Assembly: GCF_000739875.1 (NCBI RefSeq)
Contig: NZ_BBJR01000040.1
Location: 1 to 64,000 of the forward strand
DNA length: 64,000 bases
Reading direction: 5' to 3'
Source of the DNA: Comamonas aquatica NBRC 14918
GTDB taxonomy: Bacteria; Pseudomonadota; Gammaproteobacteria; Burkholderiales; Burkholderiaceae_C
Part shown: in pieces, positions 1-64,000 of the stretch
How positions within the stretch are numbered: the stretch's first letter is position 1
Layout of the letters: each line of letters opens with the position of its first letter
Notes under the pieces: generated by a model
Seen by the model: only the letters and a program-made list of their open reading frames with translations
Told to the model about the DNA's origin: nothing
The model's database searches: none
Program-made: the position numbers and the translations under genes

Positions 1-207
1 CGATGGGGTCGATGGGGCGATGGGGCGATGGGGCGATGGGGCGATGGGGCGATGGGGCGATGGGGCGATGGGGCGATGGGGCGATGGGGCGATGGGGCGA
101 TGGGGCGATGGGGCGATGGGGCGATGGGGCGATGGGGCGATGGGGCGATGGGGCGATGGGGCGATGGGGCGATGGGGCGATGGGGCGATGGGGCGATGGG
201 GCGATGG
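1..207. repeat. Octanucleotide tandem repeat, unit CGATGGGG, about 25 copies
   Basis: The unit CGATGGGG is repeated almost without error from the left window edge to about 207. One extra T at position 9 is the only interruption, and the last unit is partial. The array probably continues to the left of the window. Each unit carries an ATG and no stop, so all three plus-strand frames are open and read MGRWGDGA. Because 8 is not a multiple of 3, successive ATGs rotate through the frames. The array ends about 22 bases before the start of the acetyltransferase gene, so its length could affect expression of that gene. Its extent and effect cannot be judged from this window. Confidence 0.95.
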
Positions 208-229
208 CCCAGGTCTACACTGCCCCACC

Positions 230-805
230 ATGACCACCGCCCTCCCTCTTCGCCTGACGACCGACCGCCTGCACCTGCGCCCCTGGCAGGCCAGCGATTT
301 GCCGGCGATGGCCCAGTTGCACGCCGATGCGCAGGCCATGCGCTACTTTCCGGCCACCCTGTCGCGGGCCGACAGCGATGCCCTGATGGCCCGCTTTCAG
401 GCCCGCATCGACGCGCAGGGCTGGGGGTTCTGGGCGGCCGAGCACCGCGCCAGTGGCGAATGCATCGGCATGATCGGCCTGAACCGCCCGCGCGACGACC
501 TGCCTTGCAGCCCCTGTGTGGAAGTGGGCTGGCGCCTGCGGCCGCGCTACTGGGGCCAGGGCCTGGCCACGGAAGGCGCCAGGGCCTGCGTGGACTGGGC
601 GCTGACCACGCAGGGGCTGGACGAGGTGGTGGCCTTCACTGCCCTGCCCAACACGCCGTCCCAGGCGGTGATGCAGCGCCTGGGCATGCGGGTGGATCCG
701 CACACCTTCGTGCACCCGGCACTGCCGGCCGGCCACGCGTTGACCGAACATTGCCTGTACCGCCTGTCGTGTGCGGACTGGCAGGCGGCGCGTTCTCAAA
801 AATAG
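230..805 (+). CDS. GNAT-family N-acetyltransferase (RimJ/RimL-like)
   Basis: 191-residue protein of the GCN5-related acetyltransferase superfamily, which moves an acetyl group from acetyl-CoA to an amine such as a protein N-terminus or small molecule. The start TTDRLHLRPWQASDLPAM is typical of the RimJ/RimL-like subgroup. The region VEVGWRLRPRYWGQGLATEGA is the beta4/motif A acetyl-CoA pyrophosphate-binding loop, and the later NTPSQAVMQRLGM is motif B. I chose the ATG at 230. The same frame stays open upstream through the octanucleotide repeat, so an N-terminal extension of MGRWGDGA units is formally possible. The substrate cannot be told from the sequence. The gene stands alone, ahead of a minus-strand thioesterase. 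Confidence 0.85.
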   Translation: MTTALPLRLTTDRLHLRPWQASDLPAMAQLHADAQAMRYFPATLSRADSDALMARFQARIDAQGWGFWAAEHRASGECIGMIGLNRPRDDLPCSPCVEVGWRLRPRYWGQGLATEGARACVDWALTTQGLDEVVAFTALPNTPSQAVMQRLGMRVDPHTFVHPALPAGHALTEHCLYRLSCADWQAARSQK

Positions 806-1025
806 GAGCTGACTGCGCTTATCCTTCGGGCATTGCAGGATGAAAAGTCTCTGAAATCCAGAAACAACGCGCGCAAGGCGCTATGGATTCAACTAGCGCC
901 ACGGCCGCCGCGCAGCACCAGCACCAGGCTGCTGCACAGGCCCAAGGGGCCGCAGGCGCTGGCGCCCCCCGGTCCGGCAAGCCACCCCAGGGCCGTGCGC
1001 CCGTGCGGGGAGGGACCGCGCCAGA

Positions 1026-1472
1026 TCAGGCCTCGGCCAGCAGCGGCTGCAGTTGCTGCAAGCGCTGGCGCAAGGCCTCGGGCAGGGCACAGGGGCGCTT
1101 GCTGTGCGGGTCCACGCAGACGACGCCGATCTTGCCCAGCGCCAGCAGCGTGCCGCTGTCGGCATCGACCAGGCGCCAGACCAGGTCAAAGCCCTTGGCC
1201 GCGATGTCGCGCACGGCCATCTGCACCTCCACGGCCTGGTGCGGAAAGGCCTCAGCCCGGTACTGCACGGCCTGATCCCCGACGAAGACGCGTACGCCCG
1301 CCACATCACTCTCGCGCCAGCGCCACTGGGCGAAGAACTGCATGCGCGCCTGCGAGGCCAGTTGCAGCAGCTGCACATTGTCTGTGTGCGCCCCGGGGTG
1401 CAAGGGAGCGGGACACACCAGGCGGGTGGCGAACACCGCGTCGTCAAAGTCAGCGAACTGGATACGGGCCAT
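1026..1472 (-). CDS. Hot-dog fold thioesterase (4HBT family)
   Basis: 148-residue protein resembling the YbgC/4-hydroxybenzoyl-CoA thioesterase group, which hydrolyses acyl-CoA thioesters. The central stretch LLQLASQARMQFFAQWRWRE matches the long hot-dog helix of this family (usually E-A-R-x-x-F). It is followed by strands with IAAKGFDLVWRLVDADSG and the late ALGKIGVVCVD strand. The usual catalytic segment before the helix is divergent here (PLHPGAHTDN), so activity is uncertain. The start at 1472 gives the family's normal length; the open frame continues further upstream without family similarity. The gene points away from the ABC importer operon to its right. The preceding 220 bases contain no gene I can support. 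Confidence 0.7.
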   Translation of the reverse strand: MARIQFADFDDAVFATRLVCPAPLHPGAHTDNVQLLQLASQARMQFFAQWRWRESDVAGVRVFVGDQAVQYRAEAFPHQAVEVQMAVRDIAAKGFDLVWRLVDADSGTLLALGKIGVVCVDPHSKRPCALPEALRQRLQQLQPLLAEA

Positions 1473-1627
1473 GGCAAAGAGATTCCAACAGGTGCAGCCA
1501 TTTGCTGCGATGCAGCATTTTGCGGCAGCCGGCAGGCCCCTGCAATCACCTTGGTGCACCTGCGGCCCCTGCCGCACCAAAGCAGCGCAATCCCTGCGAC
1601 ACCATACAAAAACTGCATACAAAAAGC

Positions 1628-1643
1628 AGGCATTGTTTTTGCT
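1628..1643 (+). promoter_or_regulatory. Putative sigma-54 (-24/-12) promoter of the ABC importer operon
   Basis: AGGCATTGTTTTTGCT matches the RpoN consensus TGGCAYRNNNNTTGCW at the invariant GG (1629-1630) and GC (1641-1642), with exactly 10 bases between them. It also has the CA after GG and the full TTGC. The predicted start is near 1654, leaving a leader of about 70 bases before the ATG at 1726. A degenerate dyad, TGCAATCACCTTGGTGCA at 1541-1558, lies about 100 bases upstream, where an NtrC-type activator could bind, but its spacing is one base off canonical NtrC sites. Similar motifs precede two other transcription units here, which raises my confidence. Confidence 0.6.
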
Positions 1644-1725
1644 CACTGCTGGTTACGAACGCCGCAGCGCCCCCTGGACTTGCAACGCTGTGGACCTTTC
1701 CAACCGCTTTGATCCTGGAGTTCCC

Positions 1726-2754
1726 ATGCAAAAACGCAGCTTCCTGCAAGCAACCGCAGCACTGGCCCTGGTGGGCAGCCTGGGCATGGCCCACGCGCAG
1801 ACCACGCCCCTGAAGTTCCAGCTGGACTGGCGCTTCGAAGGCCCCGCCGCCTTCTTCTTGCTGCCCGTGGCCAAGGGCTACTTCAAGGACGCGGGTCTGG
1901 ATGTGACCGTCGACGCCGGCAACGGCTCGGGCGGCGCCGTGCAGCGCGTGGCCTCGGGCTCCTACGACATCGGTTTTGCCGACATGGCCTCGCTGATGGA
2001 ATTCCACGCCAACAACCCCGACGCACCCAACAAGCCCGTGGGCGTGATGGTGGTCTACAACAACACCCCCGCCGCCGTGATGGCGCTCAAGAAGAGCGGC
2101 ATCCAAACCCCCGCCGACCTCAGCGGCAAGAAGCTGGGCGCGCCCGTGTTCGACGCCGGCCGCAAGGCCTTCCCCACCTTCGCCAAGGTCAACAAGGTCA
2201 GCAACGTGGCCTGGACGGCCATGGACCCCCCACTGCGCGAAACCATGCTGGTGCGCGGTGACATCGACGCCATCACCGGCTTCACGTTCACCAGCCTGCT
2301 GAACCTGGAGGCGCGCGGCGTCAAGACCAGCGACGTGGTGGTGATGCAGTACGCCGACTACGGCGTGAAGTACTACGGCAACGTGATCATCGCCAGTCCC
2401 AAGCTGATCAAGGAAAACCCCGAAGCCATCAAGAAGTTCCTGGCCGCCTTCACCAAGGGCGCCAAGGACGTGATGGCCAAGCCGGCCGACGCCATCCAGT
2501 ACGTCAAGGCGCGCGACGGCATTGCCAACGCGGCCCTGGAAACCCGCCGCCTGCAGCTGGCCATCGACACCGTGGTCAACAGCCCCGACGCCCGCAAGGA
2601 AGGTTTTGGCCGCCTGGATGTCGGCCGCCTGTCGCTGATGGCCTCGGAAGTCTCGGACGCCTTCGGCACCAAGACCCGCATCGACCCCAAGGCCGTCTGG
2701 AACGACAGCTTCCTGCCCAGCGCCGCGCAGCTGGACGTGCTGCCCAAGAAGTAA
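1726..2754 (+). CDS. ABC importer, periplasmic substrate-binding protein (NMT1/THI5-like)
   Basis: 342-residue periplasmic binding protein of the NMT1/THI5 (SsuA/TauA-like) family. It captures a small organic solute and delivers it to the permease encoded downstream. A signal peptide (about 1-25, with basic MQKR, a hydrophobic core and AHAQ) precedes FQLDWRFEGPAAFFLLPVA and KGYFKDAGLDVTVDAGNG, the typical first lobe that holds pyrimidine-like or sulfonate ligands. The start is chosen for the signal peptide and a CTGGAG ribosome site at 1715-1720. The ATPase and permease genes follow in the same direction. Family members bind thiamine precursors, riboflavin, taurine, nitrate or nucleobases. 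The nearby deaminase and urease genes suggest a nitrogenous ring compound, but that is inference. Confidence 0.85.
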   Translation: MQKRSFLQATAALALVGSLGMAHAQTTPLKFQLDWRFEGPAAFFLLPVAKGYFKDAGLDVTVDAGNGSGGAVQRVASGSYDIGFADMASLMEFHANNPDAPNKPVGVMVVYNNTPAAVMALKKSGIQTPADLSGKKLGAPVFDAGRKAFPTFAKVNKVSNVAWTAMDPPLRETMLVRGDIDAITGFTFTSLLNLEARGVKTSDVVVMQYADYGVKYYGNVIIASPKLIKENPEAIKKFLAAFTKGAKDVMAKPADAIQYVKARDGIANAALETRRLQLAIDTVVNSPDARKEGFGRLDVGRLSLMASEVSDAFGTKTRIDPKAVWNDSFLPSAAQLDVLPKK

Positions 2755-2816
2755 GACGGCTGTGTACAACCCGCGGCCGGACCGGTTGGTCTGGCCGCCC
2801 CCTCTGATGGATTCGT

Positions 2817-3644
2817 ATGCAAAGCGCTGCCGACCCCTATTTCGTTGATTTCCGTGATGTCTGGCTGGCCTACAACGACGAGTTGCTGGCACAAAATCAC
2901 TTTGCGGTCGAAGCCATTGACCTGCAGGTCCAACAAGGTGAGTTCATTGCCATCGTCGGCCCCTCGGGCTGCGGCAAATCCACCTTCATGAAGCTGGCCA
3001 CCGGCCTGCGCATGCCCTCCATGGGCAAGATCCAGATCGATGGCCAGCCCGTCACCGGCCCGCTGAAGATCTCCGGCATGGCCTTCCAGTCACCCTCGCT
3101 GCTGCCCTGGCGCACCACGGTGGACAACGTGCTGCTGCCGCTGGAGATCGTGGAGCCGCACCGCTCGCAGTTCAAGGCGCGCCGCAAGGAATACGAGGAG
3201 CGCGCCCGCCACCTGCTGCAGAAAGTCGGCCTGGGTGGCTATGAGGACAAATTCCCCTGGCAGCTGTCGGGCGGCATGCAGCAGCGCGCCAGCATCTGCC
3301 GCGCGCTGATCCACGAGCCCAAGATGCTGCTGCTGGACGAGCCCTTCGGCGCCCTCGACGCCTTCACGCGCGAGGAGCTGTGGTGCATCCTGCGCGACCT
3401 GCACGCCGAGCAGCAATTCAACGTCATCCTGGTCACGCACGACCTGCGTGAATCCGTTTTCCTGGCCGACACCATCTACGTGATGAGCAAGAGCCCCGGC
3501 CGCTTCGTCGTGCGCCGCGATGTGGAGCTGCCCCGCCCCCGCGACCTGGAGCTGACCTACACCAAGGAGTTCACCGACATCGTGCACGAGCTGCGCGGCC
3601 ACATCGGTGCCATGCGCAAAAGCGGTGCAGTGATCAACCAATGA
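2817..3644 (+). CDS. ABC importer, ATP-binding subunit (SsuB/TauB-like)
   Basis: 275-residue cytoplasmic ATPase that powers the importer. The motifs are intact and in order: Walker A GPSGCGKST (about 49-57), Q-loop in AFQSPSLLPWR, signature LSGGMQQR, Walker B LLLDEPFGALD, and switch histidine in LVTHDLRESVFLAD. This layout is typical of the nitrate/sulfonate/bicarbonate subfamily. The gene lies 62 bases after the binding-protein gene, and its stop overlaps or nearly touches the permease start, so the three genes form one transcription unit. The C-terminal tail after the nucleotide-binding domain is short, as usual for the subfamily. Nothing in this subunit tells the substrate. Confidence 0.92.
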   Translation: MQSAADPYFVDFRDVWLAYNDELLAQNHFAVEAIDLQVQQGEFIAIVGPSGCGKSTFMKLATGLRMPSMGKIQIDGQPVTGPLKISGMAFQSPSLLPWRTTVDNVLLPLEIVEPHRSQFKARRKEYEERARHLLQKVGLGGYEDKFPWQLSGGMQQRASICRALIHEPKMLLLDEPFGALDAFTREELWCILRDLHAEQQFNVILVTHDLRESVFLADTIYVMSKSPGRFVVRRDVELPRPRDLELTYTKEFTDIVHELRGHIGAMRKSGAVINQ

Positions 3645-3661
3645 GCAGCCAAGGATTCGCA

Positions 3662-4438
3662 ATGAACAAACTCAACAACAAACTGCTGGAGCGCTGGTCG
3701 CCCTGGGTGCTGCTGCTGATGGTGGTGGTGCTGTGGCAGGTAGTCTGCGCGGCCTTTGAGGTCTCGGAATTCATCTTCCCCAGCCCCTGGCTGATCTTCC
3801 GGGACTTTATGGAATACCACGTCGTGATCGCCGGCCACGCCTGGCGCACCTTCTGGGTGACCATGGCCGGCTTCGGCGTCGCCATCGTGGTGGGCGTGCT
3901 GCTGGGTTTCCTGATCGGCAGCTCGCGCCTGGCCTATGCCGCCGTCTACCCGCTGATGACGGCCTTCAACGCCCTGCCCAAGGCGGCCTTCGTGCCCATC
4001 CTGGTGGTCTGGTTCGGCATCGGCGTGGGCCCGGCCATCCTCACCGCCTTCCTGATCAGCTTCTTCCCCATCATGGTCAACATCGCCACCGGCCTGGCCA
4101 CGCTGGAGCCCGAGTTGGAAGACGTGCTGCGCGTGCTGGGCGCCAAACGCTGGGATGTGCTGATGAAGGTCGGCCTGCCGCGCTCCCTGCCCTACTTCTA
4201 CGGCTCGCTCAAGGTCGCCATCACCCTGGCCTTCGTCGGCACCACGGTGTCGGAGATGACCGCCGCCAACGAAGGCATCGGCTACCTGCTGATCTCGGCC
4301 GGCTCGTCCATGCAGATGGGCCTGGCGTTTGCCGGCCTGCTGGTCGTGGGCGCCATGGCCATGGTGATGTACGAACTGTTCAGCTGGGTGGAAAAGCGCA
4401 CCACGGGCTGGGCCCACCGCGGCTCCCAGAACCACTGA
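3662..4438 (+). CDS. ABC importer, permease subunit (SsuC/TauC-like)
   Basis: 258-residue inner-membrane permease of the BPD_transp_1 fold with about six hydrophobic segments. It forms the transmembrane channel, probably as a homodimer. The EAA coupling helix that contacts the ATPase is visible as ELEDVLRVLGAKRWDVLMKV followed by GLPRSLPYF. The ATG at 3662 is preferred because AAGGA lies 6 bases upstream. An in-frame ATG at 3641 overlaps the ATPase stop codon by four bases and would add seven residues. A strong hairpin terminator follows at 4486, so this is the last gene of the operon. Confidence 0.9.
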   Translation: MNKLNNKLLERWSPWVLLLMVVVLWQVVCAAFEVSEFIFPSPWLIFRDFMEYHVVIAGHAWRTFWVTMAGFGVAIVVGVLLGFLIGSSRLAYAAVYPLMTAFNALPKAAFVPILVVWFGIGVGPAILTAFLISFFPIMVNIATGLATLEPELEDVLRVLGAKRWDVLMKVGLPRSLPYFYGSLKVAITLAFVGTTVSEMTAANEGIGYLLISAGSSMQMGLAFAGLLVVGAMAMVMYELFSWVEKRTTGWAHRGSQNH

Positions 4439-4485
4439 GGGGCCGAGCCTCGTCCCCTTTCACCGATCCCCCGAACCTCGACTTG

Positions 4486-4511
4486 GGCCTGCCTCGTGCA
4501 GGCCTTTTTTT
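4486..4511 (+). terminator. Rho-independent terminator after the ABC importer operon
   Basis: GGCCTGC (4486-4492) and GCAGGCC (4498-4504) form a perfect 7-bp stem with a CTCGT loop, followed at once by seven T residues. It lies 47 bases after the permease stop and ends that operon. The stretch 4512-4774 downstream holds no gene I can support. Confidence 0.9.
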
Positions 4512-4774
4512 GTGCCCGCTGCGCCCGGCGCCCCCACTCCCGCAGGCGCTGCAGCCAGGCCCTAACGGCCCCACGGTGGAGCGCGACGGCTCGCGTAGAC
4601 GAGCGCCCACGGCTTGCACCAAAAACAGGCGTTGGCGCTCTTGCAGGCTGCGGATGGCGCTTTTCTTTTTGAAGCAGCCCCATTGCAGCGCCCCTTGGCC
4701 GCCCCTTGGCGACGCCCAGCGGCACAACCGCTTACAACTTGCCCCCCAGCCCACCTACAAACCATCCACACTTT

Positions 4775-4790
4775 TGGCACGGCCTGTGCA
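4775..4790 (+). promoter_or_regulatory. Putative sigma-54 (-24/-12) promoter of the deaminase-ureD unit
   Basis: TGGCACGGCCTGTGCA matches the RpoN consensus TGGCACRNNNNTTGCW at 11 of the 12 fixed positions. The only difference is G for the first T of TTGC. The GG (4776-4777) and GC (4788-4789) are separated by the required 10 bases. The predicted start is near 4801, about 80 bases before the deaminase ATG. It sits between a strong terminator and an isolated two-gene unit that needs its own promoter. Confidence 0.65.
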
Positions 4791-4881
4791 TTGAAGCTGA
4801 GCGCCCCCGGATGCAACAACGCCGTCCCACCACGGTCCTGGTGTTGTGGACCCCGCTGTCTTGCCAGGAAAGGCCCACGCC

Positions 4882-5451
4882 ATGCACACCCAGTTCTTCC
4901 ACCACCCAGGCCCCACCCACGCCATGCCGCCCGACGACGAATACGCCCTCGACAGCACCGACAGCCACTGGCTGCGCCAGGCCTTTGTCTGGGCGAATGC
5001 CGCCCGCCTGCGTGGCAACCGGCCCTTCGGCGCCATCATCGTCTCCGGCAGCGGCCGCATCCTGGCCGAGGCCTTCAGCAACACCCGCGAGACCGGCGAC
5101 GCCACCGGCCACGCCGAGATGAATGCCATCCGCCAGCTGGGCATGGCCCGCCTGGCGCCCGATGTGCTGGCCGGCGCCACGCTCTACGCCAGTGCCGAAC
5201 CCTGCGTGATGTGCGCCGGTGCCATCTGCAGCAGCGGTCTGCGCCGCGTGGTCTTCGGCCTGGATGCACAGCGGCTGCACCACATCCGCCCCGACCTGCG
5301 CGCCTGCCTGCTGTCCTGCCACGATGTGTTGGCCCACGCCCAGGAGGCCATCAGCTGCACCGGCCCCTGCCTCGTCGAGGAAGCCCTGGCCGTCTACGAA
5401 GACAGCTGGCTGTCCCCCGGTGACGCCCCAGCGGATGCGCCCCCGGGCTGA
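4882..5451 (+). CDS. Cytidine/guanine-deaminase-type nucleoside or base deaminase
   Basis: 189-residue zinc-dependent deaminase of the CMP/dCMP deaminase fold (guanine deaminase/TadA type). The zinc-binding pair is present: HAEMNAI supplies His and the catalytic Glu, and PCVMCAGAI supplies the two Cys. RPFGAIIVSGSGRILAEAFSN is the usual substrate-pocket strand pair. Such enzymes release ammonia from an amino-purine or amino-pyrimidine. The ATG at 4882 is preceded by AGGAAAGG; an upstream in-frame start at 4846 is possible. It shares a transcription unit with ureD (56 bases apart) and lies behind a sigma-54-type promoter, so I infer a role in nitrogen salvage. TadA is unlikely because the C-terminal half differs. 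Confidence 0.8.
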   Translation: MHTQFFHHPGPTHAMPPDDEYALDSTDSHWLRQAFVWANAARLRGNRPFGAIIVSGSGRILAEAFSNTRETGDATGHAEMNAIRQLGMARLAPDVLAGATLYASAEPCVMCAGAICSSGLRRVVFGLDAQRLHHIRPDLRACLLSCHDVLAHAQEAISCTGPCLVEEALAVYEDSWLSPGDAPADAPPG

Positions 5452-5507
5452 GCCACACGCCCCGCGCGGCGCTCCAACTTGGTGCAGCAGGCGCATTTCT
5501 TGCTTGG

Positions 5508-6347
5508 ATGGCGGCCATGCCTTGGCTCGCTCAACTTGATCTGGACTATTCCATGGCCGCGGAACGTACCCGCGTGCACTTCCACCACGACGGACCGCTG
5601 CGCGTGCTGCGCAGCCTGTACCCGGAGGGCGATGCCATCTGCCACAACGTGCTGGTGCACCCGCCCGGCGGCCTGGTCGGCGGCGACACCCTGGACATCC
5701 GGGTGCGCGTGCAGCCCCAGGCCCATGCCCTGGTCACCACCCCCGGCGCCACGCGCTTTTACAAGACCCAGGGCGAAACCGCCACGCAGCGCACCCACCT
5801 GCAGCTGGACGCCGGTGCCCGCCTGGAATGGCTGCCGCTGGAAGCGCTGGCCTACAACGCCTGCGATGCGCACAACCAGCTGACGCTGGCACTGGCGCCC
5901 GGGGCGGAGCTGATCGCCTGGGACATCACCGCCTTCGGCCTGCCCCATGCCGGCGAGCCCTTTGTGCAGGGCCAGTTCACCCAGCACATGGCGTGGCCCG
6001 GGCATTGGCTGGAACACGGCACCCTGCGCGCCGAAGACGCACGCCTGATGGACGGCCCCCTGGGCCTGGCCGGTCAGCGCTGCATGGGCAGCCTGGTGCT
6101 GGCCTGCGGCACGCCCCTGACCCGCGTGCAGCGCGAGCAACTGCTGGACGCCACGCGCGCCGTGCTCGATGCCCACCCGCAAGGCGCCTGGTGCGGCATC
6201 ACCGCCCCCAACGAGCACATGCTGGTGCTGCGCGGTCTGGCCCCGGTGGTCGAACCGCTGATGCAGCTGTGGCAGCAGGTGCGGGCCTGCTGGCGCCAGC
6301 AGCACTGGGGACTGCCGGGCACGGCACCGCGCATCTGGAGCATGTAA
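5508..6347 (+). CDS. ureD: Urease accessory protein UreD
   Basis: 279-residue chaperone that, with UreF and UreG, forms the complex delivering nickel into apo-urease in the cytoplasm. Recognised by HHDGPLRVLRSLYPEGDAICHNVLVHPPGGLVGGD near the N-terminus, TPGATRFYKTQG in the middle, and FGLPHAGEPFVQGQF; these are hallmark UreD segments. The length fits the family. It is separated from the other urease genes by 13 kb, with heat-shock, protease, urea-importer and kinase genes between. Its only close partner is the deaminase gene just upstream. The in-frame start MAAMPWLAQLDLDYS is conventional; the second ATG at 5517 is an alternative. Confidence 0.95.
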   Translation: MAAMPWLAQLDLDYSMAAERTRVHFHHDGPLRVLRSLYPEGDAICHNVLVHPPGGLVGGDTLDIRVRVQPQAHALVTTPGATRFYKTQGETATQRTHLQLDAGARLEWLPLEALAYNACDAHNQLTLALAPGAELIAWDITAFGLPHAGEPFVQGQFTQHMAWPGHWLEHGTLRAEDARLMDGPLGLAGQRCMGSLVLACGTPLTRVQREQLLDATRAVLDAHPQGAWCGITAPNEHMLVLRGLAPVVEPLMQLWQQVRACWRQQHWGLPGTAPRIWSM

Positions 6348-6640
6348 GGCCCGCGGTGCCCAAAAGTAATCGGCACAGCCTGGTCTGCAGCCAAGGATGC
6401 ACGCCTCTCCGCGCCAAGCCTGGATCCAGGGCTTGCTGCAGTGCGCGCAGGCTGTGTCCCCGCAGGGGTGAACGGCCCATAGTCATCCTCGTTTTCCGCA
6501 CAAGCTCATGCGCACAACGTCGTTCGCGGCGCTGGCCGCCCTGCCTACACTGGCCCACACCCCATCCGTTCACCCGGCCGCGGCTGCCAGGGCGGATGCT
6601 GTTTTGTCTCCTCGGCAGGGCACCCTCGCCGCAGGTATTG

Positions 6641-6666
6641 GCGCTGCCCTGGGCAGCGCTTTTTTT
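6641..6666 (+). terminator. Rho-independent terminator downstream of ureD
   Basis: GCGCTGC (6641-6647) and GCAGCGC (6653-6659) form a perfect 7-bp stem around CCTGG, followed by seven T residues. It lies about 290 bases after the ureD stop and separates the deaminase-ureD unit from hsp20. Confidence 0.85.
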
Positions 6667-6763
6667 CTGCCCGGACCCACCCTCGCCGCGCAGGCAGCGC
6701 GCAATAAAGGCTGTTGGCGGTTTTTCAAGGGGTTTTGGCGAAATTTATTGTTGAAAAAACAGA

Positions 6764-6789
6764 CTTGAAAAGCCCTGGGCCGGCGATAT
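6764..6789 (+). promoter_or_regulatory. Possible sigma-32 (heat-shock) promoter of hsp20
   Basis: CTTGAAA (6764-6770) equals the core of the RpoH -35 element. GGCGATAT (6782-6789) partly matches its -10 element CCCCATNT, with a spacer of 11 bases, slightly short. The site lies 50 bases before the start codon of a small heat-shock protein gene. The -10 match is imperfect. Confidence 0.35.
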
Positions 6790-6841
6790 CTACGGAACAT
6801 CCAGGCGCAGACGGCGCCACCCCACACCAAGGAGTTATCGC

Positions 6842-7213
6842 ATGTTCCTCGCAACCCCCATCATCCGCCATGTGACCCGCCCCGATGCCAGCCTGCAACG
6901 CTTCATGCAGGCCGCCACGAATGCCGCCCAGCAGCTCAACGGTGACTTCCAGGTCAGCCAAACCGACGAAGCCACGGTGTTGAGCATCGACGTCCCCGGC
7001 CTGAGCCGCGAGCAGCTGCAGCTGCGCATCGAAGACAACATGGTGCACCTGCACAGCATAGAAGGTGCGCCCCGCCAGGTGCGCCGCAGTTGGGAGCTGC
7101 CCCACGAGATCGATGTGCCAGCCTCCAGCGCCAAGCTGGACCTGGGCGTGCTGACCTTGACCCTGCAGCGCCGCAAGCCCGTCGACAAGACGGTCACGCT
7201 GAACATCCAGTAA
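6842..7213 (+). CDS. Small heat-shock protein, Hsp20/alpha-crystallin family
   Basis: 123-residue ATP-independent chaperone that binds unfolding proteins and prevents aggregation. The alpha-crystallin domain spans roughly 35-123: FQVSQTDEATVLSIDVPGLS begins it, EQLQLRIEDNMVHLH follows, and LDLGVLTLTLQRR near the end is the usual A-x-x-x-x-G-V-L-T-L motif. It is shorter than most Hsp20 proteins and lacks a clear C-terminal I-x-I/V tail, so large oligomers may not form. It is followed by its own terminator. AAGGAG at 6829-6834 is a good ribosome site. It appears to be a single-gene unit with no functional tie to ureD. Confidence 0.85.
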   Translation: MFLATPIIRHVTRPDASLQRFMQAATNAAQQLNGDFQVSQTDEATVLSIDVPGLSREQLQLRIEDNMVHLHSIEGAPRQVRRSWELPHEIDVPASSAKLDLGVLTLTLQRRKPVDKTVTLNIQ

Positions 7214-7234
7214 TTCTGGCTCGCAACCCCTCCC

Positions 7235-7268
7235 ACGCCGTGGTCGCTTCACTGCCCCACGGCGTTTT
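7235..7268 (+). terminator. Terminator after hsp20
   Basis: ACGCCGTGG (7235-7243) pairs perfectly with CCACGGCGT (7257-7265) and is followed by T residues to 7268. It begins 22 bases after the hsp20 stop codon. Confidence 0.7.
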
Positions 7269-7403
7269 GCCGTCCGGGTGGGGCCACCCCGCACGTGCCA
7301 GGCCCAGCCGCTGCGCGGCCGACGCGGCAGGCTGCATGAAAATAGGCGCCTTGGCCTGCACACACCCTGGACCGTGCAGGCGCTGTTTTCCAAAGGACTG
7401 CAC

Positions 7404-8246
7404 ATGACCCGGGCACCCGCCTCCTTCTGGCGCACCATGGCCGCACTGGCCTGCACCATCGGCCTGCTGCAAGGCTGCGCCAGCACCACCCAATCAGGGG
7501 CCATCGGCCTGCAACGCAGCCAGCTGATGCTGGTGTCCAGCGACAGCATCAACGCCCAGGCGGCCAAGGGCTTCCAGCAGCTCACGGCCGATGCCCAGTC
7601 CAAGAAAAAACTCAACACCGATGCGGCGATGACGCAGCGCGTGCGCCGCATCGGCCACGACCTGATTGCCCAGGTCGGGGTGTTCCGCCCCGATGCGCGC
7701 GACTGGGCCTGGGAAATCAATGTCTTCGAGTCAGAGGACATCAACGCCTTCTGCGCCCCCGGCGGCAAGATCGGCGTCTACACCGGCCTCGTCAACCGGC
7801 TGCGCCTGACCGACGATGAGCTGGCCGCCGTCATGGGCCACGAAATCGCCCACGCCCTGCGCGAACACTCGCGCGAGCAGATGTCGCAAAAGACCCTCTC
7901 CGGCCTCATCACCAGCACCATCGCCGTGGCCACGGGTGTGCCCGGAGAGCTGATGGATGCCGGCTCGCAGATGCTGGTGCACCTGCCCAACTCGCGCGCC
8001 ATGGAGCTGGAGTCGGACGTGATCGGCCTGGAGCTGATGGCCCGCGCCGGCTACGACCCGCGCAATGCCTCGTCCATCTGGCGCAAGATGCAGCAGGTCA
8101 GCGGCGGCCAGCAAGGGGCCTCGTTCCTCAGCACCCACCCCGCGGGCGATCAACGCATTGCCGAGCTGGATGCCTATGTGCCCAAGGTGCTGCCGCTGTA
8201 CCAGGCGGCCGTGGCGCAGAAAAAAGCCCCGGCCCGCAGCCGCTGA
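7404..8246 (+). CDS. M48-family zinc metallopeptidase lipoprotein
   Basis: 280-residue periplasmic protease, probably attached to a membrane by lipid. A signal sequence ends in the lipobox LLQGC with Cys at about 25. The zinc site HEIAH is at about 146-150, inside VMGHEIAHALREHSREQ, and the third ligand is likely the Glu in NSRAMELESDVIGLELM. FLSTHPAGDQRIAEL near the end is typical of the YggG/LoiP and BepA-like group, which clears misfolded outer-membrane proteins. The start is chosen for the signal peptide and an AAAGGA ribosome site at 7392. It stands alone and runs convergently toward urtE, with only 33 bases between the stops. Confidence 0.88.
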   Translation: MTRAPASFWRTMAALACTIGLLQGCASTTQSGAIGLQRSQLMLVSSDSINAQAAKGFQQLTADAQSKKKLNTDAAMTQRVRRIGHDLIAQVGVFRPDARDWAWEINVFESEDINAFCAPGGKIGVYTGLVNRLRLTDDELAAVMGHEIAHALREHSREQMSQKTLSGLITSTIAVATGVPGELMDAGSQMLVHLPNSRAMELESDVIGLELMARAGYDPRNASSIWRKMQQVSGGQQGASFLSTHPAGDQRIAELDAYVPKVLPLYQAAVAQKKAPARSR

Positions 8247-8279
8247 CGCAGCCCCCACGCAGGGGCTGCCCAGCCCGCC

Positions 8280-8972
8280 CTAAATCGCCACCAGCTTCTG
8301 GATCCCCTTGGCCTGCATCTCGGTGCCCGGCCCTGCAGCGATCACCTCGCCGCGCTCCATCACCACGTACTGGTCGGCCAGCGCTTCGGCAAAGTCGTAG
8401 TACTGCTCGCACAGCAGCACGGCCATGCCGCGCTCCTTGGCCAGCATGCGGATCACGCGGCCGATGTCCTTGATGATGCTGGGCTGGATGCCTTCGGTCG
8501 GCTCGTCCAGGATCAGCAGGCCCGGCGCCGGCGCCAGGGCGCGGGCAATCGCCAGCTGCTGCTGCTGGCCGCCGGACAGGTCGCCCCCGCGGCGCTGCAG
8601 CATCTGCTGGAGCACCGGGAACAGCGTGTACAAGTCCTGCGGGATCGGCGTGCGGCCACTTTTGTAGGCCAGGCCCATGCGCAGGTTGTCCTCCACCGTC
8701 AAGCGGCCAAAGATCTCGCGCCCCTGGGGCACAAAACCGATGCCGGCGCGTGCGCGCTCGTAGGGTGTCAGCCCCTGGATGGGCTGGCCGTTCCAGGTGA
8801 TGGTGCCGCTGCGGATGGGCACCAGCCCCATCAGGCTCTTGAGCAGCGTGGTCTTGCCCACGCCGTTGCGCCCCAGCAGCACGGTGATCTGGCCGGGCTC
8901 GGCCTGCACGCTCACATCGCGCAGGATGTGCGAGCCGCCGTAGTACTGGTGCAGGTTTTTAACTTTGAGCAT
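8280..8972 (-). CDS. urtE: Urea ABC transporter ATP-binding protein UrtE
   Basis: 230-residue ATPase, the second of two in the high-affinity urea importer (LivF-like). Intact motifs are Walker A LLGRNGVGKTT, signature LSGGQQQQLAIARAL, and Walker B LLILDEPTEGIQP. The start MLKVKNLHQYYGGSHIL fits UrtE; an upstream extension in frame lacks similarity. It is the last gene of urtABCDE, separated from urtD by 306 bases of repeat-rich spacer. That break is unusual, since these genes normally abut, and UrtE synthesis may depend on read-through or on a promoter inside the spacer. The gene converges with the M48 protease gene. Confidence 0.95.
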   Translation of the reverse strand: MLKVKNLHQYYGGSHILRDVSVQAEPGQITVLLGRNGVGKTTLLKSLMGLVPIRSGTITWNGQPIQGLTPYERARAGIGFVPQGREIFGRLTVEDNLRMGLAYKSGRTPIPQDLYTLFPVLQQMLQRRGGDLSGGQQQQLAIARALAPAPGLLILDEPTEGIQPSIIKDIGRVIRMLAKERGMAVLLCEQYYDFAEALADQYVVMERGEVIAAGPGTEMQAKGIQKLVAI

Positions 8973-8999
8973 TTTTGGCCTCCAACGCAGATCAATCCT

Positions 9000-9122
9000 G
9001 CGCAAGCAGCTCTTATTTCGAGAGCTACTGTTTCAATTTTCATAGCTGCTTGCGCTGGTATTCCGAGGCTTTCAAAGCAAAAATCATTGGAAAACCTCTT
9101 ACTACAAGCGCTAACAGCTATC
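9000..9122. repeat. Dispersed CAAGCGCT-CAGCTAT repeat cluster between urtD and urtE
   Basis: Three arms of the same dispersed element lie here: GCGCAAGCAGCT at about 9001, CATAGCTGCTTGCGCTGG at 9041-9058 (inverse orientation), and ACAAGCGCTAACAGCTATCC at 9103-9122. The second and third arms are partly complementary, so the 80-base stretch 9042-9121 could fold into a long imperfect hairpin. Related copies occur at 19597, 26849, 31974, 47974, 52395 and inside a gene at 55573. The stretch is clearly more AT-rich than its neighbours. Confidence 0.75.
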
Positions 9123-9206
9123 CATCTTCATTGCCCCCAGCTATGCAGATCCGCCAGCACCGCGTCGCGCTGCGGTGGCGACGAGGTGCCAAGCCGCAGA
9201 CAGTCG

Positions 9207-9248
9207 CTGCACTGCACTGCACTGCACTGCGATTTGGCTTGGCTTGGC
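9207..9248. repeat. Two adjacent pentanucleotide microsatellites
   Basis: CTGCA is repeated nearly five times from 9207 to 9230, followed after three bases by three copies of TTGGC (9234-9248). They lie just after the end-to-start gap of urtD, in the urtD-urtE spacer. Neither is in a coding frame that I support. Confidence 0.85.
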
Positions 9249-9278
9249 AACGGCGTATCCAGGCTGGTGTGCATCTCG

Positions 9279-10151
9279 CTAGCGCCCCAGATAGACCTCG
9301 ATCACGCGCTCGTCGGCCTGCACCTGGGCCAGCGTGCCTTCGGCCAGCACGCTGCCGTCGCACAGCACGGTGACCTTCTCGCTGATGGTGGCGATGAAGG
9401 ACATGTCGTGCTCCACCACCATCAACGAGTGCTGGCCCTTGAGGGTCAGGAACAGCTCGGCCGTGCGTGCGGTTTCGTCATCGGTCATGCCGGCCACGGG
9501 TTCGTCGAGCAGCAGCAGCTTGGGCTCCTGCATCAGCAGCATGCCGATCTCCAGCCACTGCTTCTGGCCGTGACTGAGCACGCCGGCCTGGCGGTGGACT
9601 TCGCTGGCCAGGTGGATGGTGTGCAGGATGCCGGCCAGCCGGTCGCTTTGCGCGCTGTCGAGCCGGAAGAACAGGGAGTGCTGCACACCCTTGTGCGTCT
9701 TGAGCGCCAGCTCCAGGTTCTCGAACACCGTCAGCTGCTCGAACACCGTGGGTTTCTGGAACTTGCGGCCAATTCCCAGCTGGGCGATCTGCGGCTCGTT
9801 GTGGCGCAGCAGGTCGATGGTGGAGCCGAAGAACACCGAGCCTTTGTCGGGCCGGGTCTTGCCGGTGATGATGTCCATCATCGTGGTCTTGCCTGCGCCA
9901 TTGGGGCCGATGATGCAGCGCAGCTCGCCCGGCGCAATGTCCAGGTTCAGGCCGTTGATGGCCTTGAAACCGTCGAAGCTGACGTGCACATCTTCCAGGT
10001 ACAGGATGCGGCCATGGGTCACATCGACTTCGCCCGGCGTCGCGATGCGCGCCATGCTGGCGCTGCGACCACCTGAACCGATGTTTTGCGCGGCTTTTTC
10101 AGCCGCGGCACGCATGCGGACCGCGCCCGCTTCCATCAGGTCCGGGGTCAT
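9279..10151 (-). CDS. urtD: Urea ABC transporter ATP-binding protein UrtD
   Basis: 290-residue ATPase (LivG-like) of the urea importer. Walker A IIGPNGAGKTT, signature-equivalent LSHGQKQWLEIG and Walker B LLLLDEPVAGMTDDE are clear. LSHGQKQWLE in place of LSGGQ is characteristic of UrtD. An N-terminal extension of about 40 residues (to GRILYLEDVHVSFDGFKAI) precedes the domain. The start at 10151 overlaps the urtC stop by four bases (ATGA), implying translational coupling. The open frame continues upstream only as a shadow of urtC. The gene is followed by a 306-base spacer with repeats rather than by urtE directly. Confidence 0.95.
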   Translation of the reverse strand: MTPDLMEAGAVRMRAAAEKAAQNIGSGGRSASMARIATPGEVDVTHGRILYLEDVHVSFDGFKAINGLNLDIAPGELRCIIGPNGAGKTTMMDIITGKTRPDKGSVFFGSTIDLLRHNEPQIAQLGIGRKFQKPTVFEQLTVFENLELALKTHKGVQHSLFFRLDSAQSDRLAGILHTIHLASEVHRQAGVLSHGQKQWLEIGMLLMQEPKLLLLDEPVAGMTDDETARTAELFLTLKGQHSLMVVEHDMSFIATISEKVTVLCDGSVLAEGTLAQVQADERVIEVYLGR

Positions 10152-11293
10152 GCCGCACCTCCCTCTTGCTTCGATCCGAACTTGCCGCGCAGCTTGCGCA
10201 CCACGCCGACGATGCCCTGGGGCATCCACAGTGTCACGGCGATGAACAGAGCGCCCAGGAAATACAGCCAGAACTCCGGCGCCGCCACGGTGAGCCAGCT
10301 CTTGGCGCCATTCACGGCAAACGCGCCGACGATGGGGCCGATCAGGCTGCCGCGCCCGCCCACGGCCGTCCACACGGCGATCTCGATCGAGCTGGCGGCC
10401 GACATTTCCACCGGGTTGATGATGCCCACCTGGGGCACGTACAAGGCCCCGGCCAGGCCGCACATCATGGCGCTGATGACCCAGATGGTCAGCTTGTAGG
10501 GCAGCGGCGCATAGCCCGAGAACATGACGCGCGACTCGGCATCGCGGATGGCCTGCAGCACGCGGCCAAACTTGCTGCGCACCAGCCAGCGCGCCAGCAG
10601 AAAGCAGCCCAGCAGGGTGCAGCCCGTCAGCACAAACAGGGCCATGCGCATCTCCTGCGTGGCCAGCGGCATGCCGAGGATGCGCTTGAAGTCCGTGAAA
10701 CCGTTGTTGCCGCCAAAGCCGGTTTCATTGCGGAAGAACAGCAGCATGGCCGCATAGGTCAGCGCCTGCGTGATGATGGAGAAATACACACCCTTGATGC
10801 GCGAGCGGAAGGCAAACCAGCCAAACACGAAGGCCACCACACCGGGCACCGCGAAGATCAGGATGAAGGTGGCGATGAAGCTGTCCGACAGCGCCCAGAA
10901 CCAGGGCAGCTCCTTCCAGGCCAGGAACACCATGAAGGCGGGCAGCTCCTCGGCGCCCACGGACTGGCGGCTCAGGTACATGCCCATGACATAGCCACCC
11001 AGCGCAAAGAACAGGCCATGGCCCAGGCTCAGGATGCCGGTGTAGCCCCAGATCAGGTCCATAGCCAGCGCGCAGATGGCGTAGCACATGATCTTGCCCA
11101 GCAGGCGCACGGCGTAGTCCGACAGGTGGAACACGCTGCCCTCGCCCACCCACAAGTTCAGCACCGGGGCCACGGCACAGACCACGACCAGCGCCAGCAT
11201 GAATGCCGACCAGCCGGCCTTGGTGAGCAGCGGTTGGCGCCCCGGCAACTCCACCGGCACAAACACGCTTGATTTCAAAACAGAACTTGTCAT
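10148..11293 (-). CDS. urtC: Urea ABC transporter permease UrtC
   Basis: 381-residue inner-membrane permease of the LivM type that pairs with UrtB to form the urea channel. Many hydrophobic helices are visible. Family markers include AMDLIWGYTGILSLGHGLFFALGGY, GVYFSIITQALTYAAMLL, FSGYAPLPYKLTIWVISAMM and the C-terminal FLGALFIAVTLWMPQGIVG. It overlaps urtD by four bases. Between its start and the end of urtB lie 148 bases that contain one copy of a dispersed hairpin repeat, so the operon is interrupted by non-coding DNA here as well. The start codon ATG gives the normal length. Confidence 0.95.
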   Translation of the reverse strand: MTSSVLKSSVFVPVELPGRQPLLTKAGWSAFMLALVVVCAVAPVLNLWVGEGSVFHLSDYAVRLLGKIMCYAICALAMDLIWGYTGILSLGHGLFFALGGYVMGMYLSRQSVGAEELPAFMVFLAWKELPWFWALSDSFIATFILIFAVPGVVAFVFGWFAFRSRIKGVYFSIITQALTYAAMLLFFRNETGFGGNNGFTDFKRILGMPLATQEMRMALFVLTGCTLLGCFLLARWLVRSKFGRVLQAIRDAESRVMFSGYAPLPYKLTIWVISAMMCGLAGALYVPQVGIINPVEMSAASSIEIAVWTAVGGRGSLIGPIVGAFAVNGAKSWLTVAAPEFWLYFLGALFIAVTLWMPQGIVGVVRKLRGKFGSKQEGGAA

Positions 11294-11352
11294 TACTTAG
11301 CTCCCGCACCCAGCAAGGAATAAAGCCAGCTTTCGCGGTAGACAGCCCGCAA

Positions 11353-11430
11353 GGGCCGCCCCGCAGCGAGGCTGTCGTCCCCTTTCCCGCGCAGCGAGAG
11401 AAAGGGGAAGCGGCGTAGCCGCACAGGGGA
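11353..11430. repeat. Dispersed GGGCCGCCCC...GCGGCGTAGCCGC repeat, copy 1
   Basis: This roughly 78-base element begins GGGCCGCCCCG and contains TGTCGTCCCCTTTCCCGC, GCAGCGAGAGAAAGGGGAAG and CGGCGTAGCCGC. The CCCCTTTC and GAAAGGGG parts, and the GCGGC/GCCGC parts, are self-complementary, so it can fold into two hairpins. A second copy lies at 32083-32170, upstream of pyrC'. Both copies are in spacers inside minus-strand operons. Confidence 0.8.
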
Positions 11431-11441
11431 TTGATTCAGGT

Positions 11442-13043
11442 TCATTCCGCGCTCCGGCCCTTCATCGCGAAGATGCCCTGGGGCCGCTTCTGGATGAAGG
11501 CGATGATGAACACCAGCACCGCGATCTTGGCCAGCACCGCGCCGGTCCAGCCTTCGAGGAACTTGTTCAGGATGCCCAGCCCCAGCGCGGCATACACCGT
11601 GCCCGCCAGCTGGCCCACGCCGCCCAGCACCACCACCATGAAGGAGTCCACGATGTAGCTCTGCCCCAGGTCGGGGCCGACGTTGCCCACCTGGCTCAGC
11701 GCGCAGCCGGCCAGGCCGGCAATGCCACTGCCCAGGGCAAAGGCCAGCGTGTCCACGCGCGCCGTGTTCACGCCCATGCAGGCCGCAATCGGGCGGTTCT
11801 GCGTGACCCCGCGCACGAACAGGCCTAGGCGGGTGCGTGCAATCAGGTAGGCCACACCCGCCAGCACGGCGAAGGCAAAGGCGATGATGATCAGGCGGTT
11901 GAAAGGCAGGGTCAGGTTGGGCAGCAGCTGCCAGCCACCGCTCATCCACACCGGGTTTTCCACGGCCACGTTCTGCGCGCCGAAGGTGGAACGCACCAGC
12001 TGCATCAGCACCAGCGAGATGCCCCAGGTGGCCAGCAGGGTCTCCAGCGGGCGGCCGTACAGAAAGCGCAGCACGCCGCGCTCCATCACCGCACCCACCA
12101 GGGCCGAGGCCAGGAAGGCCACGGGCAGAGCCGCCAGCAGGTACCAGTCAAAGAAGTCGGGCAGGTAGCTGCGGAACACGCCCTGCACCACATAGGTGGC
12201 GTAGGCGCCAATCATCATCAGCTCGCCGTGGGCCATGTTGATCACGCCCATCAAGCCGTAGGTGATGGCCAGGCCCAGGGCCACCAGCAGCAGGATGGAG
12301 CCCAGGCTGATGCCGGTGAAGGCCACGCCCAGGCGCTCGCCCCAGGCCAGCTGGTCCTTGACCTCGGCCAGGGCGCGCTTGAGCGCCGCCTGCACCTGGG
12401 CATGCGGCTCCTGCGCCAGTTGCTCGTTCAGCAGCAGGCGCGTGGCCGGTGTGGCGTGGCGCGCCAGCAGGGCCGCGGCGTCGATGCGCTGCTCGGCCTG
12501 CGGACTGCCCAGCAGGGCCGCGGATTTCGCCAGCGCCAGCGCGGCCTGGACGTCCGCCTGCTGCTCTCGCGCCAGGGCCTTGTCGAGCAGCGGCAGGCGT
12601 TCGGGCGTCGCGCCCTGCAGCATGGCCTGGGCCGCTTCCAGGCGTTCGGCATCGTTGCCCACCAGCAGGTTCAGTGCGGCCAGGGCGTTGCCGATCTCAC
12701 GGCGCAGGCGGTTGTTGGTGCTGGCGTCACTCGCCCCCTCGGGCAGCGGCACGGCCTGCCCCGTCACGGGGTCGCGGGCTTCGCCCCCGCGCACGATGAA
12801 GGCCGCCGCGCCGGTGAACTGCACCTCACCGTCGCGCAGGGCCTGCAGGAAGTCGGCCGTGCGGGCGGCATCGCCCGTGGCCGCGGCCTCCTGCATGGCG
12901 GCAATGCGGCTGTTGTTGTCGCCATCGGCCATGGCCAGCGCCTGCTCGGCCGTCAGCGCCTGGGCCGGGGCCTGCCACAGGGCCGCGCAGGCCAGCGCTG
13001 CGCCCAGCCAGGGCCGGAGGGTGCGCAAGAGGGGAAAAAGCAT
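11442..13043 (-). CDS. urtB: Urea ABC transporter permease UrtB
   Basis: 533-residue permease of the LivH type. As in other UrtB proteins, a signal sequence (about 1-29) and a periplasmic N-terminal extension of about 220 residues precede the membrane domain. That domain begins near WGERLGVAFTGISLGSILLLVALGLA and includes YGLMGVINMAHGELMMIGAY, the family's hallmark. The C-terminus with QKRPQGIFAMKGR is also typical. The extension is helical and alanine-rich and carries no recognised catalytic motif. The gene lies 100 bases after urtA, separated by a hairpin, and 148 bases before urtC. Confidence 0.95.
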   Translation of the reverse strand: MLFPLLRTLRPWLGAALACAALWQAPAQALTAEQALAMADGDNNSRIAAMQEAAATGDAARTADFLQALRDGEVQFTGAAAFIVRGGEARDPVTGQAVPLPEGASDASTNNRLRREIGNALAALNLLVGNDAERLEAAQAMLQGATPERLPLLDKALAREQQADVQAALALAKSAALLGSPQAEQRIDAAALLARHATPATRLLLNEQLAQEPHAQVQAALKRALAEVKDQLAWGERLGVAFTGISLGSILLLVALGLAITYGLMGVINMAHGELMMIGAYATYVVQGVFRSYLPDFFDWYLLAALPVAFLASALVGAVMERGVLRFLYGRPLETLLATWGISLVLMQLVRSTFGAQNVAVENPVWMSGGWQLLPNLTLPFNRLIIIAFAFAVLAGVAYLIARTRLGLFVRGVTQNRPIAACMGVNTARVDTLAFALGSGIAGLAGCALSQVGNVGPDLGQSYIVDSFMVVVLGGVGQLAGTVYAALGLGILNKFLEGWTGAVLAKIAVLVFIIAFIQKRPQGIFAMKGRSAE

Positions 13044-13061
13044 AGGTCATCCAATCAGCAA

Positions 13062-13088
13062 AAGGCCCGTCCGGTGGGGACGGGCCTT
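13062..13088 (-). terminator. Intra-operon hairpin between urtA and urtB (partial terminator or RNA-stability stem)
   Basis: AAGGCCCGTCC (13062-13072) pairs perfectly with GGACGGGCCTT (13078-13088) around a 5-base loop. On the minus strand the stem ends in TTTT. It begins 56 bases after the urtA stop. In such operons a hairpin after the binding-protein gene keeps binding protein in excess over permease; I infer that role here. Confidence 0.75.
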
Positions 13089-13143
13089 CGGGTCGAGGTG
13101 CGGTTCACCGGTGCAACCGCGCTGCGGCCGCACGCGTGTCCCC

Positions 13144-14412
13144 TCACTTCTTCTCGGGCTCGTCCTTCTTCTTGTCGTTGCCGTCGATGAAGGGGCTCCA
13201 GGGCTGGGCCTTGATGGGTTCCTTGGTCTTCCAGACCACGTTGAACTGGCCATCGGCCTTGATCTCGCCGATCAGCACCGGCTTGTGCAGGTGGTGGTTC
13301 TTGGCATCCATGGTCAGCGTGAAGCCGCTGGGCGCCTTGAAGGTCTGGCCGGCCATGGCGGCGATCACTTTGTTCACCTCCAGGGACTTGGCCTTTTCCA
13401 CGGCCTGCTTCCACATGTGGATGCCGACGTAGGTGGCTTCCATGGGGTCGTTGGTCAGCGGCTTGGTGGACTGGCCGGGCAGGTTCTTGGCCTTGGCATA
13501 GGTGCTCCACTGCTTGATCCAGGCGTCGTTGGTGGGGTTCTTGACGCTCATGAAATAGTTCCACGAGGCCAGGTGGCCGACCAGGGGCTTGGGATCGAGG
13601 CCGCGCAGCTCTTCCTCGCCGACCGAGAAGGCCACCACAGGCACCTCGGTGGCCTTGATGCCGGCGTTGCCCAGTTCCTTGTAGAAGGGCACGTTGGAGT
13701 CGCCGTTGATGGTGGAGATCACGGCCGTCTTGCCCCCCGCAGCGAACTTCTTGATGTCGGCCACGATGGTCTGGTAGTCGCTGTGGCCAAACGGGGTGTA
13801 GGCCTCCATGATGTCCTTGTCGGCCACGCCCTTCTTCTTCAGGAAGGCACGCAGGATCTTGTTGGCCGTGCGCGGGTAGACGTAGTCGGTGCCCAGCAGC
13901 ACCCAGCGCTTGGCGCTGCCGCCGTCCTCGCCCATCAGGTATTCCACGGCGGGAATGGCCTGCTGGTTGGGCGCTGCGCCGGTGTAGAACACGTTCTTGG
14001 ACAGCTCCTCGCCCTCGTACTGCACGGGGTAGAACAGCAGGGCATTGTTTTCCTCATAGACCGGCAGCACCGACTTGCGGCACACCGAGGTCCAGCAGCC
14101 GAAGGTCACGGCCACCTTGTCCTGGCTGATCAGCTGCTTGGCCTTTTCCGCCGCCAGCGGCCAGTTGGAGGCGGTGTCGATCACCACGGGCTCCAGCTTC
14201 TTGCCCAGCACACCGCCCTTGGCGTTGATGTCCTCGATGGTCATCAGGGCCATGTCCTTGAGGGCGGTCTCCGAAATCGCCATGGTGCCCGACAGGGCGT
14301 GCAGCACACCCACCTTGATGGTGTCGGCCGCCTGGGCGGACAGTGCGGTAAAGCCCATGCCGGCAACGGTTGCGGCAGCGGCCAGGGTCTTCAGGGTGAA
14401 ACGGCGTGGCAT
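13144..14412 (-). CDS. urtA: Urea ABC transporter substrate-binding protein UrtA
   Basis: 422-residue periplasmic urea-binding protein. The signal peptide is unusually basic at the start (MPRRFTLK) and ends near LSAQAAD. Family features include IKVGVLHALSGTMAISE, DAALMTIEDINAKGG-like text in the mature N-terminus, GCWTSVCRKSVLPVYEENNALLFYPVQYEG, and TYVGIHMWKQAVEKA. The start at 14412 has GAGGAG upstream; the frame continues a few codons further. It is the first importer gene after the response regulator and is followed by a hairpin that probably limits read-through to urtB. An inverted-repeat operator candidate lies in its 92-base upstream region. Confidence 0.96.
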   Translation of the reverse strand: MPRRFTLKTLAAAATVAGMGFTALSAQAADTIKVGVLHALSGTMAISETALKDMALMTIEDINAKGGVLGKKLEPVVIDTASNWPLAAEKAKQLISQDKVAVTFGCWTSVCRKSVLPVYEENNALLFYPVQYEGEELSKNVFYTGAAPNQQAIPAVEYLMGEDGGSAKRWVLLGTDYVYPRTANKILRAFLKKKGVADKDIMEAYTPFGHSDYQTIVADIKKFAAGGKTAVISTINGDSNVPFYKELGNAGIKATEVPVVAFSVGEEELRGLDPKPLVGHLASWNYFMSVKNPTNDAWIKQWSTYAKAKNLPGQSTKPLTNDPMEATYVGIHMWKQAVEKAKSLEVNKVIAAMAGQTFKAPSGFTLTMDAKNHHLHKPVLIGEIKADGQFNVVWKTKEPIKAQPWSPFIDGNDKKKDEPEKK

Positions 14413-14462
14413 GGTGAGAACTCCTCTCGGTGGGTTGATGGAGTCCATGCTAGGGATGACCC

Positions 14463-14491
14463 GGTACGGCGCCTATACGCCGGATGGCGTA
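14463..14491. promoter_or_regulatory. Inverted-repeat operator candidate upstream of urtA
   Basis: TACGCC (14476-14481) and GGCGTA (14486-14491) form a perfect dyad with a GGAT spacer. A third related half-site, GGTACGGC, lies at 14463-14470. The sites are 50-80 bases before the urtA start and directly after the gene for a LuxR-type response regulator. They are good candidates for its binding site, though I cannot show binding. Confidence 0.5.
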
Positions 14492-14504
14492 CGCCCTGCG
14501 CCGT

Positions 14505-15482
14505 TCATCCGCCCTGGCGCAGCCGCCCCAGGGCCAGGGCCGCGGCCGCCGTGCGCGTTTCCACGCCCAGCTTGGCGTGGATGCGCTCCAGGTGCTTTTT
14601 CACCGTGGCCGGGCTGCTGCCCACGATGTCGGCAATGTCGCGGTTGATCTTGCCCTGCGCCACCCAGAACAGCACCTCGGCCTCCTTGGCCGTCAGCGCA
14701 AAGGCCTCGCGCAGCAGCTGGGCCGCGGCGCTGCCCGACTCCTCGCGCATCACCACCAGCAGCTCGCCGCCCTGCCCCTCTTCCATCGGCGGGTGCAGGT
14801 GCAGCACCAGGCGCCGGTCGCTGCCGGCCACGGGCTGGGGGGCCGCCAGCACCCAGCGGGGCGGCTCGGCCAGCCCTTGCAGCACCCCGTCCAGCTGCCG
14901 CGCCATCCAGTGGCGCAGGGTCTCGCCCACGGTGGCGCTGCCGGCGTCACCGGGGCTGTCGCCATAGGCCAGCAGCAGGCGGCGCGCCAGCGCGGTCTGC
15001 CACAGGATGCGGCCATCCGCCACGCGCACCGTCATGCTGGCGTAGCCAAAGGCATCCAGCGCACTGCGCGCCTGCAGCGCCTGCTGCGCCTGGCTGCGGG
15101 CGCGCCGGGCGGTGCCCAGGTGCACCTGCATGCGGGCCAGCACCTCGGCGGGCTTCAGGGGTTTGGTCACATAGTCCACGCCGCCGGCGGCCAGGGCGGC
15201 CACCAGGTGCTCGGTCTCGGTCAATCCGGTCATGAACACCACCGGGATGGCCGCGGTCTGCGCATCGGCCTTGAGGCGGCGCGCCACCTCGAAACCGTCC
15301 ATGCCCGGCATCAGCGCATCCAGCAAGATGATGTCTGGCTGGGCCTGCGCGGCGCGCTGCAAGGCCTGCTCGCCATGCGTGGCCACCAGGACGGTGTAGC
15401 CCGCCTCATCCAGCGCGTCGTGCAGCACCGACAGGTTGTCGGGCACGTCGTCCACGATCAGCACCACGTCCGGCGCGTTCAT
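14505..15482 (-). CDS. Response regulator, receiver plus LuxR/NarL-type DNA-binding domain
   Basis: 325-residue transcriptional regulator. Residues 1-125 form a receiver: VVLIVDDVPDN acidic pocket, phosphoacceptor Asp55 in IILLDALMPG, Thr in VVFMTG and Lys in YVTKP. A middle segment of about 130 residues (FGYASMTVRVADGRILWQTA) looks PAS-like. The C-terminus FALTAKEAEVLFWVAQGKIN and KKHLERIHAKLGVETR is a LuxR-type helix-turn-helix. It has no AAA+ domain, so it is not the activator of sigma-54 promoters. The start overlaps the kinase stop by four bases, so kinase and regulator are surely partners. The likely target is urtA, directly downstream. Confidence 0.9.
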   Translation of the reverse strand: MNAPDVVLIVDDVPDNLSVLHDALDEAGYTVLVATHGEQALQRAAQAQPDIILLDALMPGMDGFEVARRLKADAQTAAIPVVFMTGLTETEHLVAALAAGGVDYVTKPLKPAEVLARMQVHLGTARRARSQAQQALQARSALDAFGYASMTVRVADGRILWQTALARRLLLAYGDSPGDAGSATVGETLRHWMARQLDGVLQGLAEPPRWVLAAPQPVAGSDRRLVLHLHPPMEEGQGGELLVVMREESGSAAAQLLREAFALTAKEAEVLFWVAQGKINRDIADIVGSSPATVKKHLERIHAKLGVETRTAAAALALGRLRQGG

Positions 15483-18400
15483 GGCAGCCCCACATCCGTC
15501 GCCTGCTGCTGCGCCACCGCGCGCGCCAGGCCGTCCATGTCGAACTGCTGCACCAGGCCGCGCCACTGCGTCCACAGCACCGCCTGCGCGGGGTGTGCCT
15601 GCTCCAGCTGCGCCAGGGCCTGGCGCACGCCGCGCACATAGCCCAGCTGCAGCGCCTGGCACAGCGGCGCCAGGTCCTCGGCCGGGACCGCGGCGACGGG
15701 CGGGCCATCAGCCCCAGGTTCTTTGCTATTGAATTGCATAGCATCCTGCACCCACTGTACGGGCGTTGCGGTGGTTTTTGCTTCTAGCGCGTAGTGCCAC
15801 ACCAGGTCCAGACGTTGGGCCAGCCAGTGCAGCAGCTCGCTGTGGCGCACGGGCTTGACGAGGAAGTCCTGCGGCGCAATCCCCACGTCGTTGGGCAGCT
15901 CGCGGTCAAAGGCATTGGCCGAGACCACGGCGCAGGCGATGTCACCGGCCTGCAGCGCCCGCAGGCGGCGCAGCGTTTCCCAGCCGTCGATGCCGGGCAT
16001 GGCCAGGTCCATGAAGACGGCATCGGGCACCCAACCGCCCGCCACCCAGGCCAGGGCCGCATGGCCGCTGTCGGCCTGCTGCACCTCGAAGCCCAGCGGT
16101 GCCAGCAGCTGCCGCAGCACGCCGCGGTCGGCCTCCTCGTTGTCCACCACCAACACCCGGCGGCGCGGCCCAGCATAGCCCACGGGCATGCGCTGCAGCG
16201 GCGCGACGGCGGGCGCCACGCCCTCGACCGAGGGCAGGAACAGCCGCACCTCGAACACCGCGCCCTGGCCCGGTGCGCTGTGCAGGGTCAGCACGCCGCC
16301 CATCAGTTCGGTCAGCATCTTGGCCATGGTCAGGCCCAGGCCGGCACCGCCCGCCGCCGTGGCGGCCTGGCCGCGCTCGAAGGGCTCGAAGATGCGCGCC
16401 TGCTCCTCGGGCCCCAGGCCCGGGCCGGTGTCGATCACGCGCACGATGGCCATCTGCCGCGCATGCTGCACCTGCAGGGTGACGTGGCCCTGCTGCGTGA
16501 ACTTCAGCGCATTGCCCAACAGGTTGATGACGATCTGGCGCAGCCGCTTTTCGTCGGCCCGCACCACGGCGGGCAGCCGCCCCTGCACCTCGTAGTGGAA
16601 GGCCAGGCCCTTGGCCTGGGCCTGCAGGGCGAACAGATCGGCCAGGGCCTGCATGCCTTCGGCAAAGTGCATGGGCGCCACCTGCAGGGCCAGCTTGCCC
16701 GATTCGATGCGCGCCACGTCCAGCGTGCCCTCGATCAGCGACAGCAGGTGCTCGCCGCCACGCCGGATCACCTGCACCGCGTGCTGGCGGTGCGGGGGCA
16801 CGCTGTCATCGGCCCCCATGAGCTGGGCGTAGCCCAGGATGCTGTTGAGCGGCGTGCGCAGCTCGTGGCTGATGGCGCTGAGGTAGCGGCTCTTGGCCTG
16901 GTTGGCGTGGTCGGCGGTTTCGCGTGCCGCCTCGGCCACGGCACGCGCCTCTTCGGCGGCTTTGCGGGCGCTTTGCAGCGCGGCATCGGTCTGCTGGTGC
17001 AGGGCGATTTCGCGCACCAGCAGGCCGGTCTGGCGGTTGGACTCTTCCTGCGCCACGCGGCGGCTCTGGTGCGCCAGCACCAGCCACCAGGCGACGATGC
17101 CGGCAATCAGCAGCAGGCCCAGGTAGGCCTTAAGCATGGCCGAACCCAGCGCCGCCTGTGCGGCCTGCAGCGCGGCCGGCGTCATGGCGGTGCGCTGCAG
17201 GGTCTGCAGCTCCTGGTGGTAGAGCAGACCCAGCACCGCGGCCAGCAGCGGGGCAATCACCAGCATCAGCAGCAGAAAGTGCCCCAGGCCCTTGTCGAAC
17301 AGCCGCCACAGCTGCTCCGGCAGCAGCCAGCGCAGCGCGGCGCGCCACTGCACGCCCCAGTGCGCCTGGGGCTTGCACAGGTCGCCGCAGCGCGCATCCA
17401 GGGTGCAGCACAGCGAACAGATGTGACCGCCATAGGCCGGACAGTGGGCCATGTCCGGCACTTCGTAGTCGCGCTCGCACACGGTGCAGCGCAGGGTGTG
17501 CACGGCCTGGGCCTGGGGGACCGCGCGGCAGCCCGTGCACCCGGCGCAGGCCTGTGCCGGCAGCGTGGCCGTGCGCGCCAGGTAGTAGCGCCCGCGCGTG
17601 GCCCAGGCAATCAGCGGCGCGGCGACCAGGGCCACCACCATGGCGATCAGGGCCGAGAAGGCCTGGGCCAGCGGCCCGAACACGCCCAAGTGGGCCGCGA
17701 TCGACAGCCCCGAGGCCAGGCCCATGGCCCCCACGCCCACGGGGTTGATGTCGTACAGGTGGGCACGCTTGAATTCGATGCCCCGCGGCGACCAGCCCAG
17801 CGGCTTGTTGATGACCAGGTCGGCCACCACGGCCATGATCCATGCGATGGCGATGTTGGAGTACAGGCCCAGCACCTCACCCAGGGCGCGGAACACATTC
17901 ATCTCCATCAGCATGAAGGCGATCAGCGTGTTGAACACCACCCACACCACGCGCCCGGGGTGGCTGTGCGTGAGGCGCGAGAAGAAGTTGGACCAGGCCA
18001 GCGAGCCCGCATAGGCATTGGTCACATTGATCTTGAGCTGCGAGATCACCACGAACAGCGCCGTGGCCGCCACCGCCCAGCCGTAGTGCGGGAAGACGTA
18101 CTCATACGCCGCCAGGTACATCTGGTTGGGATCGACCGCATGGCTGGCCGGCACGGAGTGCGAGATCGCCAGGTAGGCCAGCAGCGCACCGCCCAGCATC
18201 TTGGCCACACCCAGCACCACCCAGCCCGGACCGCCCAGCAGCACGCCGGACCACCAGCGCAGCCGCGTGGTCTGCGCGCGCGCCGGCATGAAGCGCAGGT
18301 AGTCGGCCTGCTCCCCCATCTGGGTGATCAGCGCGATGCCCACGGTCAGCGCCGCACCAAAAAGAGGCAGTGAAAAGTGCGCACCCGCGCCCGACTCCCC

Positions 18401-19075
18401 ACCGTAGTGCACCACCTGCGCAAACGCACCGGGATTGCGCAGCAGCACGTAGACAAAGGGCACGACCAGCATCAGCAGCCACAGCGGCTGGGTCCACATC
18501 TGCAGCCGGCTGATCATGGACACCCCGTGCGTGACCAGCGGAATCACCACCAGGGCGCAGATCAGGTAGCCCCAGGCCGGCGGGATGTCCAGCGCCAACT
18601 CCAGCGCATAGGCCATCACGGCCGCCTCCAGCGCGAAGAAGATGAAGGTGAAGGTGGCGTAGATCAGCGAGGTGATGGTCGAGCCGATGTAGCCAAAGCC
18701 TGCGCCGCGCGTCAGCAGGTCCATGTCCACCCCGTAGCGCGCCGCGTAGACGCTGATGGGCAGGCCCGCCGCAAAGATGATCAGGCCGGTGGCCACGATG
18801 GCCCAGAAGGCATTCGCCCAGCCGTACTGCACCAGCAGCGTGGCGCCCACGGCCTCCAGGATCAGGAACGAGGCCGCGCCGAACGCGGTGTTCGCCACCC
18901 GCCACGCAGACCAGCGCCGAAAGCGCTGCGGCGTGTAGCGCAGGGCGTAGTCCTCCAGGGTTTCCGTCGCCACCCAGCCGTTGTAGTCGCGGCGCACCTT
19001 GACCACCTGCTGCGGCACGCAGGGGTCGGTCGAGGCAGGCGTCACAGGCGCGGCAGCGGCAGGGGGCTGGGTCAT
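15479..19075 (-). CDS. NCS1-type transporter fused to hybrid sensor histidine kinase
   Basis: 1198-residue membrane sensor. Residues about 60-500 form a complete NCS1 (cytosine/purine/hydantoin permease) domain with some 12 hydrophobic segments, for example [20 protein letters not shown] and [17 protein letters not shown]. Residues 510-567 hold eleven cysteines in CxxC-like pairs, a likely metal site. Two further membrane helices (about 598-618 and 648-668) and a coiled coil (680-730) lead to HisKA with His737 ([13 protein letters not shown]), an ATPase with N, G1 and G2 boxes (851-920), and a receiver with Asp1023. A 110-residue tail follows. The transporter part presumably senses a nitrogenous solute. 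The first ATG giving a normal N-terminus is used. It is co-transcribed with its regulator and urtABCDE. Confidence 0.9.
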
Positions 19076-19108
19076 GGTGGGTCCAGCGATGCAGCTTCTG
19101 TGCCCGAC

Positions 19109-19124
19109 TGGCACGGTGCTTGCA
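19109..19124 (+). promoter_or_regulatory. Sigma-54 promoter of ureA-hupE-ureB-ureC
   Basis: TGGCACGGTGCTTGCA is a complete match to the RpoN consensus TGGCACRNNNNTTGCW. GG is at 19110-19111 and GC at 19122-19123, with 10 bases between. The predicted start is about 19135, giving a leader of about 137 bases before ureA. It lies in the 196-base divergent spacer between the sensor-kinase gene and ureA. Confidence 0.8.
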
Positions 19125-19136
19125 CTGCAGGTGCCA
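19121..19136 (-). promoter_or_regulatory. Opposed sigma-54-like promoter of the sensor-kinase/urt operon
   Basis: On the minus strand the sequence reads TGGCACCTGCAGTGCA. It keeps TGGCAC, the 10-base spacing and TGC, and deviates from the RpoN consensus at two positions. Its -12 GC falls on exactly the same base pairs (19122-19123) as that of the rightward promoter, because TGCA is palindromic. The predicted start is about 19110, 35 bases before the kinase start codon. The two promoters face each other and cannot be occupied together. Confidence 0.6.
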
Positions 19137-19271
19137 TGCCCTGGTGACCGCCCGGGCGCCGCACGGCCCGCCGTGTGTGCGCGCGCCGGGCGGCATGCAG
19201 GCCGCGACATGGCATGGCCGCCCCGCCCCCGTCCACGGGGCCGGCGCTGCGGACCGATGGAGGGAATCGAC

Positions 19272-19574
19272 ATGGAATTAACGCCGCGAGAAAAAGACAA
19301 GCTGCTCATCTTCACCGCCGCGCTGCTGGCCGAGCGCCGCCAGGCCCGTGGCCTGAAGCTGAACTACCCGGAATCCGTGGCCCTGATCAGCGCCTTCGTC
19401 ATGGAAGGCGCCCGTGACGGCAAGACCGTGGCCCAGCTGATGAGCGCGGGCCGCACCGTGCTGACGCGCGCCGACGTGATGGACGGCGTGGCCGAGATGA
19501 TTCCCGACATCCAGATCGAGGCCACTTTCCCCGATGGCACCAAGCTGGTCACGGTGCACGAACCTATCGTCTGA
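19272..19574 (+). CDS. ureA: Urease gamma subunit UreA
   Basis: 100-residue smallest structural subunit of urease, which hydrolyses urea to ammonia and carbamate. [37 protein letters not shown] and [15 protein letters not shown] are diagnostic, as is [20 protein letters not shown] at the end. A strong ribosome site GGAGGGA lies at 19259. The length is normal. It is the first gene after the sigma-54 promoter and is followed by a 63-base spacer containing a dispersed repeat, then hupE, so hupE is inserted between ureA and ureB. Confidence 0.98.
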
Positions 19575-19596
19575 GCGACCGTCCAGAACTTGCAGC

Positions 19597-19645
19597 CTTT
19601 TAGGCCTCTAGCCCTTATTCCACCAGCGCAGACAGCTATGAAAAC
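19597..19645. repeat. Dispersed CAGCTAT repeat copy that supplies the hupE start codon
   Basis: The segment contains GGCCTCTAGCCCTTATTCCA followed by CCAGCGCAGACAGCTATGAAAA. This matches the copies near 9041 (inverse) and 31974. The ATG of hupE (19638-19640) is part of the conserved AGCTATGAAAA, so the repeat provides the start codon and first residues (MKTK). Confidence 0.75.
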
Positions 19646-20255
19646 CAAGAACCTGATCACCACCCTCCTCGCCACCGCGTCGGCCCTGCCGCTGAGCGCC
19701 CTGGCCCACGTGGGCGCGGACGGCGGTGGCCACCACAATTTCCTCGACAGCCTGGGCCACGCTTTCGCCCACCCCTTTGGCGGCGCCGACCACCTGGCGG
19801 CCATGCTGGCCGTGGGCGCCTGGAGCGCCCTGGCCTTTCCCCACCACGGCACGGTCTGGCGCGCCCCGGCGGCCTTTGTGGCCCTGCTGGTGGCCGGCTG
19901 CCTGGCCGGCTTTGCGGGCCTGCACGTGCCGGCCGTCGAGCCCATGATCGCCGCCTCGGTGCTGGTGCTGGGCCTGCTGGTGATGGTGCGGCAGAAGATG
20001 GCCTGGGGTGCCGCCGCCGCCCTGGTCGGGGTGTTTGCCTTCTTCCACGGCGCGGCCCACGGCTATGAGCTGTTCGAGGACAGCGCCGCCGCCGCGGCCG
20101 GCGCCGTGCTGGGCATGGCAGCCGGATCGGCCCTGCTGCACCTGGGCGGCATGGCCTTGGGCCACCGCGTGATGCAGCGCCACCAGTTGCTGGCCAGGCT
20201 GGCAGGCGCCGCGACCGCCGTCCTGGGCGTGGCCCTGCTGACGCGTCTGGCCTGA
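19638..20255 (+). CDS. hupE: HupE/UreJ-family nickel permease
   Basis: 205-residue inner-membrane protein that brings Ni(II) (possibly Co) into the cell for urease. The signal-like N-terminus ends at LSALAHVG. The signature [18 protein letters not shown] is complete, and a second histidine-rich segment, [14 protein letters not shown], follows. About six hydrophobic helices are visible. The position between ureA and ureB, in the same direction, supports nickel supply to urease. The symbol ureJ is equally valid. The start lies inside a dispersed repeat and has no strong ribosome site, so translation might be weak or coupled. Confidence 0.92.
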
Positions 20256-20272
20256 TCCCACGGAGGCACCAC

Positions 20273-20578
20273 ATGATTCCTGGTGAACTGCTCCTGGACG
20301 AGGGGGCCCACCCCCTCAACCCCGGCCGGCGCACGGTCACGCTGCTGGTCAAGAACGCCAGCGACCGCCCCATCCAGGTCGGCTCGCACTACCACTTTGC
20401 CGAAACCAACGCGGGCCTGGACTTCGACCGCGCCAGCGCCCACGGCATGCGCCTGAACATCGCCAGTGGCATGGCCGTGCGCTTCGAGCCCGGCCAGCAA
20501 CGCACGGTGGAGCTGGTCGACATCGGCGGCGACCGCCAGATCTACGGCTTTCGCGGCCTGATTCAAGGAGCACTTTGA
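20273..20578 (+). CDS. ureB: Urease beta subunit UreB
   Basis: 101-residue structural subunit. [39 protein letters not shown] and [20 protein letters not shown] are diagnostic. The C-terminal [10 protein letters not shown] is typical. A ribosome site GGAGG (20262-20266) precedes the ATG. The gene lies 17 bases after hupE, and its stop is one base from the ureC start. UreA, UreB and UreC are separate polypeptides, as in most bacteria other than Helicobacter. Confidence 0.98.
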
Positions 20579-20579
20579 T

Positions 20580-22298
<1,719 letters not shown>

Positions 22299-22302
22299 GC
22301 GC

Positions 22303-22785
22303 TCACGCGCCGGGAGCTGTCTTATGGGCCTTGAACCACGCCAGCCAGTCGCCGCTGTCAATCACCGGCGCGGACTGCACGGTCGCTGGCAAGGCCTCGT
22401 AGACCAGCACCGCCAGCATCTGCGTGCCGCCACCGGTCAGGGCCACCGGCACGGTGAGGGTGCGCTTGGTGTATTCGCCCGTGTCCTGGGGCCAGATGCC
22501 TTCGTAGCCGTCCAGCACCTGCTCCAAGGCCGCGTCCAGCGGATAGACCTCGGCCAGCACCTGCTGCGAGCCCTGCAGCACCAGGCCGGGGTACCAGCCC
22601 AGGTCGTGCAGCGTGCCCGTCAGCGTGGTGCGGCCGGTGATCACCATGCCGCCGCGCAGCCGCGCAATGTCATTCACTGCGCCGGCGCGCAGCGTGCCGT
22701 AGACGGCCACATGGCCCACACCGCAGGGCTGCCAGCCGGACTTATCAGACCGAGAGAGTTCAGAGGGGGTTGACATGTTTGTCAT
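22303..22785 (-). CDS. Gamma-glutamylcyclotransferase-like (AIG2/GGCT) protein
   Basis: 160-residue protein of the GGCT-like fold. HVAVYGTLRAGAVNDIAR is the family's Y-G-S-L-R-x-G substrate loop, and the later QVLAEVYPLDAALEQVLDGYEG supplies the conserved region with the catalytic Glu (DGYEG). Members cyclise gamma-glutamyl peptides or amines, but many have unknown substrates. The start is either at 22785 or at 22776 (MSTPSEL); no good ribosome site decides. The gene runs antisense between ureC and ureE and splits the urease genes into two transcription units. Its stop is five bases from the ureC stop. Confidence 0.8.
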   Translation of the reverse strand: MTNMSTPSELSRSDKSGWQPCGVGHVAVYGTLRAGAVNDIARLRGGMVITGRTTLTGTLHDLGWYPGLVLQGSQQVLAEVYPLDAALEQVLDGYEGIWPQDTGEYTKRTLTVPVALTGGGTQMLAVLVYEALPATVQSAPVIDSGDWLAWFKAHKTAPGA

Positions 22786-22857
22786 GCTATTGGATAGGAA
22801 AGCGCTTGGGAATGCACAAAGCGAGCCAGTCTGTAGCTCTCCTTTTGAAAGTAACCT

Positions 22858-23547
22858 ATGTTGACCATCCACAAACTCCTGCCCCAGGGCCAAGGCCTGG
22901 CCAAAGTGCTGCTGCAGCGCGCCGCCACCGTCGAGCTGGACTGGGACGTGCGCCAAAAGTCGCGCTTTGCCGCTACCGACAGCCAGGGCCGCGAACTGGC
23001 CATCTTCCTGCCGCGCGGCCAGGCCGTGCGCGGCGGCGACGTGCTGGTGGCCGAAGACGGATCGCTGATCCGTGCGATTGCCGCACCCCAGCGCGTGCTG
23101 AAGATCACCGCCTGCGCCACACACGGCACAGCCTTTGACCTGGTGCGCGCCGCCTACCACCTGGGCAACCGCCATGTACCCATCGAGTTGCAGCCCGACC
23201 ACCTGAAGATCGAACCCGACCATGTGCTGGCCGACATGCTGCGCAGCCTGCACATGACCGTGGTGGCGGCCGATCTGCCGTTCGAGCCCGAAGGCGGCGC
23301 CTATGGCGGCCATGTGACCAACGACGGACACAGCCACCACCACCACAGCCACGGGGCAGAACATGCCCATGGGCACGGGCATGCACACAGCCACAGCCAC
23401 AGCCACAGCCATGCCCACGCCCCGGCACAGCCTGCCGGCGGCTGCGGGCATGCGCAGCCCAAGGCCCAGGGCGCCTCCGGGGCGGGCTGCGGTCACTGCG
23501 ATCACCATGACCATGCCCACCACCCCGGCCAGGGCTGTGGCGGATGA
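22858..23547 (+). CDS. ureE: Urease accessory protein UreE, histidine-rich
   Basis: 229-residue nickel metallochaperone. Residues 1-75 form the peptide-binding domain (LDWDVRQKSRFAATDSQGRELAIFLPRG) and residues 76-150 the metal-binding domain (AAYHLGNRHVPIEL, with the nickel His at the dimer interface). The C-terminal 70 residues are extremely His-rich, built on repeats of HS and HAH (DNA repeat CACAGC at about 23387-23408), and also contain several Cys. The tail could store or buffer nickel. It begins the second urease transcription unit. The 72-base spacer shared with the antisense GGCT gene must hold its promoter, which I could not identify. Confidence 0.95.
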   Translation: MLTIHKLLPQGQGLAKVLLQRAATVELDWDVRQKSRFAATDSQGRELAIFLPRGQAVRGGDVLVAEDGSLIRAIAAPQRVLKITACATHGTAFDLVRAAYHLGNRHVPIELQPDHLKIEPDHVLADMLRSLHMTVVAADLPFEPEGGAYGGHVTNDGHSHHHHSHGAEHAHGHGHAHSHSHSHSHAHAPAQPAGGCGHAQPKAQGASGAGCGHCDHHDHAHHPGQGCGG

Positions 23548-23879
23548 GCTGGCTCTACCTGATCACGGCCAGCCTGTGCGAGATCGTCTACGCCGCCGCC
23601 ATGCCGCGCACCGCAGGGTTCACGCGGCTGGGGCCCAGCCTGTTCTGCCTCGGCTTCATCGCCGCCAGCATGTACCTGCTGTCGCTGGCCACGCGCAGCA
23701 TGCCCGTCGGGACCGCGTATGCGGTCTGGGTCGGCATCGGTGCCGTGGGCACGGCCGCCTACGGCATGTTGTGGCTGGGCGAAGACCGCAGCGTGGCGCG
23801 CATGGCCTGCTTCGGCCTGATCCTGATGGGCATCGTGGGCCTGAAGCTGCTCACCCTGCGCAGCGACCCGGGGGCCTGA
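23544..23879 (+). CDS. Small multidrug resistance family transporter, Gdx/SugE-like (guanidinium export)
   Basis: 111-residue protein with four transmembrane helices. Glu13, Ser42, Tyr59 and Trp62 occupy the positions of the proton/guanidinium site of Gdx-type exporters. The loop [13 protein letters not shown] is characteristic of the SugE/Gdx subgroup rather than of EmrE, while the usual Trp16 is Tyr. Such proteins work as dual-topology dimers and exchange guanidinium for protons. Its ATG overlaps the ureE stop by four bases and its own stop is one base from ureF, so it belongs to the urease operon. Substrate specificity is inferred from family and context. Confidence 0.8.
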
Positions 23880-23880
23880 G

Positions 23881-24579
23881 ATGCTGAGCCATCCCACCGC
23901 CGCCACCTTCCTGCAACTGATGTGGCTGGCCTCACCGGCCTTGCCGATCGGGGGGTTTTCGTACTCCGAGGGGCTGGAGGCCGCCATCGACAGCGGCCGC
24001 GTCACCACGGAGGCCGAGGCCGCCGAGTGGCTGCGCCACCAGCTGCACCTGACGCAGTCGCGCGGCGACATGGCCGCCATCGCCCAGGCCCTGCCGGCGT
24101 GGGCGGCGCAGGACCGAGCCCGCCTCGCCCAACTGAACGACTGGGTGCGCCACACCCGCGAAAGCGCCGAGCTGCGCCTGCAGACCGAGCAGATGGGCCG
24201 CTCGCTGATCGAATGGCTAAAGAACCGCCATGCCGGCGACACCGCCATCCAGGCCCAGGTGCAATGGCTGGCCGCGCAGGACGCCAGCTACCCCCTGGCG
24301 TTTGCGCTGGCCGCGCACCTGACGGGGGCCCAGACCCCCGATGCGCTGCTGGCCTATGCCTTTGGCTGGGCCGAGAACATGGTCCAGGCCGCCATCAAGG
24401 CCGTGCCGCTGGGGCAAAGCGCCGGCCAGCGCATCCTGGCACGCCTGACGCAGGAGATTCCCGCCGCCGTCGAACTGGCCCTGGCACTGCCCGATGCCGA
24501 ACGCCAGGCCTTCTCGCCGATGCTGGCGATCCTGTCGGCGCGGCATGAACACCAGTACTCTCGGCTGTTCCGCAGCTGA
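23881..24579 (+). CDS. ureF: Urease accessory protein UreF
   Basis: 232-residue chaperone that joins UreD and UreG in nickel delivery and gates GTP hydrolysis. [23 protein letters not shown] is the UreF hallmark. [13 protein letters not shown] and [28 protein letters not shown] follow at the expected distances. The length is normal. It starts one base after the SMR transporter gene and ends 11 bases before the small ABM-fold gene. Confidence 0.97.
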
Positions 24580-24590
24580 GTCCCACCACC

Positions 24591-24923
24591 ATGTCCCCTG
24601 GTTTCGCCCCCACCCCGCAGCCGCCCTACTACGCGGCCATCTTCACCTCGCAGCGCACCGCCGGCGACCAGGGCTATGGCGCCATGGCCGACCGCATGCT
24701 GGAGCTGGCCTGTCAGCAACCCGGCTACCTGGGCGCGGAAAGCGTCCGCGATGCCCACGGCTTCGGCATCACCGTGTCCTACTGGGCCAGCGAAGCCGCC
24801 ATCCGCGACTGGAAACAGCACGCCGAGCACCAGGTAGCCCAGGCACAGGGCCACGCCCGCTGGTACCAGCACTTTGAACTGCGCATCGCCAAGGTCGAAC
24901 GGGCCTATGGCATGCATCCCTGA
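24591..24923 (+). CDS. Small ABM-fold (antibiotic biosynthesis monooxygenase-like) protein
   Basis: 110-residue protein resembling the dimeric alpha-beta-barrel ABM family: [11 protein letters not shown] strand, [21 protein letters not shown] helix and loop, [24 protein letters not shown] with the usual S-x-W-x-(S/D)-x-E-A-x-x-W segment. [20 protein letters not shown] closes it. Family members act as heme-degrading enzymes or cofactor-free oxygenases, but most operon-embedded ones have no known role. It is tightly packed between ureF and ureG, so it is very probably co-translated with them. A stress or scaffold role in urease maturation is conceivable but not shown. Confidence 0.75.
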
Positions 24924-24952
24924 GCCCCCTTGTTTTTGAGAAAGCACCGACC

Positions 24953-25615
24953 ATGTCCAGCGCCCTGCACCACATCCCCCACCGCACCAAGAAGCTGCCC
25001 CCGCTGCGCGTGGGCATCGGCGGGCCCGTCGGCTCCGGCAAGACCACCATCCTCGAGATGCTGTGCAAGGCCATGCGCGAGAAATGGGACCTGGTGGCCA
25101 TCACCAACGACATCTACACCAAGGAAGACCAGCGCCTGCTGACCATCAGCGGTGCCCTGCCGCCCGAGCGCATCATGGGCGTGGAGACCGGCGGCTGCCC
25201 GCACACCGCCATCCGCGAGGACGCCTCCATCAACCTGGAAGCCATCGACCGCATGCTGGGCCAGTTCCCGGATGCCGACATCGTCTTCATCGAATCCGGC
25301 GGCGACAATCTGGCCGCCACCTTCAGCCCCGAGCTGTCGGACCTGACGATTTATGTAATTGACGTCGCCGCAGGGGAAAAGATCCCGCGCAAGGGCGGCC
25401 CCGGCATCACCAAGAGCGACCTGTTCGTCATCAACAAGACCGACCTGGCCCCGCACGTGGGCGCCGATCTGGCCATCATGCGCAGCGACACCGTGAAGCA
25501 GCGCACGACGCCCAAGGGCCTCAAGCCCTTTGTGATGACCAACCTCAAGACGCTGGAGGGCCTGGACGAGGTAGTGGCCTTCATCGAGCGCCAGGGGCTG
25601 CTGCACGGCGCCTGA
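24953..25615 (+). CDS. ureG: Urease accessory GTPase UreG
   Basis: 220-residue SIMIBI-class GTPase that provides energy and nickel for urease maturation. The P-loop [12 protein letters not shown] (about 22-33), the metal-binding CPH in [18 protein letters not shown], the G3-like [15 protein letters not shown] and the guanine-specific NKTD are all intact. The length matches the family without the His-rich N-terminus seen in some species; the histidine load sits on UreE instead. It is the last gene of the second urease unit and is followed by a clear terminator. Confidence 0.98.
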
Positions 25616-25711
25616 AGGCAGCGCCACGGCAGCAGGGGCGGTAGCCTGCGGCTGCTCGGCGCAGCGAAGGGCCTGCCCGGGCCGCCCAATTCCCCGGCTG
25701 CTGTCACCAGC

Positions 25712-25744
25712 AACGGCATTCAGGCAGACTGGATGCCGTTTTTT
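25712..25744 (+). terminator. Rho-independent terminator of the urease accessory operon
   Basis: AACGGCAT (25712-25719) pairs perfectly with ATGCCGTT (25733-25740), the loop can pair further through CAG and CTG, and T residues follow to 25744. It lies about 100 bases after the ureG stop. Confidence 0.85.
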
Positions 25745-25763
25745 GCTTTGGAGGATGCCGCCC

Positions 25764-26846
25764 ATGTCCCGCTTCACGTCCCGCCTGCTGCTCCTGGGAA
25801 CTTGCGCCCTGGTGGTCTGGAGCGCTGTGTTTGCCGTGGCCATGGTCAGCCAGCTGGCCGATGCGGCCGACCGCGTGCATGCCGGGGCCGGGCAGCCCGT
25901 TTTCTGGAGCCTGCTGACCCTGCTGGTGGCCACGGTGCTGGCGCCCAGCATCTGGCTGCTGCGCCTGCCGCAGGCCCTGCGCCACCCGCCCGAGGGCGAT
26001 GCCCAGGCCCTGGCCGACTACGCCACCCGCCTGCGCGCCCATCTGGCGCGCAACCCTCGGCTGGCAGGCCGCCCGCTGGACAGCACGCAGGACGTGGAGG
26101 CGGCGCTGACCGTACTGCGCGACGCGGCCGAGACCGAAACCCGGCGCAGCGCCGCCAGCGTGCTGGCCAGCACGGCCCTGCTGCAGAACGGGCGCCTGGA
26201 CGGTCTGGTGGTGCTGGTCAGCCAGGTGCAGCTGGTGTGGCGCATTGCGCGCATCTATGGCCTGCGCCCCTCGCTGCGCCAGCTGTCCTACCTGTACGGC
26301 AATGTCGGCGCCTGCGTGCTGGTCGCCTATGGGCTGGACGAGGTGGACTTTGCCGAGCTGACCGCCCCCATCGTGCAATCGGCCACGCCCGCCGCCATGG
26401 GCAGCGTGCCCGGGCTGGGCGGCATGGGGCAGTTGCTGACCAACAGCATGGCCAGCGGGGCCGCCAACGCTTTTCTGACGCTGCGCGTCGGCCTGGTGGC
26501 CGATGCCTACTGCGCCCCGCAGCACCTGCCGCAACGTCAACTGGTGCGCCACCACGCCACGCACCGCGCGGCGCAGATGCTGGGTGGCATCGTCAAGGAC
26601 TGCGGCACGCAGATCACCCAGGCGGTGTACGGCCGCCTCAAGCAGGGCGTGCTGCACACGGCCCAGGCCGCGGCGGACAGCGTCAAGCAGGCCGGTCGCT
26701 CCGTCAGCGAAGCCACCCAGTCGGCCTACCAGGCCACGGCGCAGGGGCTGAACCAGGCCGTACACCAGGTGCGCGGCACCACCTCGGCCGCCACCCAGCG
26801 CCTGCAGCAGACCCTCCGCCGGCAGGACGACCCGGACAAACCTTGA
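25764..26846 (+). CDS. DUF697 (YcjF-like) inner-membrane protein
   Basis: 360-residue protein. Two hydrophobic helices near the N-terminus (LLLLGTCALVVWSAVFAVAM and FWSLLTLLVATVLAPSIWLL) are followed by a DUF697-type domain, recognisable by LDGLVVLVSQVQLVWRIARIYG and LRQLSYLYGNVGACVLVAYG. The C-terminal 70 residues are amphipathic with heptad-like Ala/Gln/Val and may form a coiled coil. YcjF-type proteins often pair with GTPases, but no GTPase gene is adjacent. The start at 25764 has GGAGG nine bases upstream and fits a normal N-terminus. The function is not known. Confidence 0.75.
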   Translation: MSRFTSRLLLLGTCALVVWSAVFAVAMVSQLADAADRVHAGAGQPVFWSLLTLLVATVLAPSIWLLRLPQALRHPPEGDAQALADYATRLRAHLARNPRLAGRPLDSTQDVEAALTVLRDAAETETRRSAASVLASTALLQNGRLDGLVVLVSQVQLVWRIARIYGLRPSLRQLSYLYGNVGACVLVAYGLDEVDFAELTAPIVQSATPAAMGSVPGLGGMGQLLTNSMASGAANAFLTLRVGLVADAYCAPQHLPQRQLVRHHATHRAAQMLGGIVKDCGTQITQAVYGRLKQGVLHTAQAAADSVKQAGRSVSEATQSAYQATAQGLNQAVHQVRGTTSAATQRLQQTLRRQDDPDKP

Positions 26847-26848
26847 AG

Positions 26849-26905
26849 TATTTTTGAGCTGCAGCACAGACACAGCAAGCGCTGGCAGCTATGGTTTTTT
26901 ATTTC
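26849..26905. repeat. Dispersed CAAGCGCT-CAGCTAT repeat copy
   Basis: The core CAGCAAGCGCTGGCAGCTAT at 26873-26892 matches the other copies. It is flanked by AT-rich GTATTTTTGAGCTGCAG on the left and a run of T after GG on the right. It fills most of the 107-base spacer between the DUF697 gene and the next gene. Confidence 0.75.
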
Positions 26906-26953
26906 CGGATGGCTGCGCTTGAGCACCTGCCGGCAAACGCCTAGCATCTGGAC

Positions 26954-27406
26954 ATGCCCATCCTGCCCCCGCCCCGACTCCCCCTGATCGCCACCGCGGT
27001 GTGGCTGGCTTGCACGGCGTGGCCGCTCAGCGGCCAGGCCCAGGTCTTCCGCTGCGGCAACAGCTACAGCAGCACCCCGTGCGCCGACGGCAAGCCCGTG
27101 CCGGTCGAGCCCATCGTGGAAGTCCATCCCCCCACCCAGGGCGCGGCAGAGCGCCGTGCCACACGGCGCCATGCAGACCGCGAAGAGCGGGCCTGGGACC
27201 GCATGGAGCGCGAGCTGGACAAGGCCCAGGCCAACGCCCCGCCGCAGCGCAAGTCCGGGGTGGACCGCAGCCAGTGCGCAGCCCGCGACCGGCGCATCCA
27301 GAAGATCGACCAGCTGGCACGGCGCGGTGGCACGGTACAGCAGATGGAGCGCCTGCGCGAGGAGCGCCAGGAGGCGCGCGACTGGCAGTTCCGCGCGGGC
27401 TGCTGA
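26954..27406 (+). CDS. Exported DUF4124-like protein
   Basis: 150-residue secreted or periplasmic protein of unknown role. A signal peptide (about 1-29) is followed by QVFRCGNSYSSTPCADGKPV, which resembles the N-terminal beta module of DUF4124 proteins, with two Cys that may pair. The rest is highly charged and helical (AERRATRRHADREERAWDRM and more), with two further Cys near the end. Its stop directly abuts the stop of the convergent ArsC-family gene, with no space for a terminator. Confidence 0.6.
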   Translation: MPILPPPRLPLIATAVWLACTAWPLSGQAQVFRCGNSYSSTPCADGKPVPVEPIVEVHPPTQGAAERRATRRHADREERAWDRMERELDKAQANAPPQRKSGVDRSQCAARDRRIQKIDQLARRGGTVQQMERLREERQEARDWQFRAGC

Positions 27407-27757
27407 TTACAGCAGCGCCAGCACCTTCTCGGGCGGGCGGCACAGCGCCGCGCCCTTGGGCGTGACCACGATCGGGCGGTTCAGCAGCTGCGGGTGCTGG
27501 GCCACAGCCAGCAGGATCTGGGCGTCGCTCACCGCCGGCTGGTCCAGCCCCAGCGCCTGGTAGGCCGCTTCCTTGGTGCGCAGCAGCTCGCGCACCGGCA
27601 CGCCGATGTGGGCCACCAGCTCGGCCAGTTCTGGGGCTGTCAGTGGCGTGGCGATGTAGTCGACGATGTTGGGCTCAATGCCGCGCGCGCGCAGCAGCTC
27701 CAGGGCGCCGCGCGAGTTGCTGCAGCGGTTGTTGTGGAAGATGGTGATATCGCTCAT
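27407..27757 (-). CDS. arsC: ArsC-family arsenate reductase (glutaredoxin type)
   Basis: 116-residue thioredoxin-fold protein. The N-terminal FHNNRCSNSRGALELL holds the single catalytic Cys of the glutaredoxin-dependent ArsC family. RPIVVTPKGAALCRPPEKVL supplies the conserved Arg/Pro-Ile-Val segment. Members reduce arsenate to arsenite with glutathione, though YfgD-like members may act on other substrates. No arsB, acr3 or arsR gene is nearby, so a true resistance role is uncertain. The start is chosen at MSDITIFHNNRCS; an open frame extends 19 codons upstream without similarity. Confidence 0.85.
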   Translation of the reverse strand: MSDITIFHNNRCSNSRGALELLRARGIEPNIVDYIATPLTAPELAELVAHIGVPVRELLRTKEAAYQALGLDQPAVSDAQILLAVAQHPQLLNRPIVVTPKGAALCRPPEKVLALL

Positions 27758-27820
27758 GGCGGCCAGTGTAGGCCGCCGCACGCCCACGGGCGATCTCGGC
27801 GCGAGATCCCCCATGCGCCC

Positions 27821-28216
27821 TCAGGCCCGGCGCGCCAGCTTCCAGCCACCAATGCCCAGGCTCAGCCAGCCCAGCATCAGGCAGGTGCCGCCCCAGGGCA
27901 CGAACGGGCGGAAGGTCTCGATCCCGGTGAAGGTGCGCAGATAGATCAGGCCGCTGAACAGCAGCAGCCCCAGGACAAACAGCCCGCCTGCGGCGCACAG
28001 CCAGCGGTTGCCGGCCGTGGTCAGCGCCGCCACGCCCAGACCCAGCAGTGCCAGGGCATGGAACATCTGCTGCTGCACCGCCAGCTGCAGCGAGGCGCGC
28101 GTGGCCTCACGGACCTGCGGATCGACAATAAACCCCAGACCGTGCGAAGCGTAGGCGGCCATGCCGACCGCCATCAGTCCCAAAAACGCGGCCACAGGCA
28201 GCCACCAGTTGCGCAT
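27821..28216 (-). CDS. DUF423 family inner-membrane protein
   Basis: 131-residue protein with four hydrophobic helices. The signature FLGLMAVGMAAYASHGL followed by QQQMFHALALLGLG and FSGLIYLRTFTG is typical of the DUF423/YgdD family. The function of the family is not known. The ATG at 28216 has GGGAG upstream, better than an upstream start that would add MRESN. It lies between the arsC-like gene and the flavoprotein gene in the same direction. Confidence 0.9.
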   Translation of the reverse strand: MRNWWLPVAAFLGLMAVGMAAYASHGLGFIVDPQVREATRASLQLAVQQQMFHALALLGLGVAALTTAGNRWLCAAGGLFVLGLLLFSGLIYLRTFTGIETFRPFVPWGGTCLMLGWLSLGIGGWKLARRA

Positions 28217-28267
28217 GTTCGACTCCCTCATTCCCCAGCAAAGCCGCCATTATCGGCCGTGCGGCGC

Positions 28268-29689
28268 TCAGGCCGAACGCAGCTGCTTGCGCAGGTCGCG
28301 CAAGGCGTTGTCCAGCATTTCCTCCACCGTCGGATGGTAGTAGGGCAGTGCCAGCAGCTGCTCCACCGTGTCAGCGCGCTGGATCGCCCAGGCCAGCAGG
28401 TGGGCCAGGTGCTCGCCCCCGGCACACAGCAGGCTGACGCCCAGCAGCTGGCGACTGGCCGGGTCGGCGTACAGGCGCAGCACGTGTTCGGGGGCCTGCA
28501 TGATCTTGGAGCGGCCATTGCCCACGCCCCGGGCCGTGACCACCACCGCCTCGGGCGGCAGCTCGGAAAAACGCAGCCCCACCTCAGCCACATCCGGGGC
28601 GCTGAAGACGATGGACAGGGGCACACTGCGCCCACGCACCGGCAGGTCCTGCCAGCGGGCGTCTCCCACTGCGCGCAAGGCCTGCTGGGCGGCGATCGTC
28701 CCCTCCTGCGCGGCCTCGTGCATCAGCGGGCGCTCGCCCGTGGCATCGCCCGCCAGGAACACCCGGCTGTCCAGGCAGCGCAGGCTGGCGCGGTCCCACA
28801 GCGGCCGGCCCTGGGCATCAAAACGCACCCCGGCCTGGTCCAGCGCCAGGTCCGCCAGCCGGGGGCTGCGCCCCTGGGTGACCAGCACATACTGCACATC
28901 GGCCTTGAGGGCGCCGGCCTCGAAGCGCACCATGTCGCCACGGCGCTCGGCCAGCACGTCGCGACACCCCAGGGCCATGGGCATCTGGTGGGCAAAATAG
29001 GCCTGTGCCGCCTTGGCCACCTCGGGGTCGGCGATCTTGGCCAGCACCGGATTGCGCCCCGTTGCCACCACCTGCACCCCCAGGCGCGACAGGGCCACGC
29101 CCATCTCCAGGCCGATGGCCCCCATGCCCCACACCGCCACGCTGTGCGGCAGGTCGTGCAGGGCAAACAGTTCATCGGTCGTGATCAGCGCCGCACCCAG
29201 CTGTTCCTGCAGCTGCGCCGGCTTGCGGGCTTCAGAGCCGGTCGCCACCACAAAGGCGCGCGCCTGCACGCGGCGGCCGTCGCCCAGCTCCAGCAGGTCG
29301 GGGGCCGCAAAGCGTGCCCCGGTCTGCAGCAGATCGCTGTCGGCCAGGGCATGCAGCTGGCGCACGTTGCCTTGCACCAGCTGGTCGCGGATCTGCAGGG
29401 CCTCCTGCCACAGCTGCTGCGGCGTGGCATGCCCCTTGGGCAAGGCCGCCCGCCATTGCGCCTGCGGCATGCCAGCCGGCATCAGCTGGCGCAAGCCGTC
29501 CCAGCGCTGGGCGGCGTGCAGCACGGCCTTGGAGGGCATGCAGCCCACGCGCGCGCAGGTGGTGCCCAGCGGCCCCTGGTCGATCAGCACCGCCCGGGCG
29601 CCGGCCCGGCGCAGCGTGCTGTACGCGTTCATGCCTGCCGTACCGGCGCCGATGACGGCAACGTCCACGGTCATGGAAGAAGGGGCCAT
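28268..29689 (-). CDS. Dihydrolipoamide dehydrogenase-like FAD oxidoreductase
   Basis: 473-residue class I pyridine nucleotide-disulfide oxidoreductase. VAVIGAGTAGMNAYSTLRRAG is the FAD-binding Rossmann motif. The redox disulfide sits in TTCARVGCMPSKAVLHAA (C-x4-C). The NAD site AVWGMGAIGLEMGVALSRLG and a second FAD motif in VFLAGDATGERPL follow. The C-terminal dimer domain carries YYHPTVEEMLDNAL, where the H-P-T-x-x-E of lipoamide dehydrogenases is intact. No lipoyl-enzyme genes are adjacent. The ATG at 29687-29689 has AGGAG at good spacing; a GTG six bases earlier is possible. It reduces either lipoamide or another disulfide, which I cannot decide. Confidence 0.85.
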   Translation of the reverse strand: MAPSSMTVDVAVIGAGTAGMNAYSTLRRAGARAVLIDQGPLGTTCARVGCMPSKAVLHAAQRWDGLRQLMPAGMPQAQWRAALPKGHATPQQLWQEALQIRDQLVQGNVRQLHALADSDLLQTGARFAAPDLLELGDGRRVQARAFVVATGSEARKPAQLQEQLGAALITTDELFALHDLPHSVAVWGMGAIGLEMGVALSRLGVQVVATGRNPVLAKIADPEVAKAAQAYFAHQMPMALGCRDVLAERRGDMVRFEAGALKADVQYVLVTQGRSPRLADLALDQAGVRFDAQGRPLWDRASLRCLDSRVFLAGDATGERPLMHEAAQEGTIAAQQALRAVGDARWQDLPVRGRSVPLSIVFSAPDVAEVGLRFSELPPEAVVVTARGVGNGRSKIMQAPEHVLRLYADPASRQLLGVSLLCAGGEHLAHLLAWAIQRADTVEQLLALPYYHPTVEEMLDNALRDLRKQLRSA

Positions 29690-29776
29690 GTGCACACTCC
29701 TGGTCAGCGGGGCAAGATGCCCCCATTGTGCAAAACCGGCAGCGCGGCGGCCACGATGCCATGCTGCGGTAAATGC

Positions 29777-30589
29777 CTATTGCGCCAGGTCGGCCACCAC
29801 GGGAGGGACGGGCGCGGTCTGCGGCTGGGGGGTGTGCGGTGCTTCCTGGTTGCGGCGCAGCGACTCGATGCGCTGCTGCAGGTCGCGCGCCCAGGTGCGG
29901 CGGTCCCGGCCTTCGGCCTTCTCTGGCGCGCCGTAGCGCACCACGGCCACCAGGTGCTCGGTGGCAATCGTGCGCCACAGGCTGCGCAGCATGGCTTCGT
30001 CGGGGGTGGCCTCGCAGGGCACATACGATGCCTGGCCAGTGCGGGCATCGACAAAGGTCATGGCCACGGGCTGGACCGGCACGTCGGCGTCGATGGCCGC
30101 TTGCAGCATGTTGCCGTGAAAAGGCAACAGGTCACGGCCATTGCCCACCGTACCCTCGGGGAAGACGGCGAGGATGTCACCGTGGCGCAGGGCCTCGACC
30201 ATGGCCTGGACGGTGCGCTGGGTGTCCCGGCGCAGGCTGCGCTGCACGAACAGGGTGCCGGCCGCCTGCGCCAGCGCCCCCACCAGGGGCCAGCGGGCGA
30301 TCTCGGCCTTGGAGACAAAGCGGCAGTGGCGCGCCGCGTGCAGGGTGGGGATGTCCAGCCAGGACTGGTGGTTGGCTACCAGCAGTACCGGGCCCTGGAC
30401 CACGGGGCTGCCCTGGACCTGCAGGGCCACGCCGGCCTCGGTCAGGAAGCCGCGGGCCCAGCGTTCGACCGTGCGCTGCTGGCTGGCCGCATCCAGATCG
30501 TGGAAACCGTTGCGCGCCAAGCGCAGCCCCTGCAGGGTGTGCCGCAGCATCCGAGTGAATCGTCCGATCGCACGCCAAGTTCCAGCCAT
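29777..30589 (-). CDS. plsC: Lysophospholipid (1-acylglycerol-3-phosphate) acyltransferase, PlsC family
   Basis: 270-residue membrane-associated acyltransferase that makes phosphatidic acid from lysophosphatidic acid. The catalytic H-x4-D is in VANHQSWLDIPTL, and the glycerol-phosphate-binding FPEGT is in LAVFPEGTVGNG. FVSKAEIARWPLVG and the later VPVQPVAMTF are also typical. The N-terminal 70 residues are amphipathic. The C-terminal 45 residues, rich in Pro, Gln and Ala, are a low-complexity tail. It lies between the flavoprotein and the pyrimidine genes; I see no operon link. Acyl specificity is not apparent. Confidence 0.88.
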   Translation of the reverse strand: MAGTWRAIGRFTRMLRHTLQGLRLARNGFHDLDAASQQRTVERWARGFLTEAGVALQVQGSPVVQGPVLLVANHQSWLDIPTLHAARHCRFVSKAEIARWPLVGALAQAAGTLFVQRSLRRDTQRTVQAMVEALRHGDILAVFPEGTVGNGRDLLPFHGNMLQAAIDADVPVQPVAMTFVDARTGQASYVPCEATPDEAMLRSLWRTIATEHLVAVVRYGAPEKAEGRDRRTWARDLQQRIESLRRNQEAPHTPQPQTAPVPPVVADLAQ

Positions 30590-30658
30590 CCGGGCCGCCC
30601 TCCTTCACAAGTTAAATGCTGTCACCTTTCCCGCACCGGTGGTCGCCCTGCCCCAGGC

Positions 30659-31954
30659 TCAGCCGCGCTCGAACGCGACGTGGCCCGCCACCACGGTGCA
30701 TTGCACGCGGGCGGGCAGTTCGTAGCCCTGGAAGGGCGTGCTCTTGCCCTGGCTGACCAGCGCCTCGGGTCCCACGGTCCAGGCGGCCTGGGGTTGCACG
30801 ACGCACAGGTCGGCCACCCCACCTTCCACCAACTGACCCAGGCTGGCCTGCAGCGTTCCCAGCGCCTGGCCCAGCACGCGGGCGGGGGCGGCGGTCACCA
30901 CCTCCAGCGCGCGGGTCAGGGGGACGTTCTGGTCCTGCGACCACTTGACGGCCAGGGACAGCAGCAGCTCCACACCGGTGGCGCCGGCCTCGGCCTCGGC
31001 AAACGGCAGCACCTTGGCGTCATCGTCCACCGGGCAGTGGTCGGAAACCAGGGCGTCGATGGTGCCGTCGGCCAGGGCCGCACTCAGCGCATCGCGGTCG
31101 CGCTGCTGGCGCAGCACCGGCACCAGGCGGGCGCTGCTGTCGAAGTAGCCGAGGTCGTTTTCGGTCAGGTGCAGCGAGTTGATGGACACGTCGGCCGTCA
31201 CGTTCAGGCCCTCGGCCTTGGCCTTGCGCACCAGCTCCACGCCAGCGGCGCTGGACAGGCGACACAGGTGCACGCGGGTCTGCGAGCCACGGATCAGCTC
31301 AAAGATGGTGTGCAGCGCAATCGTCTCGGCCGCCACCGGCACGCCGGACAGGCCCATGCGTGTGGCCAGGGCCCCGCTGGCCGCCACGCCCTTGCCCAGG
31401 TCCTTGTCCTGGGGACGCAGCCACACGGCATAGCCGAAGGTGTTGGCATAGGCCAGCGCGCGGCTCAGCGTGGTGATGCTGGACAGCGGCGTATCCGCCT
31501 GGCCGAAGGCCACGCAGCCGGACTCGGTCAGCTCGGCCATCTCGGTCAGCACTGCGCCTTCCAGGCCCTTGGTCAGCGCCCCCATGGGGAACAGGCGCGA
31601 CTGGTGCAGCTTCTTGGCGCGCAGCTTGAGCATTTCCACCAGGCCCTGCTCGTCCAGCACCGGGTCGGTGTCGGGCAAGCACACCAGGCTGGTCACACCA
31701 CCGGCCACGCTGGCGGCCATTTCGGAGGCCAGCATGCCTTCGTGCTCATGCCCCGGCTCGCGCAGGCGCACGGCCAGGTCCACCAGACCGGGCAGCACCC
31801 ACTGGCCGCTGGCGTCGATCACGCGGTCCGCCTCAAACCCGGCGGGGGCCTGGCCGATGGCCACCACCCGGCCGGTGGCCAGCGCCACATCACAGACCTG
31901 GTCAAAACCACGGGCCGGATCGATCACGCGGCCGTTTTGAATCAAGATTTTCAT
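30659..31954 (-). CDS. pyrC': Dihydroorotase-like protein PyrC' (non-catalytic aspartate transcarbamoylase subunit)
   Basis: 431-residue amidohydrolase-fold protein similar to dihydroorotase (PyrC/PyrX). In active enzymes the first zinc ligands are His-x-His in DLHVHLREPG; here the segment reads DLAVRLREPG (Ala61, Arg63), so both histidines are absent. Later metal ligands also differ (HLCRLSSAAG, INSLHLTEN). It is therefore almost certainly inactive. In Pseudomonas and Burkholderia such PyrC' proteins are obligate partners that assemble PyrB into a functional complex. The gene follows pyrB by 225 bases of repeat-filled spacer, so co-expression is likely. An active dihydroorotase must be encoded elsewhere. 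Confidence 0.9.
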   Translation of the reverse strand: MKILIQNGRVIDPARGFDQVCDVALATGRVVAIGQAPAGFEADRVIDASGQWVLPGLVDLAVRLREPGHEHEGMLASEMAASVAGGVTSLVCLPDTDPVLDEQGLVEMLKLRAKKLHQSRLFPMGALTKGLEGAVLTEMAELTESGCVAFGQADTPLSSITTLSRALAYANTFGYAVWLRPQDKDLGKGVAASGALATRMGLSGVPVAAETIALHTIFELIRGSQTRVHLCRLSSAAGVELVRKAKAEGLNVTADVSINSLHLTENDLGYFDSSARLVPVLRQQRDRDALSAALADGTIDALVSDHCPVDDDAKVLPFAEAEAGATGVELLLSLAVKWSQDQNVPLTRALEVVTAAPARVLGQALGTLQASLGQLVEGGVADLCVVQPQAAWTVGPEALVSQGKSTPFQGYELPARVQCTVVAGHVAFERG

Positions 31955-31973
31955 GGTTAATCACCCAATTGAC

Positions 31974-32014
31974 CGCTAGCCCTTACCCAGCAAGCGCTAG
32001 CAGCTATCAAAAAC
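31974..32014. repeat. Dispersed CAAGCGCT-CAGCTAT repeat copy
   Basis: CGCTAGCCCTTACCCAG and CAAGCGCTAGCAGCTATC are the two conserved parts, and AAAAA follows. This is the cleanest copy in the window. It lies just before the pyrC' start on the minus strand. Confidence 0.85.
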
Positions 32015-32082
32015 ATCTCTACCAGTGCGCAGTGCCACCCTGCCCCACGCCACCGCCCCCTTGCGCGGGGGACACCGAGCTA

Positions 32083-32170
32083 GGGCCGCCCCGACGCGAT
32101 GGTGTCGTCCCCCTTCCCGCTGCAGCGCAGCGAGAGAAGGGGGAAGCGGCGTAGCCGCTCAGGGGGATGG
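32083..32170. repeat. Dispersed GGGCCGCCCC...GCGGCGTAGCCGC repeat, copy 2
   Basis: Same element as at 11353-11430: GGGCCGCCCCG, GGTGTCGTCCCCCTTCCCGC, AGCGAGAGAAGGGGGAAGCG and GCGTAGCCGC. The C-rich and G-rich blocks are self-complementary and would form a hairpin. It ends 10 bases before the pyrB stop, within the pyrB-pyrC' spacer, and may act as a terminator or RNA-stability element. Confidence 0.8.
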
Positions 32171-32179
32171 CCTGAGGCA

Positions 32180-33142
32180 TCAGGCCTCATTCCCCGCCAC
32201 GATGGACATCACCGCCATGCGCACCGCGATGCCGAAGGTCACCTGCGACAGGATCACGGCCTGCGGGCCGTCGACCACGGCGGAGTCGATCTCCACGCCG
32301 CGGTTGATGGGGCCGGGGTGCATGACGATGGCATCGGGCTTGGCCAGCTGCAGGCGCTTTTCGGTCAGGCCGAAGCTCTTGAAATACTCCTGGCTGGACG
32401 GCAGCAGCGCGCCGCTCATGCGCTCGTTCTGCAGGCGCAGCATGATGATGACGTCGCAGTCCTTGATGCCCTCTTCCAGGTTGTGGAAGACGCGCACGCC
32501 CATGCTGGCCAGATCGGCAGGCACCAGGGTGCGGGGGCCCACCACGCGCACTTCGGCCGCGCCCAGGGTGGTCAGCGCATGGATGTCCGAGCGCGCCACA
32601 CGCGAGTGCAGCACGTCGCCCACAATCGCCACGCGCAGGTTGGAGAAATCTTTTTTGTAGTGACGGATGGTGTACATGTCCAGCAAACCCTGCGTGGGGT
32701 GTGCGTGGCGACCGTCACCGGCATTGACCACGTGCACGTGGGGGGCCACGTGCTGGGCGATCAGGTACGGCGCGCCCGACTCACTGTGGCGCACCACAAA
32801 GATGTCGGCGGCCATGGCGCTCAGGTTGTCGATGGTGTCCAGCAGCGTCTCGCCCTTGCTGGCCGAGCTGCGCGCGATGTCCAGGTTGAACACGTCGGCC
32901 GACAGGCGCTTGGCGGCAATTTCAAACGTGGTACGGGTGCGCGTGCTGTTCTCGAAGAACAGGTTGAACACACTCTTGCCGCGCAGCAGCGGCACTTTCT
33001 TGACTTCGCGGTCGTTGACGCTGACGAAGTTGCTGGCCGTGTCCAGGATGTGGGTCAGGATGTCCTTGGACAGCCCTTCGGTGGACAGCAGGTGGATCAG
33101 TTCGCCGTTCTTGTTCAGTTGGGGGTTGCGCTTGTACAGCAC
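32180..33142 (-). CDS. pyrB: Aspartate carbamoyltransferase catalytic subunit PyrB
   Basis: 320-residue enzyme joining carbamoyl phosphate and aspartate, the first committed step of pyrimidine synthesis. [19 protein letters not shown] is the carbamoyl-phosphate signature, [12 protein letters not shown] is the second, and [12 protein letters not shown] the third. I chose the GTG codon at 33142 ([19 protein letters not shown]), which has AGAGG upstream and starts one base after the pyrR stop. The upstream open frame is a shadow of pyrR. Its partner PyrC' is encoded just downstream. Confidence 0.96.
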
Positions 33143-33143
33143 G

Positions 33144-33653
33144 TTATGCCTCTTTGACTTCAAATTGGAAGGTGCCGTCTTCTGTGCGCGCCAGCGCCAG
33201 CGACTGGCTGGCGGGCAGCGCCACACGCGCGGCGGCAAATTCGGCGGCCACGGGCAGCTCACGGCCGCCGCGGTCCACCAGCACGGCCAGGCGCACGCAA
33301 CCGGGGCGGCCATAGTCGTACAGCTCGTTGAGGATGGCGCGCACCGTGCGGCCGGTGTAGAGCACATCGTCCAGCACCAGGATGTCGGCGCCGTTCACGT
33401 CGAAGTCCAGCTGGGTCTGCACGCTCTGCGCCATGCCGCGCTGGGCGAAGTCGTCGCGGTGCAGGGCCGAGGACAGCACGCCCGGCTTGCCAGCCAACCC
33501 CAGGTCCTTGTGCAGGCGCTCGACCAGCCAGGCGCCGCCGGAGGCCACGCCGGCCAGCTGGGTGTTCGGCCCCATCAGGCTGCGCACGCCACGCAGCAGT
33601 TCACGGTACAGGGCTTCGGCGTCCAGGACCAAAGAACCAGCGGAAAGACTCAT
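33144..33653 (-). CDS. pyrR: PyrR bifunctional pyrimidine regulator/uracil phosphoribosyltransferase
   Basis: 169-residue PRT-fold protein. The PRPP loop [16 protein letters not shown] is intact, as are [18 protein letters not shown] and DFDVNGADI. In Firmicutes PyrR binds pyr mRNA and causes attenuation; in Proteobacteria it is often only an enzyme or has unknown regulation. No anti-antiterminator-like structure is obvious upstream. It lies between ruvX and pyrB in a tightly packed operon, overlapping ruvX by four bases. Confidence 0.93.
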
Positions 33654-34102
33654 GGAAGACTCCTCAAAAATTGCTCCAGGATGATGCAGGCCGACGCGGC
33701 ATCGGCATCCTTGGCACCACTGGCCAGGGCCTCGGTGGTGCTGTAGCGCTCATCCACTTCATACACGGGCAGATTGAAACGCCCCCGCAACTGGCGGCCG
33801 AATTTCAAGGCGCGTGCTGTGTTCTCGTGCGGCGCACCGTCCGGGTGGTAGGGCACGCCGATCACCAGGGCCTGGGGCTGCCATTCCCGGATCAGTTGCT
33901 CGATCGCCGCAAAGCGCGCATCCGCGCCCTCGGCCTTGATGGTGGGCAGGGGACTGGCGCCGCCGAACACGCGGTTGCCCGAGGCCGCCCCGGTGCGCTT
34001 GGTGCCGAAGTCGAAGGCCAGGAACTGCTGGATGTGCGCAGGAAAATCCACGGCCTGTACAGCAGCGTTGCTGGGCCGTGGGGACGAAGTCTCGGGGTTC
34101 AT
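33650..34102 (-). CDS. ruvX: Holliday-junction resolvase-like protein RuvX (YqgF)
   Basis: 150-residue RNase H-fold nuclease involved in 16S rRNA 5' maturation and possibly recombination. FLAFDFGTKRTGAASGN carries the first Asp, QALVIGVPYHPDGAPHENT the middle motif, and VYEVDERYSTTEA the second Asp with the conserved Arg. An N-terminal extension of about 28 residues precedes the core. The start overlaps the algH stop by four bases, and algH-ruvX-pyrR-pyrB is a common order in Betaproteobacteria. Confidence 0.93.
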   Translation of the reverse strand: MNPETSSPRPSNAAVQAVDFPAHIQQFLAFDFGTKRTGAASGNRVFGGASPLPTIKAEGADARFAAIEQLIREWQPQALVIGVPYHPDGAPHENTARALKFGRQLRGRFNLPVYEVDERYSTTEALASGAKDADAASACIILEQFLRSLP

Positions 34103-34698
34103 GCGTGTCCTGCTTCGGGCGACAGCATCCAGGGCTGCAGCCCCAGCAGGCCCAGGGCCTTGTTGTAGCGGTCTTCGGCGGGGGTGTCGAAGATGACCTG
34201 GGGGTCGGCGTCCACAGTCAGCCAGGCGTTCTCGCCCAGCTCGGACTCCAGCTGGCCTTCGCCCCAGGAGGCGTAGCCCAGCGTGACCAGCACGCGGCGC
34301 GGGCCGGCGCCGTTGGCGATCGCCTCCAGCACGTCCTTGGAGGTGGTCATCTCCAGGCCGCCAGGAATGGCCAGGGTGGACGCGTAGGCGGATTCGTCGG
34401 CCTCGGCGCCCTCGATCAGGATGGGGTCGTGCAGCACGAAGCCGCGGTCGGTCTGCACCGGACCGCCCTTGAAGACCAGGTCTTCGCGCAGGTCCTCGCG
34501 CCCCAGGGGCAGGTCGATCTTGTTGAGCAGGGATTGCAGGCTCAGCGTGGAGGGCTTGTTGATGATCAGCCCGAGCGCGCCGCGCTCGTTGTGCTCACAC
34601 AAATACACCACGCTGCGAGAAAACGACTCATCTTCCAGACCGGGCATGGCGATCAGGAAGTGGTGCGTCAGATTGATAGGCGCAGATTCAGCGGGCAT
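34099..34698 (-). CDS. algH: YqgE/AlgH family protein
   Basis: 199-residue cytoplasmic protein of the UPF0301/AlgH family. HHFLIAMPGLEDESFSRSVV and YLCEHNERGALGLIINKPS are diagnostic, and LVTLGYASWGEGQLESELGENAW is the central motif. The biochemical role is unknown; in Pseudomonas AlgH was linked to alginate regulation. It opens the algH-ruvX-pyrR-pyrB-pyrC' series on the minus strand. Confidence 0.93.
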   Translation of the reverse strand: MPAESAPINLTHHFLIAMPGLEDESFSRSVVYLCEHNERGALGLIINKPSTLSLQSLLNKIDLPLGREDLREDLVFKGGPVQTDRGFVLHDPILIEGAEADESAYASTLAIPGGLEMTTSKDVLEAIANGAGPRRVLVTLGYASWGEGQLESELGENAWLTVDADPQVIFDTPAEDRYNKALGLLGLQPWMLSPEAGHA

Positions 34699-34756
34699 AA
34701 GCCGGCATTTTAGCGGCGAACCACCGGCCTGCCCGGGGCGCGCACGATGTCCTTGG

Positions 34757-34783
34757 GCCGGGCGCTGCAGCGCCCGGCTTTTT
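34757..34783 (+). terminator. GC-rich palindrome followed by T-run upstream of algH
   Basis: A perfect 22-base palindrome occupies 34757-34778, with arms GCCGGGCGCTG and CAGCGCCCGGC, followed by five T residues on the plus strand. No plus-strand gene precedes it, so it may serve as the second half of a bidirectional terminator with the hairpin at 34788-34875. Confidence 0.6.
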
Positions 34784-34787
34784 CAGA

Positions 34788-34875
34788 AAAAAGAGCTGCC
34801 TGCACTGGATCCACAAGGACTTCACATACTTTCATATGCAAAACCCTTGAAAAAACAGCGCTTGCAGCTCTTTTT
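34788..34875 (-). terminator. Long inverted repeat ending the Pil-Chp operon
   Basis: AAAAAGAGCTGC (34788-34799) is the exact reverse complement of GCAGCTCTTTTT (34864-34875), 64 bases apart, and each arm ends in a run of A or T. The right arm begins next to GCGCTTGCAGCT, the core of the dispersed repeat. Read on the minus strand it follows the chpA stop by 18 bases and ends in T residues, so it can act as a terminator. Confidence 0.65.
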
Positions 34876-34892
34876 ATCGAAGCACACGCGCG

Positions 34893-37800
34893 TCAACCAT
34901 CGACCGCTTCGGCACCGGCGGATTCCGCCGCCAGCGGCAGCGGTTTGCCGACGGCATAGTGGTGCACCAGGCCCATCAGCTCCTCGTCCGAATACGGCTT
35001 GCCCAGGTAGTGGTTGGCCCCCAGCTCCATGGCCAGATCGCGGTGCTTTTGCGCCATGCGCGAGGTGATCATGATGATGGGCAGGTGCTGCAGCCGCGCC
35101 TGCGCGCGGATGTTGCGCAGCAGGTCGAACCCGTCCATGCGCGGCATCTCGATGTCCGACAGCACCACGCAGGGCAGCTCCTCCTGCAGCTGCTCCAGCG
35201 CCTGCAGGCCATCAGCCGCCGTGACCACCCGGTAGCCCTCGCGCTGCAGCAGGCGCTGCGAGACACGGCGCACGGTGATGGAATCGTCCACCACCATCAC
35301 CAGGGGCACCTGGCTGGCGGCCTGCATCCCGGACAGCGGCACCTGCGGCGCCATCGCGTGCTGCAGCTGCTGGGCCGCCTGCGCGTCCAGCAAAGCCGGC
35401 AGGCCCGCACCCAGCTGGCGAATCTGCGTGCCATACACGGCCGTCAGCGCCACCGGGTTGTAGATCAGCACCACCGCCCCGGAAGCCAGCACCGACATGC
35501 CGGTCAGCCCCGGCAGGCGAGACATCTGCGCCCCCAGGTGCTTGACCACCACTTCCTGGTGGCCCAGCACTTCGTCCACGTGCAGCGCAATGCGCTGCGA
35601 GGCGCTGCGGCAGATGACCACGGGGCGCGTCTTGCCGGCGCCGACTTCCAGGCTGCGCGGCGACTGGCTCCACACCGCACCGGCCCAGAAGAAGGGCACG
35701 CGGTCCTCGCCATCGACCAGCTCGCCGGTGCGGTAGGCCGCCTCCAGGTCCGCCAGGCTGACGCGGCGCACCACCTCGACCAGGCTGGCGGGCACGCCCA
35801 CCGAGAACTCGCCCGCGCGCAGCATCACCACCTGCGTCACGGCCGTGGTCAGCGGCAGCACCAGACGGAAGGACGAGCCCTGCCCGTCCTGGGTCACGGT
35901 CTCGATGCGCCCCCCCAGGGCCTGGACTTCCGAGCGCACCACGTCCATGCCGATGCCGCGACCGGACACACCGGTCAGCTGCTCGGCCGTGGTGAAGCCC
36001 GGCATGAACACCAGTTGCGCCGCGCGGGCGGCATCCACCGTTTCCTCGGCCGTGATCAGGCCACGCTCCAGCGCCTTGTCGCGGATGCGCGCCACGTTCA
36101 GGCCGGCGCCGTCGTCGCTGACGCGGACGGCCACGTCGTTGCCTTCCTGCTGCACGTGCACCTGGATGCTGCCGGTGGCCGGCTTGCCCGCGGCCACGCG
36201 CTCATCGGGGGTCTCGATGCCATGGTCCACGCAGTTGCGCAGCAGGTGCTCGAAGGCCGGCACCATGCGTTCCAGCACGCCGCGGTCCATCTCGATGGTG
36301 CCGCCGGACAGGCCCAGCTTCACCTGCTTGCCGGTTTCTTTGGCCGTCAGGCGCACCACGGCATACAGGCGCTCCGAGATCGCATCGAACTCCACCATGC
36401 GCGTGCGCAGTAGGTCGCGCTGCAGCTCGCGCGCCTGGCGGCCCTGGGCCACCAGGTCGTCTTCCGCACCCGCCACATCGCGCAGCAGGTTGCGCTGCAC
36501 CGTGGCCACGTCGTTGACCGACTCGGCCATCATGCGGGTCAGCTCCTGCACCCGGGTGAAGCGGTCGAATTCCAGCGGATCGAAGTCCGCGCCGGCCTCC
36601 TTGGACAGCTGCATGCGCGACTGCATCTGGGATTCGGCCTGCACCTCGATGTCGCGCAACTGGTGGCGCAGACGCTCGAGGTTGTGGGTCAGGTCGTTGA
36701 GCGAATGCTTGATGCTGCCCACCCGCTCATCCAGGCGCGAGCGGGCAATCATCACCTCACCGGCCTCGTTGATCAGGCGGTCCAGCAACTGCGCACGCAC
36801 GCGCACCGTCTGCTGCACGCCCTGGCGCACGCCACCGGCCAGCGCTGGCGGCGGCGCTTCGGGGGGCACGGCCACAGGCTGTGCCAAGGCCGCCGGGGCG
36901 GGGGCGGCATCCACCACATTCGCCACCTGGGGCTGCGCCGCCGTGGCTGGCGGCACGGCATCCGCGGGCAGCGCCCCTTCCAGGTTGCTGGCCACCGGTT
37001 CGATGCGGACCGGGGTTTCGGGGGCTTGCTCACCCACCGCGCGCAACAGGCCGAAGCTGGCTTCCATGCTGTCCAGGCGCCCGAACAACGGCTCAATCTG
37101 CTCGGTGGTGACCGTGTCGACATCCAGCGCTTCCAGCGCCGACTCCAGGCGGTGGGCCATTTCGCCCAGGCGCAAGGCACCAGCCAGGCGGGCGCTGCCC
37201 TTGAGGGTGTGCAAGGCACGCAGCAAGGTGCTGCGGGCTTCAAGCCGCGTCGGATGCCCCGCCCACTCCCGCATCGCGGCGCCCAACACGGGCAGCAGTT
37301 CCACCGCTTCCTCTTCAAAGATCGGGAACAGGTCCGGATCGATGACATCGAACACATCGATGTCATCGTCGCCGTCCACCCCAGCCTGGGGCATCGCGGC
37401 ATCAGATGGCGGCACCAGCGGCGCACTGCGCTCCTGTGCCACGGCGGCAGCCTGCGGCAGGGGTTCGTCCACCTCGGCCGGTGCTTGCGCCGCGACCGGT
37501 GCGGGCGCCAGTTCCAGATTGGCTTGCAGCACGTCCTGCAAACGCTGCTGCACATCGGCCGAAGCCGTGCGCAGGAAGCCGGCCGCAAACTGGTGCAGCA
37601 AACCACGGATTTCCTCCGCTGCCTGCACAAACACCTGGACCTGCTCGGCCACACCGCAGGCCTGGGGCTCCACGTGCTGCAGCGCGGCTTCCAGCTTGCG
37701 TGCCAGACCCGACAGTGCCTGGAAGCCGACGGTGGCCGAGCTGCCAGCCAGCGAGTGGGCCCACGCGATCACGGAATCGGGCTGGGCTTCCTCCAGGTTC

Positions 37801-40800
37801 TCCTGCCAGGCAGTCAGTGCATCCAGCAAACGGTAGGACCAGCCCTCGGCCTCGCTCAGATACACATTGAACAGGGGCAGGGGCACCGACAGATCACCGA
37901 TCTGCTTGACCTGCGCGGCAGGCGGCTCCGCTGGCGCTGCATCGGCCACGGGGATGGCCGCTGGAGCGGCGGGCACCTCGTCCACCCCGGACAAGTTGAG
38001 CTCGGGCTCGGCAGTGGCGGCCACATCCTCCAGCCTCCCGGCTTCGGCGGTCGCCTCCACAGGCTCCGCGACCTCGGAAGGCCCGGACCGCTCCAGCACC
38101 TCTTCACGCGATGGTGCAGCCGGCAAGATGGGCGCGGAAATGCCGTCGCCCACCTCGTGCAACAGCGCATCGAACTCGTCAAAACTGATTTCCTCGGCCT
38201 GCGGCACCTCCATCGCGCGGGCCTCGGGCTCCTCCAGCGCGGGCAACGGCGCGGCTGGTTCCTCCGCCCATGCCTCGGCCACGGTCTCCGACACCAGCGG
38301 CGCAGCAGCTTCTGCCGTCACGGGCACGTCGCCCGACAGTGCTGCCACGTCCAGGCTGTCGAACGCAGCCGGCGCTGCTGCCTCGGCATCCTCGGTCAAC
38401 GCTGGCCCACTGGCCGTCAGGTCCTCGAGGTCCAAGGCCTGCGCTGCCGACCACTGTGTCGCATCGACCTCGGCCACCGGCGGTGCCACCTCCGTGGCTG
38501 CCGCGCCCTGCACCGCCTGCCTGTCCAGCGGAATGAAACGGGCGTCCAGGCGCATGGCATCGGCACTGGCGCGAAACGGTGCGGACTGCCAGTGCTGGTC
38601 CGCCTGGGCTTCGATCGCTCCGACCCAGGCCTCGAACGCATCCAACGCCTGTCCGGACAGTTGCCGCATGGGCTCGGGCATGGCCTTCTGCTCGGCCAGC
38701 CAGGCGTTGAGCATCTGCTCCATGGCCCATCCAGCCTGCCCGAAATCGTCGAGCCCCACCATGCGCGAGCTGCCCTTGAGCGTATGGAAAGCCCGGCGCA
38801 GCACGGTTTGCTCGCTCAGGTTGGCAGGCTCCTCGGCCAGGGCCTGCAAGGCTGCACGGCCATTGGCCACCACCTCCCGGGCCTCTTCCAGGAAGATGCC
38901 CAGCAGTTCGCCGTCCGTATCTTCCGGCTCCACCTGCAACACAGGTGCGGGGACAGGGGCAGCCACGGCCTGGGTGTCCGCCACAGGCGGCGTGCTTGCG
39001 GCCTTGGACGCCGGTGCAAGGTCTGCGGATGGCTGCGGCACCGCATGTGTGGCTGCGGCAGGCTCCGACTCGGAAGTGACCGGGACCTCCGGCGCGACCA
39101 GCTCCACAGGGGGTGGACTCTGGGGCTCGCGGGCCTGCATGGCCTCCCGGGATGCCGGTCCCTCGCCATCGCTGGCACGGTGGCGCACACGCCCCATCAG
39201 CAGCTTCAGCTCGCCCTCTTGCTCATCGAACTCGTAGAGCTTGCGCGCCAGGTTGCGCTGGTAGCTGAGCATGTCGATCAGAAAGCCCAAGGCGCCCAGG
39301 CTGTTGCCCATTTTGTCGAACAAGCGGTGCTGCTCGTCCTCCGGCACCTGCTCGGTCTGCAGGCGCTCCACGTTCTGGCGCATGCGCACCATGGCCAGCG
39401 AGGCCTGGTCCAGCCCCAGGACCGACAGCACGCCACGCATCTGCGACAAATGCGCCGCCACCGGTGCCAGCACCGCCGTATCGGCAGGGTTGCGGAAATA
39501 CTGGTCCAGCAGTTTTTCGGCATCGGCCAGGGTGCCGCGCAGCTCGCCCACCACGCTGCCCATGGTCTGCTGGTCGCTGACCTGGCGGTACAGCTGCTCC
39601 ATCCAGGGCTCCAACGGCTGGGCCGGTTGCCCGGCCAGCACCTGCAGCAGACGGCCCGCCAAGGTGTCGGCATGCGAAGCCATCGCATCGTCGGCCATGT
39701 CCAACGAGGCGAAGGCCGCTTGCAGGTACAGCACGGCCGTGGCCACCTCCATCGCCACTTCCGGCGACGGCGACTGGGCCTGGGTGGCCACGCTGTGCAC
39801 CACCTGCATCAAGGCCCTGGCCAGCGACAGGCTGCCCGGATGCAGCTTGACCAGGGAATCGCAGACCAGGGTGAATTGGTCCACGGCAGGCTTGCATTTC
39901 TGGGCATCCCCCCCTGCCAGGGCCGACCAGACTTCGGTAGCCGTGGCAATCCGCTTGCGCGCCTGGGCCAGCAGGTGGGGGTCGAAACGGCCAAACCGCG
40001 GCTGTTCGTAATTGACGACCGGATGGCGCTGTAAATCAAACGCGTCGTACACACCACGCCAGACCACGGCCGCGGCCTGCCCGGGATGTCCTTCCTGCGC
40101 CGCCTGGGCACAAAAGAACAGCATGTCCTGCAGCAGCCGCTCGGGTGCGACGGGCTCGCTTTTGGCCAGCGCCGCGCTCACCGTCAACAGCCGGGAGGCC
40201 ACGCGTTTGGTGTAGATGTCGGGCTTGAGCAGGCCGTGCGCCATCGCATCGAAAAACGCCGCGGCCACCTTCCAGAAGATGCGCATCTGCACATCGGTCT
40301 GGGCCTGGGCAAATCCCAGGCAGATTTCGCGCATGCACTCGCCAGCGGGGGCCACCTCACTGCCCTTGACGATCTGCAAGACCGACGCATCCAACACCTT
40401 GCGGGGCTCGGGGCCATAGCCCAGCGGTGACACCTCGTAGGGCAGCGCCGGGTCGCGCAATCGGCGTTCGACCGGCCACAAGTCGGCCGGGTGCACCTTG
40501 GTGTGGTTGCCGAACAAGGCCTGCACGTCGCGGTACTGCGGGAACAGCGCCACGGCAGACACCGGCTTGCCGGCCAGCACCGACTCCAGGAACTCCAACA
40601 AGGCAAAGCTGGCTTTTTCCAGGGTCAAGGCGACGGCCTCGGTGCAGTCCGCAGGTTGCTGCACATAGTGCTGCATCGCCGTTTCCATGGCCCGCAGCAA
40701 CAGCGCAGCCTGGGGCATGCCCACCATGTCGAGGGCACCGCTGGACTGGTGCAACTGCTGCTTGGCCATGCGCAAGGGACTGCTGTCCAGCGCCGCCAGG

Positions 40801-40964
40801 TCCGAATCGCGGGCCTCTTCGGCCTCGCGCACAAAACGACGCGTCGCCTTGACGGCGGCGTCCATCGACTTGCGCAGTTCGTCAAGCACCCAGGCCAGCG
40901 GTCCGAGATCCCGGTCGCTCTGGGAAACATGCCCGATCGGTGCGGTGGCTTCAGTTGGTGACAT
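34893..40964 (-). CDS. chpA: Hybrid chemotaxis histidine kinase ChpA/PilL (Pil-Chp system)
   Basis: 2023-residue kinase that controls type IV pilus-dependent motility. A long N-terminal region (about 1-640) with weak Hpt-like helices is followed by Hpt domains: HTLKGSSRM at about 726, HSLAGSSATVG at about 1069 and HTLKGSARLAG at about 1251. The linkers between are acidic and rich in Ala and Pro. Then come the dimerisation helices (about 1395), the ATPase (EHLLRNCVDHG at about 1578, GRGIGMDVVRSEV), a CheW-like domain (about 1700-1830) and a C-terminal receiver with the phospho-Asp in VVLSDIEMPRMDG at about 1935. It is the last gene of pilGHIJ-chpA. No cheB or cheR homologue is adjacent. Confidence 0.93.
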   Translation of the reverse strand: MSPTEATAPIGHVSQSDRDLGPLAWVLDELRKSMDAAVKATRRFVREAEEARDSDLAALDSSPLRMAKQQLHQSSGALDMVGMPQAALLLRAMETAMQHYVQQPADCTEAVALTLEKASFALLEFLESVLAGKPVSAVALFPQYRDVQALFGNHTKVHPADLWPVERRLRDPALPYEVSPLGYGPEPRKVLDASVLQIVKGSEVAPAGECMREICLGFAQAQTDVQMRIFWKVAAAFFDAMAHGLLKPDIYTKRVASRLLTVSAALAKSEPVAPERLLQDMLFFCAQAAQEGHPGQAAAVVWRGVYDAFDLQRHPVVNYEQPRFGRFDPHLLAQARKRIATATEVWSALAGGDAQKCKPAVDQFTLVCDSLVKLHPGSLSLARALMQVVHSVATQAQSPSPEVAMEVATAVLYLQAAFASLDMADDAMASHADTLAGRLLQVLAGQPAQPLEPWMEQLYRQVSDQQTMGSVVGELRGTLADAEKLLDQYFRNPADTAVLAPVAAHLSQMRGVLSVLGLDQASLAMVRMRQNVERLQTEQVPEDEQHRLFDKMGNSLGALGFLIDMLSYQRNLARKLYEFDEQEGELKLLMGRVRHRASDGEGPASREAMQAREPQSPPPVELVAPEVPVTSESEPAAATHAVPQPSADLAPASKAASTPPVADTQAVAAPVPAPVLQVEPEDTDGELLGIFLEEAREVVANGRAALQALAEEPANLSEQTVLRRAFHTLKGSSRMVGLDDFGQAGWAMEQMLNAWLAEQKAMPEPMRQLSGQALDAFEAWVGAIEAQADQHWQSAPFRASADAMRLDARFIPLDRQAVQGAAATEVAPPVAEVDATQWSAAQALDLEDLTASGPALTEDAEAAAPAAFDSLDVAALSGDVPVTAEAAAPLVSETVAEAWAEEPAAPLPALEEPEARAMEVPQAEEISFDEFDALLHEVGDGISAPILPAAPSREEVLERSGPSEVAEPVEATAEAGRLEDVAATAEPELNLSGVDEVPAAPAAIPVADAAPAEPPAAQVKQIGDLSVPLPLFNVYLSEAEGWSYRLLDALTAWQENLEEAQPDSVIAWAHSLAGSSATVGFQALSGLARKLEAALQHVEPQACGVAEQVQVFVQAAEEIRGLLHQFAAGFLRTASADVQQRLQDVLQANLELAPAPVAAQAPAEVDEPLPQAAAVAQERSAPLVPPSDAAMPQAGVDGDDDIDVFDVIDPDLFPIFEEEAVELLPVLGAAMREWAGHPTRLEARSTLLRALHTLKGSARLAGALRLGEMAHRLESALEALDVDTVTTEQIEPLFGRLDSMEASFGLLRAVGEQAPETPVRIEPVASNLEGALPADAVPPATAAQPQVANVVDAAPAPAALAQPVAVPPEAPPPALAGGVRQGVQQTVRVRAQLLDRLINEAGEVMIARSRLDERVGSIKHSLNDLTHNLERLRHQLRDIEVQAESQMQSRMQLSKEAGADFDPLEFDRFTRVQELTRMMAESVNDVATVQRNLLRDVAGAEDDLVAQGRQARELQRDLLRTRMVEFDAISERLYAVVRLTAKETGKQVKLGLSGGTIEMDRGVLERMVPAFEHLLRNCVDHGIETPDERVAAGKPATGSIQVHVQQEGNDVAVRVSDDGAGLNVARIRDKALERGLITAEETVDAARAAQLVFMPGFTTAEQLTGVSGRGIGMDVVRSEVQALGGRIETVTQDGQGSSFRLVLPLTTAVTQVVMLRAGEFSVGVPASLVEVVRRVSLADLEAAYRTGELVDGEDRVPFFWAGAVWSQSPRSLEVGAGKTRPVVICRSASQRIALHVDEVLGHQEVVVKHLGAQMSRLPGLTGMSVLASGAVVLIYNPVALTAVYGTQIRQLGAGLPALLDAQAAQQLQHAMAPQVPLSGMQAASQVPLVMVVDDSITVRRVSQRLLQREGYRVVTAADGLQALEQLQEELPCVVLSDIEMPRMDGFDLLRNIRAQARLQHLPIIMITSRMAQKHRDLAMELGANHYLGKPYSDEELMGLVHHYAVGKPLPLAAESAGAEAVDG

Positions 40965-41028
40965 GGTTCATCCTTGGCTTCTCCCAGCCGCAATCCTGTG
41001 CGCCGCGCCTCATCCGTCGCGCTGCACG

Positions 41029-43263
41029 TCAGTCAATCTTGAATCGCGCCACCGACTGGCGCAGCTCCTCGGCCATGTGCGCCAAGTCACGCACCTGCTG
41101 GGCGGTGGTGCGCGTACTTTCGCCGGTCTGCTCGGTCACCGCAAAAATGTGCTGGATGTTGCCAGCCACATCGTTGGCCAGCTCGGCCTCGCTCTGGGTG
41201 GTGTGCGCAATCTGCTCGATCAGCTCGGCCAGATGGCGTGACACGCTGTCAATCTCCGACAAGGCCGTGCCCGCAGAGTCTGACAGACGCGCGCCTTCGA
41301 CCACACCCTGGGTCGACCGCTCCATCGCCGCCACCGCATCCTGGGTGTCGGTCTGAATCGTTTTCACCAGCACCGAAATCTGCCGCGTCGCATCCGCGGA
41401 GCGTTCCGCCAGGCGCTGCACTTCTTCCGCCACCACGGAGAAGCCGCGCCCGGCCTCCCCTGCCGACGCAGCCTGGATGGCGGCGTTCAAGGCCAGCACG
41501 TTGGTCTGCTCGGTAATGTCCGAGATCAACTCGGTGATTTCACCGATCTCCTGCGAGGACTCGCCGAGGCGCTTGATGCGCTTGGAGGTTTCCTGAATCT
41601 GGTCACGGATGGCGTTCATACCGCCAATCGTGTTGTGCACCGCCTGCTGCCCCTGCTCGGCCGCCAGCAGCGACTGGCGCGCCACCGTGGCCGACTCCTG
41701 GGCCTGGCCCGACACCGTCGTGATGCGGGAGGCCATGTCCAGAATCGACTGCCCGGTTTCTCGAATCTCACGCAGCTGCTCGGCCGAGGTCGCCAGCAGC
41801 TCCGACGAGGTGCTGTCCACCTGGGCTGTGGTCTGGGCCACGCGGGTCGCCGTGTTCTGCACGCTGCCCACCAGCAGCCGCAGCTCTTCCACCGTGTAGT
41901 TCACCGAGTCGGCAATCGCACCGGTGATGTCTTCGGTCACCGTGGCTTCCTGCGTCAGATCCCCTTCCGCCACGTTCTGCAGCTCGTTCATCAAGCGCAA
42001 GATGGCGGCCTGGTTGGCGTCATTGACGCGCTTGGCCTCCTGCTCCTGGCGCCGTGCATCGCGCTGCTGCTGCTCGGCCAGCTCCTGGCGTTGGCGGCTG
42101 TCCAGCAGTTGCACGCGGGAAATGCCCATACCGCAGACCAGCACAAACAGACCCAGCAGCACCAGCAGGGCCATCTGGCCGGCGGAGATACCCGCCTGCT
42201 CCGACAGCTTGTTCTGCAGGTTTTCCAGCTGCGAGCGCAGCGGCTCGCTGTCACCGATAATGGAGTTCTGCGCCTCGCGGGCAGCCACCAGGCCTTGCAG
42301 ATTGGTCAGGATCGAGGTGGCCTGGGTCCGTGTCTGCTCATACTCCTGCAGCATGGCCTTGAGCTGCTCACGCACCTGCCCATCGCGCGCCGGCGACAGG
42401 CGCAGCTCCGGGTTGCCTTGCAACAGCCCTTCGGCCAACTCCTTGAACGAATTCAAGTCGCGCCCCAGCAAAAACACGGCCTCGGGGCTCACGCCATCGA
42501 CCGTCTGGAATTCGTTGGCCGATTTGCCGATCCGCTGGGTCAGCACCTGCAACTGGCTGGATGCGGCAATCTCGGTGGCCGAGGCACCGAGCTGCAGCTT
42601 GCTGTTGGCAACCGCCTCCGCCAGTTCCAGCAGCGTGGAGGACTGGCGATTGATCGAACGCAGGGCATCCCCGGCCTGGATCAGCACGGTTTTTTGCGCC
42701 AGCACCGCCTGCGCATTCTTTTCCGCACGCTGGGCCAAGGCGCTGACGGACCCCAGGTCCTGCTCGAACGCGGCATCCACGCTTTGCACGCCCAGTTCGG
42801 CATCGCCCTGTGTCAAGGCACGCACATTGCGCCCCAGCACGCTGGCACTGTCTTGCAGCTCCACAAACGCGCTCTCCTTGCCCAGCAAGGCCTGCGTCAC
42901 CGATTTGGCCAAACGCTGCGACTGCATCAGCGACTGCCCCGTGGCGGCCAGCTGCTTGGCGGAGCGGTCGGCCTGCTGCAGCACCCAGCCGGCCACCAGG
43001 GCCAGCAGCAACACCCCGAGCGCCAGCATGGTCAGCAGGCGGCGCTGGTGCGTGGCGGCAGGTGCCGGGCCTAGCAAGGGCAGCTCGATGCTGCCCTGCT
43101 CCAGCGTCAAGTCATCCATCAGGTCCGTGTCCTGGACACTTTGCAGGGTATCTGCCGTCAGCGTGTGCTGGCTGGAATCCTCCGTCGCTGCCGCTGCCAC
43201 CGCCTCATTCTTTTCGCCGGACCTGCGACGAAAAATACTCCCGACCTGCTGGATAAAAGACAT
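41029..43263 (-). CDS. pilJ: Methyl-accepting chemotaxis protein PilJ
   Basis: 744-residue receptor that feeds the ChpA kinase. One hydrophobic helix (about 75-95, [20 protein letters not shown]) and a second (about 361-383) enclose a periplasmic or membrane-bounded helical domain typical of PilJ. A HAMP-like linker and a long cytoplasmic coiled coil follow. The signalling tip reads [20 protein letters not shown] and [20 protein letters not shown]. The N-terminus (about 70 residues) is cytoplasmic and contains an acidic stretch. It lies between pilI and chpA in the same direction. Confidence 0.93.
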
Positions 43264-43287
43264 GCTCGTCCTCGAAGAATCAATGGA

Positions 43288-43830
43288 TCAGATGCGTATG
43301 CTCAAGAATTCCGGGGTCTGGACCAGGTGGTGCAACTGCAGTACCTGCCACACGGCCCCGGCGCTGTCGGCATAGCTCGCACCCACCATACCCGCAGCCA
43401 AGGGGCCTGCGCCCTGCGGCACCTCAACACCCTCGGAGATAAAGTCATCCACGCCACGCAGGCCCATCAAGCGGTCCACCACCAGGGCGGCATTCACCTG
43501 CAGGGTGGGATTGACCGCCAGCAGGCTGACTTCGTGCAGGGACTGCTCGGTGCGTTCCACCGGGTACCCCAGAAAGGCACACAGATCGACCACCCCGGCC
43601 AGGGTGCCGCGCAGATTGGCCACCCCCCAGAACCAAGGCAGGGTGTATGGCACGCGCAGCACGCCCGACCAGGAGAAGATCTCCCCGGCCTGCTCCAGCG
43701 GCAGCAAATAATTGCGTCCACCGGCCTGGATGGCGAGCCAGCGGGCGCTGCGGGACGTGTTGCTGCGCGCCGCCTGCAAGCGCTCAGCCAGACGCGTTTG
43801 AAGATCGCGCAGCGCTTGTCGGTTGGCCAT
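43288..43830 (-). CDS. pilI: CheW-like scaffold protein PilI
   Basis: 180-residue coupling protein with a CheW domain that links receptor PilJ to kinase ChpA. The first strands GGRNYLLPLEQAGEIFSW, the middle VPYTLPWFWGVANLRGTLAGVVDLCAFLG and the later NAALVVDRLMGLRG match the family. The N-terminal helix of about 28 residues is an extension. The gene lies 11 bases after pilH and 24 bases before pilJ. Confidence 0.92.
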   Translation of the reverse strand: MANRQALRDLQTRLAERLQAARSNTSRSARWLAIQAGGRNYLLPLEQAGEIFSWSGVLRVPYTLPWFWGVANLRGTLAGVVDLCAFLGYPVERTEQSLHEVSLLAVNPTLQVNAALVVDRLMGLRGVDDFISEGVEVPQGAGPLAAGMVGASYADSAGAVWQVLQLHHLVQTPEFLSIRI

Positions 43831-43841
43831 AGGTCACCGCC

Positions 43842-44213
43842 TCACGCGTTGTTCAGTGCTGCAATCTTGGCCTGCAGTTCCGCAGGGTTCACGGGCTTGG
43901 TGATGTAGTCACGCGCGCCCTGGCGCAAGCCCCAGACCTTGTCAGTCTCCTGGTTCTTGCTGGTGCACATGATGATGGGCACATCGGCGTACTTGGTGTC
44001 GCGGGCGATTGAGCGCGTGAGCTGGAAACCGTTTTGCCCGGGCATGACCACGTCCATCAGGATCAGGTCCGGCTTTTCCTCGCCCAGCCGCTGGATCGCC
44101 TCCTGCGCATTCTCCGCCGTGCGCACGCTATAGCCCTGCTTTTGCAGCAGGTCCGTCAAGAACATGAGCTCCGTCTTGGAGTCATCCACGACCAACACCT
44201 TCTCGATAGGCAT
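43842..44213 (-). CDS. pilH: Single-domain response regulator PilH
   Basis: 123-residue CheY-like receiver. VLVVDDSKTE is the acidic pocket, the phosphoacceptor Asp is in LILMDVVMPGQNGF, Thr is in IIMCTSK and Lys in YITKPVN. In Pseudomonas PilH receives phosphate from the Pil-Chp kinase and favours pilus retraction or acts as a phosphate sink. AGAGG lies before the start codon. It is preceded by pilG (37-base spacer) and followed by pilI. Confidence 0.93.
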   Translation of the reverse strand: MPIEKVLVVDDSKTELMFLTDLLQKQGYSVRTAENAQEAIQRLGEEKPDLILMDVVMPGQNGFQLTRSIARDTKYADVPIIMCTSKNQETDKVWGLRQGARDYITKPVNPAELQAKIAALNNA

Positions 44214-44250
44214 ATGCCTCTCCTCTCGTTGTATTTTTCAGGGGGCCGAG

Positions 44251-44637
44251 TCAGGCAGTGCGTCCGAACTGTTGCACAGCCTGCAGCAACTGATCCTTGG
44301 AGAACGGCTTGGTGAGGTATTCCTGGCACCCCACCATCCTGCCGCGGGCCTTGTCAAAGACGCCGTCCTTGGAAGACAGCATCACGATCGGCGTGTCCGA
44401 AAAATGGGCGTTGCGCTTGATGATGGCGCAGGTCTGGTAGCCATCCAGCTTGGGCATCAGGATGTCGCAAAAAATCAGCTGCGGCTGAAAGTCGTTGACC
44501 TTGGCCAGCGCATCGAAGCCATCCTCAGCCAGGAGCACATCGTGCCCCCCTTGCTTGAGGAAGATCTCGGCACTGCGGCGGATCGTATTGCTGTCATCGA
44601 CAACCAGCACCTTGAACGATGCGTTTGCTGCACTCAA
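44251..44637 (-). CDS. pilG: Single-domain response regulator PilG
   Basis: 128-residue CheY-like receiver: VLVVDDSNTIRRSAE, phosphoacceptor Asp in LIFCDILMPKLDGYQ, VMLSSKDGVFDKARG and YLTKPFSKDQL. PilG is the output regulator for pilus extension in related systems. The start is TTG at 44637 (no ATG nearby in frame), with AAGGGG upstream. A rare start codon at the head of an operon may lower its synthesis. The rubredoxin gene lies 59 bases upstream on the same strand. Confidence 0.93.
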   Translation of the reverse strand: MSAANASFKVLVVDDSNTIRRSAEIFLKQGGHDVLLAEDGFDALAKVNDFQPQLIFCDILMPKLDGYQTCAIIKRNAHFSDTPIVMLSSKDGVFDKARGRMVGCQEYLTKPFSKDQLLQAVQQFGRTA

Positions 44638-44696
44638 TTGGCACCCCTTGAGTTAGTGGAACTCCCCAGCAGGGTCACACGCTCCCTGCCTGCCTC

Positions 44697-44870
44697 TCAA
44701 ATTTCGACCATCTCAAAGTCTGATTTGCCCACCGCGCATTCGGGGCAGGTCCAGTCATCGGGAACATCTTCCCAGCGCGTTCCGGCCGGAATGCCATGTT
44801 CGGGGTCGCCCACCGACTCGTCGTACATCCATCCGCAAATCAAACACATCCAAGTTTTAGGGTCGGCCAC
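44697..44870 (-). CDS. rubA: Rubredoxin
   Basis: 57-residue iron protein that carries single electrons. The four iron-binding cysteines are Cys9 and Cys12 (CLIC) and Cys42 and Cys45 (CPEC), with the typical GWMYDESVGDPEHGIPAGTR between and DFEMVEI at the end. It starts at GTG 44870 (VADPKTWMCLICG), since all known rubredoxins have residues before the first CxxC; an internal ATG would remove this. It is too short for ordinary gene finding. It is divergent from thiD and heads the pilG-chpA direction, but its job in motility, if any, is unknown. Confidence 0.9.
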   Translation of the reverse strand: MADPKTWMCLICGWMYDESVGDPEHGIPAGTRWEDVPDDWTCPECAVGKSDFEMVEI

Positions 44871-44960
44871 AGCTTAAAGTCGCATCCAATAGAATGCAAC
44901 GATTGTATATAGCCGCCTGCCGCTCCCCTCTTGACAGACAGGCGGCCATTGGGACAACGC

Positions 44961-45950
44961 ATGGCCTTTCAGCCCCCCGCAGTTCCAACTGCACCAAACA
45001 CCCCCGAAGATTCCGAAGCCGCCCTGGCACAGCCGATGTGCGTGATGAGTTTCAACGCCTGCGACCCCAGCGGAGCCGGCGGTCTGACGGCCGACATCAC
45101 CACCATCGCCTCTGTGGGCGGCCATCCGGTGGCCGTGGTGACGGGTGTCGTCGTGCGCGATACCAGCCACGTGTTCTCGCACTCCGCCATCGACGATGAA
45201 ACCGTCACCGACCAAGCGCGCGCCGTGCTGGAAGACATTCCCGTGCGGGCCATCAAGGTCGGCTTTGCCGGCAGCCCCGCCAACCTGGCGGCGATTGCCG
45301 AGCTGGCCAGCGACTACCCGGACATTCCCATCGTCAGCTACATGCCCGACCTGTCCTGGTGGCAGGGCGATGGCCTGGAAGAGTACCTGGATGCCTTTCA
45401 GGCTCTTGTCATGCCTCAAACCTCGGTGTTGGTTGGCAACCACGGCACGCTCAGCCGCTGGCTGCTGCCGGACTGGTCGCAAAGCCGTCCGCCCAGCGCT
45501 CGCGACATCGCCAAGGCCGCCGAGGCCCTGGACGTGCCCTTCGTGCTGGTCACCGGCATCCCCCTGCCCGACCAGTACATCGACAACGTGCTGGCCTCGA
45601 CCGAGACCGTGATTGGCAGCAGCAAGTTCGAGATGTTCGACGGCAGCTTCCACGGCGCGGGCGACACGCTGTCGGCGGCGCTGACGGCGCTGCTGGCCGC
45701 AGGCAACGACCTGGGCGCGGCCGCGCAGGACGCGCTGGAGTACCTGGATCACAGCCTGGGCAGTGGCTTTCGACCAGGCATGGGTCAACTGATACCCGAC
45801 CGTATGTTTTGGGCGCAGCCCGATGACGCTGCCGAAGCCGCCGAAAGCGACGAAGATAGCGCGCAACCCCCGACTGACGCCCCGCCCGCGGACGACGAAC
45901 CGCCGCCGCTGGAAGGCTTCGAGATGCATCCCCATGACACCAAACACTGA
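44961..45950 (+). CDS. thiD: Hydroxymethylpyrimidine/phosphomethylpyrimidine kinase ThiD
   Basis: 329-residue ribokinase-fold enzyme of thiamine synthesis. [19 protein letters not shown] is the N-terminal family signature, and [21 protein letters not shown] is the anion-hole/catalytic motif with Asp. The sequence between is more divergent than in typical ThiD (for example [19 protein letters not shown]). The C-terminus has an acidic, Pro-rich tail of about 45 residues ([20 protein letters not shown]) that ends in the hemL overlap. ATG at 44961 is preferred; a TTG at 44931 is also in frame. It overlaps hemL by 17 bases. Confidence 0.85.
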
Positions 45951-47238
45951 TCTGAATCTTCCCCTGTTCGAGCGCGCCAAGACCATCATCCCTGGTGGCG
46001 TGAACTCCCCGGTGCGTGCCTTCAATGCCGTGGGCGGCACGCCGCGCTTTGTGCAGCGCGCGCAAGGCGCCTACTTCTGGGACACCAACGACCAGCAGTT
46101 CGTCGACTACATCGGCAGCTGGGGTCCGATGATCCTGGGCCACGGCCACCCCGAGGTGGTCGCCACCGTGCAGGCGGCCGTGCTGGAAGGCTTCAGCTTT
46201 GGCGCGCCGACCGAGCGCGAAGTGGTGCTGGCCGAGAAGATCCGCGAACTGGTGCCGTCCATGGAGATGCTGCGCATGGTGTCTTCCGGCACCGAAGCCG
46301 GCATGAGCGCCCTGCGCCTGGCGCGCGGCTACACCGGCCGCAACAAGATCATCAAGTTCAACGGCTGCTACCACGGCCACGCCGACTCCCTGCTGGTCAA
46401 GGCCGGCTCGGGCCTGGCCACGTTCGGCGCTTCGTCGTCGGCCGGTGTGCCGGCCGATGTGGTCAAGGACACCATCGTGCTGGAGTACAACGATGTGGCC
46501 CAGCTGGAGGAAGCCTTCGCCAAGATCGGCAACGAGGTGGCCTGCGTGATCCTGGAGCCGATCGCCGGCAACATGAACTTCGTGCGCGCCTCGGTCGAGT
46601 TCACCCGCCGCATCCGTGAGCTGACGCAGGAACACGGCGCGCTGATGATCTACGACGAGGTGATGACGGGCTTCCGCGTCGCCCTGGGCTGCGCGCAAAG
46701 CCTCTACGCCCAGCACATCGAGGGCTTTGTGCCCGACCTGACCGTGCTGGGCAAGGTGATTGGCGGTGGCATGCCCATGGCGGCCTTCGGCGGGCGGCGC
46801 GAGATCATGCAAAAGCTCTCTCCCCTGGGCCCGGTCTACCAGGCCGGCACGCTGTCGGGCAACCCGATTGCCACGGCCTGCGGCCTGAAGACGCTGGAGC
46901 TGATCAGCCAGCCCGGCTTCCATGCCGAGCTGCACCTCAAGACCGGCCACCTGATGCAGGGCCTGAAGGCCGAGGCAGACGCCGCCGGCATTCCCTTCAG
47001 CATCGACTGGCAGGGCGGCCTGTTCGGCTTCTACCTGCTGCCCGAGCTGCCCAGCACCTACCACGCGGTGATGAAGACCGACGGCGCGCTGTTCAACAAG
47101 TTCTACCACGGCATGCTGGCGCGCGGTCACTACTTCGCCCCGGCGCTGTACGAGGCCGGCTTTGTGAGCAGCGCCCACACCGAGGCCGACATCGAACGCA
47201 CGGTGGAAGCCGCCCGCGCGGTGTTCCAGACGCTGTAA
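45934..47238 (+). CDS. hemL: Glutamate-1-semialdehyde 2,1-aminomutase HemL
   Basis: 434-residue PLP enzyme that makes 5-aminolevulinate for haem. [20 protein letters not shown] at the N-terminus is diagnostic. [38 protein letters not shown] and the PLP-binding Lys274 in [16 protein letters not shown] are intact. The start at 45934 overlaps the thiD stop, so the two are translationally coupled. The pairing with thiD is common in Betaproteobacteria. Confidence 0.97.
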
Positions 47239-47262
47239 GCGTTTTTTCACCCCCTGGCGCCC

Positions 47263-47298
47263 GCCCCGCACGCTGCCGCGTCGCGGGGCGTTGTTTTT
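47263..47298 (+). terminator. Terminator between hemL and tag
   Basis: GCCCCGC (47263-47269) pairs with GCGGGGC (47283-47289) around a GC-rich loop, followed by TTGTTTTT. It lies about 25 bases after the hemL stop and overlaps the end of the convergent tag gene by two bases. Confidence 0.65.
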
Positions 47299-47902
47299 AG
47301 CGCGGCGGCTGAAAATCCTTTTTCATCTGCTCGACCGCCGCGCGCGTCACGCAATCGGGGGCGTGGTCGTTGACCATGCCCATGGACTGCATGAAGGCGT
47401 AGACCGTGGTGGGGCCGACGAACTTCCAGCCGCGCTGCTTCAGGGCCTTGGCCAGGGCCTGGGATTCGGCCGTCTGCGCCAGCAGCGCCGTCCCCTCGCC
47501 GGGTGTGGCGGGCGCGAAGCGCCAGAAGAAGGCGGCCAGCGAGCCTTCCTGCGCCACCATCTCCACGGCGCGGGCGGCGTTGTGGATCACGGCTTCGATC
47601 TTGCCGCGGTGCCGCACGATGCCAGCATCCTGCAGCAGGCGCTGTACATCGGTGTCCGCAAAGCGGGCCACCTGGTGAAAGTCGAACTGCGCAAAGGCTG
47701 CGCGGAAGTGGTCGCGCTTTTGCAGGATGGTGTACCAGCTCAGGCCGGACTGAAAGGCTTCCAGGCTGATCTTCTCGAACAGCCGGCGGTCGTCCGCCAC
47801 GGGAAAGCCCCATTCATGGTCGTGGTAGTGGATGTAGCGGTCGGTGGCCAGGCACCAGCTGCAACGCGAGTGGCCGTCGGGGCCGGGTCCAGAGGGAATC
47901 AT
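47297..47902 (-). CDS. tag: DNA-3-methyladenine glycosylase I
   Basis: 201-residue repair enzyme that removes 3-methyladenine. The zinc-binding and base-recognition signature CSWCLATDRYIHYHDHEWG near the N-terminus is diagnostic, as is SLEAFQSGLSWYTILQKRDH. The usual later RGWKFVGPTTVYAFMQSMGMVNDH is present, with the final His of the zinc site. AAGGAG precedes the start at 47902. It converges with hemL. Confidence 0.95.
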   Translation of the reverse strand: MIPSGPGPDGHSRCSWCLATDRYIHYHDHEWGFPVADDRRLFEKISLEAFQSGLSWYTILQKRDHFRAAFAQFDFHQVARFADTDVQRLLQDAGIVRHRGKIEAVIHNAARAVEMVAQEGSLAAFFWRFAPATPGEGTALLAQTAESQALAKALKQRGWKFVGPTTVYAFMQSMGMVNDHAPDCVTRAAVEQMKKDFQPPR

Positions 47903-47973
47903 GCAAAGCGCTCCTTGGCGGCCACTGTAAAGCAAACAGGGCCAGCCAAAAACCCAGCGTCTGGCGAGGTGGG

Positions 47974-48027
47974 TTTTTCAAAAGCATAGCTATTAGCGCT
48001 CGATGAACAATGTTTTCAAATGCTTTT
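47974..48027. repeat. Diverged copy of the dispersed CAGCTAT repeat
   Basis: TTTTTCAAAAGCATAGCTAT and TAGCGCTCG are followed by AACAATGTTTTCAAATGC. The match to other copies is weaker than elsewhere. It lies 71 bases upstream of tag; the remaining spacer to 48189 shows nothing I can name. Confidence 0.5.
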
Positions 48028-48189
48028 CGCACGGAAACGTTGATCTATCGCGCGCCAATCGCTCACTTTTAGCAAGCACCGCCGCCACGCCTGCACACTG
48101 CGGCAGGTGGAGGGGCACGGCGGCCTGGGCCAGGGCAGGCTGCCGCGGGGGCTAGTCCGGCATCACCGCCCCGCTGGCAGGCGCCAGTC

Positions 48190-49662
48190 CTAGGCCTGGG
48201 CTAGGCGCGAATGGCGCATGCCGTAGCCCACATAGATCAGCACGCCCAGCGCCATCCAGCCCACAAAGCGCAGCCAGGTCAGCGTGGTCAGGTTCAGCAT
48301 CAGATAGACGCACAGCAGCGCCGACAGCGCGGGCAGCGCGGGCGCCAGGGGCACGCGGTAGCCGCGCGCCTGCGGGTTCTTGCGGCGCAGCAGCAGCACG
48401 CCCAGGCTGACCAGCACGAAGGCCGACAGCGTGCCGATGTTGATCATCTCTTCCAGCAGCTCCACCTTGGTGAAGCCGGCCAGCACCGCCACCACCGCCC
48501 CCACGGCCAGCTGCAGGCGCACCGGCGTCTTGCGGGTGCTGGAGGTCACGCCCCAGCTGCGCGGCAGCAGGCCGTCACGGCACAGCGCCAGCAGCACGCG
48601 CGAGCTGCCCATCAGCAGCACCATGACCACGGTGGTCATGCCGATCAGCACGCCGACCGAGATGACCTGCGCCGCCCAGCCCGCGCCCACGGCGATGAAG
48701 GCCGTGGCCAGCGAGGGGTTCTCGGCCTTGGCCAACTCGGTGTAGGGCACCATGCCGGTCAGGGCCAGCGTCACCAGGATGTAGAGCACCGTCACCAGCG
48801 CCAGTCCGCCCAGGATGCCGCGCGGCAAGGTGCGCTGCGGGTCCTTGACCTCCTCGGCCGAGGTGGCCACCACGTCGAAGCCCAGGAAGGCGAAGAACAC
48901 CAGCGCGGCGCCCGACACCACCCCCAGCCAGCCGTACTGGCTGGGCGCGGCACCAAACAGCCAGGCCAGCATGGGCTGGCCCCAGGCGTCGCCCGTCACC
49001 CCGTGCGCCACCACCGGCGCCTGGGCCGACGGCACAAAGGGCGTGAAGTGGTCGGGGTTCATGTAGGTGAAGCCCACCACGATGACAAACAAGGTGATGG
49101 CAATCTTGACCAGCGTGAACACGTTGTTGACCCGCGCCGACACCTGGGTGCCGGCAATCAGCAAGCCGGTGAACACGGCGACAATGAAGAACGGCCCCCA
49201 GTTCAGCGACAGCGCGCCCAGCTGCAGGGTCTGGGGGATGTCCACCCCGGCCGTCGAGAACACCGCCGACAGGTAGATGCCCCAGTACTTGGCAATCACG
49301 GCGGCGGCGGAAATCATCTCCAGCAGCAGGTTCCAGCCAATGATCCAGGCCAGCCCCTCGCCCAGGGTCAGGTAGGTGTAGGTGTAGGCACTGCCGGTGA
49401 CCGGCACGTTGGAGGCGAACTCCGCGTAGCACATGATGGCCAGCGCGCAGGTGAAGGCCGCCAGGATGAAGGAGAAGATCACCGCCGGCCCGGCGAAGGT
49501 GCCCGCCGCGCGCGCGCCCACCGAGAAGATGCCCGCACCCACGGCCACCGCCATGCCCAGGATGATCAGGTCAAAAGTGCCCAGCGTGCGCTTGAGCTGG
49601 CGCCCTGGTTCGTCGGCATCGGCCAGTGCCTGTGCGACGGTCTTGGTTCGTAACCACTGCAT
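48190..49662 (-). CDS. APC-superfamily amino acid permease (cationic amino acid transporter type)
   Basis: 490-residue transporter with about 12-14 hydrophobic segments. The N-terminal LGTFDLIILGMAVAVGAGIF is the family's substrate-binding GxGxxF-type helix 1, and NVPVTGSAYTYTYLTLGEGLAWIIGWNLLLE is typical of the YfnA/CAT group. FFAFLGFDVVATSAEEVKDPQRTLPRGI and the C-terminal RRKNPQARGYRVPLAP also match. It probably imports basic or branched-chain amino acids with protons. It begins at MQWLRTKTVAQAL; a longer open frame exists upstream. It is a single gene with no neighbours in its strand direction. Confidence 0.85.
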   Translation of the reverse strand: MQWLRTKTVAQALADADEPGRQLKRTLGTFDLIILGMAVAVGAGIFSVGARAAGTFAGPAVIFSFILAAFTCALAIMCYAEFASNVPVTGSAYTYTYLTLGEGLAWIIGWNLLLEMISAAAVIAKYWGIYLSAVFSTAGVDIPQTLQLGALSLNWGPFFIVAVFTGLLIAGTQVSARVNNVFTLVKIAITLFVIVVGFTYMNPDHFTPFVPSAQAPVVAHGVTGDAWGQPMLAWLFGAAPSQYGWLGVVSGAALVFFAFLGFDVVATSAEEVKDPQRTLPRGILGGLALVTVLYILVTLALTGMVPYTELAKAENPSLATAFIAVGAGWAAQVISVGVLIGMTTVVMVLLMGSSRVLLALCRDGLLPRSWGVTSSTRKTPVRLQLAVGAVVAVLAGFTKVELLEEMINIGTLSAFVLVSLGVLLLRRKNPQARGYRVPLAPALPALSALLCVYLMLNLTTLTWLRFVGWMALGVLIYVGYGMRHSRLAQA

Positions 49663-50095
49663 GCAAACCCTTTGGGCCGCCCACCACCGCGCACGGCGCA
49701 GGCTGCCATATCGTTTCAAAACGACAATCCTAGGGATTACCCTTTGCTTACGCACAAAGCCTGCGCTTACGCCCTGTAGAGCGCTTGATTTTTGCAACGG
49801 CCACTGCAGCCCGGGCACAGGCACGTTAGCGTGCACCGACGCTCAAAAAACCTGCTTCACACCTTCAAAGTGCCACTGCATACTGCAAGAAAAGATCGCT
49901 GCACGCAAGAAATCACCCCCATCGCGACAGGAATCGAGATCGGCACCTTCGCTGACGGGGATGGGGCGGGGGCTGGTCGCCCGTCCCTGCCCCGCTCTGC
50001 CACAGGGGCCGCGGGCTGCGGTGCACCGCTTGCCCACCACCGCGCACCAGGGGCGTGCGGCCCGGCGCAAAAACCCCGGCTTGCGTGGACCCTGC
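49663..50095. other. Intergenic region between the permease and cytochrome c genes
   Basis: This 433-base stretch contains no gene I can support. The 120 bases next to the permease are AT-richer and probably carry its promoter, but I see no clear -35/-10 pair. The rest is GC-rich with scattered short dyads such as GCACGTTAGCGTGC at 49820. No RNA gene was recognised. Confidence 0.5.
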
Positions 50096-50542
50096 CTAGG
50101 GCTGGGGCGCGGGCAGGGCCAGGATCCACTGCGCCATCAGCTCGGCCTGCTCCGGCGTCACCTGCGGGTGACGCGGCATGATGGTGCGGCCCCAGACGCC
50201 GACACTGCCCTCGCGGATCTTGCCGGCCAGGTACTCGGGGGCATCGCTGCGGCCCTGGTAGCGTTGCGCCACCTCGGCCAGGCTGGGGCCCACAAACTTG
50301 CGGTCCACCCCGTGGCAGCGCATGCAGTCACTGCCTTGCACCAGGCGCTGGCCCTGCACCAGCTCGGGCCGCTGCTGCGCCACTGCCTCGGTCTTGGCCG
50401 CCGTGGCCTGGTCCGAGGGCGTGCCGATGTACAGACGCACGCCCAGATTCAGCAGCCCCAGCACCACCAGGATCATGCCAATGATGATGACCCAGGCCAG
50501 CCACTTGGGGCGCTGCACCGGCTCGTCGTCGTAGTCCTGCAT
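50096..50542 (-). CDS. Membrane-anchored c-type cytochrome
   Basis: 148-residue single-haem cytochrome c. A cytoplasmic 13-residue N-terminus is followed by a transmembrane anchor (about 14-33, LAWVIIIGMILVVLGLLNLG) and a periplasmic cytochrome domain. The haem-binding CMRCH is at Cys73-Cys76-His77, and Met122 in TIMPRHPQV is the likely sixth ligand. It resembles CcoP/cytochrome c4-like electron carriers but is much shorter than CcoP. No oxidase genes lie beside it. The donor and acceptor are unknown. Confidence 0.88.
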   Translation of the reverse strand: MQDYDDEPVQRPKWLAWVIIIGMILVVLGLLNLGVRLYIGTPSDQATAAKTEAVAQQRPELVQGQRLVQGSDCMRCHGVDRKFVGPSLAEVAQRYQGRSDAPEYLAGKIREGSVGVWGRTIMPRHPQVTPEQAELMAQWILALPAPQP

Positions 50543-50779
50543 GGATACGCTTCCTTCTTCCTAAAAACAAAAACGGCACGGAGGCCGAAACCACCATGCC
50601 GAGTGTGCAATGCCTGGCCCAAGCTGGGTTCCAGCAGGGGCTTGGCCGGCCGTGCCGTGGGCGCAGCCCGCCGCACAGGAGCAATCGGGCGCAGCATCCA
50701 TCCCGATGACCGTCGCCGCGCAACGGCGGGGGGATGGCCACGCGGCCTCACGCGCGCCAAGCGGCGCGGTTCCGTGCGA

Positions 50780-52366
50780 TCAGTGGCGGAAGTGGCGCAC
50801 GCCGGTGAAGACCATGGCCACGCCACGCTCGTTGGCAGCGTCGATGACTTCCTGGTCGCGCATGGAGCCACCGGGCTGGGCCACGCAGGTCGCGCCCGCG
50901 TCCACCACCACATCCAGACCGTCGCGGAAGGGGAAGAAGGCATCCGACGCTACCACGGTGTTCTGCAGGCTCAGCTTGGCCGCTTCGGCCTTGATGGAGG
51001 CGATGCGCGCCGAATCCAGGCGCGACATCTGGCCCGCGCCCACGCCCATGGTCATGCCGTTCTTGCAGAAGACGATGGCGTTGGACTTGACGAACTTGGC
51101 CACCTTCCAGGCGAACAGCAGGTCGTTCAGCTCTGCGGGGGTGGGCTGCTTGACGGTCACGACCTTCAGGTCGGCCAGCGCCAGCTCGTGGTTGTCGGCC
51201 GACTGCAGCAGCAGGCCCGAACCCACGCGCTTGGTTTCCAGTGCGTTGCGCACGCTGCCGTAGTTCTCTGGCAGGGCAATCTTCATCAAGCGCACATTGA
51301 CCTTGCTCTTGAAGATTTCCAGCGCTTCGGCTGTGAAGTCAGGTGCCATCAGCACTTCCACGAACTGCTTGGACACGGCTTCGGCCGCGGCCTTGTCCAC
51401 AGGGCGGTTGAAGGCGATGATGCCGCCAAACGCACTGGTGGGGTCGGTCTGGAAGGCCTTGGAGTAGGCTTCAAAGGGGTTGGCACCAATGGCCACACCG
51501 CAAGGGTTGGCGTGCTTGACGATCACGCAAGCAGGCACTTCAAAGCTCTTGACGCATTCCCAGGCCGCATCGGCGTCGGCGATGTTGTTGTAGCTCAGTT
51601 CCTTGCCCTGCAGCTGCACGCCGGTGGCCAGCGAACCGGCCGCCGGGGCCAGGTCACGGTACCAGGCGGCTTGCTGGTGGCTGTTTTCACCGTAGCGCAG
51701 GTCCTGTACCTTCACGTACTGCTCGTTGAACTGGCCGGGGAATTCGGCACGGGCAGGCACGTAGTCTTCGCTCAGCTTTTCGCCTTCGAACTGTACGCTG
51801 GACAGGTAGTTGCTGATGGCGCCGTCGTACTGGCTGATGCGGTTGAACGCTGCCACAGACAGGGCAAAGCGCAGCTTGTCCGACAGCTTGCCGGCAGCCT
51901 TCAGCTCGGCGATCACAGCCTCGTACTGGTCGGCCGCGGTGATCACGCCCACGTCCTTCCAGTTCTTGGCGGCCGAGCGCACCATGGCGGGACCACCGAT
52001 GTCAATGTTCTCGATGGCGTCGGCCAGGGTGCAGCCGGGCTTGGCCACAGTGGCTTCGAAGGGGTAGAGGTTCACCACCAGCAGGTCGATGGTCTCGATA
52101 CCGTGTTCCTTCAGGGCCGCCATGTGCTCAGGGACATCGCGGCGGGCCAGCAGGCCACCGTGCACCTTGGGGTGCAGGGTCTTGACGCGGCCGTCCAGCA
52201 TCTCGGGGAACTGGGTGACTTCGGCCACTTCGGTCACAGGCAGGCCCTGGTCGGCCAGCAGCTTGGCCGTGCCGCCGGTGGACAGCAGTTGCACGCCCAG
52301 GGCGTGCAGGGCTTGTGCGAATTCAACGATGCCGGTCTTGTCGGAGACGGAGAGCAGTGCTTTCAT
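50780..52366 (-). CDS. purH: Bifunctional AICAR transformylase/IMP cyclohydrolase PurH
   Basis: 528-residue enzyme for the last two steps of purine synthesis. The N-terminal MGS-like cyclohydrolase domain has [32 protein letters not shown] and [13 protein letters not shown]. The transformylase domain has [24 protein letters not shown] (catalytic Lys-His) and [22 protein letters not shown]. The C-terminus GVRHFRH is typical. The start at 52366 is preferred; the open frame adds four codons. A dispersed repeat lies between it and fis. Confidence 0.97.
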
Positions 52367-52394
52367 GGTGCAACTCAATAATGATGAAATCGTG

Positions 52395-52437
52395 ACTCAG
52401 CGCCCATCTGGCAAGCGCTGAAAGCTATCAAAGTAGG
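52395..52437. repeat. Dispersed CAAGCGCT-CAGCTAT repeat copy
   Basis: GGCAAGCGCTGAAAGCTATCAAAG at 52410-52433 matches the core at all but the CAG. ACTCAGCGCCCATCT on the left resembles the partner arm. It fills the spacer between the purH start and fis stop. Confidence 0.65.
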
Positions 52438-52450
52438 AATGCCCAACGCC

Positions 52451-52699
52451 TCAGAGCATCTCGTGCTCGAGCAGCTTCTTGCGCAAGGTGTTGCGGTTCA
52501 AGCCCAGCCATTGCGCCGCGCGCGACTGGTTCTGGTCGGCCTGGCTCATGACCACGTCCAGCAGGGGTTTCTCGACCAGCCGCAGCACCATGTCGTACAT
52601 GTTGCTGGGGATTTCTCCGCCCAGGTCGCTGAAATAGCTCTCCAGGCTGGCGCGTACACATTCCTCGATGCTCTGGTTGTTCTGTGCTTGGGTGCTCAT
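52451..52699 (-). CDS. fis: Fis-family nucleoid-associated DNA-binding protein
   Basis: 82-residue protein. The C-terminal helix-turn-helix is intact: LVEKPLLDVVMSQADQNQSRAAQWLGLNRNTLRKKL. The N-terminus is shorter than in E. coli Fis (98 residues) and lacks its beta-hairpin arm, as usual in Betaproteobacteria. Fis bends DNA and helps regulate rRNA genes and others. The start overlaps the dusB stop by four bases; dusB-fis is a conserved operon. Confidence 0.93.
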   Translation of the reverse strand: MSTQAQNNQSIEECVRASLESYFSDLGGEIPSNMYDMVLRLVEKPLLDVVMSQADQNQSRAAQWLGLNRNTLRKKLLEHEML

Positions 52700-53748
52700 G
52701 CAGCCAATTCCTCAATTGCTTGCTCTGCATCGGCCTGCGCCATGCGCGGCAGACGCTCCATCTGCTGGCCCAGCCGATCGAAATAATCGGCCACCGCCTG
52801 CCACTGCACCTGGCAGTCGTCGATGGTGTTGATGTGTTGTCGAAGTTCTTCCCCACCTGGCAGCTGGCGCACATACCACGCAATGTGCTTGCGGGCGCTG
52901 CGCACCCCGGTCAGCTCGCCATACAGGCGATAGTGGTCGTGCAGGTGCTCCAGCAGCAGGCGGCGCACCTCGGCCACCAGCGGCGGCGCCATGTGCGTGC
53001 CCGTGGCCAGAAAGTGGCCGATCTCGCGAAAGATCCAGGGGCGGCCCTGCGCCGCACGGCCCACCATCACGGCATCCGCGCCGGTGTAGGCCAGCACGTC
53101 GCGCGCCTTCTCGGGGCTGGTGATGTCGCCATTGGCCACCACCGGCACCCGCACGGCCTGCTTGACGGCAGCGATGGTGTCGTACTCGGCACAGCCCTTG
53201 TAGCCCTGCTCGCGCGTGCGACCGTGGACGGTCAGCATCTGGATGCCCACGTCCTCGAACTGGCGCGCCAGCACTTCGGCGTTCTTGTGGGACGCGCACC
53301 AGCCGGTGCGCATCTTCAGCGTGACCGGCACCTCGAAGGGGCGCGCGGCCTCGACCACCGCCTGGGCGATTTCGACGGCCAGCGGCTCGTTCTGCATCAG
53401 CGCCGAGCCGGCCCACTTGTTGCAGACCTTCTTGGCTGGGCAGCCCATGTTGATGTCGATGATCTGCGCGCCGCGCTCGATGTTGTAGACCGCGGCATCG
53501 GCCATCATCTCGGCGTCGGTGCCGGCGATCTGCACCGCGATCGGCCCGGGCTCGCCCTCATGGTTGGCACGGCGGCTGGTCTTCAGGCTGTTCCACAGGT
53601 CCTTGCGCGACGTCACCATCTCGCTGACCGCGTAGCCTGCGCCCAGGGCCTTGCACAACTGGCGAAACGGCCGGTCCGTCACCCCCGCCATGGGGGCGAC
53701 CAACAGGTTATTGGCCAGGGTGTACTGACCGATACGCAGCGCAGTCAT
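52696..53748 (-). CDS. dusB: tRNA-dihydrouridine synthase B
   Basis: 350-residue FMN enzyme reducing uridines in the tRNA D-loop. LLVAPMAGVTDRPFRQLCKALGA is the FMN-binding N-terminus. IIDINMGCPAKKVCNKWAGSALM carries the catalytic Cys, TLKMRTGWCASHKNAE and TVHGRTREQGYKG the base and phosphate contacts. VVANGDITSPEKA and AVMVGRAAQGRPWIF complete the TIM barrel. The start MTALRIGQYTL is preferred over the upstream open frame. It is co-transcribed with fis. Confidence 0.95.
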   Translation of the reverse strand: MTALRIGQYTLANNLLVAPMAGVTDRPFRQLCKALGAGYAVSEMVTSRKDLWNSLKTSRRANHEGEPGPIAVQIAGTDAEMMADAAVYNIERGAQIIDINMGCPAKKVCNKWAGSALMQNEPLAVEIAQAVVEAARPFEVPVTLKMRTGWCASHKNAEVLARQFEDVGIQMLTVHGRTREQGYKGCAEYDTIAAVKQAVRVPVVANGDITSPEKARDVLAYTGADAVMVGRAAQGRPWIFREIGHFLATGTHMAPPLVAEVRRLLLEHLHDHYRLYGELTGVRSARKHIAWYVRQLPGGEELRQHINTIDDCQVQWQAVADYFDRLGQQMERLPRMAQADAEQAIEELAA

Positions 53749-53873
53749 GGAAGCGATCCGATGGAAGTGCAGGTGGGGAAAGGGCGATATTGTATCTGCC
53801 CAAAAAATGAGCACTGCGGTGCGCTACAAAGACACTAGCGCATGCACAGGTAACAGCCAGCCCTGGGACAGCT

Positions 53874-54416
53874 TTACAACCCCTGTGTCTGGCGCCCGGG
53901 TAGAAAGCCCCACCAGGCCCCGGGCAGGGGCTGAAAGCCCCGCGCGCGCATCACCGCGGCCAGCCAGGCGCGGTTGAACAGCACGTCGGGCGAAACATCT
54001 TCCTCGGCCGGCAGCCCGCCCACCTCCACCACCGCGGGCATGCCGCCCAGTTGGATGCCGCCCATGTCCACGTCCTCGCCGTCCGCCAGCGGCCCGCGCA
54101 CCACGGCACCGGCCACATCGCTGTCGACCACGCGCACCGCCACGTCCAGCACCTGCTGCATCTGCCCCGGGCCCGTGCGCACAAAGGGGCAGCCGTTGGT
54201 GCGCAGCTGCAGGCCCTGGGCCAGCAGTTGCACCCGGACCAACTGCAGCGCCCGGCGCACCTGGGCCTGGGCCAGCAAGGCCTTGCAATCGGTTTCCACG
54301 GTCTGCACGTCGGCCTCGTCCGGCACACGCGCCTGGGCGGCGACCAGGCAGGCCACCAGCAGCAGGCCGCCCACCACTGTGGGCCGCGAGAAACACTTCG
54401 AAGCAAAAAAGTTCAT
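53874..54416 (-). CDS. VanX-like (M15 D-Ala-D-Ala dipeptidase) exported protein without zinc ligands
   Basis: 180-residue protein with a signal peptide (about 1-30). The rest aligns by eye with VanX/DdpX dipeptidases: VRVQLLAQGLQLRTNGCPFV resembles the region before Y-R-P, DGEDVDMGG resembles LDMGT, and NRAWLAAVMRARGFQPLPGAWWGFLPG resembles the C-terminal N-R-x-L-L...E-W-W-H-F. However, the whole protein contains no histidine, so the three zinc ligands cannot be present, and E-W-W-H is A-W-W-G. It must be inactive as a metallopeptidase. It could bind peptidoglycan peptides or be a decayed paralogue with a new role. A start at 54434 is possible. It is divergent from the next gene. Confidence 0.55.
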   Translation of the reverse strand: MNFFASKCFSRPTVVGGLLLVACLVAAQARVPDEADVQTVETDCKALLAQAQVRRALQLVRVQLLAQGLQLRTNGCPFVRTGPGQMQQVLDVAVRVVDSDVAGAVVRGPLADGEDVDMGGIQLGGMPAVVEVGGLPAEEDVSPDVLFNRAWLAAVMRARGFQPLPGAWWGFLPGRQTQGL

Positions 54417-54476
54417 GCCCACAGCGTAGGCCATGGCACCGCCGCCTGTCAGCCAGCCTGCACCTACACTGTGGCG

Positions 54477-55001
54477 ATGGAAGTCTGGTTTCAGGAAATC
54501 TTGCAGTCCCTGGCACTGCCGCAGTACGGGCTGAGCACCTTGTTTGTGGTGGCGCTGCTGTCCGCCACCCTGCTGCCCATGGGGTCCGAGCCCGCTGTGG
54601 TGGGATTGCTACAACTCAATCCGGAGCTGTTCTGGCCCGCCATCGTCACGGCCACGGCCGGCAACACCATCGGCGGTGCCATCAGCTGGTGGATGGGCCT
54701 GGGCGCCCAGCAGGCCTGGCAGGCCGCGCGCCAGCGCCGCCGCGCCGGGCTGCCGGACACCCCGGACGCCAAGCCGGCACGCACCCTGTCGCGCCATGAG
54801 CGGCGCGCCCGCATCTGGCTGCGCAAGTGGGGCGCCAAGACCTGCCTGCTGAGCTGGCTGCCCGTGGTGGGTGACCCGCTGTGCGCCGTCGCAGGCTGGC
54901 TGCAGCTGCCGTTCTGGCCCTGTGTGTTCTATATGGCCGTGGGCAAGTTCCTGCGCTACCTGACCATGACCGCCGCCATCCTGTGGGCGCTGCCCGGCTG
55001 A
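54477..55001 (+). CDS. YqaA/DedA-like (SNARE-associated) membrane protein
   Basis: 174-residue inner-membrane protein with about four hydrophobic helices. LFVVALLSATLLPMGSEPAV, TATAGNTIGGAISWWMG and LSWLPVVGDPLCAVAGWLQLPFWP are the re-entrant and transmembrane segments typical of the YqaA branch. A basic cytoplasmic loop (about 82-118) joins the halves. DedA-like proteins flip or move lipids and support membrane homeostasis, and this role is inferred for YqaA. The gene is divergently transcribed from the VanX-like gene. Confidence 0.88.
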   Translation: MEVWFQEILQSLALPQYGLSTLFVVALLSATLLPMGSEPAVVGLLQLNPELFWPAIVTATAGNTIGGAISWWMGLGAQQAWQAARQRRRAGLPDTPDAKPARTLSRHERRARIWLRKWGAKTCLLSWLPVVGDPLCAVAGWLQLPFWPCVFYMAVGKFLRYLTMTAAILWALPG

Positions 55002-55115
55002 TGGCTACACCTCCATCACGCATCGACCACCGAAAAAATCAGACGTTTTAGGGCGCTGGCACAGACCCCGTCTGCGTCATGCGCTCTCGCAAAGAGAGCA
55101 TCATTCCCGGAGTGC

Positions 55116-56042
55116 TCAGGCGCCGCGCGCCAGCGGCAGCTTGCTGCCGGTGATCGCCCGCTCCTGCAGCACATCGCTGCGAAAGCGGAACAGCTTCGCC
55201 GGGCGGCCTGCCGCCCCCGCCGTCATGGCGCCGGTTTCCTCCACCAGGTGCTGCTGCTCCATCAGGCGGCGGAAGTTCTGCTTGTGCAGGCCACGGCCAG
55301 CGAGGGCCTCGACGGTCTGCTGCAATTGCAGCAAGGTGAATTCGGGCGGCATCAGCTCGAACACCACGGGGCGGTATTTGATCTTGGCGCGCAGGCGCGC
55401 AATGCCCGTGGCCAGGATGCGGCGGTGGTCGTGCTGCATGGCTCGCCCCGGCAGGCTGGCACGCGCGGCAATGCCGCGGCGCGTGGCCTCCTCGACCAGG
55501 CCGGCTTCAAACAGCAGCTCGTAACGCTGCAGCACCAGGTCCTCGTTCCAGGCCTGGCCATCGGCACCAAAGTTGATAGCTACCCGCGCTTGCCGGGATT
55601 GCCGCAGTGCCGTATTGGATGCCTCATCGACCCAGGCTTGCAGCGGCGGCAGGATGTGCTGGGCCAGCACCGCGGGGGGCCCATCGCGCCAGTCTTCCCA
55701 GGGGAAATAGCTGTACCAGTCCTGCCAGCTGGTGTCGCCCTGTGGTGGCTGCTCGGGCTCGCAGGTCAGCCCCAGGTAGCTGATGGACAGCACATGGGCC
55801 GCCTCGGGGCGTTCGCGGTCGGCGAAGGTGTAGAGCTGCTCGACATAGCCCAGGCTGTGCTGGGTCTGGGTCTCGACCCAGCTGCGCAGACCCGCCTGCA
55901 GCGAGCGGTGCAGCATCTGGAAAGGCCCGGCCGGCAAGGCCTGCCCGCAGCGTGTGGTCAGCACCCGGGGCTGGCCCAGGCTGACGGCCGCGAGCACCGC
56001 CACCAGCTCGGCATGCAAGGCGTGGGCGGGTGCCTCGGTCAA
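55116..56042 (-). CDS. NUDIX-type transcriptional regulator (NrtR-like)
   Basis: 308-residue protein. The N-terminal part (about 10-210) has the strand pattern of a NUDIX fold but no complete catalytic G-x5-E-x7-REUxEExGU box, and the C-terminal 80 residues (KIKYRPVVFELMPPEFTLLQ and LHKQNFRRLMEQQHLVEETG) form a winged-helix domain. This fits the NrtR family, which senses ADP-ribose or NAD metabolites and represses NAD genes. It starts with TTG one base after the ychF stop, so it is translationally coupled. A copy of the dispersed repeat is embedded in its coding sequence. Its target genes are not evident here. Confidence 0.75.
   Translation of the reverse strand: MTEAPAHALHAELVAVLAAVSLGQPRVLTTRCGQALPAGPFQMLHRSLQAGLRSWVETQTQHSLGYVEQLYTFADRERPEAAHVLSISYLGLTCEPEQPPQGDTSWQDWYSYFPWEDWRDGPPAVLAQHILPPLQAWVDEASNTALRQSRQARVAINFGADGQAWNEDLVLQRYELLFEAGLVEEATRRGIAARASLPGRAMQHDHRRILATGIARLRAKIKYRPVVFELMPPEFTLLQLQQTVEALAGRGLHKQNFRRLMEQQHLVEETGAMTAGAAGRPAKLFRFRSDVLQERAITGSKLPLARGA
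55573..55594. repeat. Dispersed repeat core embedded in a coding region
   Basis: On the minus strand GGCAAGCGCGGGTAGCTATC is followed by AACTTTGG. This equals the core of the dispersed element at most positions and lies inside the NUDIX-type regulator gene, near residues 150-157 (QARVAINF). It keeps the reading frame. Confidence 0.6.
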
Positions 56043-56043
56043 T

Positions 56044-57138
56044 TTAGACGTTGAACAGGAAGTTCATCACATCGCCGTCCTTGACGATGTATTCCTTGCC
56101 TTCGGCGCGCATCTTGCCGGCATCCTTGGCACCCTGCTCGCCCTTGTAGGCAATGAAGTCCTCGAAGGCGATGGTCTGCGCGCGGATGAAGCCACGCTCG
56201 AAGTCGCCGTGGATCACACCGGCCGCCTGGGGGGCGGTGGCGCCCACGCGCACGGTCCAGGCGCGCACTTCCTTGACCCCGGCGGTGAAGTAGGTCTGCA
56301 GGCCCAGCAGCTTGAAGCCGGCACGGATCAGGCGGTTCAGGCCGGGCTCTTCCAGGCCCAGCTCTTGCAGGAACATGTCGCGGTCTTCATCGTCCATCTC
56401 GGACATTTCCGCTTCGATCTTGGCGCAGATCGCCACCACCGGCGCACCTTGGGCTTCGGCGTAGGCCTTGAGCTGGTCCAGCAGCGGGTTGTTCTCAAAG
56501 CCATCTTCGGCCACGTTGCCCACAAACATGGCGGGCTTGGCGGTGATCAGGCAGAAAGGCTTGAGCAGGGGGGCATCTTCCTTGGACACGGGCACCACGC
56601 GGGCAGGCTTGCCTTCGTTCAGCGCGGCCTGGATCGGCTCCAGCAGCGACACCAGCTTGGCCGCTTCCTTGTCATTGCCCGAACGCGCAGCCTTGGAGTA
56701 GCGGTTCAGCGCCTTCTCCACAGTGGCCAGGTCGGCCAGGCACAGCTCGGTCTGGATGACTTCGATGTCGGCAATCGGGTCGACCTTGTTCGCCACGTGG
56801 ATCACGTTGGGGTCTTCGAAGCAGCGCACCACGTTGACGATGGCGTCGGTCTCGCGGATGTGGGCCAGGAACTGGTTGCCCAGGCCTTCGCCCTTGGAGG
56901 CACCGGCCACCAGGCCAGCGATGTCCACGAACTCCACGATGGCGGGGACGATGCGCTCAGGCGAGATGATCTCGGCCAGCTGGTTCAGGCGCGGATCGGG
57001 CACTTCCACCACACCGGTGTTGGGCTCGATGGTGCAGAAGGGATAGTTCTCGGCGGCGATGCCGGCCTTGGTCAGCGCGTTGAAAAGGGTGGACTTGCCG
57101 ACGTTGGGCAGGCCCACGATGCCGCATTTGAGGCTCAT
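56044..57138 (-). CDS. ychF: Ribosome-binding ATPase/GTPase YchF
   Basis: 364-residue universally conserved OBG-family protein that binds ribosomes and represses the oxidative stress response; it prefers ATP. The P-loop is [18 protein letters not shown] (about 7-24). [21 protein letters not shown] is G3 with the switch, and [12 protein letters not shown] holds the N-x-x-x-like G4. The C-terminal TGS-like domain [14 protein letters not shown] and [12 protein letters not shown] is complete. The start at 57138 is normal. Confidence 0.97.
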
Positions 57139-57360
57139 GGAAATTCCTTTGGTATCAATGCACGATCAAGCACCACAGCAATGTGGCCGATGTGCCCGAG
57201 GCGCATGGATGCGTGTTCGGTGTTCTAAAGAGATGTGACGTGGTCGCTCTGTGTTGTGCAGAGTTTTGCGCCCGTTTTGTCACTGAAATCTATGCCGATT
57301 GTAATGATCGGCAAATCTCTGCTGGTGCGCGGCAGATTGCCCGGGGAACCACCCGGCAAC

Positions 57361-57393
57361 AAAAAAGCAGGCAGCCCGTGAGGGCCTGCCTGC
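57361..57393 (-). terminator. Rho-independent terminator of the small lipoprotein gene
   Basis: Read on the minus strand, GCAGGCAGGCCC and GGGCTGCCTGC form an 11-bp stem with one bulge around TCAC, followed by six T residues. It lies 22 bases after the stop of the lipoprotein gene. Confidence 0.9.
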
Positions 57394-57415
57394 CGGGGCA
57401 CTCGCCGTGAGGGAA

Positions 57416-57718
57416 TTACTGCGCCGCGCGGGGCTTGCACTGCAGTTGCAACAGGCGGTGGGTGGAGCTGTCCACGCTGCTGCCCGGCTCCCGCAGGGGG
57501 CGAATGCGCAAGTCCAGGAATCCGCGATCGCCGCACAGCGACTTCAGGGTGGCTTCGCACTTGTGCAGATCGTCGTGGCGGGTGTCACACACCATGGCAT
57601 GGTCGTAGTCGGGGGCTTCCACATAGGGGGCCGCCTCCTTGGCCATGCGGTCGGTGGTCTGGGTGGCACAGCCGGCCAAGGCCAGAGCGGCCAACGCGGC
57701 AAGGGTGACAAGCTTCAT
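57416..57718 (-). CDS. Small lipoprotein of unknown function
   Basis: 100-residue protein with a signal peptide and lipobox LALAGCATQT (Cys at 17). The mature part is hydrophilic with four Cys (VCDTRHDD, KCEATLKSLCGD, LQCKP), which could form two disulfides. I do not recognise the family. It stands between ychF and the MOSC gene in the same direction, with its own terminator. Confidence 0.75.
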   Translation of the reverse strand: MKLVTLAALAALALAGCATQTTDRMAKEAAPYVEAPDYDHAMVCDTRHDDLHKCEATLKSLCGDRGFLDLRIRPLREPGSSVDSSTHRLLQLQCKPRAAQ

Positions 57719-57766
57719 GAAAAATCCTCCAAAACGGGAAACATCTTAACGAAGCCCTGGGCGCGC

Positions 57767-58651
57767 TCAGTCGAACTTCAGCAGCCCGGCCACCGCCTGC
57801 CCCACGTGCAGCACCTGCCCGGCACCCTGCGCCACCACGGCATTCATACCGAAAGTGATAGCACCATCCAGGCGTGCATCCTGGCGGTACTGCGCAATCG
57901 TGTCGCCCACATCGTGGCTGGACACGGCCGTGGCGGGGTCAATGTCGGGGATGGGGCAGCGCGAGCACGGCTTGCCCAGGCGGATGGCCACAGGCTCCGG
58001 CGCGGGCAGCCAGAGGGTCTCGATGAAGTCTTCCTCGTGCTCCGCCAGACCGTCCAGCACGAGGTTGGCGCGAAAGCGCAGGCCATCCACCGGCTGCCGC
58101 CCCTGGGCCTGCAGGCGATCGTTGAGGGCGTCGAAAGCGGCGCGGGTGGTCACCAGCAGGGGATAGCCATCGGCAAACTGGTTGGGGGCCTGGATGCCTC
58201 CCGTCCATTTGGTGCTGGTCCAGCGCGCCTGCTCCAGGTCATAGCGCACCAGGCGGCAGGGGCGCCCCAGGACCTGGCTGAACCAGTGCGCGGCCTCATC
58301 GCCCGCGTCCCAGGCCGGCACGCGGCTCTCCCACACCTGGACCTGGCGCTGGGGGCTTTCGGCGGGGACTGCCAGCGGCAGACTCAGTTCCGGCTGTCCG
58401 GGGAAGTCCACGCGCAGCACGCCGTGGGCGGTATCGATGCGCGGCTGCACCAGCACCATGTACGCCACTTCGCGCTGGGTGATGAACTGCCCGTCGGGGT
58501 CCACCACCATCCAGGCCCGGTCCCATTCCAGGCCGGTCGGCAGCAACCGGGCCTCGGTGACCGAGATGCCGGCACACGATTTGATGGGAAAAACCCACAG
58601 CGCACCGATCGTGCCCGTGACGTCGGCTTGATCAAAACCAGAAGTATTCAT
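57767..58651 (-). CDS. MOSC-domain protein (YcbX-like molybdenum enzyme)
   Basis: 294-residue protein. The N-terminal MOSC_N beta-barrel has ALWVFPIKSCAGISVTEARLL and WDRAWMVVDPDGQFITQRE. The C-terminal MOSC domain has FRANLVLDGLAEHEEDFIET and GKPCSRCPIPDID, where the first Cys is the predicted molybdenum-cofactor ligand, as in YcbX and mARC. These proteins reduce N-hydroxylated bases and amidoximes with electrons from a partner reductase. The usual C-terminal 2Fe-2S ferredoxin domain of YcbX is absent, so an external electron donor is needed. The start at 58651 gives a good N-terminus. Confidence 0.88.
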   Translation of the reverse strand: MNTSGFDQADVTGTIGALWVFPIKSCAGISVTEARLLPTGLEWDRAWMVVDPDGQFITQREVAYMVLVQPRIDTAHGVLRVDFPGQPELSLPLAVPAESPQRQVQVWESRVPAWDAGDEAAHWFSQVLGRPCRLVRYDLEQARWTSTKWTGGIQAPNQFADGYPLLVTTRAAFDALNDRLQAQGRQPVDGLRFRANLVLDGLAEHEEDFIETLWLPAPEPVAIRLGKPCSRCPIPDIDPATAVSSHDVGDTIAQYRQDARLDGAITFGMNAVVAQGAGQVLHVGQAVAGLLKFD

Positions 58652-58758
58652 GCGGCTATTGTCAGCCCAAGCACCCGGCGCGCACGTCACCGGCCTGCCA
58701 GCCGTCAGGAAAACCGTCCTGCCGCAAGACGCCCCCCAGCCCTCCTACAATCCCGTCC

Positions 58759-59898
58759 ATGGCGCACACCTTTGACGTATGTATCCGCGGAGCCGGCATT
58801 GTCGGCCGCACCTTGGCCCTCCTGCTGGCGCGCGAACGCCTGCGCGTCGCGCTGGTGGCCCCCCAGCGCACGGAGGCACCCCAGGCGGACGTGCGTGCCT
58901 ATGCGCTCAACGCCAGCTCCAAACAGTTGCTGGAGTCCCTGCGGACCTGGCCGGACGCCGCCCACGTGACCGCAGTCCGGCACATGGAAGTGCATGGCGA
59001 CGTCGACGGCAGCGTGCATTTCGATGCGCTGGCACAAGGGGTGGATGCCCTGGCCTGGATCGTGGATGTGCCGGCCCTGGAGCAGCGCCTGGCCGAAGCC
59101 GTGCGCTACCAACCCCAGATCGAGGTGGTCGCAGCCCCCGTGGAGGCGCCGCTGACCGTCGTCTGCGAAGGGCGCGCCAGCCTGACGCGGGCCGAGTTTG
59201 GCATCGACTTTGCCGTCACCCCCTACGGCCAGCATGCGATTGCCACGCGCCTGCGCTGCGAGCTGCCCCATGGGCAGGTGGCCCGCCAATGGTTCAGTCC
59301 CCAGGGGATCCTGGCCTTTTTGCCGCTGGACGGTGCGGATGGCCATTCCGTGGCCGTGGTGTGGTCGCTGGACCACAACCAGGTCGGCCACTGGCTGGCC
59401 GCCGAGGCGGCCGACTTCAGCCAGGCCCTGGCGAACATCAGCCAGCACAGCCTGGGCCAGCTGGAGCTGCAAGGCCCCCGCATGGCCTGGCCTTTACAGC
59501 AAGCAATCGCCAAACGCTGGTGCGGCGCCATGCCCGGCACGACCGAGGGCCGCCATCCGCGCAGTTGGGCCTTGGCCGGCGATGCCGCGCACAACGTACA
59601 CCCCCTGGCAGGCCAGGGCCTGAACCTGGGTCTGGCCGATGCACAGGCCTTGGCCCGCATTCTGCGCACCCGTGACGCCTGGCGCAGCACGGGCGACCTG
59701 AAGCTGCTGCGCCGCTACGAGCGCGAACGCAAAGCCGGACTGGCCCCGCTGGGCGCGGCCATGGATGGCTTGCAGCAGCTCTTCACCCGCACCGAAGCCC
59801 CGCTGCAGACGCTGCGCAACTGGGGGCTGCGAAGCTTCGAGCGCAGCGGCCTGCTCAAAGACTGGACAGTCCGGCAAGCCATGGGGCTGGACCGCTGA
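58759..59898 (+). CDS. UbiH/UbiF-family FAD-dependent monooxygenase
   Basis: 379-residue flavin monooxygenase of the ubiquinone-hydroxylase family. VCIRGAGIVGRTLALLLARE is the FAD-binding GxGxxG. WALAGDAAHNVHPLAGQGLNLGLADA is the second FAD motif with the conserved Pro and Gly that close the active site. VRAYALNASSKQLLESL carries the usual family Arg. UbiH, UbiF and UbiI hydroxylate the benzoquinone ring at different positions; sequence alone does not say which. It is divergent from the MOSC gene and 82 bases before dsbC. Confidence 0.88.
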   Translation: MAHTFDVCIRGAGIVGRTLALLLARERLRVALVAPQRTEAPQADVRAYALNASSKQLLESLRTWPDAAHVTAVRHMEVHGDVDGSVHFDALAQGVDALAWIVDVPALEQRLAEAVRYQPQIEVVAAPVEAPLTVVCEGRASLTRAEFGIDFAVTPYGQHAIATRLRCELPHGQVARQWFSPQGILAFLPLDGADGHSVAVVWSLDHNQVGHWLAAEAADFSQALANISQHSLGQLELQGPRMAWPLQQAIAKRWCGAMPGTTEGRHPRSWALAGDAAHNVHPLAGQGLNLGLADAQALARILRTRDAWRSTGDLKLLRRYERERKAGLAPLGAAMDGLQQLFTRTEAPLQTLRNWGLRSFERSGLLKDWTVRQAMGLDR

Positions 59899-59980
59899 GG
59901 CCGCGGCCCCAGCGCCAGGAACCTTTTGCGCCGCCGGCGCCCTAACCCCTCAGTTTTTATCTTTTCTTGGAACCGTTGCC

Positions 59981-60694
59981 ATGAAACTGTTTGCCACTGC
60001 ACTGCTGGCCACTGCGGCCTGGGGCTGCGCGATTGCCGCCCAGCCACAAGACCAAATCGCCAAGACCCTGGCCGAGCGCATTCCGCAGCTGCAGCAGGTG
60101 GATGAGATCAAGCCCACCCCGATGAAAGGGCTGTACGAGGTGCGCATCGGCACGGACATCTTCTACTCCAACGCCAGTGGCGACTACCTGATCCAGGGCG
60201 AGCTGATCGACACCCGGGCCCAGCGCAACCTGACGGAAGACCGCATCAACCAGCTCACGGCGATCGACTTCAAGAAGCTGCCACTGGCCGACGCCATCAA
60301 GATCGTGCGTGGCAACGGCGAGCGCCAGCTGGCCGTGTTCGAAGACCCCAACTGCGGCTACTGCAAGCGCTTCGAGCGCGACCTGCAGAGCGTGGACAAC
60401 GTGACCGTCCACCTGTTCCTCTACCCCATCCTCAGCCGCGACTCGGCCGAGAAGTCGCGCAACATCTGGTGCGCCAAAAGCAGCGAGAAGGCCTGGCACG
60501 ACCTGATGCTCAAGGACAAGACCCCGGCCGCGGCCAGTTGCGACATCGATGCCATCCAGCGCAACCTGGCCCTGGGCCGCAAGCACAAGATCACCGGCAC
60601 CCCCACGCTGATCTTTGCCGACAACACCCGGGTGCCCGGCGCCATCCCAGCCAGCGAGGTGGAAAAATACCTCGCCACCGCCCACAAGAAATAA
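59981..60694 (+). CDS. dsbC: Thiol:disulfide interchange protein DsbC
   Basis: 237-residue periplasmic disulfide isomerase. A signal peptide (1-20, ending CAIAAQP) precedes the dimerisation domain (about 21-90). The thioredoxin-fold domain carries the active CGYC at Cys125-Cys128. SRNIWCAKSSEKAWHDLML and the cis-Pro in KITGTPTLIFADNTRVPG are intact. A second cysteine pair (NIWC, AASC) forms the structural disulfide. The start ATG fits the signal peptide. The gene lies downstream of the UbiH-like gene and may be independent. Confidence 0.95.
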   Translation: MKLFATALLATAAWGCAIAAQPQDQIAKTLAERIPQLQQVDEIKPTPMKGLYEVRIGTDIFYSNASGDYLIQGELIDTRAQRNLTEDRINQLTAIDFKKLPLADAIKIVRGNGERQLAVFEDPNCGYCKRFERDLQSVDNVTVHLFLYPILSRDSAEKSRNIWCAKSSEKAWHDLMLKDKTPAAASCDIDAIQRNLALGRKHKITGTPTLIFADNTRVPGAIPASEVEKYLATAHKK

Positions 60695-60784
60695 CCCCCT
60701 CCTCAGGCAGCGGGCGCTCTGGCGCCTGCTGCATCCCCGCGGCATGACCGCCCATGCATGCCGTTAGACTGCCCGGTCACCGAC

Positions 60785-62548
60785 ATGCCCCACACCACCG
60801 CCCCCGTTCACTACCGCGTCCAGTTGCATGACCTGCATGCCCACCTGTTCCGCGTCACCCTCACGATTGCGCAGCCCAGCGCCCGCCAGCGGGTGTCGCT
60901 GCCGGTCTGGATTCCCGGCAGCTACCTGGTGCGTGAATTCGCCAAGAACTTGCAGCAGCTGCGCGCGCGCCAGGGCGAGGAGTCCGTGGCTATGCACCAG
61001 CTCAGCAAGCACCAGTGGGAGGTGGACTGCGAGGCCGGTACCCCGCTGGAGCTGGAGTACGAAGTCAGCGCCTACGACACCTCGGTGCGCACAGCCTGGC
61101 TGGATGCGCGCCGTGGTTTCTTCAACGGCACCAGCCTGCTGCTGCGCGTGCATGACCAGGAAGCCCTGACACACCGCCTGCAGGTACTGGCCTCACCCGA
61201 CGCGCCACACTGGCAACTGGCCACCGGCATGACCGCCGTGGCGGTAGACGAGCTGGGCTTTGGCACCTACGCGGCTGCCAACTACGACGAGCTGGTGGAC
61301 TGTCCCGTCGAGATGGGGACTTTCTGGAGCGGCCACTTCAACGCCGGCGGCGTGCCCCATCGCTTTGTCGTGGCGGGAGCCCCGGCATCTTTCGATGGCG
61401 AGCGCCTGCTGGCCGACACCCAGAAGATTTGCGAGGCCGAAATTGCCTTCTGGGGCATGGCCCCGCATGCCAGCTATGTGTTCATGCTGAATGTGACACA
61501 CGACGGCTATGGCGGCCTGGAACACTGCAATTCCACCGCCCTGATCTGCAGCCGCCCCGACCTGCCACGCATCGGCGTGGACAAGGCCAGCGATGGCTAT
61601 GTGCAGCTGCTGGGGCTGATCAGCCATGAATACTTCCACACCTGGAACGTCAAGCGCCTGCGCCCGGCCGAACTGGTGCCGTACGACTACGACCAGGAAA
61701 ACTACACCCAGTTGCTGTGGTTCTTCGAAGGTTTCACCAGCTACTACGACGACCTGCTGCTGCGCCGCGCCGGCCTGATCGACACCGCCACCTACCTCAA
61801 GCTGATCACCAAGACCCTGAACCAGGTGCAGCAGACACCGGGCCGCCAGGTGCAAAGCGTGGCGGCCTCCAGCTTCGACGCCTGGGTGAAGTACTACCGC
61901 CAGGACGAGAACACGGCCAACGCCACGGTCAGCTACTACACCAAGGGCGCCCTGGTGGCCATGTGCCTGGACCTGAAGCTGCGCCAGGAAGGCAGCACCA
62001 CCCTGGATGACATCATGCGCGCCCTGTGGCTGCGCTGCCGGGGTGGCTCCATGACCGAAGCCGATGTGCTGACCGTGCTGCAGGAGCGCACCGGCCGCAG
62101 TTGGCAGGCCGAGCTGCAGGCCTGGGTGCACGGCACCGAAGACCTGCCCCTGCCCAGCCTGCTGGCGGCCCACGGGATCCAGCCCGACGCCGACAAGCCC
62201 GCACCGGCACAGGCCCTGGGCCTGCGCGTGCAGGAAACGCACAGCGTGCTGCTCAAGCAGGTCCTGCGCGGCGGGCTGGCCGAGCAGGCCGGCATGATGG
62301 CGGGCGACGAGTGGTATGGCATCGAACTCGCCACCGCCAACGGCCCCCAGGCCTGGCGCCTGGCCAAGCTGGAAGAACTGGATCTGTACGTGGCCCGCGG
62401 CACCGCGCAGATCACGGCCCTGGTGGCCCGCGACCGCCAGTTGCTGCGCCTGCCGCTGCAGCTGCCTCCGGCCACCACCCCGGCGATTGCCAACTACAAG
62501 CTCAGCGTCACGGATGCCGCAGCCGTGGAGCGCTGGCTGGGCCACTGA
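60785..62548 (+). CDS. M61-family glycyl aminopeptidase-like protease
   Basis: 587-residue metallopeptidase. The gluzincin motif HEYFHTWNVKRLRP supplies two zinc His; the third Glu is in ENYTQLLWFFEGFTSYYDD. The N-terminal domain (about 1-180) is beta-rich (HLFRVTLTIAQPSARQRVSL), and a PDZ-like domain (about 485-570: LGLRVQETHSVLLKQVLRGG and GLAEQAGMMAGDEW) follows. The start at 60785 (MPHTTAPVHYRVQLHDL) fits the family; an in-frame ATG at 60758 would add nine residues. M61 enzymes release N-terminal Gly or Ala. There is no signal peptide, so it probably acts in the cytoplasm. Confidence 0.88.
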   Translation: MPHTTAPVHYRVQLHDLHAHLFRVTLTIAQPSARQRVSLPVWIPGSYLVREFAKNLQQLRARQGEESVAMHQLSKHQWEVDCEAGTPLELEYEVSAYDTSVRTAWLDARRGFFNGTSLLLRVHDQEALTHRLQVLASPDAPHWQLATGMTAVAVDELGFGTYAAANYDELVDCPVEMGTFWSGHFNAGGVPHRFVVAGAPASFDGERLLADTQKICEAEIAFWGMAPHASYVFMLNVTHDGYGGLEHCNSTALICSRPDLPRIGVDKASDGYVQLLGLISHEYFHTWNVKRLRPAELVPYDYDQENYTQLLWFFEGFTSYYDDLLLRRAGLIDTATYLKLITKTLNQVQQTPGRQVQSVAASSFDAWVKYYRQDENTANATVSYYTKGALVAMCLDLKLRQEGSTTLDDIMRALWLRCRGGSMTEADVLTVLQERTGRSWQAELQAWVHGTEDLPLPSLLAAHGIQPDADKPAPAQALGLRVQETHSVLLKQVLRGGLAEQAGMMAGDEWYGIELATANGPQAWRLAKLEELDLYVARGTAQITALVARDRQLLRLPLQLPPATTPAIANYKLSVTDAAAVERWLGH

Positions 62549-62613
62549 AGGCTGCGACTGCGGGCTTGGGTATAGTCGTGCGTGCCACACCCATGACTAT
62601 CAGGAGATAAACC

Positions 62614-63393
62614 TTGGCATACGAAATGATCGAGGTCCGCGTCGAAGCGGACAAAGTGGGCATCATCACCCTCAACCGCCCCAAGCAGCTGAATGCCCTG
62701 AACGACCAACTCATGAACGAGCTGGGCCAGGCCCTGCAGGCCTTCGATGCCGACGAGCGCATCGGCTGCATGATCATCACCGGCAGCGAGCGCGCCTTTG
62801 CCGCAGGGGCCGACATTGGCGCCATGGCCAAGTACAGCTTTGCCGATGCCTACAAGGGCGACTACATCACGCGCAACTGGGAAACCATCCGCAGCATCCG
62901 CAAGCCGGTGATCGCGGCCGTCAGCGGCTTTGCCCTGGGGGGTGGCTGCGAGCTGGCGATGATGTGCGACTTCATCATTGCCGCCGACAACGCCAAGTTC
63001 GGCCAGCCCGAGATCAAGCTGGGCGTGATCCCCGGCGCCGGCGGCACACAGCGTCTGCCACGCGCCGTGGGCAAGTCCAAGGCCATGGACATGGCCCTGA
63101 CCGCCCGCATGATGGACGCCACCGAGGCCGAGCGCGCCGGTCTGGTCAGCCGCATCGTGCCTTTCGACAAGCTGATGGACGAAGCCCTGGGCGCAGCCCT
63201 CATCATCAGCGGCTTCTCGCAGATTGCCGTCATGGCAGCCAAGGAATCGGTCAACCGTGCCTTCGAAGGCAGCCTGAACGATGGCGTGATGTTCGAGCGC
63301 CGCCTGTTCCACGCACTGTTCGCCACCCAGGACCAAAAGGAAGGCATGGACGCCTTCGTGAACAAGCGTCCGGCGAACTTCACCAACCTCTGA
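62614..63393 (+). CDS. Enoyl-CoA hydratase
   Basis: 259-residue crotonase-fold enzyme that hydrates 2-enoyl-CoA in beta-oxidation. [19 protein letters not shown] gives the oxyanion hole, [17 protein letters not shown] and [25 protein letters not shown] supply the two catalytic Glu. The start is TTG at 62614 because AGGAG (62602-62606) is seven bases upstream; an ATG at 62626 is 19 bases away. The sequence TATAGT at 62571 may be a -10 element for it. It is a single gene followed by two tRNA genes. Confidence 0.93.
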
Positions 63394-63404
63394 AAAACTT
63401 GATA

Positions 63405-63410
63405 TATAAT
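63405..63410 (+). promoter_or_regulatory. Promoter -10 element of the tRNA-Met pair
   Basis: A perfect TATAAT (63405-63410) lies in an AT-rich stretch 12 bases before the first tRNA, between it and the enoyl-CoA hydratase stop. No good -35 TTGACA is visible at 17 bases; GAACTTCACC is the nearest candidate. A -10 alone suits a strong stable-RNA promoter with help from Fis or UP elements. Confidence 0.55.
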
Positions 63411-63421
63411 CGCATTCTCTT

Positions 63422-63498
63422 GGTCGTATAGCTCAGTTGGTTAGAGCGCAGCATTCATAATGCTGATGTCGTAGGTTCAAGTCCCACTACGACCACCA
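63422..63498 (+). tRNA. tRNA-Met (anticodon CAT), copy 1
   Basis: 77 bases including CCA. Acceptor GGTCGTA pairs with TACGACC, D-stem GCTC with GAGC, and the anticodon stem CAGCA/TGCTG encloses TTCATAA. The anticodon CAT, with no run of three G-C pairs in the anticodon stem, indicates elongator methionine rather than initiator. A lysidine-modified Ile2 tRNA has a different acceptor, so it is less likely. The T-arm has one A-C mismatch, as in other elongator tRNA-Met. Confidence 0.93.
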
Positions 63499-63504
63499 GA
63501 GTTC

Positions 63505-63581
63505 GGTCGTATAGCTCAGTTGGTTAGAGCGCAGCATTCATAATGCTGATGTCGTAGGTTCAAGTCCCACTACGACCACCA
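63505..63581 (+). tRNA. tRNA-Met (anticodon CAT), copy 2
   Basis: Identical in all 77 bases to the copy at 63422-63498, with a six-base spacer GAGTTC between. They are certainly co-transcribed from one promoter and processed apart. Confidence 0.93.
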
Positions 63582-63590
63582 AAATTCAAA

Positions 63591-63622
63591 ACCCCGCAGT
63601 GTGCAAACGCTGCGGGGTTTTT
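63591..63622 (+). terminator. Rho-independent terminator of the tRNA pair
   Basis: ACCCCGCAG (63591-63599) pairs with CTGCGGGGT (63610-63618), followed by T residues. It begins ten bases after the second tRNA. Confidence 0.92.
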
Positions 63623-63644
63623 GTTTGTTCCCACCGGGCCGCCG

Positions 63645-64000
63645 CTATTTCACGGTGCCGCCATCGAGCTTGTGCTTTTCGCCATCGCCCTGGGCGTTGG
63701 TGATGCCCGCCGCCATGCCGGCCGCCGGCGTCACGCCGCCTTGCTGCGCACCGGGTTCGGCCGTGCTGGCCTGGGGCTGCACCACCGGCTGTGCCGCCGC
63801 CATCACCGGCAAGGGAACGGCGGGCGGCAAGGGCTCCCGGATATCGGCCTTGGCGGGCGGCAGCACATCGTGCGCGCGCAGGTAGTCGCTGGAGCCGAAC
63901 AAGGGCTTGTCGGGGGGCGGCTGGTCAAACCGTGCCGCCTGCCCCATGGGGAAAGTATCGGCCCGCATCTGGGGACCGGACTGGTCGCACCCGGCCAGCA
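63645..64000 (-). CDS. Lipoprotein, cut by the right window edge
   Basis: At least 118 residues; the start lies beyond 64000. The visible N-terminal part reads LAGCDQSGPQ, so a lipobox and lipid-anchored Cys are present and only about 15-20 residues of signal peptide are missing. The mature part is Pro- and Ala-rich (LPPAVPLPVMAAAQPVVQPQ) with no recognised domain, followed by GEKHKLDGGTVK. The function is unknown; it is probably surface- or periplasm-located. Confidence 0.75.
   Translation of the reverse strand, partial: LAGCDQSGPQMRADTFPMGQAARFDQPPPDKPLFGSSDYLRAHDVLPPAKADIREPLPPAVPLPVMAAAQPVVQPQASTAEPGAQQGGVTPAAGMAAGITNAQGDGEKHKLDGGTVK

Follow-up and report, generated by a model that had tools for sequence, protein, structure and literature searches.

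A hybrid histidine kinase with a predicted NCS1-fold input domain between urea importer and urease genes

Organization of the locus

The window is a stretch of 64,000 nucleotides from Comamonas aquatica NBRC 14918. It contains a hybrid histidine kinase gene together with the following features, given in window positions.

8280..9005, (-) strand: urtE (ABC_tran; cluster position)
9279..10463, (-) strand: urtD (ABC_tran, BCA_ABC_TP_C; longest ORF)
10148..11293, (-) strand: urtC (BPD_transp_2; cluster position)
11442..13043, (-) strand: urtB (BPD_transp_2; cluster position)
13144..14448, (-) strand: urtA, urea ABC transporter binding protein (TIGR03407, 575.5 bits, cut-off 492.75)
14505..15482, (-) strand: LuxR-type response regulator (325 aa; its start codon and the kinase stop overlap)
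15479..19075, (-) strand: hybrid histidine kinase (1,198 aa; ORF and Pfam), input domain of predicted NCS1 fold
15827..16156, (-) strand: receiver domain, residues 974-1083, with Asp1023 (Pfam; sequence reading)
16232..16906, (-) strand: HisKA and HATPase_c kinase core, residues 724-948, with His737 (Pfam; sequence reading)
17072..17128, (-) strand: extra transmembrane helix 2, residues 650-668 (hydropathy; model)
17222..17278, (-) strand: extra transmembrane helix 1, residues 600-618 (hydropathy; model helix)
17372..17488, (-) strand: eight-cysteine module, residues 530-568 (26/26 invariant; treble-clef-like model)
17561..18988, (-) strand: predicted NCS1-fold transporter domain, residues ~30-505 (Mhp1/CodB fold match; homologues over the PF02133 cut-off; alignment)
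19076..19271, no strand: divergent intergenic region between kinase and ureA, likely a promoter region
19272..19574, (+) strand: ureA (translation; as a query it recovers ureA in the corresponding position of many relatives)
20580..22298, (+) strand: ureC (Urease_alpha, Amidohydro_1)

The regulator and urtABCDE lie on the same strand as the kinase, and ureA starts divergently at 19272, which places the kinase between urea importer and urease genes, as the first-pass annotation had it. The kinase stop and the regulator start overlap in an ATGA, and the LuxR-type regulator is predicted from this arrangement to be translationally coupled to the kinase. The true start of urtD is probably further inside its longest ORF. 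A sigma-70 consensus scan of positions 8000-20500 found no promoter.

The kinase frame is uninterrupted from its ATG at 19075 to its stop at 15479 by ORF translation. The fusion proposed at first pass, from transporter through cysteine module and helices to kinase and receiver, is thus complete on one frame.

The kinase half and the cysteine module

HisKA, HATPase_c and Response_reg were all detected in the protein with Pfam, and it has the make-up of a hybrid histidine kinase, with a phospho-acceptor histidine in HisKA, an HATPase_c domain and an aspartate in the receiver. The two residues singled out in the first reading are borne out: His737 is the H-box histidine (SHELRTPL) and Asp1023 is the receiver aspartate. 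The two extra membrane helices are also found, as hydrophobic stretches after the cysteine cluster. In the AlphaFold2 model, the second of them is a portion of one long helix that enters the kinase.

Eleven cysteines are clustered at residues 510, 513 and 516 and at C530, C533, C545, C553, C556, C557, C563 and C567, exactly where they had been reported. The latter eight are invariant in 26/26 aligned sequences and are kept in all 175 of the output-fused ORFs; positions 510, 513 and 516 vary. The model of the module has strands and a helix. Its PDB matches by Foldseek are mostly PHD, RING, FYVE and LIM domains, the best of them with a non-significant E value of 0.45. Since none of the RING-like sequence matches is significant singly either, only the agreement between the two kinds of match is used. 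The eight cysteines probably form a two-metal treble-clef module, as predicted from sequence and model. The earlier description of a metal-like cysteine linker stands as regards the clustering, but only eight of the eleven cysteines are conserved. Moreover, the kinase-less transporter L152 carries the module as well, and therefore it is not solely a signaling linker. In three other stand-alone homologs (L153, L154 and L242), the same four module cysteines are kept and four are lost.

Assignment of the N-terminal domain

The NCS1 permease proposed for the N-terminal half was to be checked with a profile search, and here the expected hit is absent. PF02133 has no match on the full kinase protein (E≤1) or on the isolated transporter domain (E≤10). 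A profile search of solved structures with the window protein gave no NCS1 match, and phmmer with L150 against the PDB found no transporter. As a result, the assignment rests on intermediates and on the fold.

The structure prediction that had been suggested is in favor of NCS1. The AlphaFold2 model of the domain has a pLDDT of 80.8 and a pTM of 0.79, and the top five Foldseek matches in the PDB are chains of Mhp1 (E 7.7e-9) and CodB (7.8e-8). Other LeuT-fold families, including SLC5-type structures, rank below them. Among the stand-alone homologs, L153 (48% identical) passes PF02133 with 31.5 bits (cut-off 23.5), and L152 and L154 fall short. Alignment of the sensor family with L050, a protein of ~25% identity that passes PF02133, gives an E value of 4.6e-13 with hhalign; phmmer with L050 against the PDB reaches Mhp1 only at E 0.04. 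The N-terminal domain is assigned to the NCS1 type indirectly, on these sequence intermediates and the predicted fold. The permease half of the first-pass annotation thus stands on the Mhp1/CodB fold and on L153, although PF02133 is silent on the protein itself. A 957-aa frame (L187) that looked like another NCS1 fusion proved to be a long upstream frame and was rejected.

Residues F146, E150, L249 and N353 of the sensor are located at W117, Q121, W220 and N318 of Mhp1, which we take to be substrate-site positions. The Asn is kept and the others are changed. E150 and N353, which align with Q121 and N318, and K348, whose Mhp1 counterparts are Ser312/Thr313 of the sodium site, are identical in 79/79 sensor rows. 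In the joint sensor/NCS1 alignment, the NCS1 rows were chosen by hydrophobicity, and a wrong frame seems to have been taken in at least one case, L189. Glu74 in TM1 is also present in all 79 sensor rows. The stand-alone proteins L152, L153, L154, L241 and L242 have Gln or Phe at this position and Asp at 73, the TM1 residues of L241 and L242 having been read by eye.

Stand-alone relatives and other outputs

The input module occurs with hybrid kinases, with other kinases, with PAS-GGDEF-EAL, or alone. Judged by these sequences, the NCS1-cysteine input appears to be a reusable unit with several outputs and not a one-off chimera. No urea/amide marker is found near three members with other outputs (L232, L233 and L235). 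Among the stand-alone members, L152 sits in an fmdA-fmdB-amiE cluster, L153 adjoins ureA/ureC, and, on a plasmid stretch of Acinetobacter lwoffii with no urt matches, L242 heads ureEFGJDABC. A kinase-less relative with 31% identity adjoins hydantoinase genes in Rhodococcus. Because the outgroup branches of the tree are very long, we do not use it to derive the sensors from transporters or the transporters from sensors.

Genomic neighborhood

The link to urea genes noted in the window recurs across Proteobacteria. Urea/amide genes (ure, urt, urt-like, fmdA, amiE or amiS) are located beside the sensor in 115 of 136 loci, compared to 0/20 displaced 18-kb control stretches, which were taken from the genomes of the family and order/class/phylum sets. 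The settings counted are urease or urea-importer genes, or urt-like importers with formamidase or amidase. Markers are present in 51/60 named loci of at least 18 kb and 14/20 shorter ones, all close relatives whose counts are therefore not independent, and in 18/18 family-level and 32/38 order/class/phylum loci, both hand-picked for diversity. Variovorax paradoxus and Rubrivivax gelatinosus are represented in the named set. Many loci repeat the kinase-regulator order with ure or urt-like genes running divergently.

Markers are absent from 9/60 long named, 6/20 short named and 6/38 wider loci. A genome-wide follow-up covered the nine long named ones among these 21. In seven of the nine genomes, urtA over the cut-off and urease are encoded elsewhere; the search of G1166 and G1167, both titled MAGs, yielded neither.

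The first reading had described a nucleobase/hydantoin-type permease. Such a specificity is not what the neighborhoods point to, as their shared theme is urea and short-chain amides (formamidase, aliphatic amidase, AmiS/UreI). An amide-type binding protein (L043) also passes TIGR03407, and the settings were therefore told apart by fmdA/amiE company. On a quick tree (56 labeled rows, no shuffle test), urea-type and amide-type settings switch at least 6-7 times, so the ligand should suit both.

Proposed mechanism and alternatives

The sequence itself shows the domain make-up, the conservation of pocket residues, the order of genes in the operon, a urea/amide neighborhood that recurs, and kinase-less transporters of this family in urease and formamidase clusters; the ligand, the switch direction, metal binding and the regulon are our inference. 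The protein is fairly likely a transceptor-type sensor, whose NCS1 domain senses urea or short amides and drives the coupled LuxR-type regulator, and thus urt and ure. The LeuT-fold domain would bind urea; in relatives the ligand would be either urea or a short-chain amide, formamide or acetamide for instance. The bound or cycling state would be passed to the cysteine module, probably a zinc-stabilized treble clef, and through the two-helix hairpin to the kinase. His737 would donate the phosphate, with Asp1023 as the probable intermediate, and the regulator would receive it and control urtABCDE and the divergent urease operon. In the available account of CbrA, the SLC5 domain transports histidine, which fits this reading, but its removal leaves target activation at the wild-type level, which shows that the main input can lie elsewhere than in a transporter domain. 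The loci without markers, the silence of PF02133 on the protein and the leucine at the place of Mhp1 Trp220 also count against it.

It is possible, though on balance unlikely, that the NCS1 domain is still a true transporter, with the kinase reading flux or an occluded state during proton-coupled transport of urea or an amide. The retention of the pocket residues in the sensors and the stand-alone versions in urease/formamidase clusters are consistent with this. Lys348 at the Mhp1 sodium site also recalls Lys196 in the Na2 site of CbrA, with its proton-driven histidine transport, in the available part of the published account. On the other hand, the Glu74 difference between sensors and stand-alones could mean a loss of transport, as described for Ks-Amt5.

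A sensing role for the cysteine module itself (responding to redox state or to a metal, such as one needed by the hydrolases), with the transporter domain a mere membrane anchor or modulator, is doubtful. The invariance of the eight cysteines in the output-fused ORFs would fit such a role, as would the signaling of CbrA without its SLC5 domain. However, the presence of the module on L152 and its half-loss in L153, L154 and L242 suggest that its role is structural and belongs with the transporter, and conservation of the NCS1 domain is also strong.

It is improbable, too, that the sensor binds one of the ureides or nucleobases classically handled by NCS1 proteins (hydantoin, allantoin, uracil, cytosine). 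Their breakdown yields urea, and the urea genes would then be downstream targets. The fold and the Rhodococcus relative beside hydantoinase genes are in its favor, but formamidase/amidase/AmiS settings fit no ureide ligand, and there are no ureide genes among the Pfam- or annotation-named neighbors of kinase-fused members. Passive hitch-hiking, in which the kinase has another role and selection on other genes keeps the linkage, would account for the 21/136 loci (some of them short) with no urea/amide gene nearby, and is highly improbable given a linkage that recurs with two operon types in distant groups, the empty controls and the recurring gene order.

The sensor of urea and short amides may be one case of something broader. 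The NCS1 domain, the eight-cysteine treble clef and the helix pair might together be a general mobile bacterial input module for urea and short amides that can be compared with SLC5-STAC. It would connect to a hybrid kinase, a simple kinase or PAS-GGDEF-EAL, and its sister would be an unrecognized NCS1 urea/amide transporter subfamily (stand-alone genes in urease/formamidase clusters). We consider this proposal evenly balanced.

Comparison with known systems

Few transporter-kinase receptors have been characterized, CbrA, CrbS, RpuS and Ks-Amt5 being among those in the literature. This kind of fusion is already known (CbrA, Ks-Amt5), and the NCS1 variant appears to be new. The chimera had been called poorly characterized at first pass, and in agreement the literature searched gave no description of a transporter-kinase chimera of the NCS1 type with a link to urea genes. 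If the proposed sensor is correct, it brings one more transporter family into this group, along with a new linker module and a probable nitrogen ligand, and gives a testable answer to how Proteobacteria may sense urea and simple amides. The family spans hundreds of genomes and is also carried on plasmids. Its natural pairs of sensor and kinase-less transporter offer a route to learning how transport becomes signaling, and they point to an unrecognized urea/amide branch of NCS1 transporters.

The linker here, in the position of STAC, consists of the eight-cysteine module with strands and the two helices (generic searches only), and Pfam finds no SLC5/SSF domain in the kinase protein.

CrbS/MxtR has a LuxR-type partner. 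As in the window protein, a transporter domain is combined with kinase and receiver, but the published account, in its available part, gives an SLC5-STAC-PAS arrangement and acetate utilization. From similarly partial accounts, CbrA of Pseudomonas resembles the sensor in its LeuT-fold transporter domain N-terminal to a histidine kinase, its role in nutrient (C/N) regulation and a lysine in the Na2-site region. It differs in having SLC5, a STAC linker and PAS, no receiver, and histidine as its substrate, whereas the protein here has the NCS1 fold, the cysteine module, two extra helices, a receiver and no PAS, beside urea/amide genes. Ks-Amt5 of Kuenenia likewise has as its kinase input a recruited transporter that takes up a small nitrogen compound, but its Amt domain is trimeric, has no linker domain and responds to ammonium, in contrast to the NCS1 fold, cysteine module and urea/amide setting here. 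GrtK, an ammonia-sensing kinase of Burkholderia, was rejected as the same system; its account, available in part, describes 427 aa and a PilS-type membrane domain.

Mhp1 and CodB are the best structural matches of the sensor domain, and Mhp1 shares with it the TM8 Asn and a Gln/Glu at the TM3 position. Nevertheless, the identity in the structural match is only ~16%, Lys348 takes the place of the sodium-site Ser/Thr of Mhp1 and Leu249 that of Trp220, and the sensor alone is fused to a signaling output.

Organization of the sensor gene and its operon

The window encodes a hybrid histidine kinase (the sensor), described in the first-pass annotation as an NCS1 transporter fused to a cysteine module, a histidine kinase and a receiver, and located between urea importer and urease genes. 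The features are as follows.

19075-15479, minus strand: sensor gene, open frame of 1,198 amino acids
Sensor residues 727-793, minus strand: HisKA (Pfam)
Sensor residues 841-947, minus strand: HATPase_c (Pfam)
Sensor residues 974-1083, minus strand: receiver (Pfam)
3' of the regulator, minus strand (as the kinase): urtA (TIGR03407)
After urtA, minus strand: urtB, urtC, urtD and urtE (named by fold family and position)
Upstream of the kinase, plus strand, divergent side: ureA and ureC

The positions reported in that annotation for His737, Asp1023 and the eleven cysteines are confirmed. An alternative, longer sensor frame begins with GTG at 19315; this start would overlap ureA, because ureA begins at 19272 (plus strand). 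The start of a LuxR-type regulator gene overlaps the stop codon of the kinase (ATGA). Based on the strands and positions, the gene order is therefore urease genes, divergent region, kinase, regulator and urea importer. Elsewhere in the window, an open frame of 2,023 codons is located at 34893-40964 (minus strand).

The input domain

Residues 1-500 of the sensor have no match in the profile libraries searched. An AlphaFold2 model, calculated with 77 sequences from the window and the named genomes, has a pLDDT of 80.8 and a pTM of 0.79. Its top five matches in the PDB are chains of Mhp1 and CodB (E values 7.7e-9 to 6e-7, TM-scores 0.64-0.74 by target length), which rank ahead of other LeuT-fold families. 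The family also includes five kinase-less, stand-alone transporters (L152, L153, L154, L241 and L242). L153, 48% identical to the sensor domain, passes PF02133 with 31.5 bits versus a cut-off of 23.5; L152 and L154 are below this cut-off. L050, which has about 25% identity and belongs to the PF02133 transporters, gives a probability of 97.9 and an E value of 4.6e-13 in a profile comparison. As the fold, L153 and L050 are in agreement, we take the N-terminal domain to be a diverged NCS1 domain, as judged from a chain of homologues and the predicted fold, not from the PF02133 profile itself.

A joint alignment was made of 20 rows of the sensor family and outliers, 28 NCS1 rows and Mhp1. Trp117, Gln121, Trp220 and Asn318 of Mhp1, which we take to be substrate-site positions, align with Phe146, Glu150, Leu249 and Asn353 of the sensor, respectively. 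Glu150, Asn353 and Lys348 are identical in all 79 sensor rows (two of which represent one gene). Position 146 is Phe in 74 of these rows and Leu in 5, and position 249 is Leu in 77. Lys348 is located at the sodium site of Mhp1, aligned with Ser312 in the joint alignment and with Thr313 in a separate one. In TM1, Glu74 is present in 79 of 79 sensor rows, and the stand-alone transporters have Gln or Phe at this position and Asp at position 73 (L241 and L242 were read by eye). This difference at 73/74 may distinguish sensors from transporters, a suggestion drawn from five stand-alone gene sequences only.

The cysteine module

Eight cysteines in residues 530-567, with the spacing C-x2-C-x11-C-x7-C-x2-CC-x5-C-x3-C, are conserved in all 26 aligned sequences. 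A wider count covered open frames with an identity of 40% or more across the NCS1 domain, with identical segments counted once and slight variation in spacing tolerated; all eight are kept in 175 of 175 frames with a signalling tail, including that of the window. They are also retained in L133, which is clipped at the end of its locus, and in stand-alone L152 (L139, a truncated copy of this gene, was left out of the scoring). L153, L154 and L242 retain only C530, C533, C553 and C556, and L241 has lost both cysteine pairs. The loss of the same four cysteines in three genes suggests one site formed by 530/533/553/556 and another by 545/557/563/567.

When modelled separately, the module gives a mean pLDDT of 71.6 and a pTM of 0.49; the prediction is good for about residues 10-40, which form strands and then a helix. 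Most PDB matches to this model are PHD, RING, FYVE and LIM fingers, none of them significant (best E value 0.45). We infer a putative treble-clef two-metal finger.

Outputs and stand-alone transporters

Most of the relatives examined are hybrid kinases. By Pfam, L042, L049, L169 and L235, as well as the scanned members of clade III (L032, L033, L035 and L036), are kinases without a receiver, and L233 is a PAS-PAS-kinase-receiver protein. L232:5852-9526 has the NCS1-cysteine-helix module fused to PAS-GGDEF-EAL, with no kinase (Pfam). Cyclic di-GMP may therefore carry the signal from its input, and its stretch has no marker (ure, urt, fmdA, amiE or amiS). The input domain is therefore a module with several outputs, not a single chimera.

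The stand-alone gene L152 lies within fmdA-fmdB-amiE, divergent from a complete kinase-regulator pair, and L153 adjoins ureA and ureC. L242:8950-10557, annotated as 'hypothetical protein', heads a urease operon on a plasmid of permafrost Acinetobacter lwoffii. No marker was found for L154, on a short contig, or in the stretch of L241:8929-10608 (44-47% identical), from a plasmid of Arthrobacter (Actinomycetota). These gene positions suggest that the stand-alone transporters carry urea or amides, and hence that the sensor domain may bind the same compounds.

Distribution and gene neighbourhood

Searches by tblastn with residues 1-500 gave the family to phylum counts below; in these the sensor's own genome is counted each time and the sets partly overlap.

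Genomes or records with matches to the input domain
Family: 85 of 150 (G029 and G065 by 26-27% matches only)
Order: 52 of 300 (G176, G303 and G368 by 25-26% matches only)
Class: 17 of 369
Phylum: 53 of 398 (G1015 by a short fragment)
Plasmids: 539 of 72,556 records (342 Klebsiella, 78 Sinorhizobium)

In the named species genomes at least 595 stretches were confirmed, the best 80 of which were used. Names among the matches listed include 'ATP-binding protein', 'hybrid sensor histidine kinase/response regulator', 'ArcB', 'response regulator' and 'hypothetical protein'. Domain copies with internal stop codons are located at G049:C1:1577396-1580325, G106:C7:121929 and G884:C3:144713.

A locus was scored as having markers if it contained ureA/ureC, two or more urt genes, fmdA, amiE or amiS above set identities. 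The sets are not random: the named loci represent the closest relatives, and diversity guided the choice of the other two.

Loci with markers
Named, 18-22 kb: 51 of 60
Named, 3.7-17 kb: 14 of 20
Family (L032-L049), 9-16 kb: 18 of 18
Order, class and phylum, 8-20 kb, including stand-alone and odd-output members: 32 of 38
Overall: 115 of 136
Displaced 18-kb stretches at places picked by us, genomes of the family and order/class/phylum sets: 0 of 20

L222, scored as markerless, has urtA (63%) at its edge, below the two-gene rule. Nine of the long named loci have no markers; seven of their genomes have urtA over the cut-off and urease elsewhere, and two (G1166 and G1167) have neither.

Three settings are observed. 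In the urea setting, the kinase-regulator pair adjoins ure and urtABCDE; a Sinorhizobium medicae plasmid is annotated with urtABCDE, kinase and regulator. In the amide setting, annotated on a Burkholderia vietnamiensis plasmid, the pair is divergent from a UrtA-like importer, followed by the formamidase FmdA and often by FmdB and the aliphatic amidase AmiE. The third has FmdA with AmiS/UreI and an EAL-domain regulator (L035, Pfam and NCBIfam), and the sister loci of L035 have the same gene clusters. The EAL domain of this regulator, and a GGDEF protein after the regulator in the amide-type L043 (12105-13577), are a hint of cyclic di-GMP output. On a quick tree of 86 rows, a minimum of seven changes of setting (six without one row from a two-copy genome) is required to account for 28 urea-type rows and 28 amide-type rows, and these repeated changes suggest that the same sensor moves between urea and amide genes. 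On a conjugative IncFIB/IncFII plasmid of K. quasipneumoniae (L239), the kinase is divergent from urtABCDE and an annotated formamidase; in Klebsiella, a nitrogen-use module is carried on plasmids.

The regulator and urtA of several relatives are separated by other genes over some kilobases; in L059 (14621-18639) these include a weak proteasome-type protease match (TIGR03634, far below cut-off). In Zoogloea, a markerless kinase of the sensor family (L113:6865-9977) adjoins a PilS-like kinase and a sigma-54 response regulator; their domain types resemble those reported for GrtK/GrtR, possibly by chance.

Proposed mechanism and comparison with known systems

The anatomy alone is observed, and the sensor probably functions as follows. 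Urea or an amide would enter the NCS1 pocket, and the closed or cycling state of this domain would alter the cysteine module and the helix pair, the second helix of which continues as one long helix into the kinase in the AlphaFold2 model. His737 would then be phosphorylated, with relay through Asp1023 to the coupled LuxR-type regulator, which would set urt and ure transcription.

Among the papers listed in searches of open-access literature, subscription papers being mostly outside their scope, no description of a fusion between NCS1 and a kinase was found; in one of the papers with both 'NCS1' and 'histidine kinase', NCS1 occurs solely within a cited thesis title. A published table for Dechloromonas aromatica has, uncommented in the part available, a 1,131-residue histidine kinase, a 308-residue receiver protein and UrtA as near-consecutive entries. 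Judged from these entries, the trio is presumably the same system.

The SLC5 domain of CbrA transports histidine, and CbrA without this domain activates its targets as does the wild type. Of all the evidence, this result cautions most strongly against regarding the transporter domain as the sole input. A lysine is also present in the Na2 site of CbrA (Lys196), comparable to Lys348 of the sensor.
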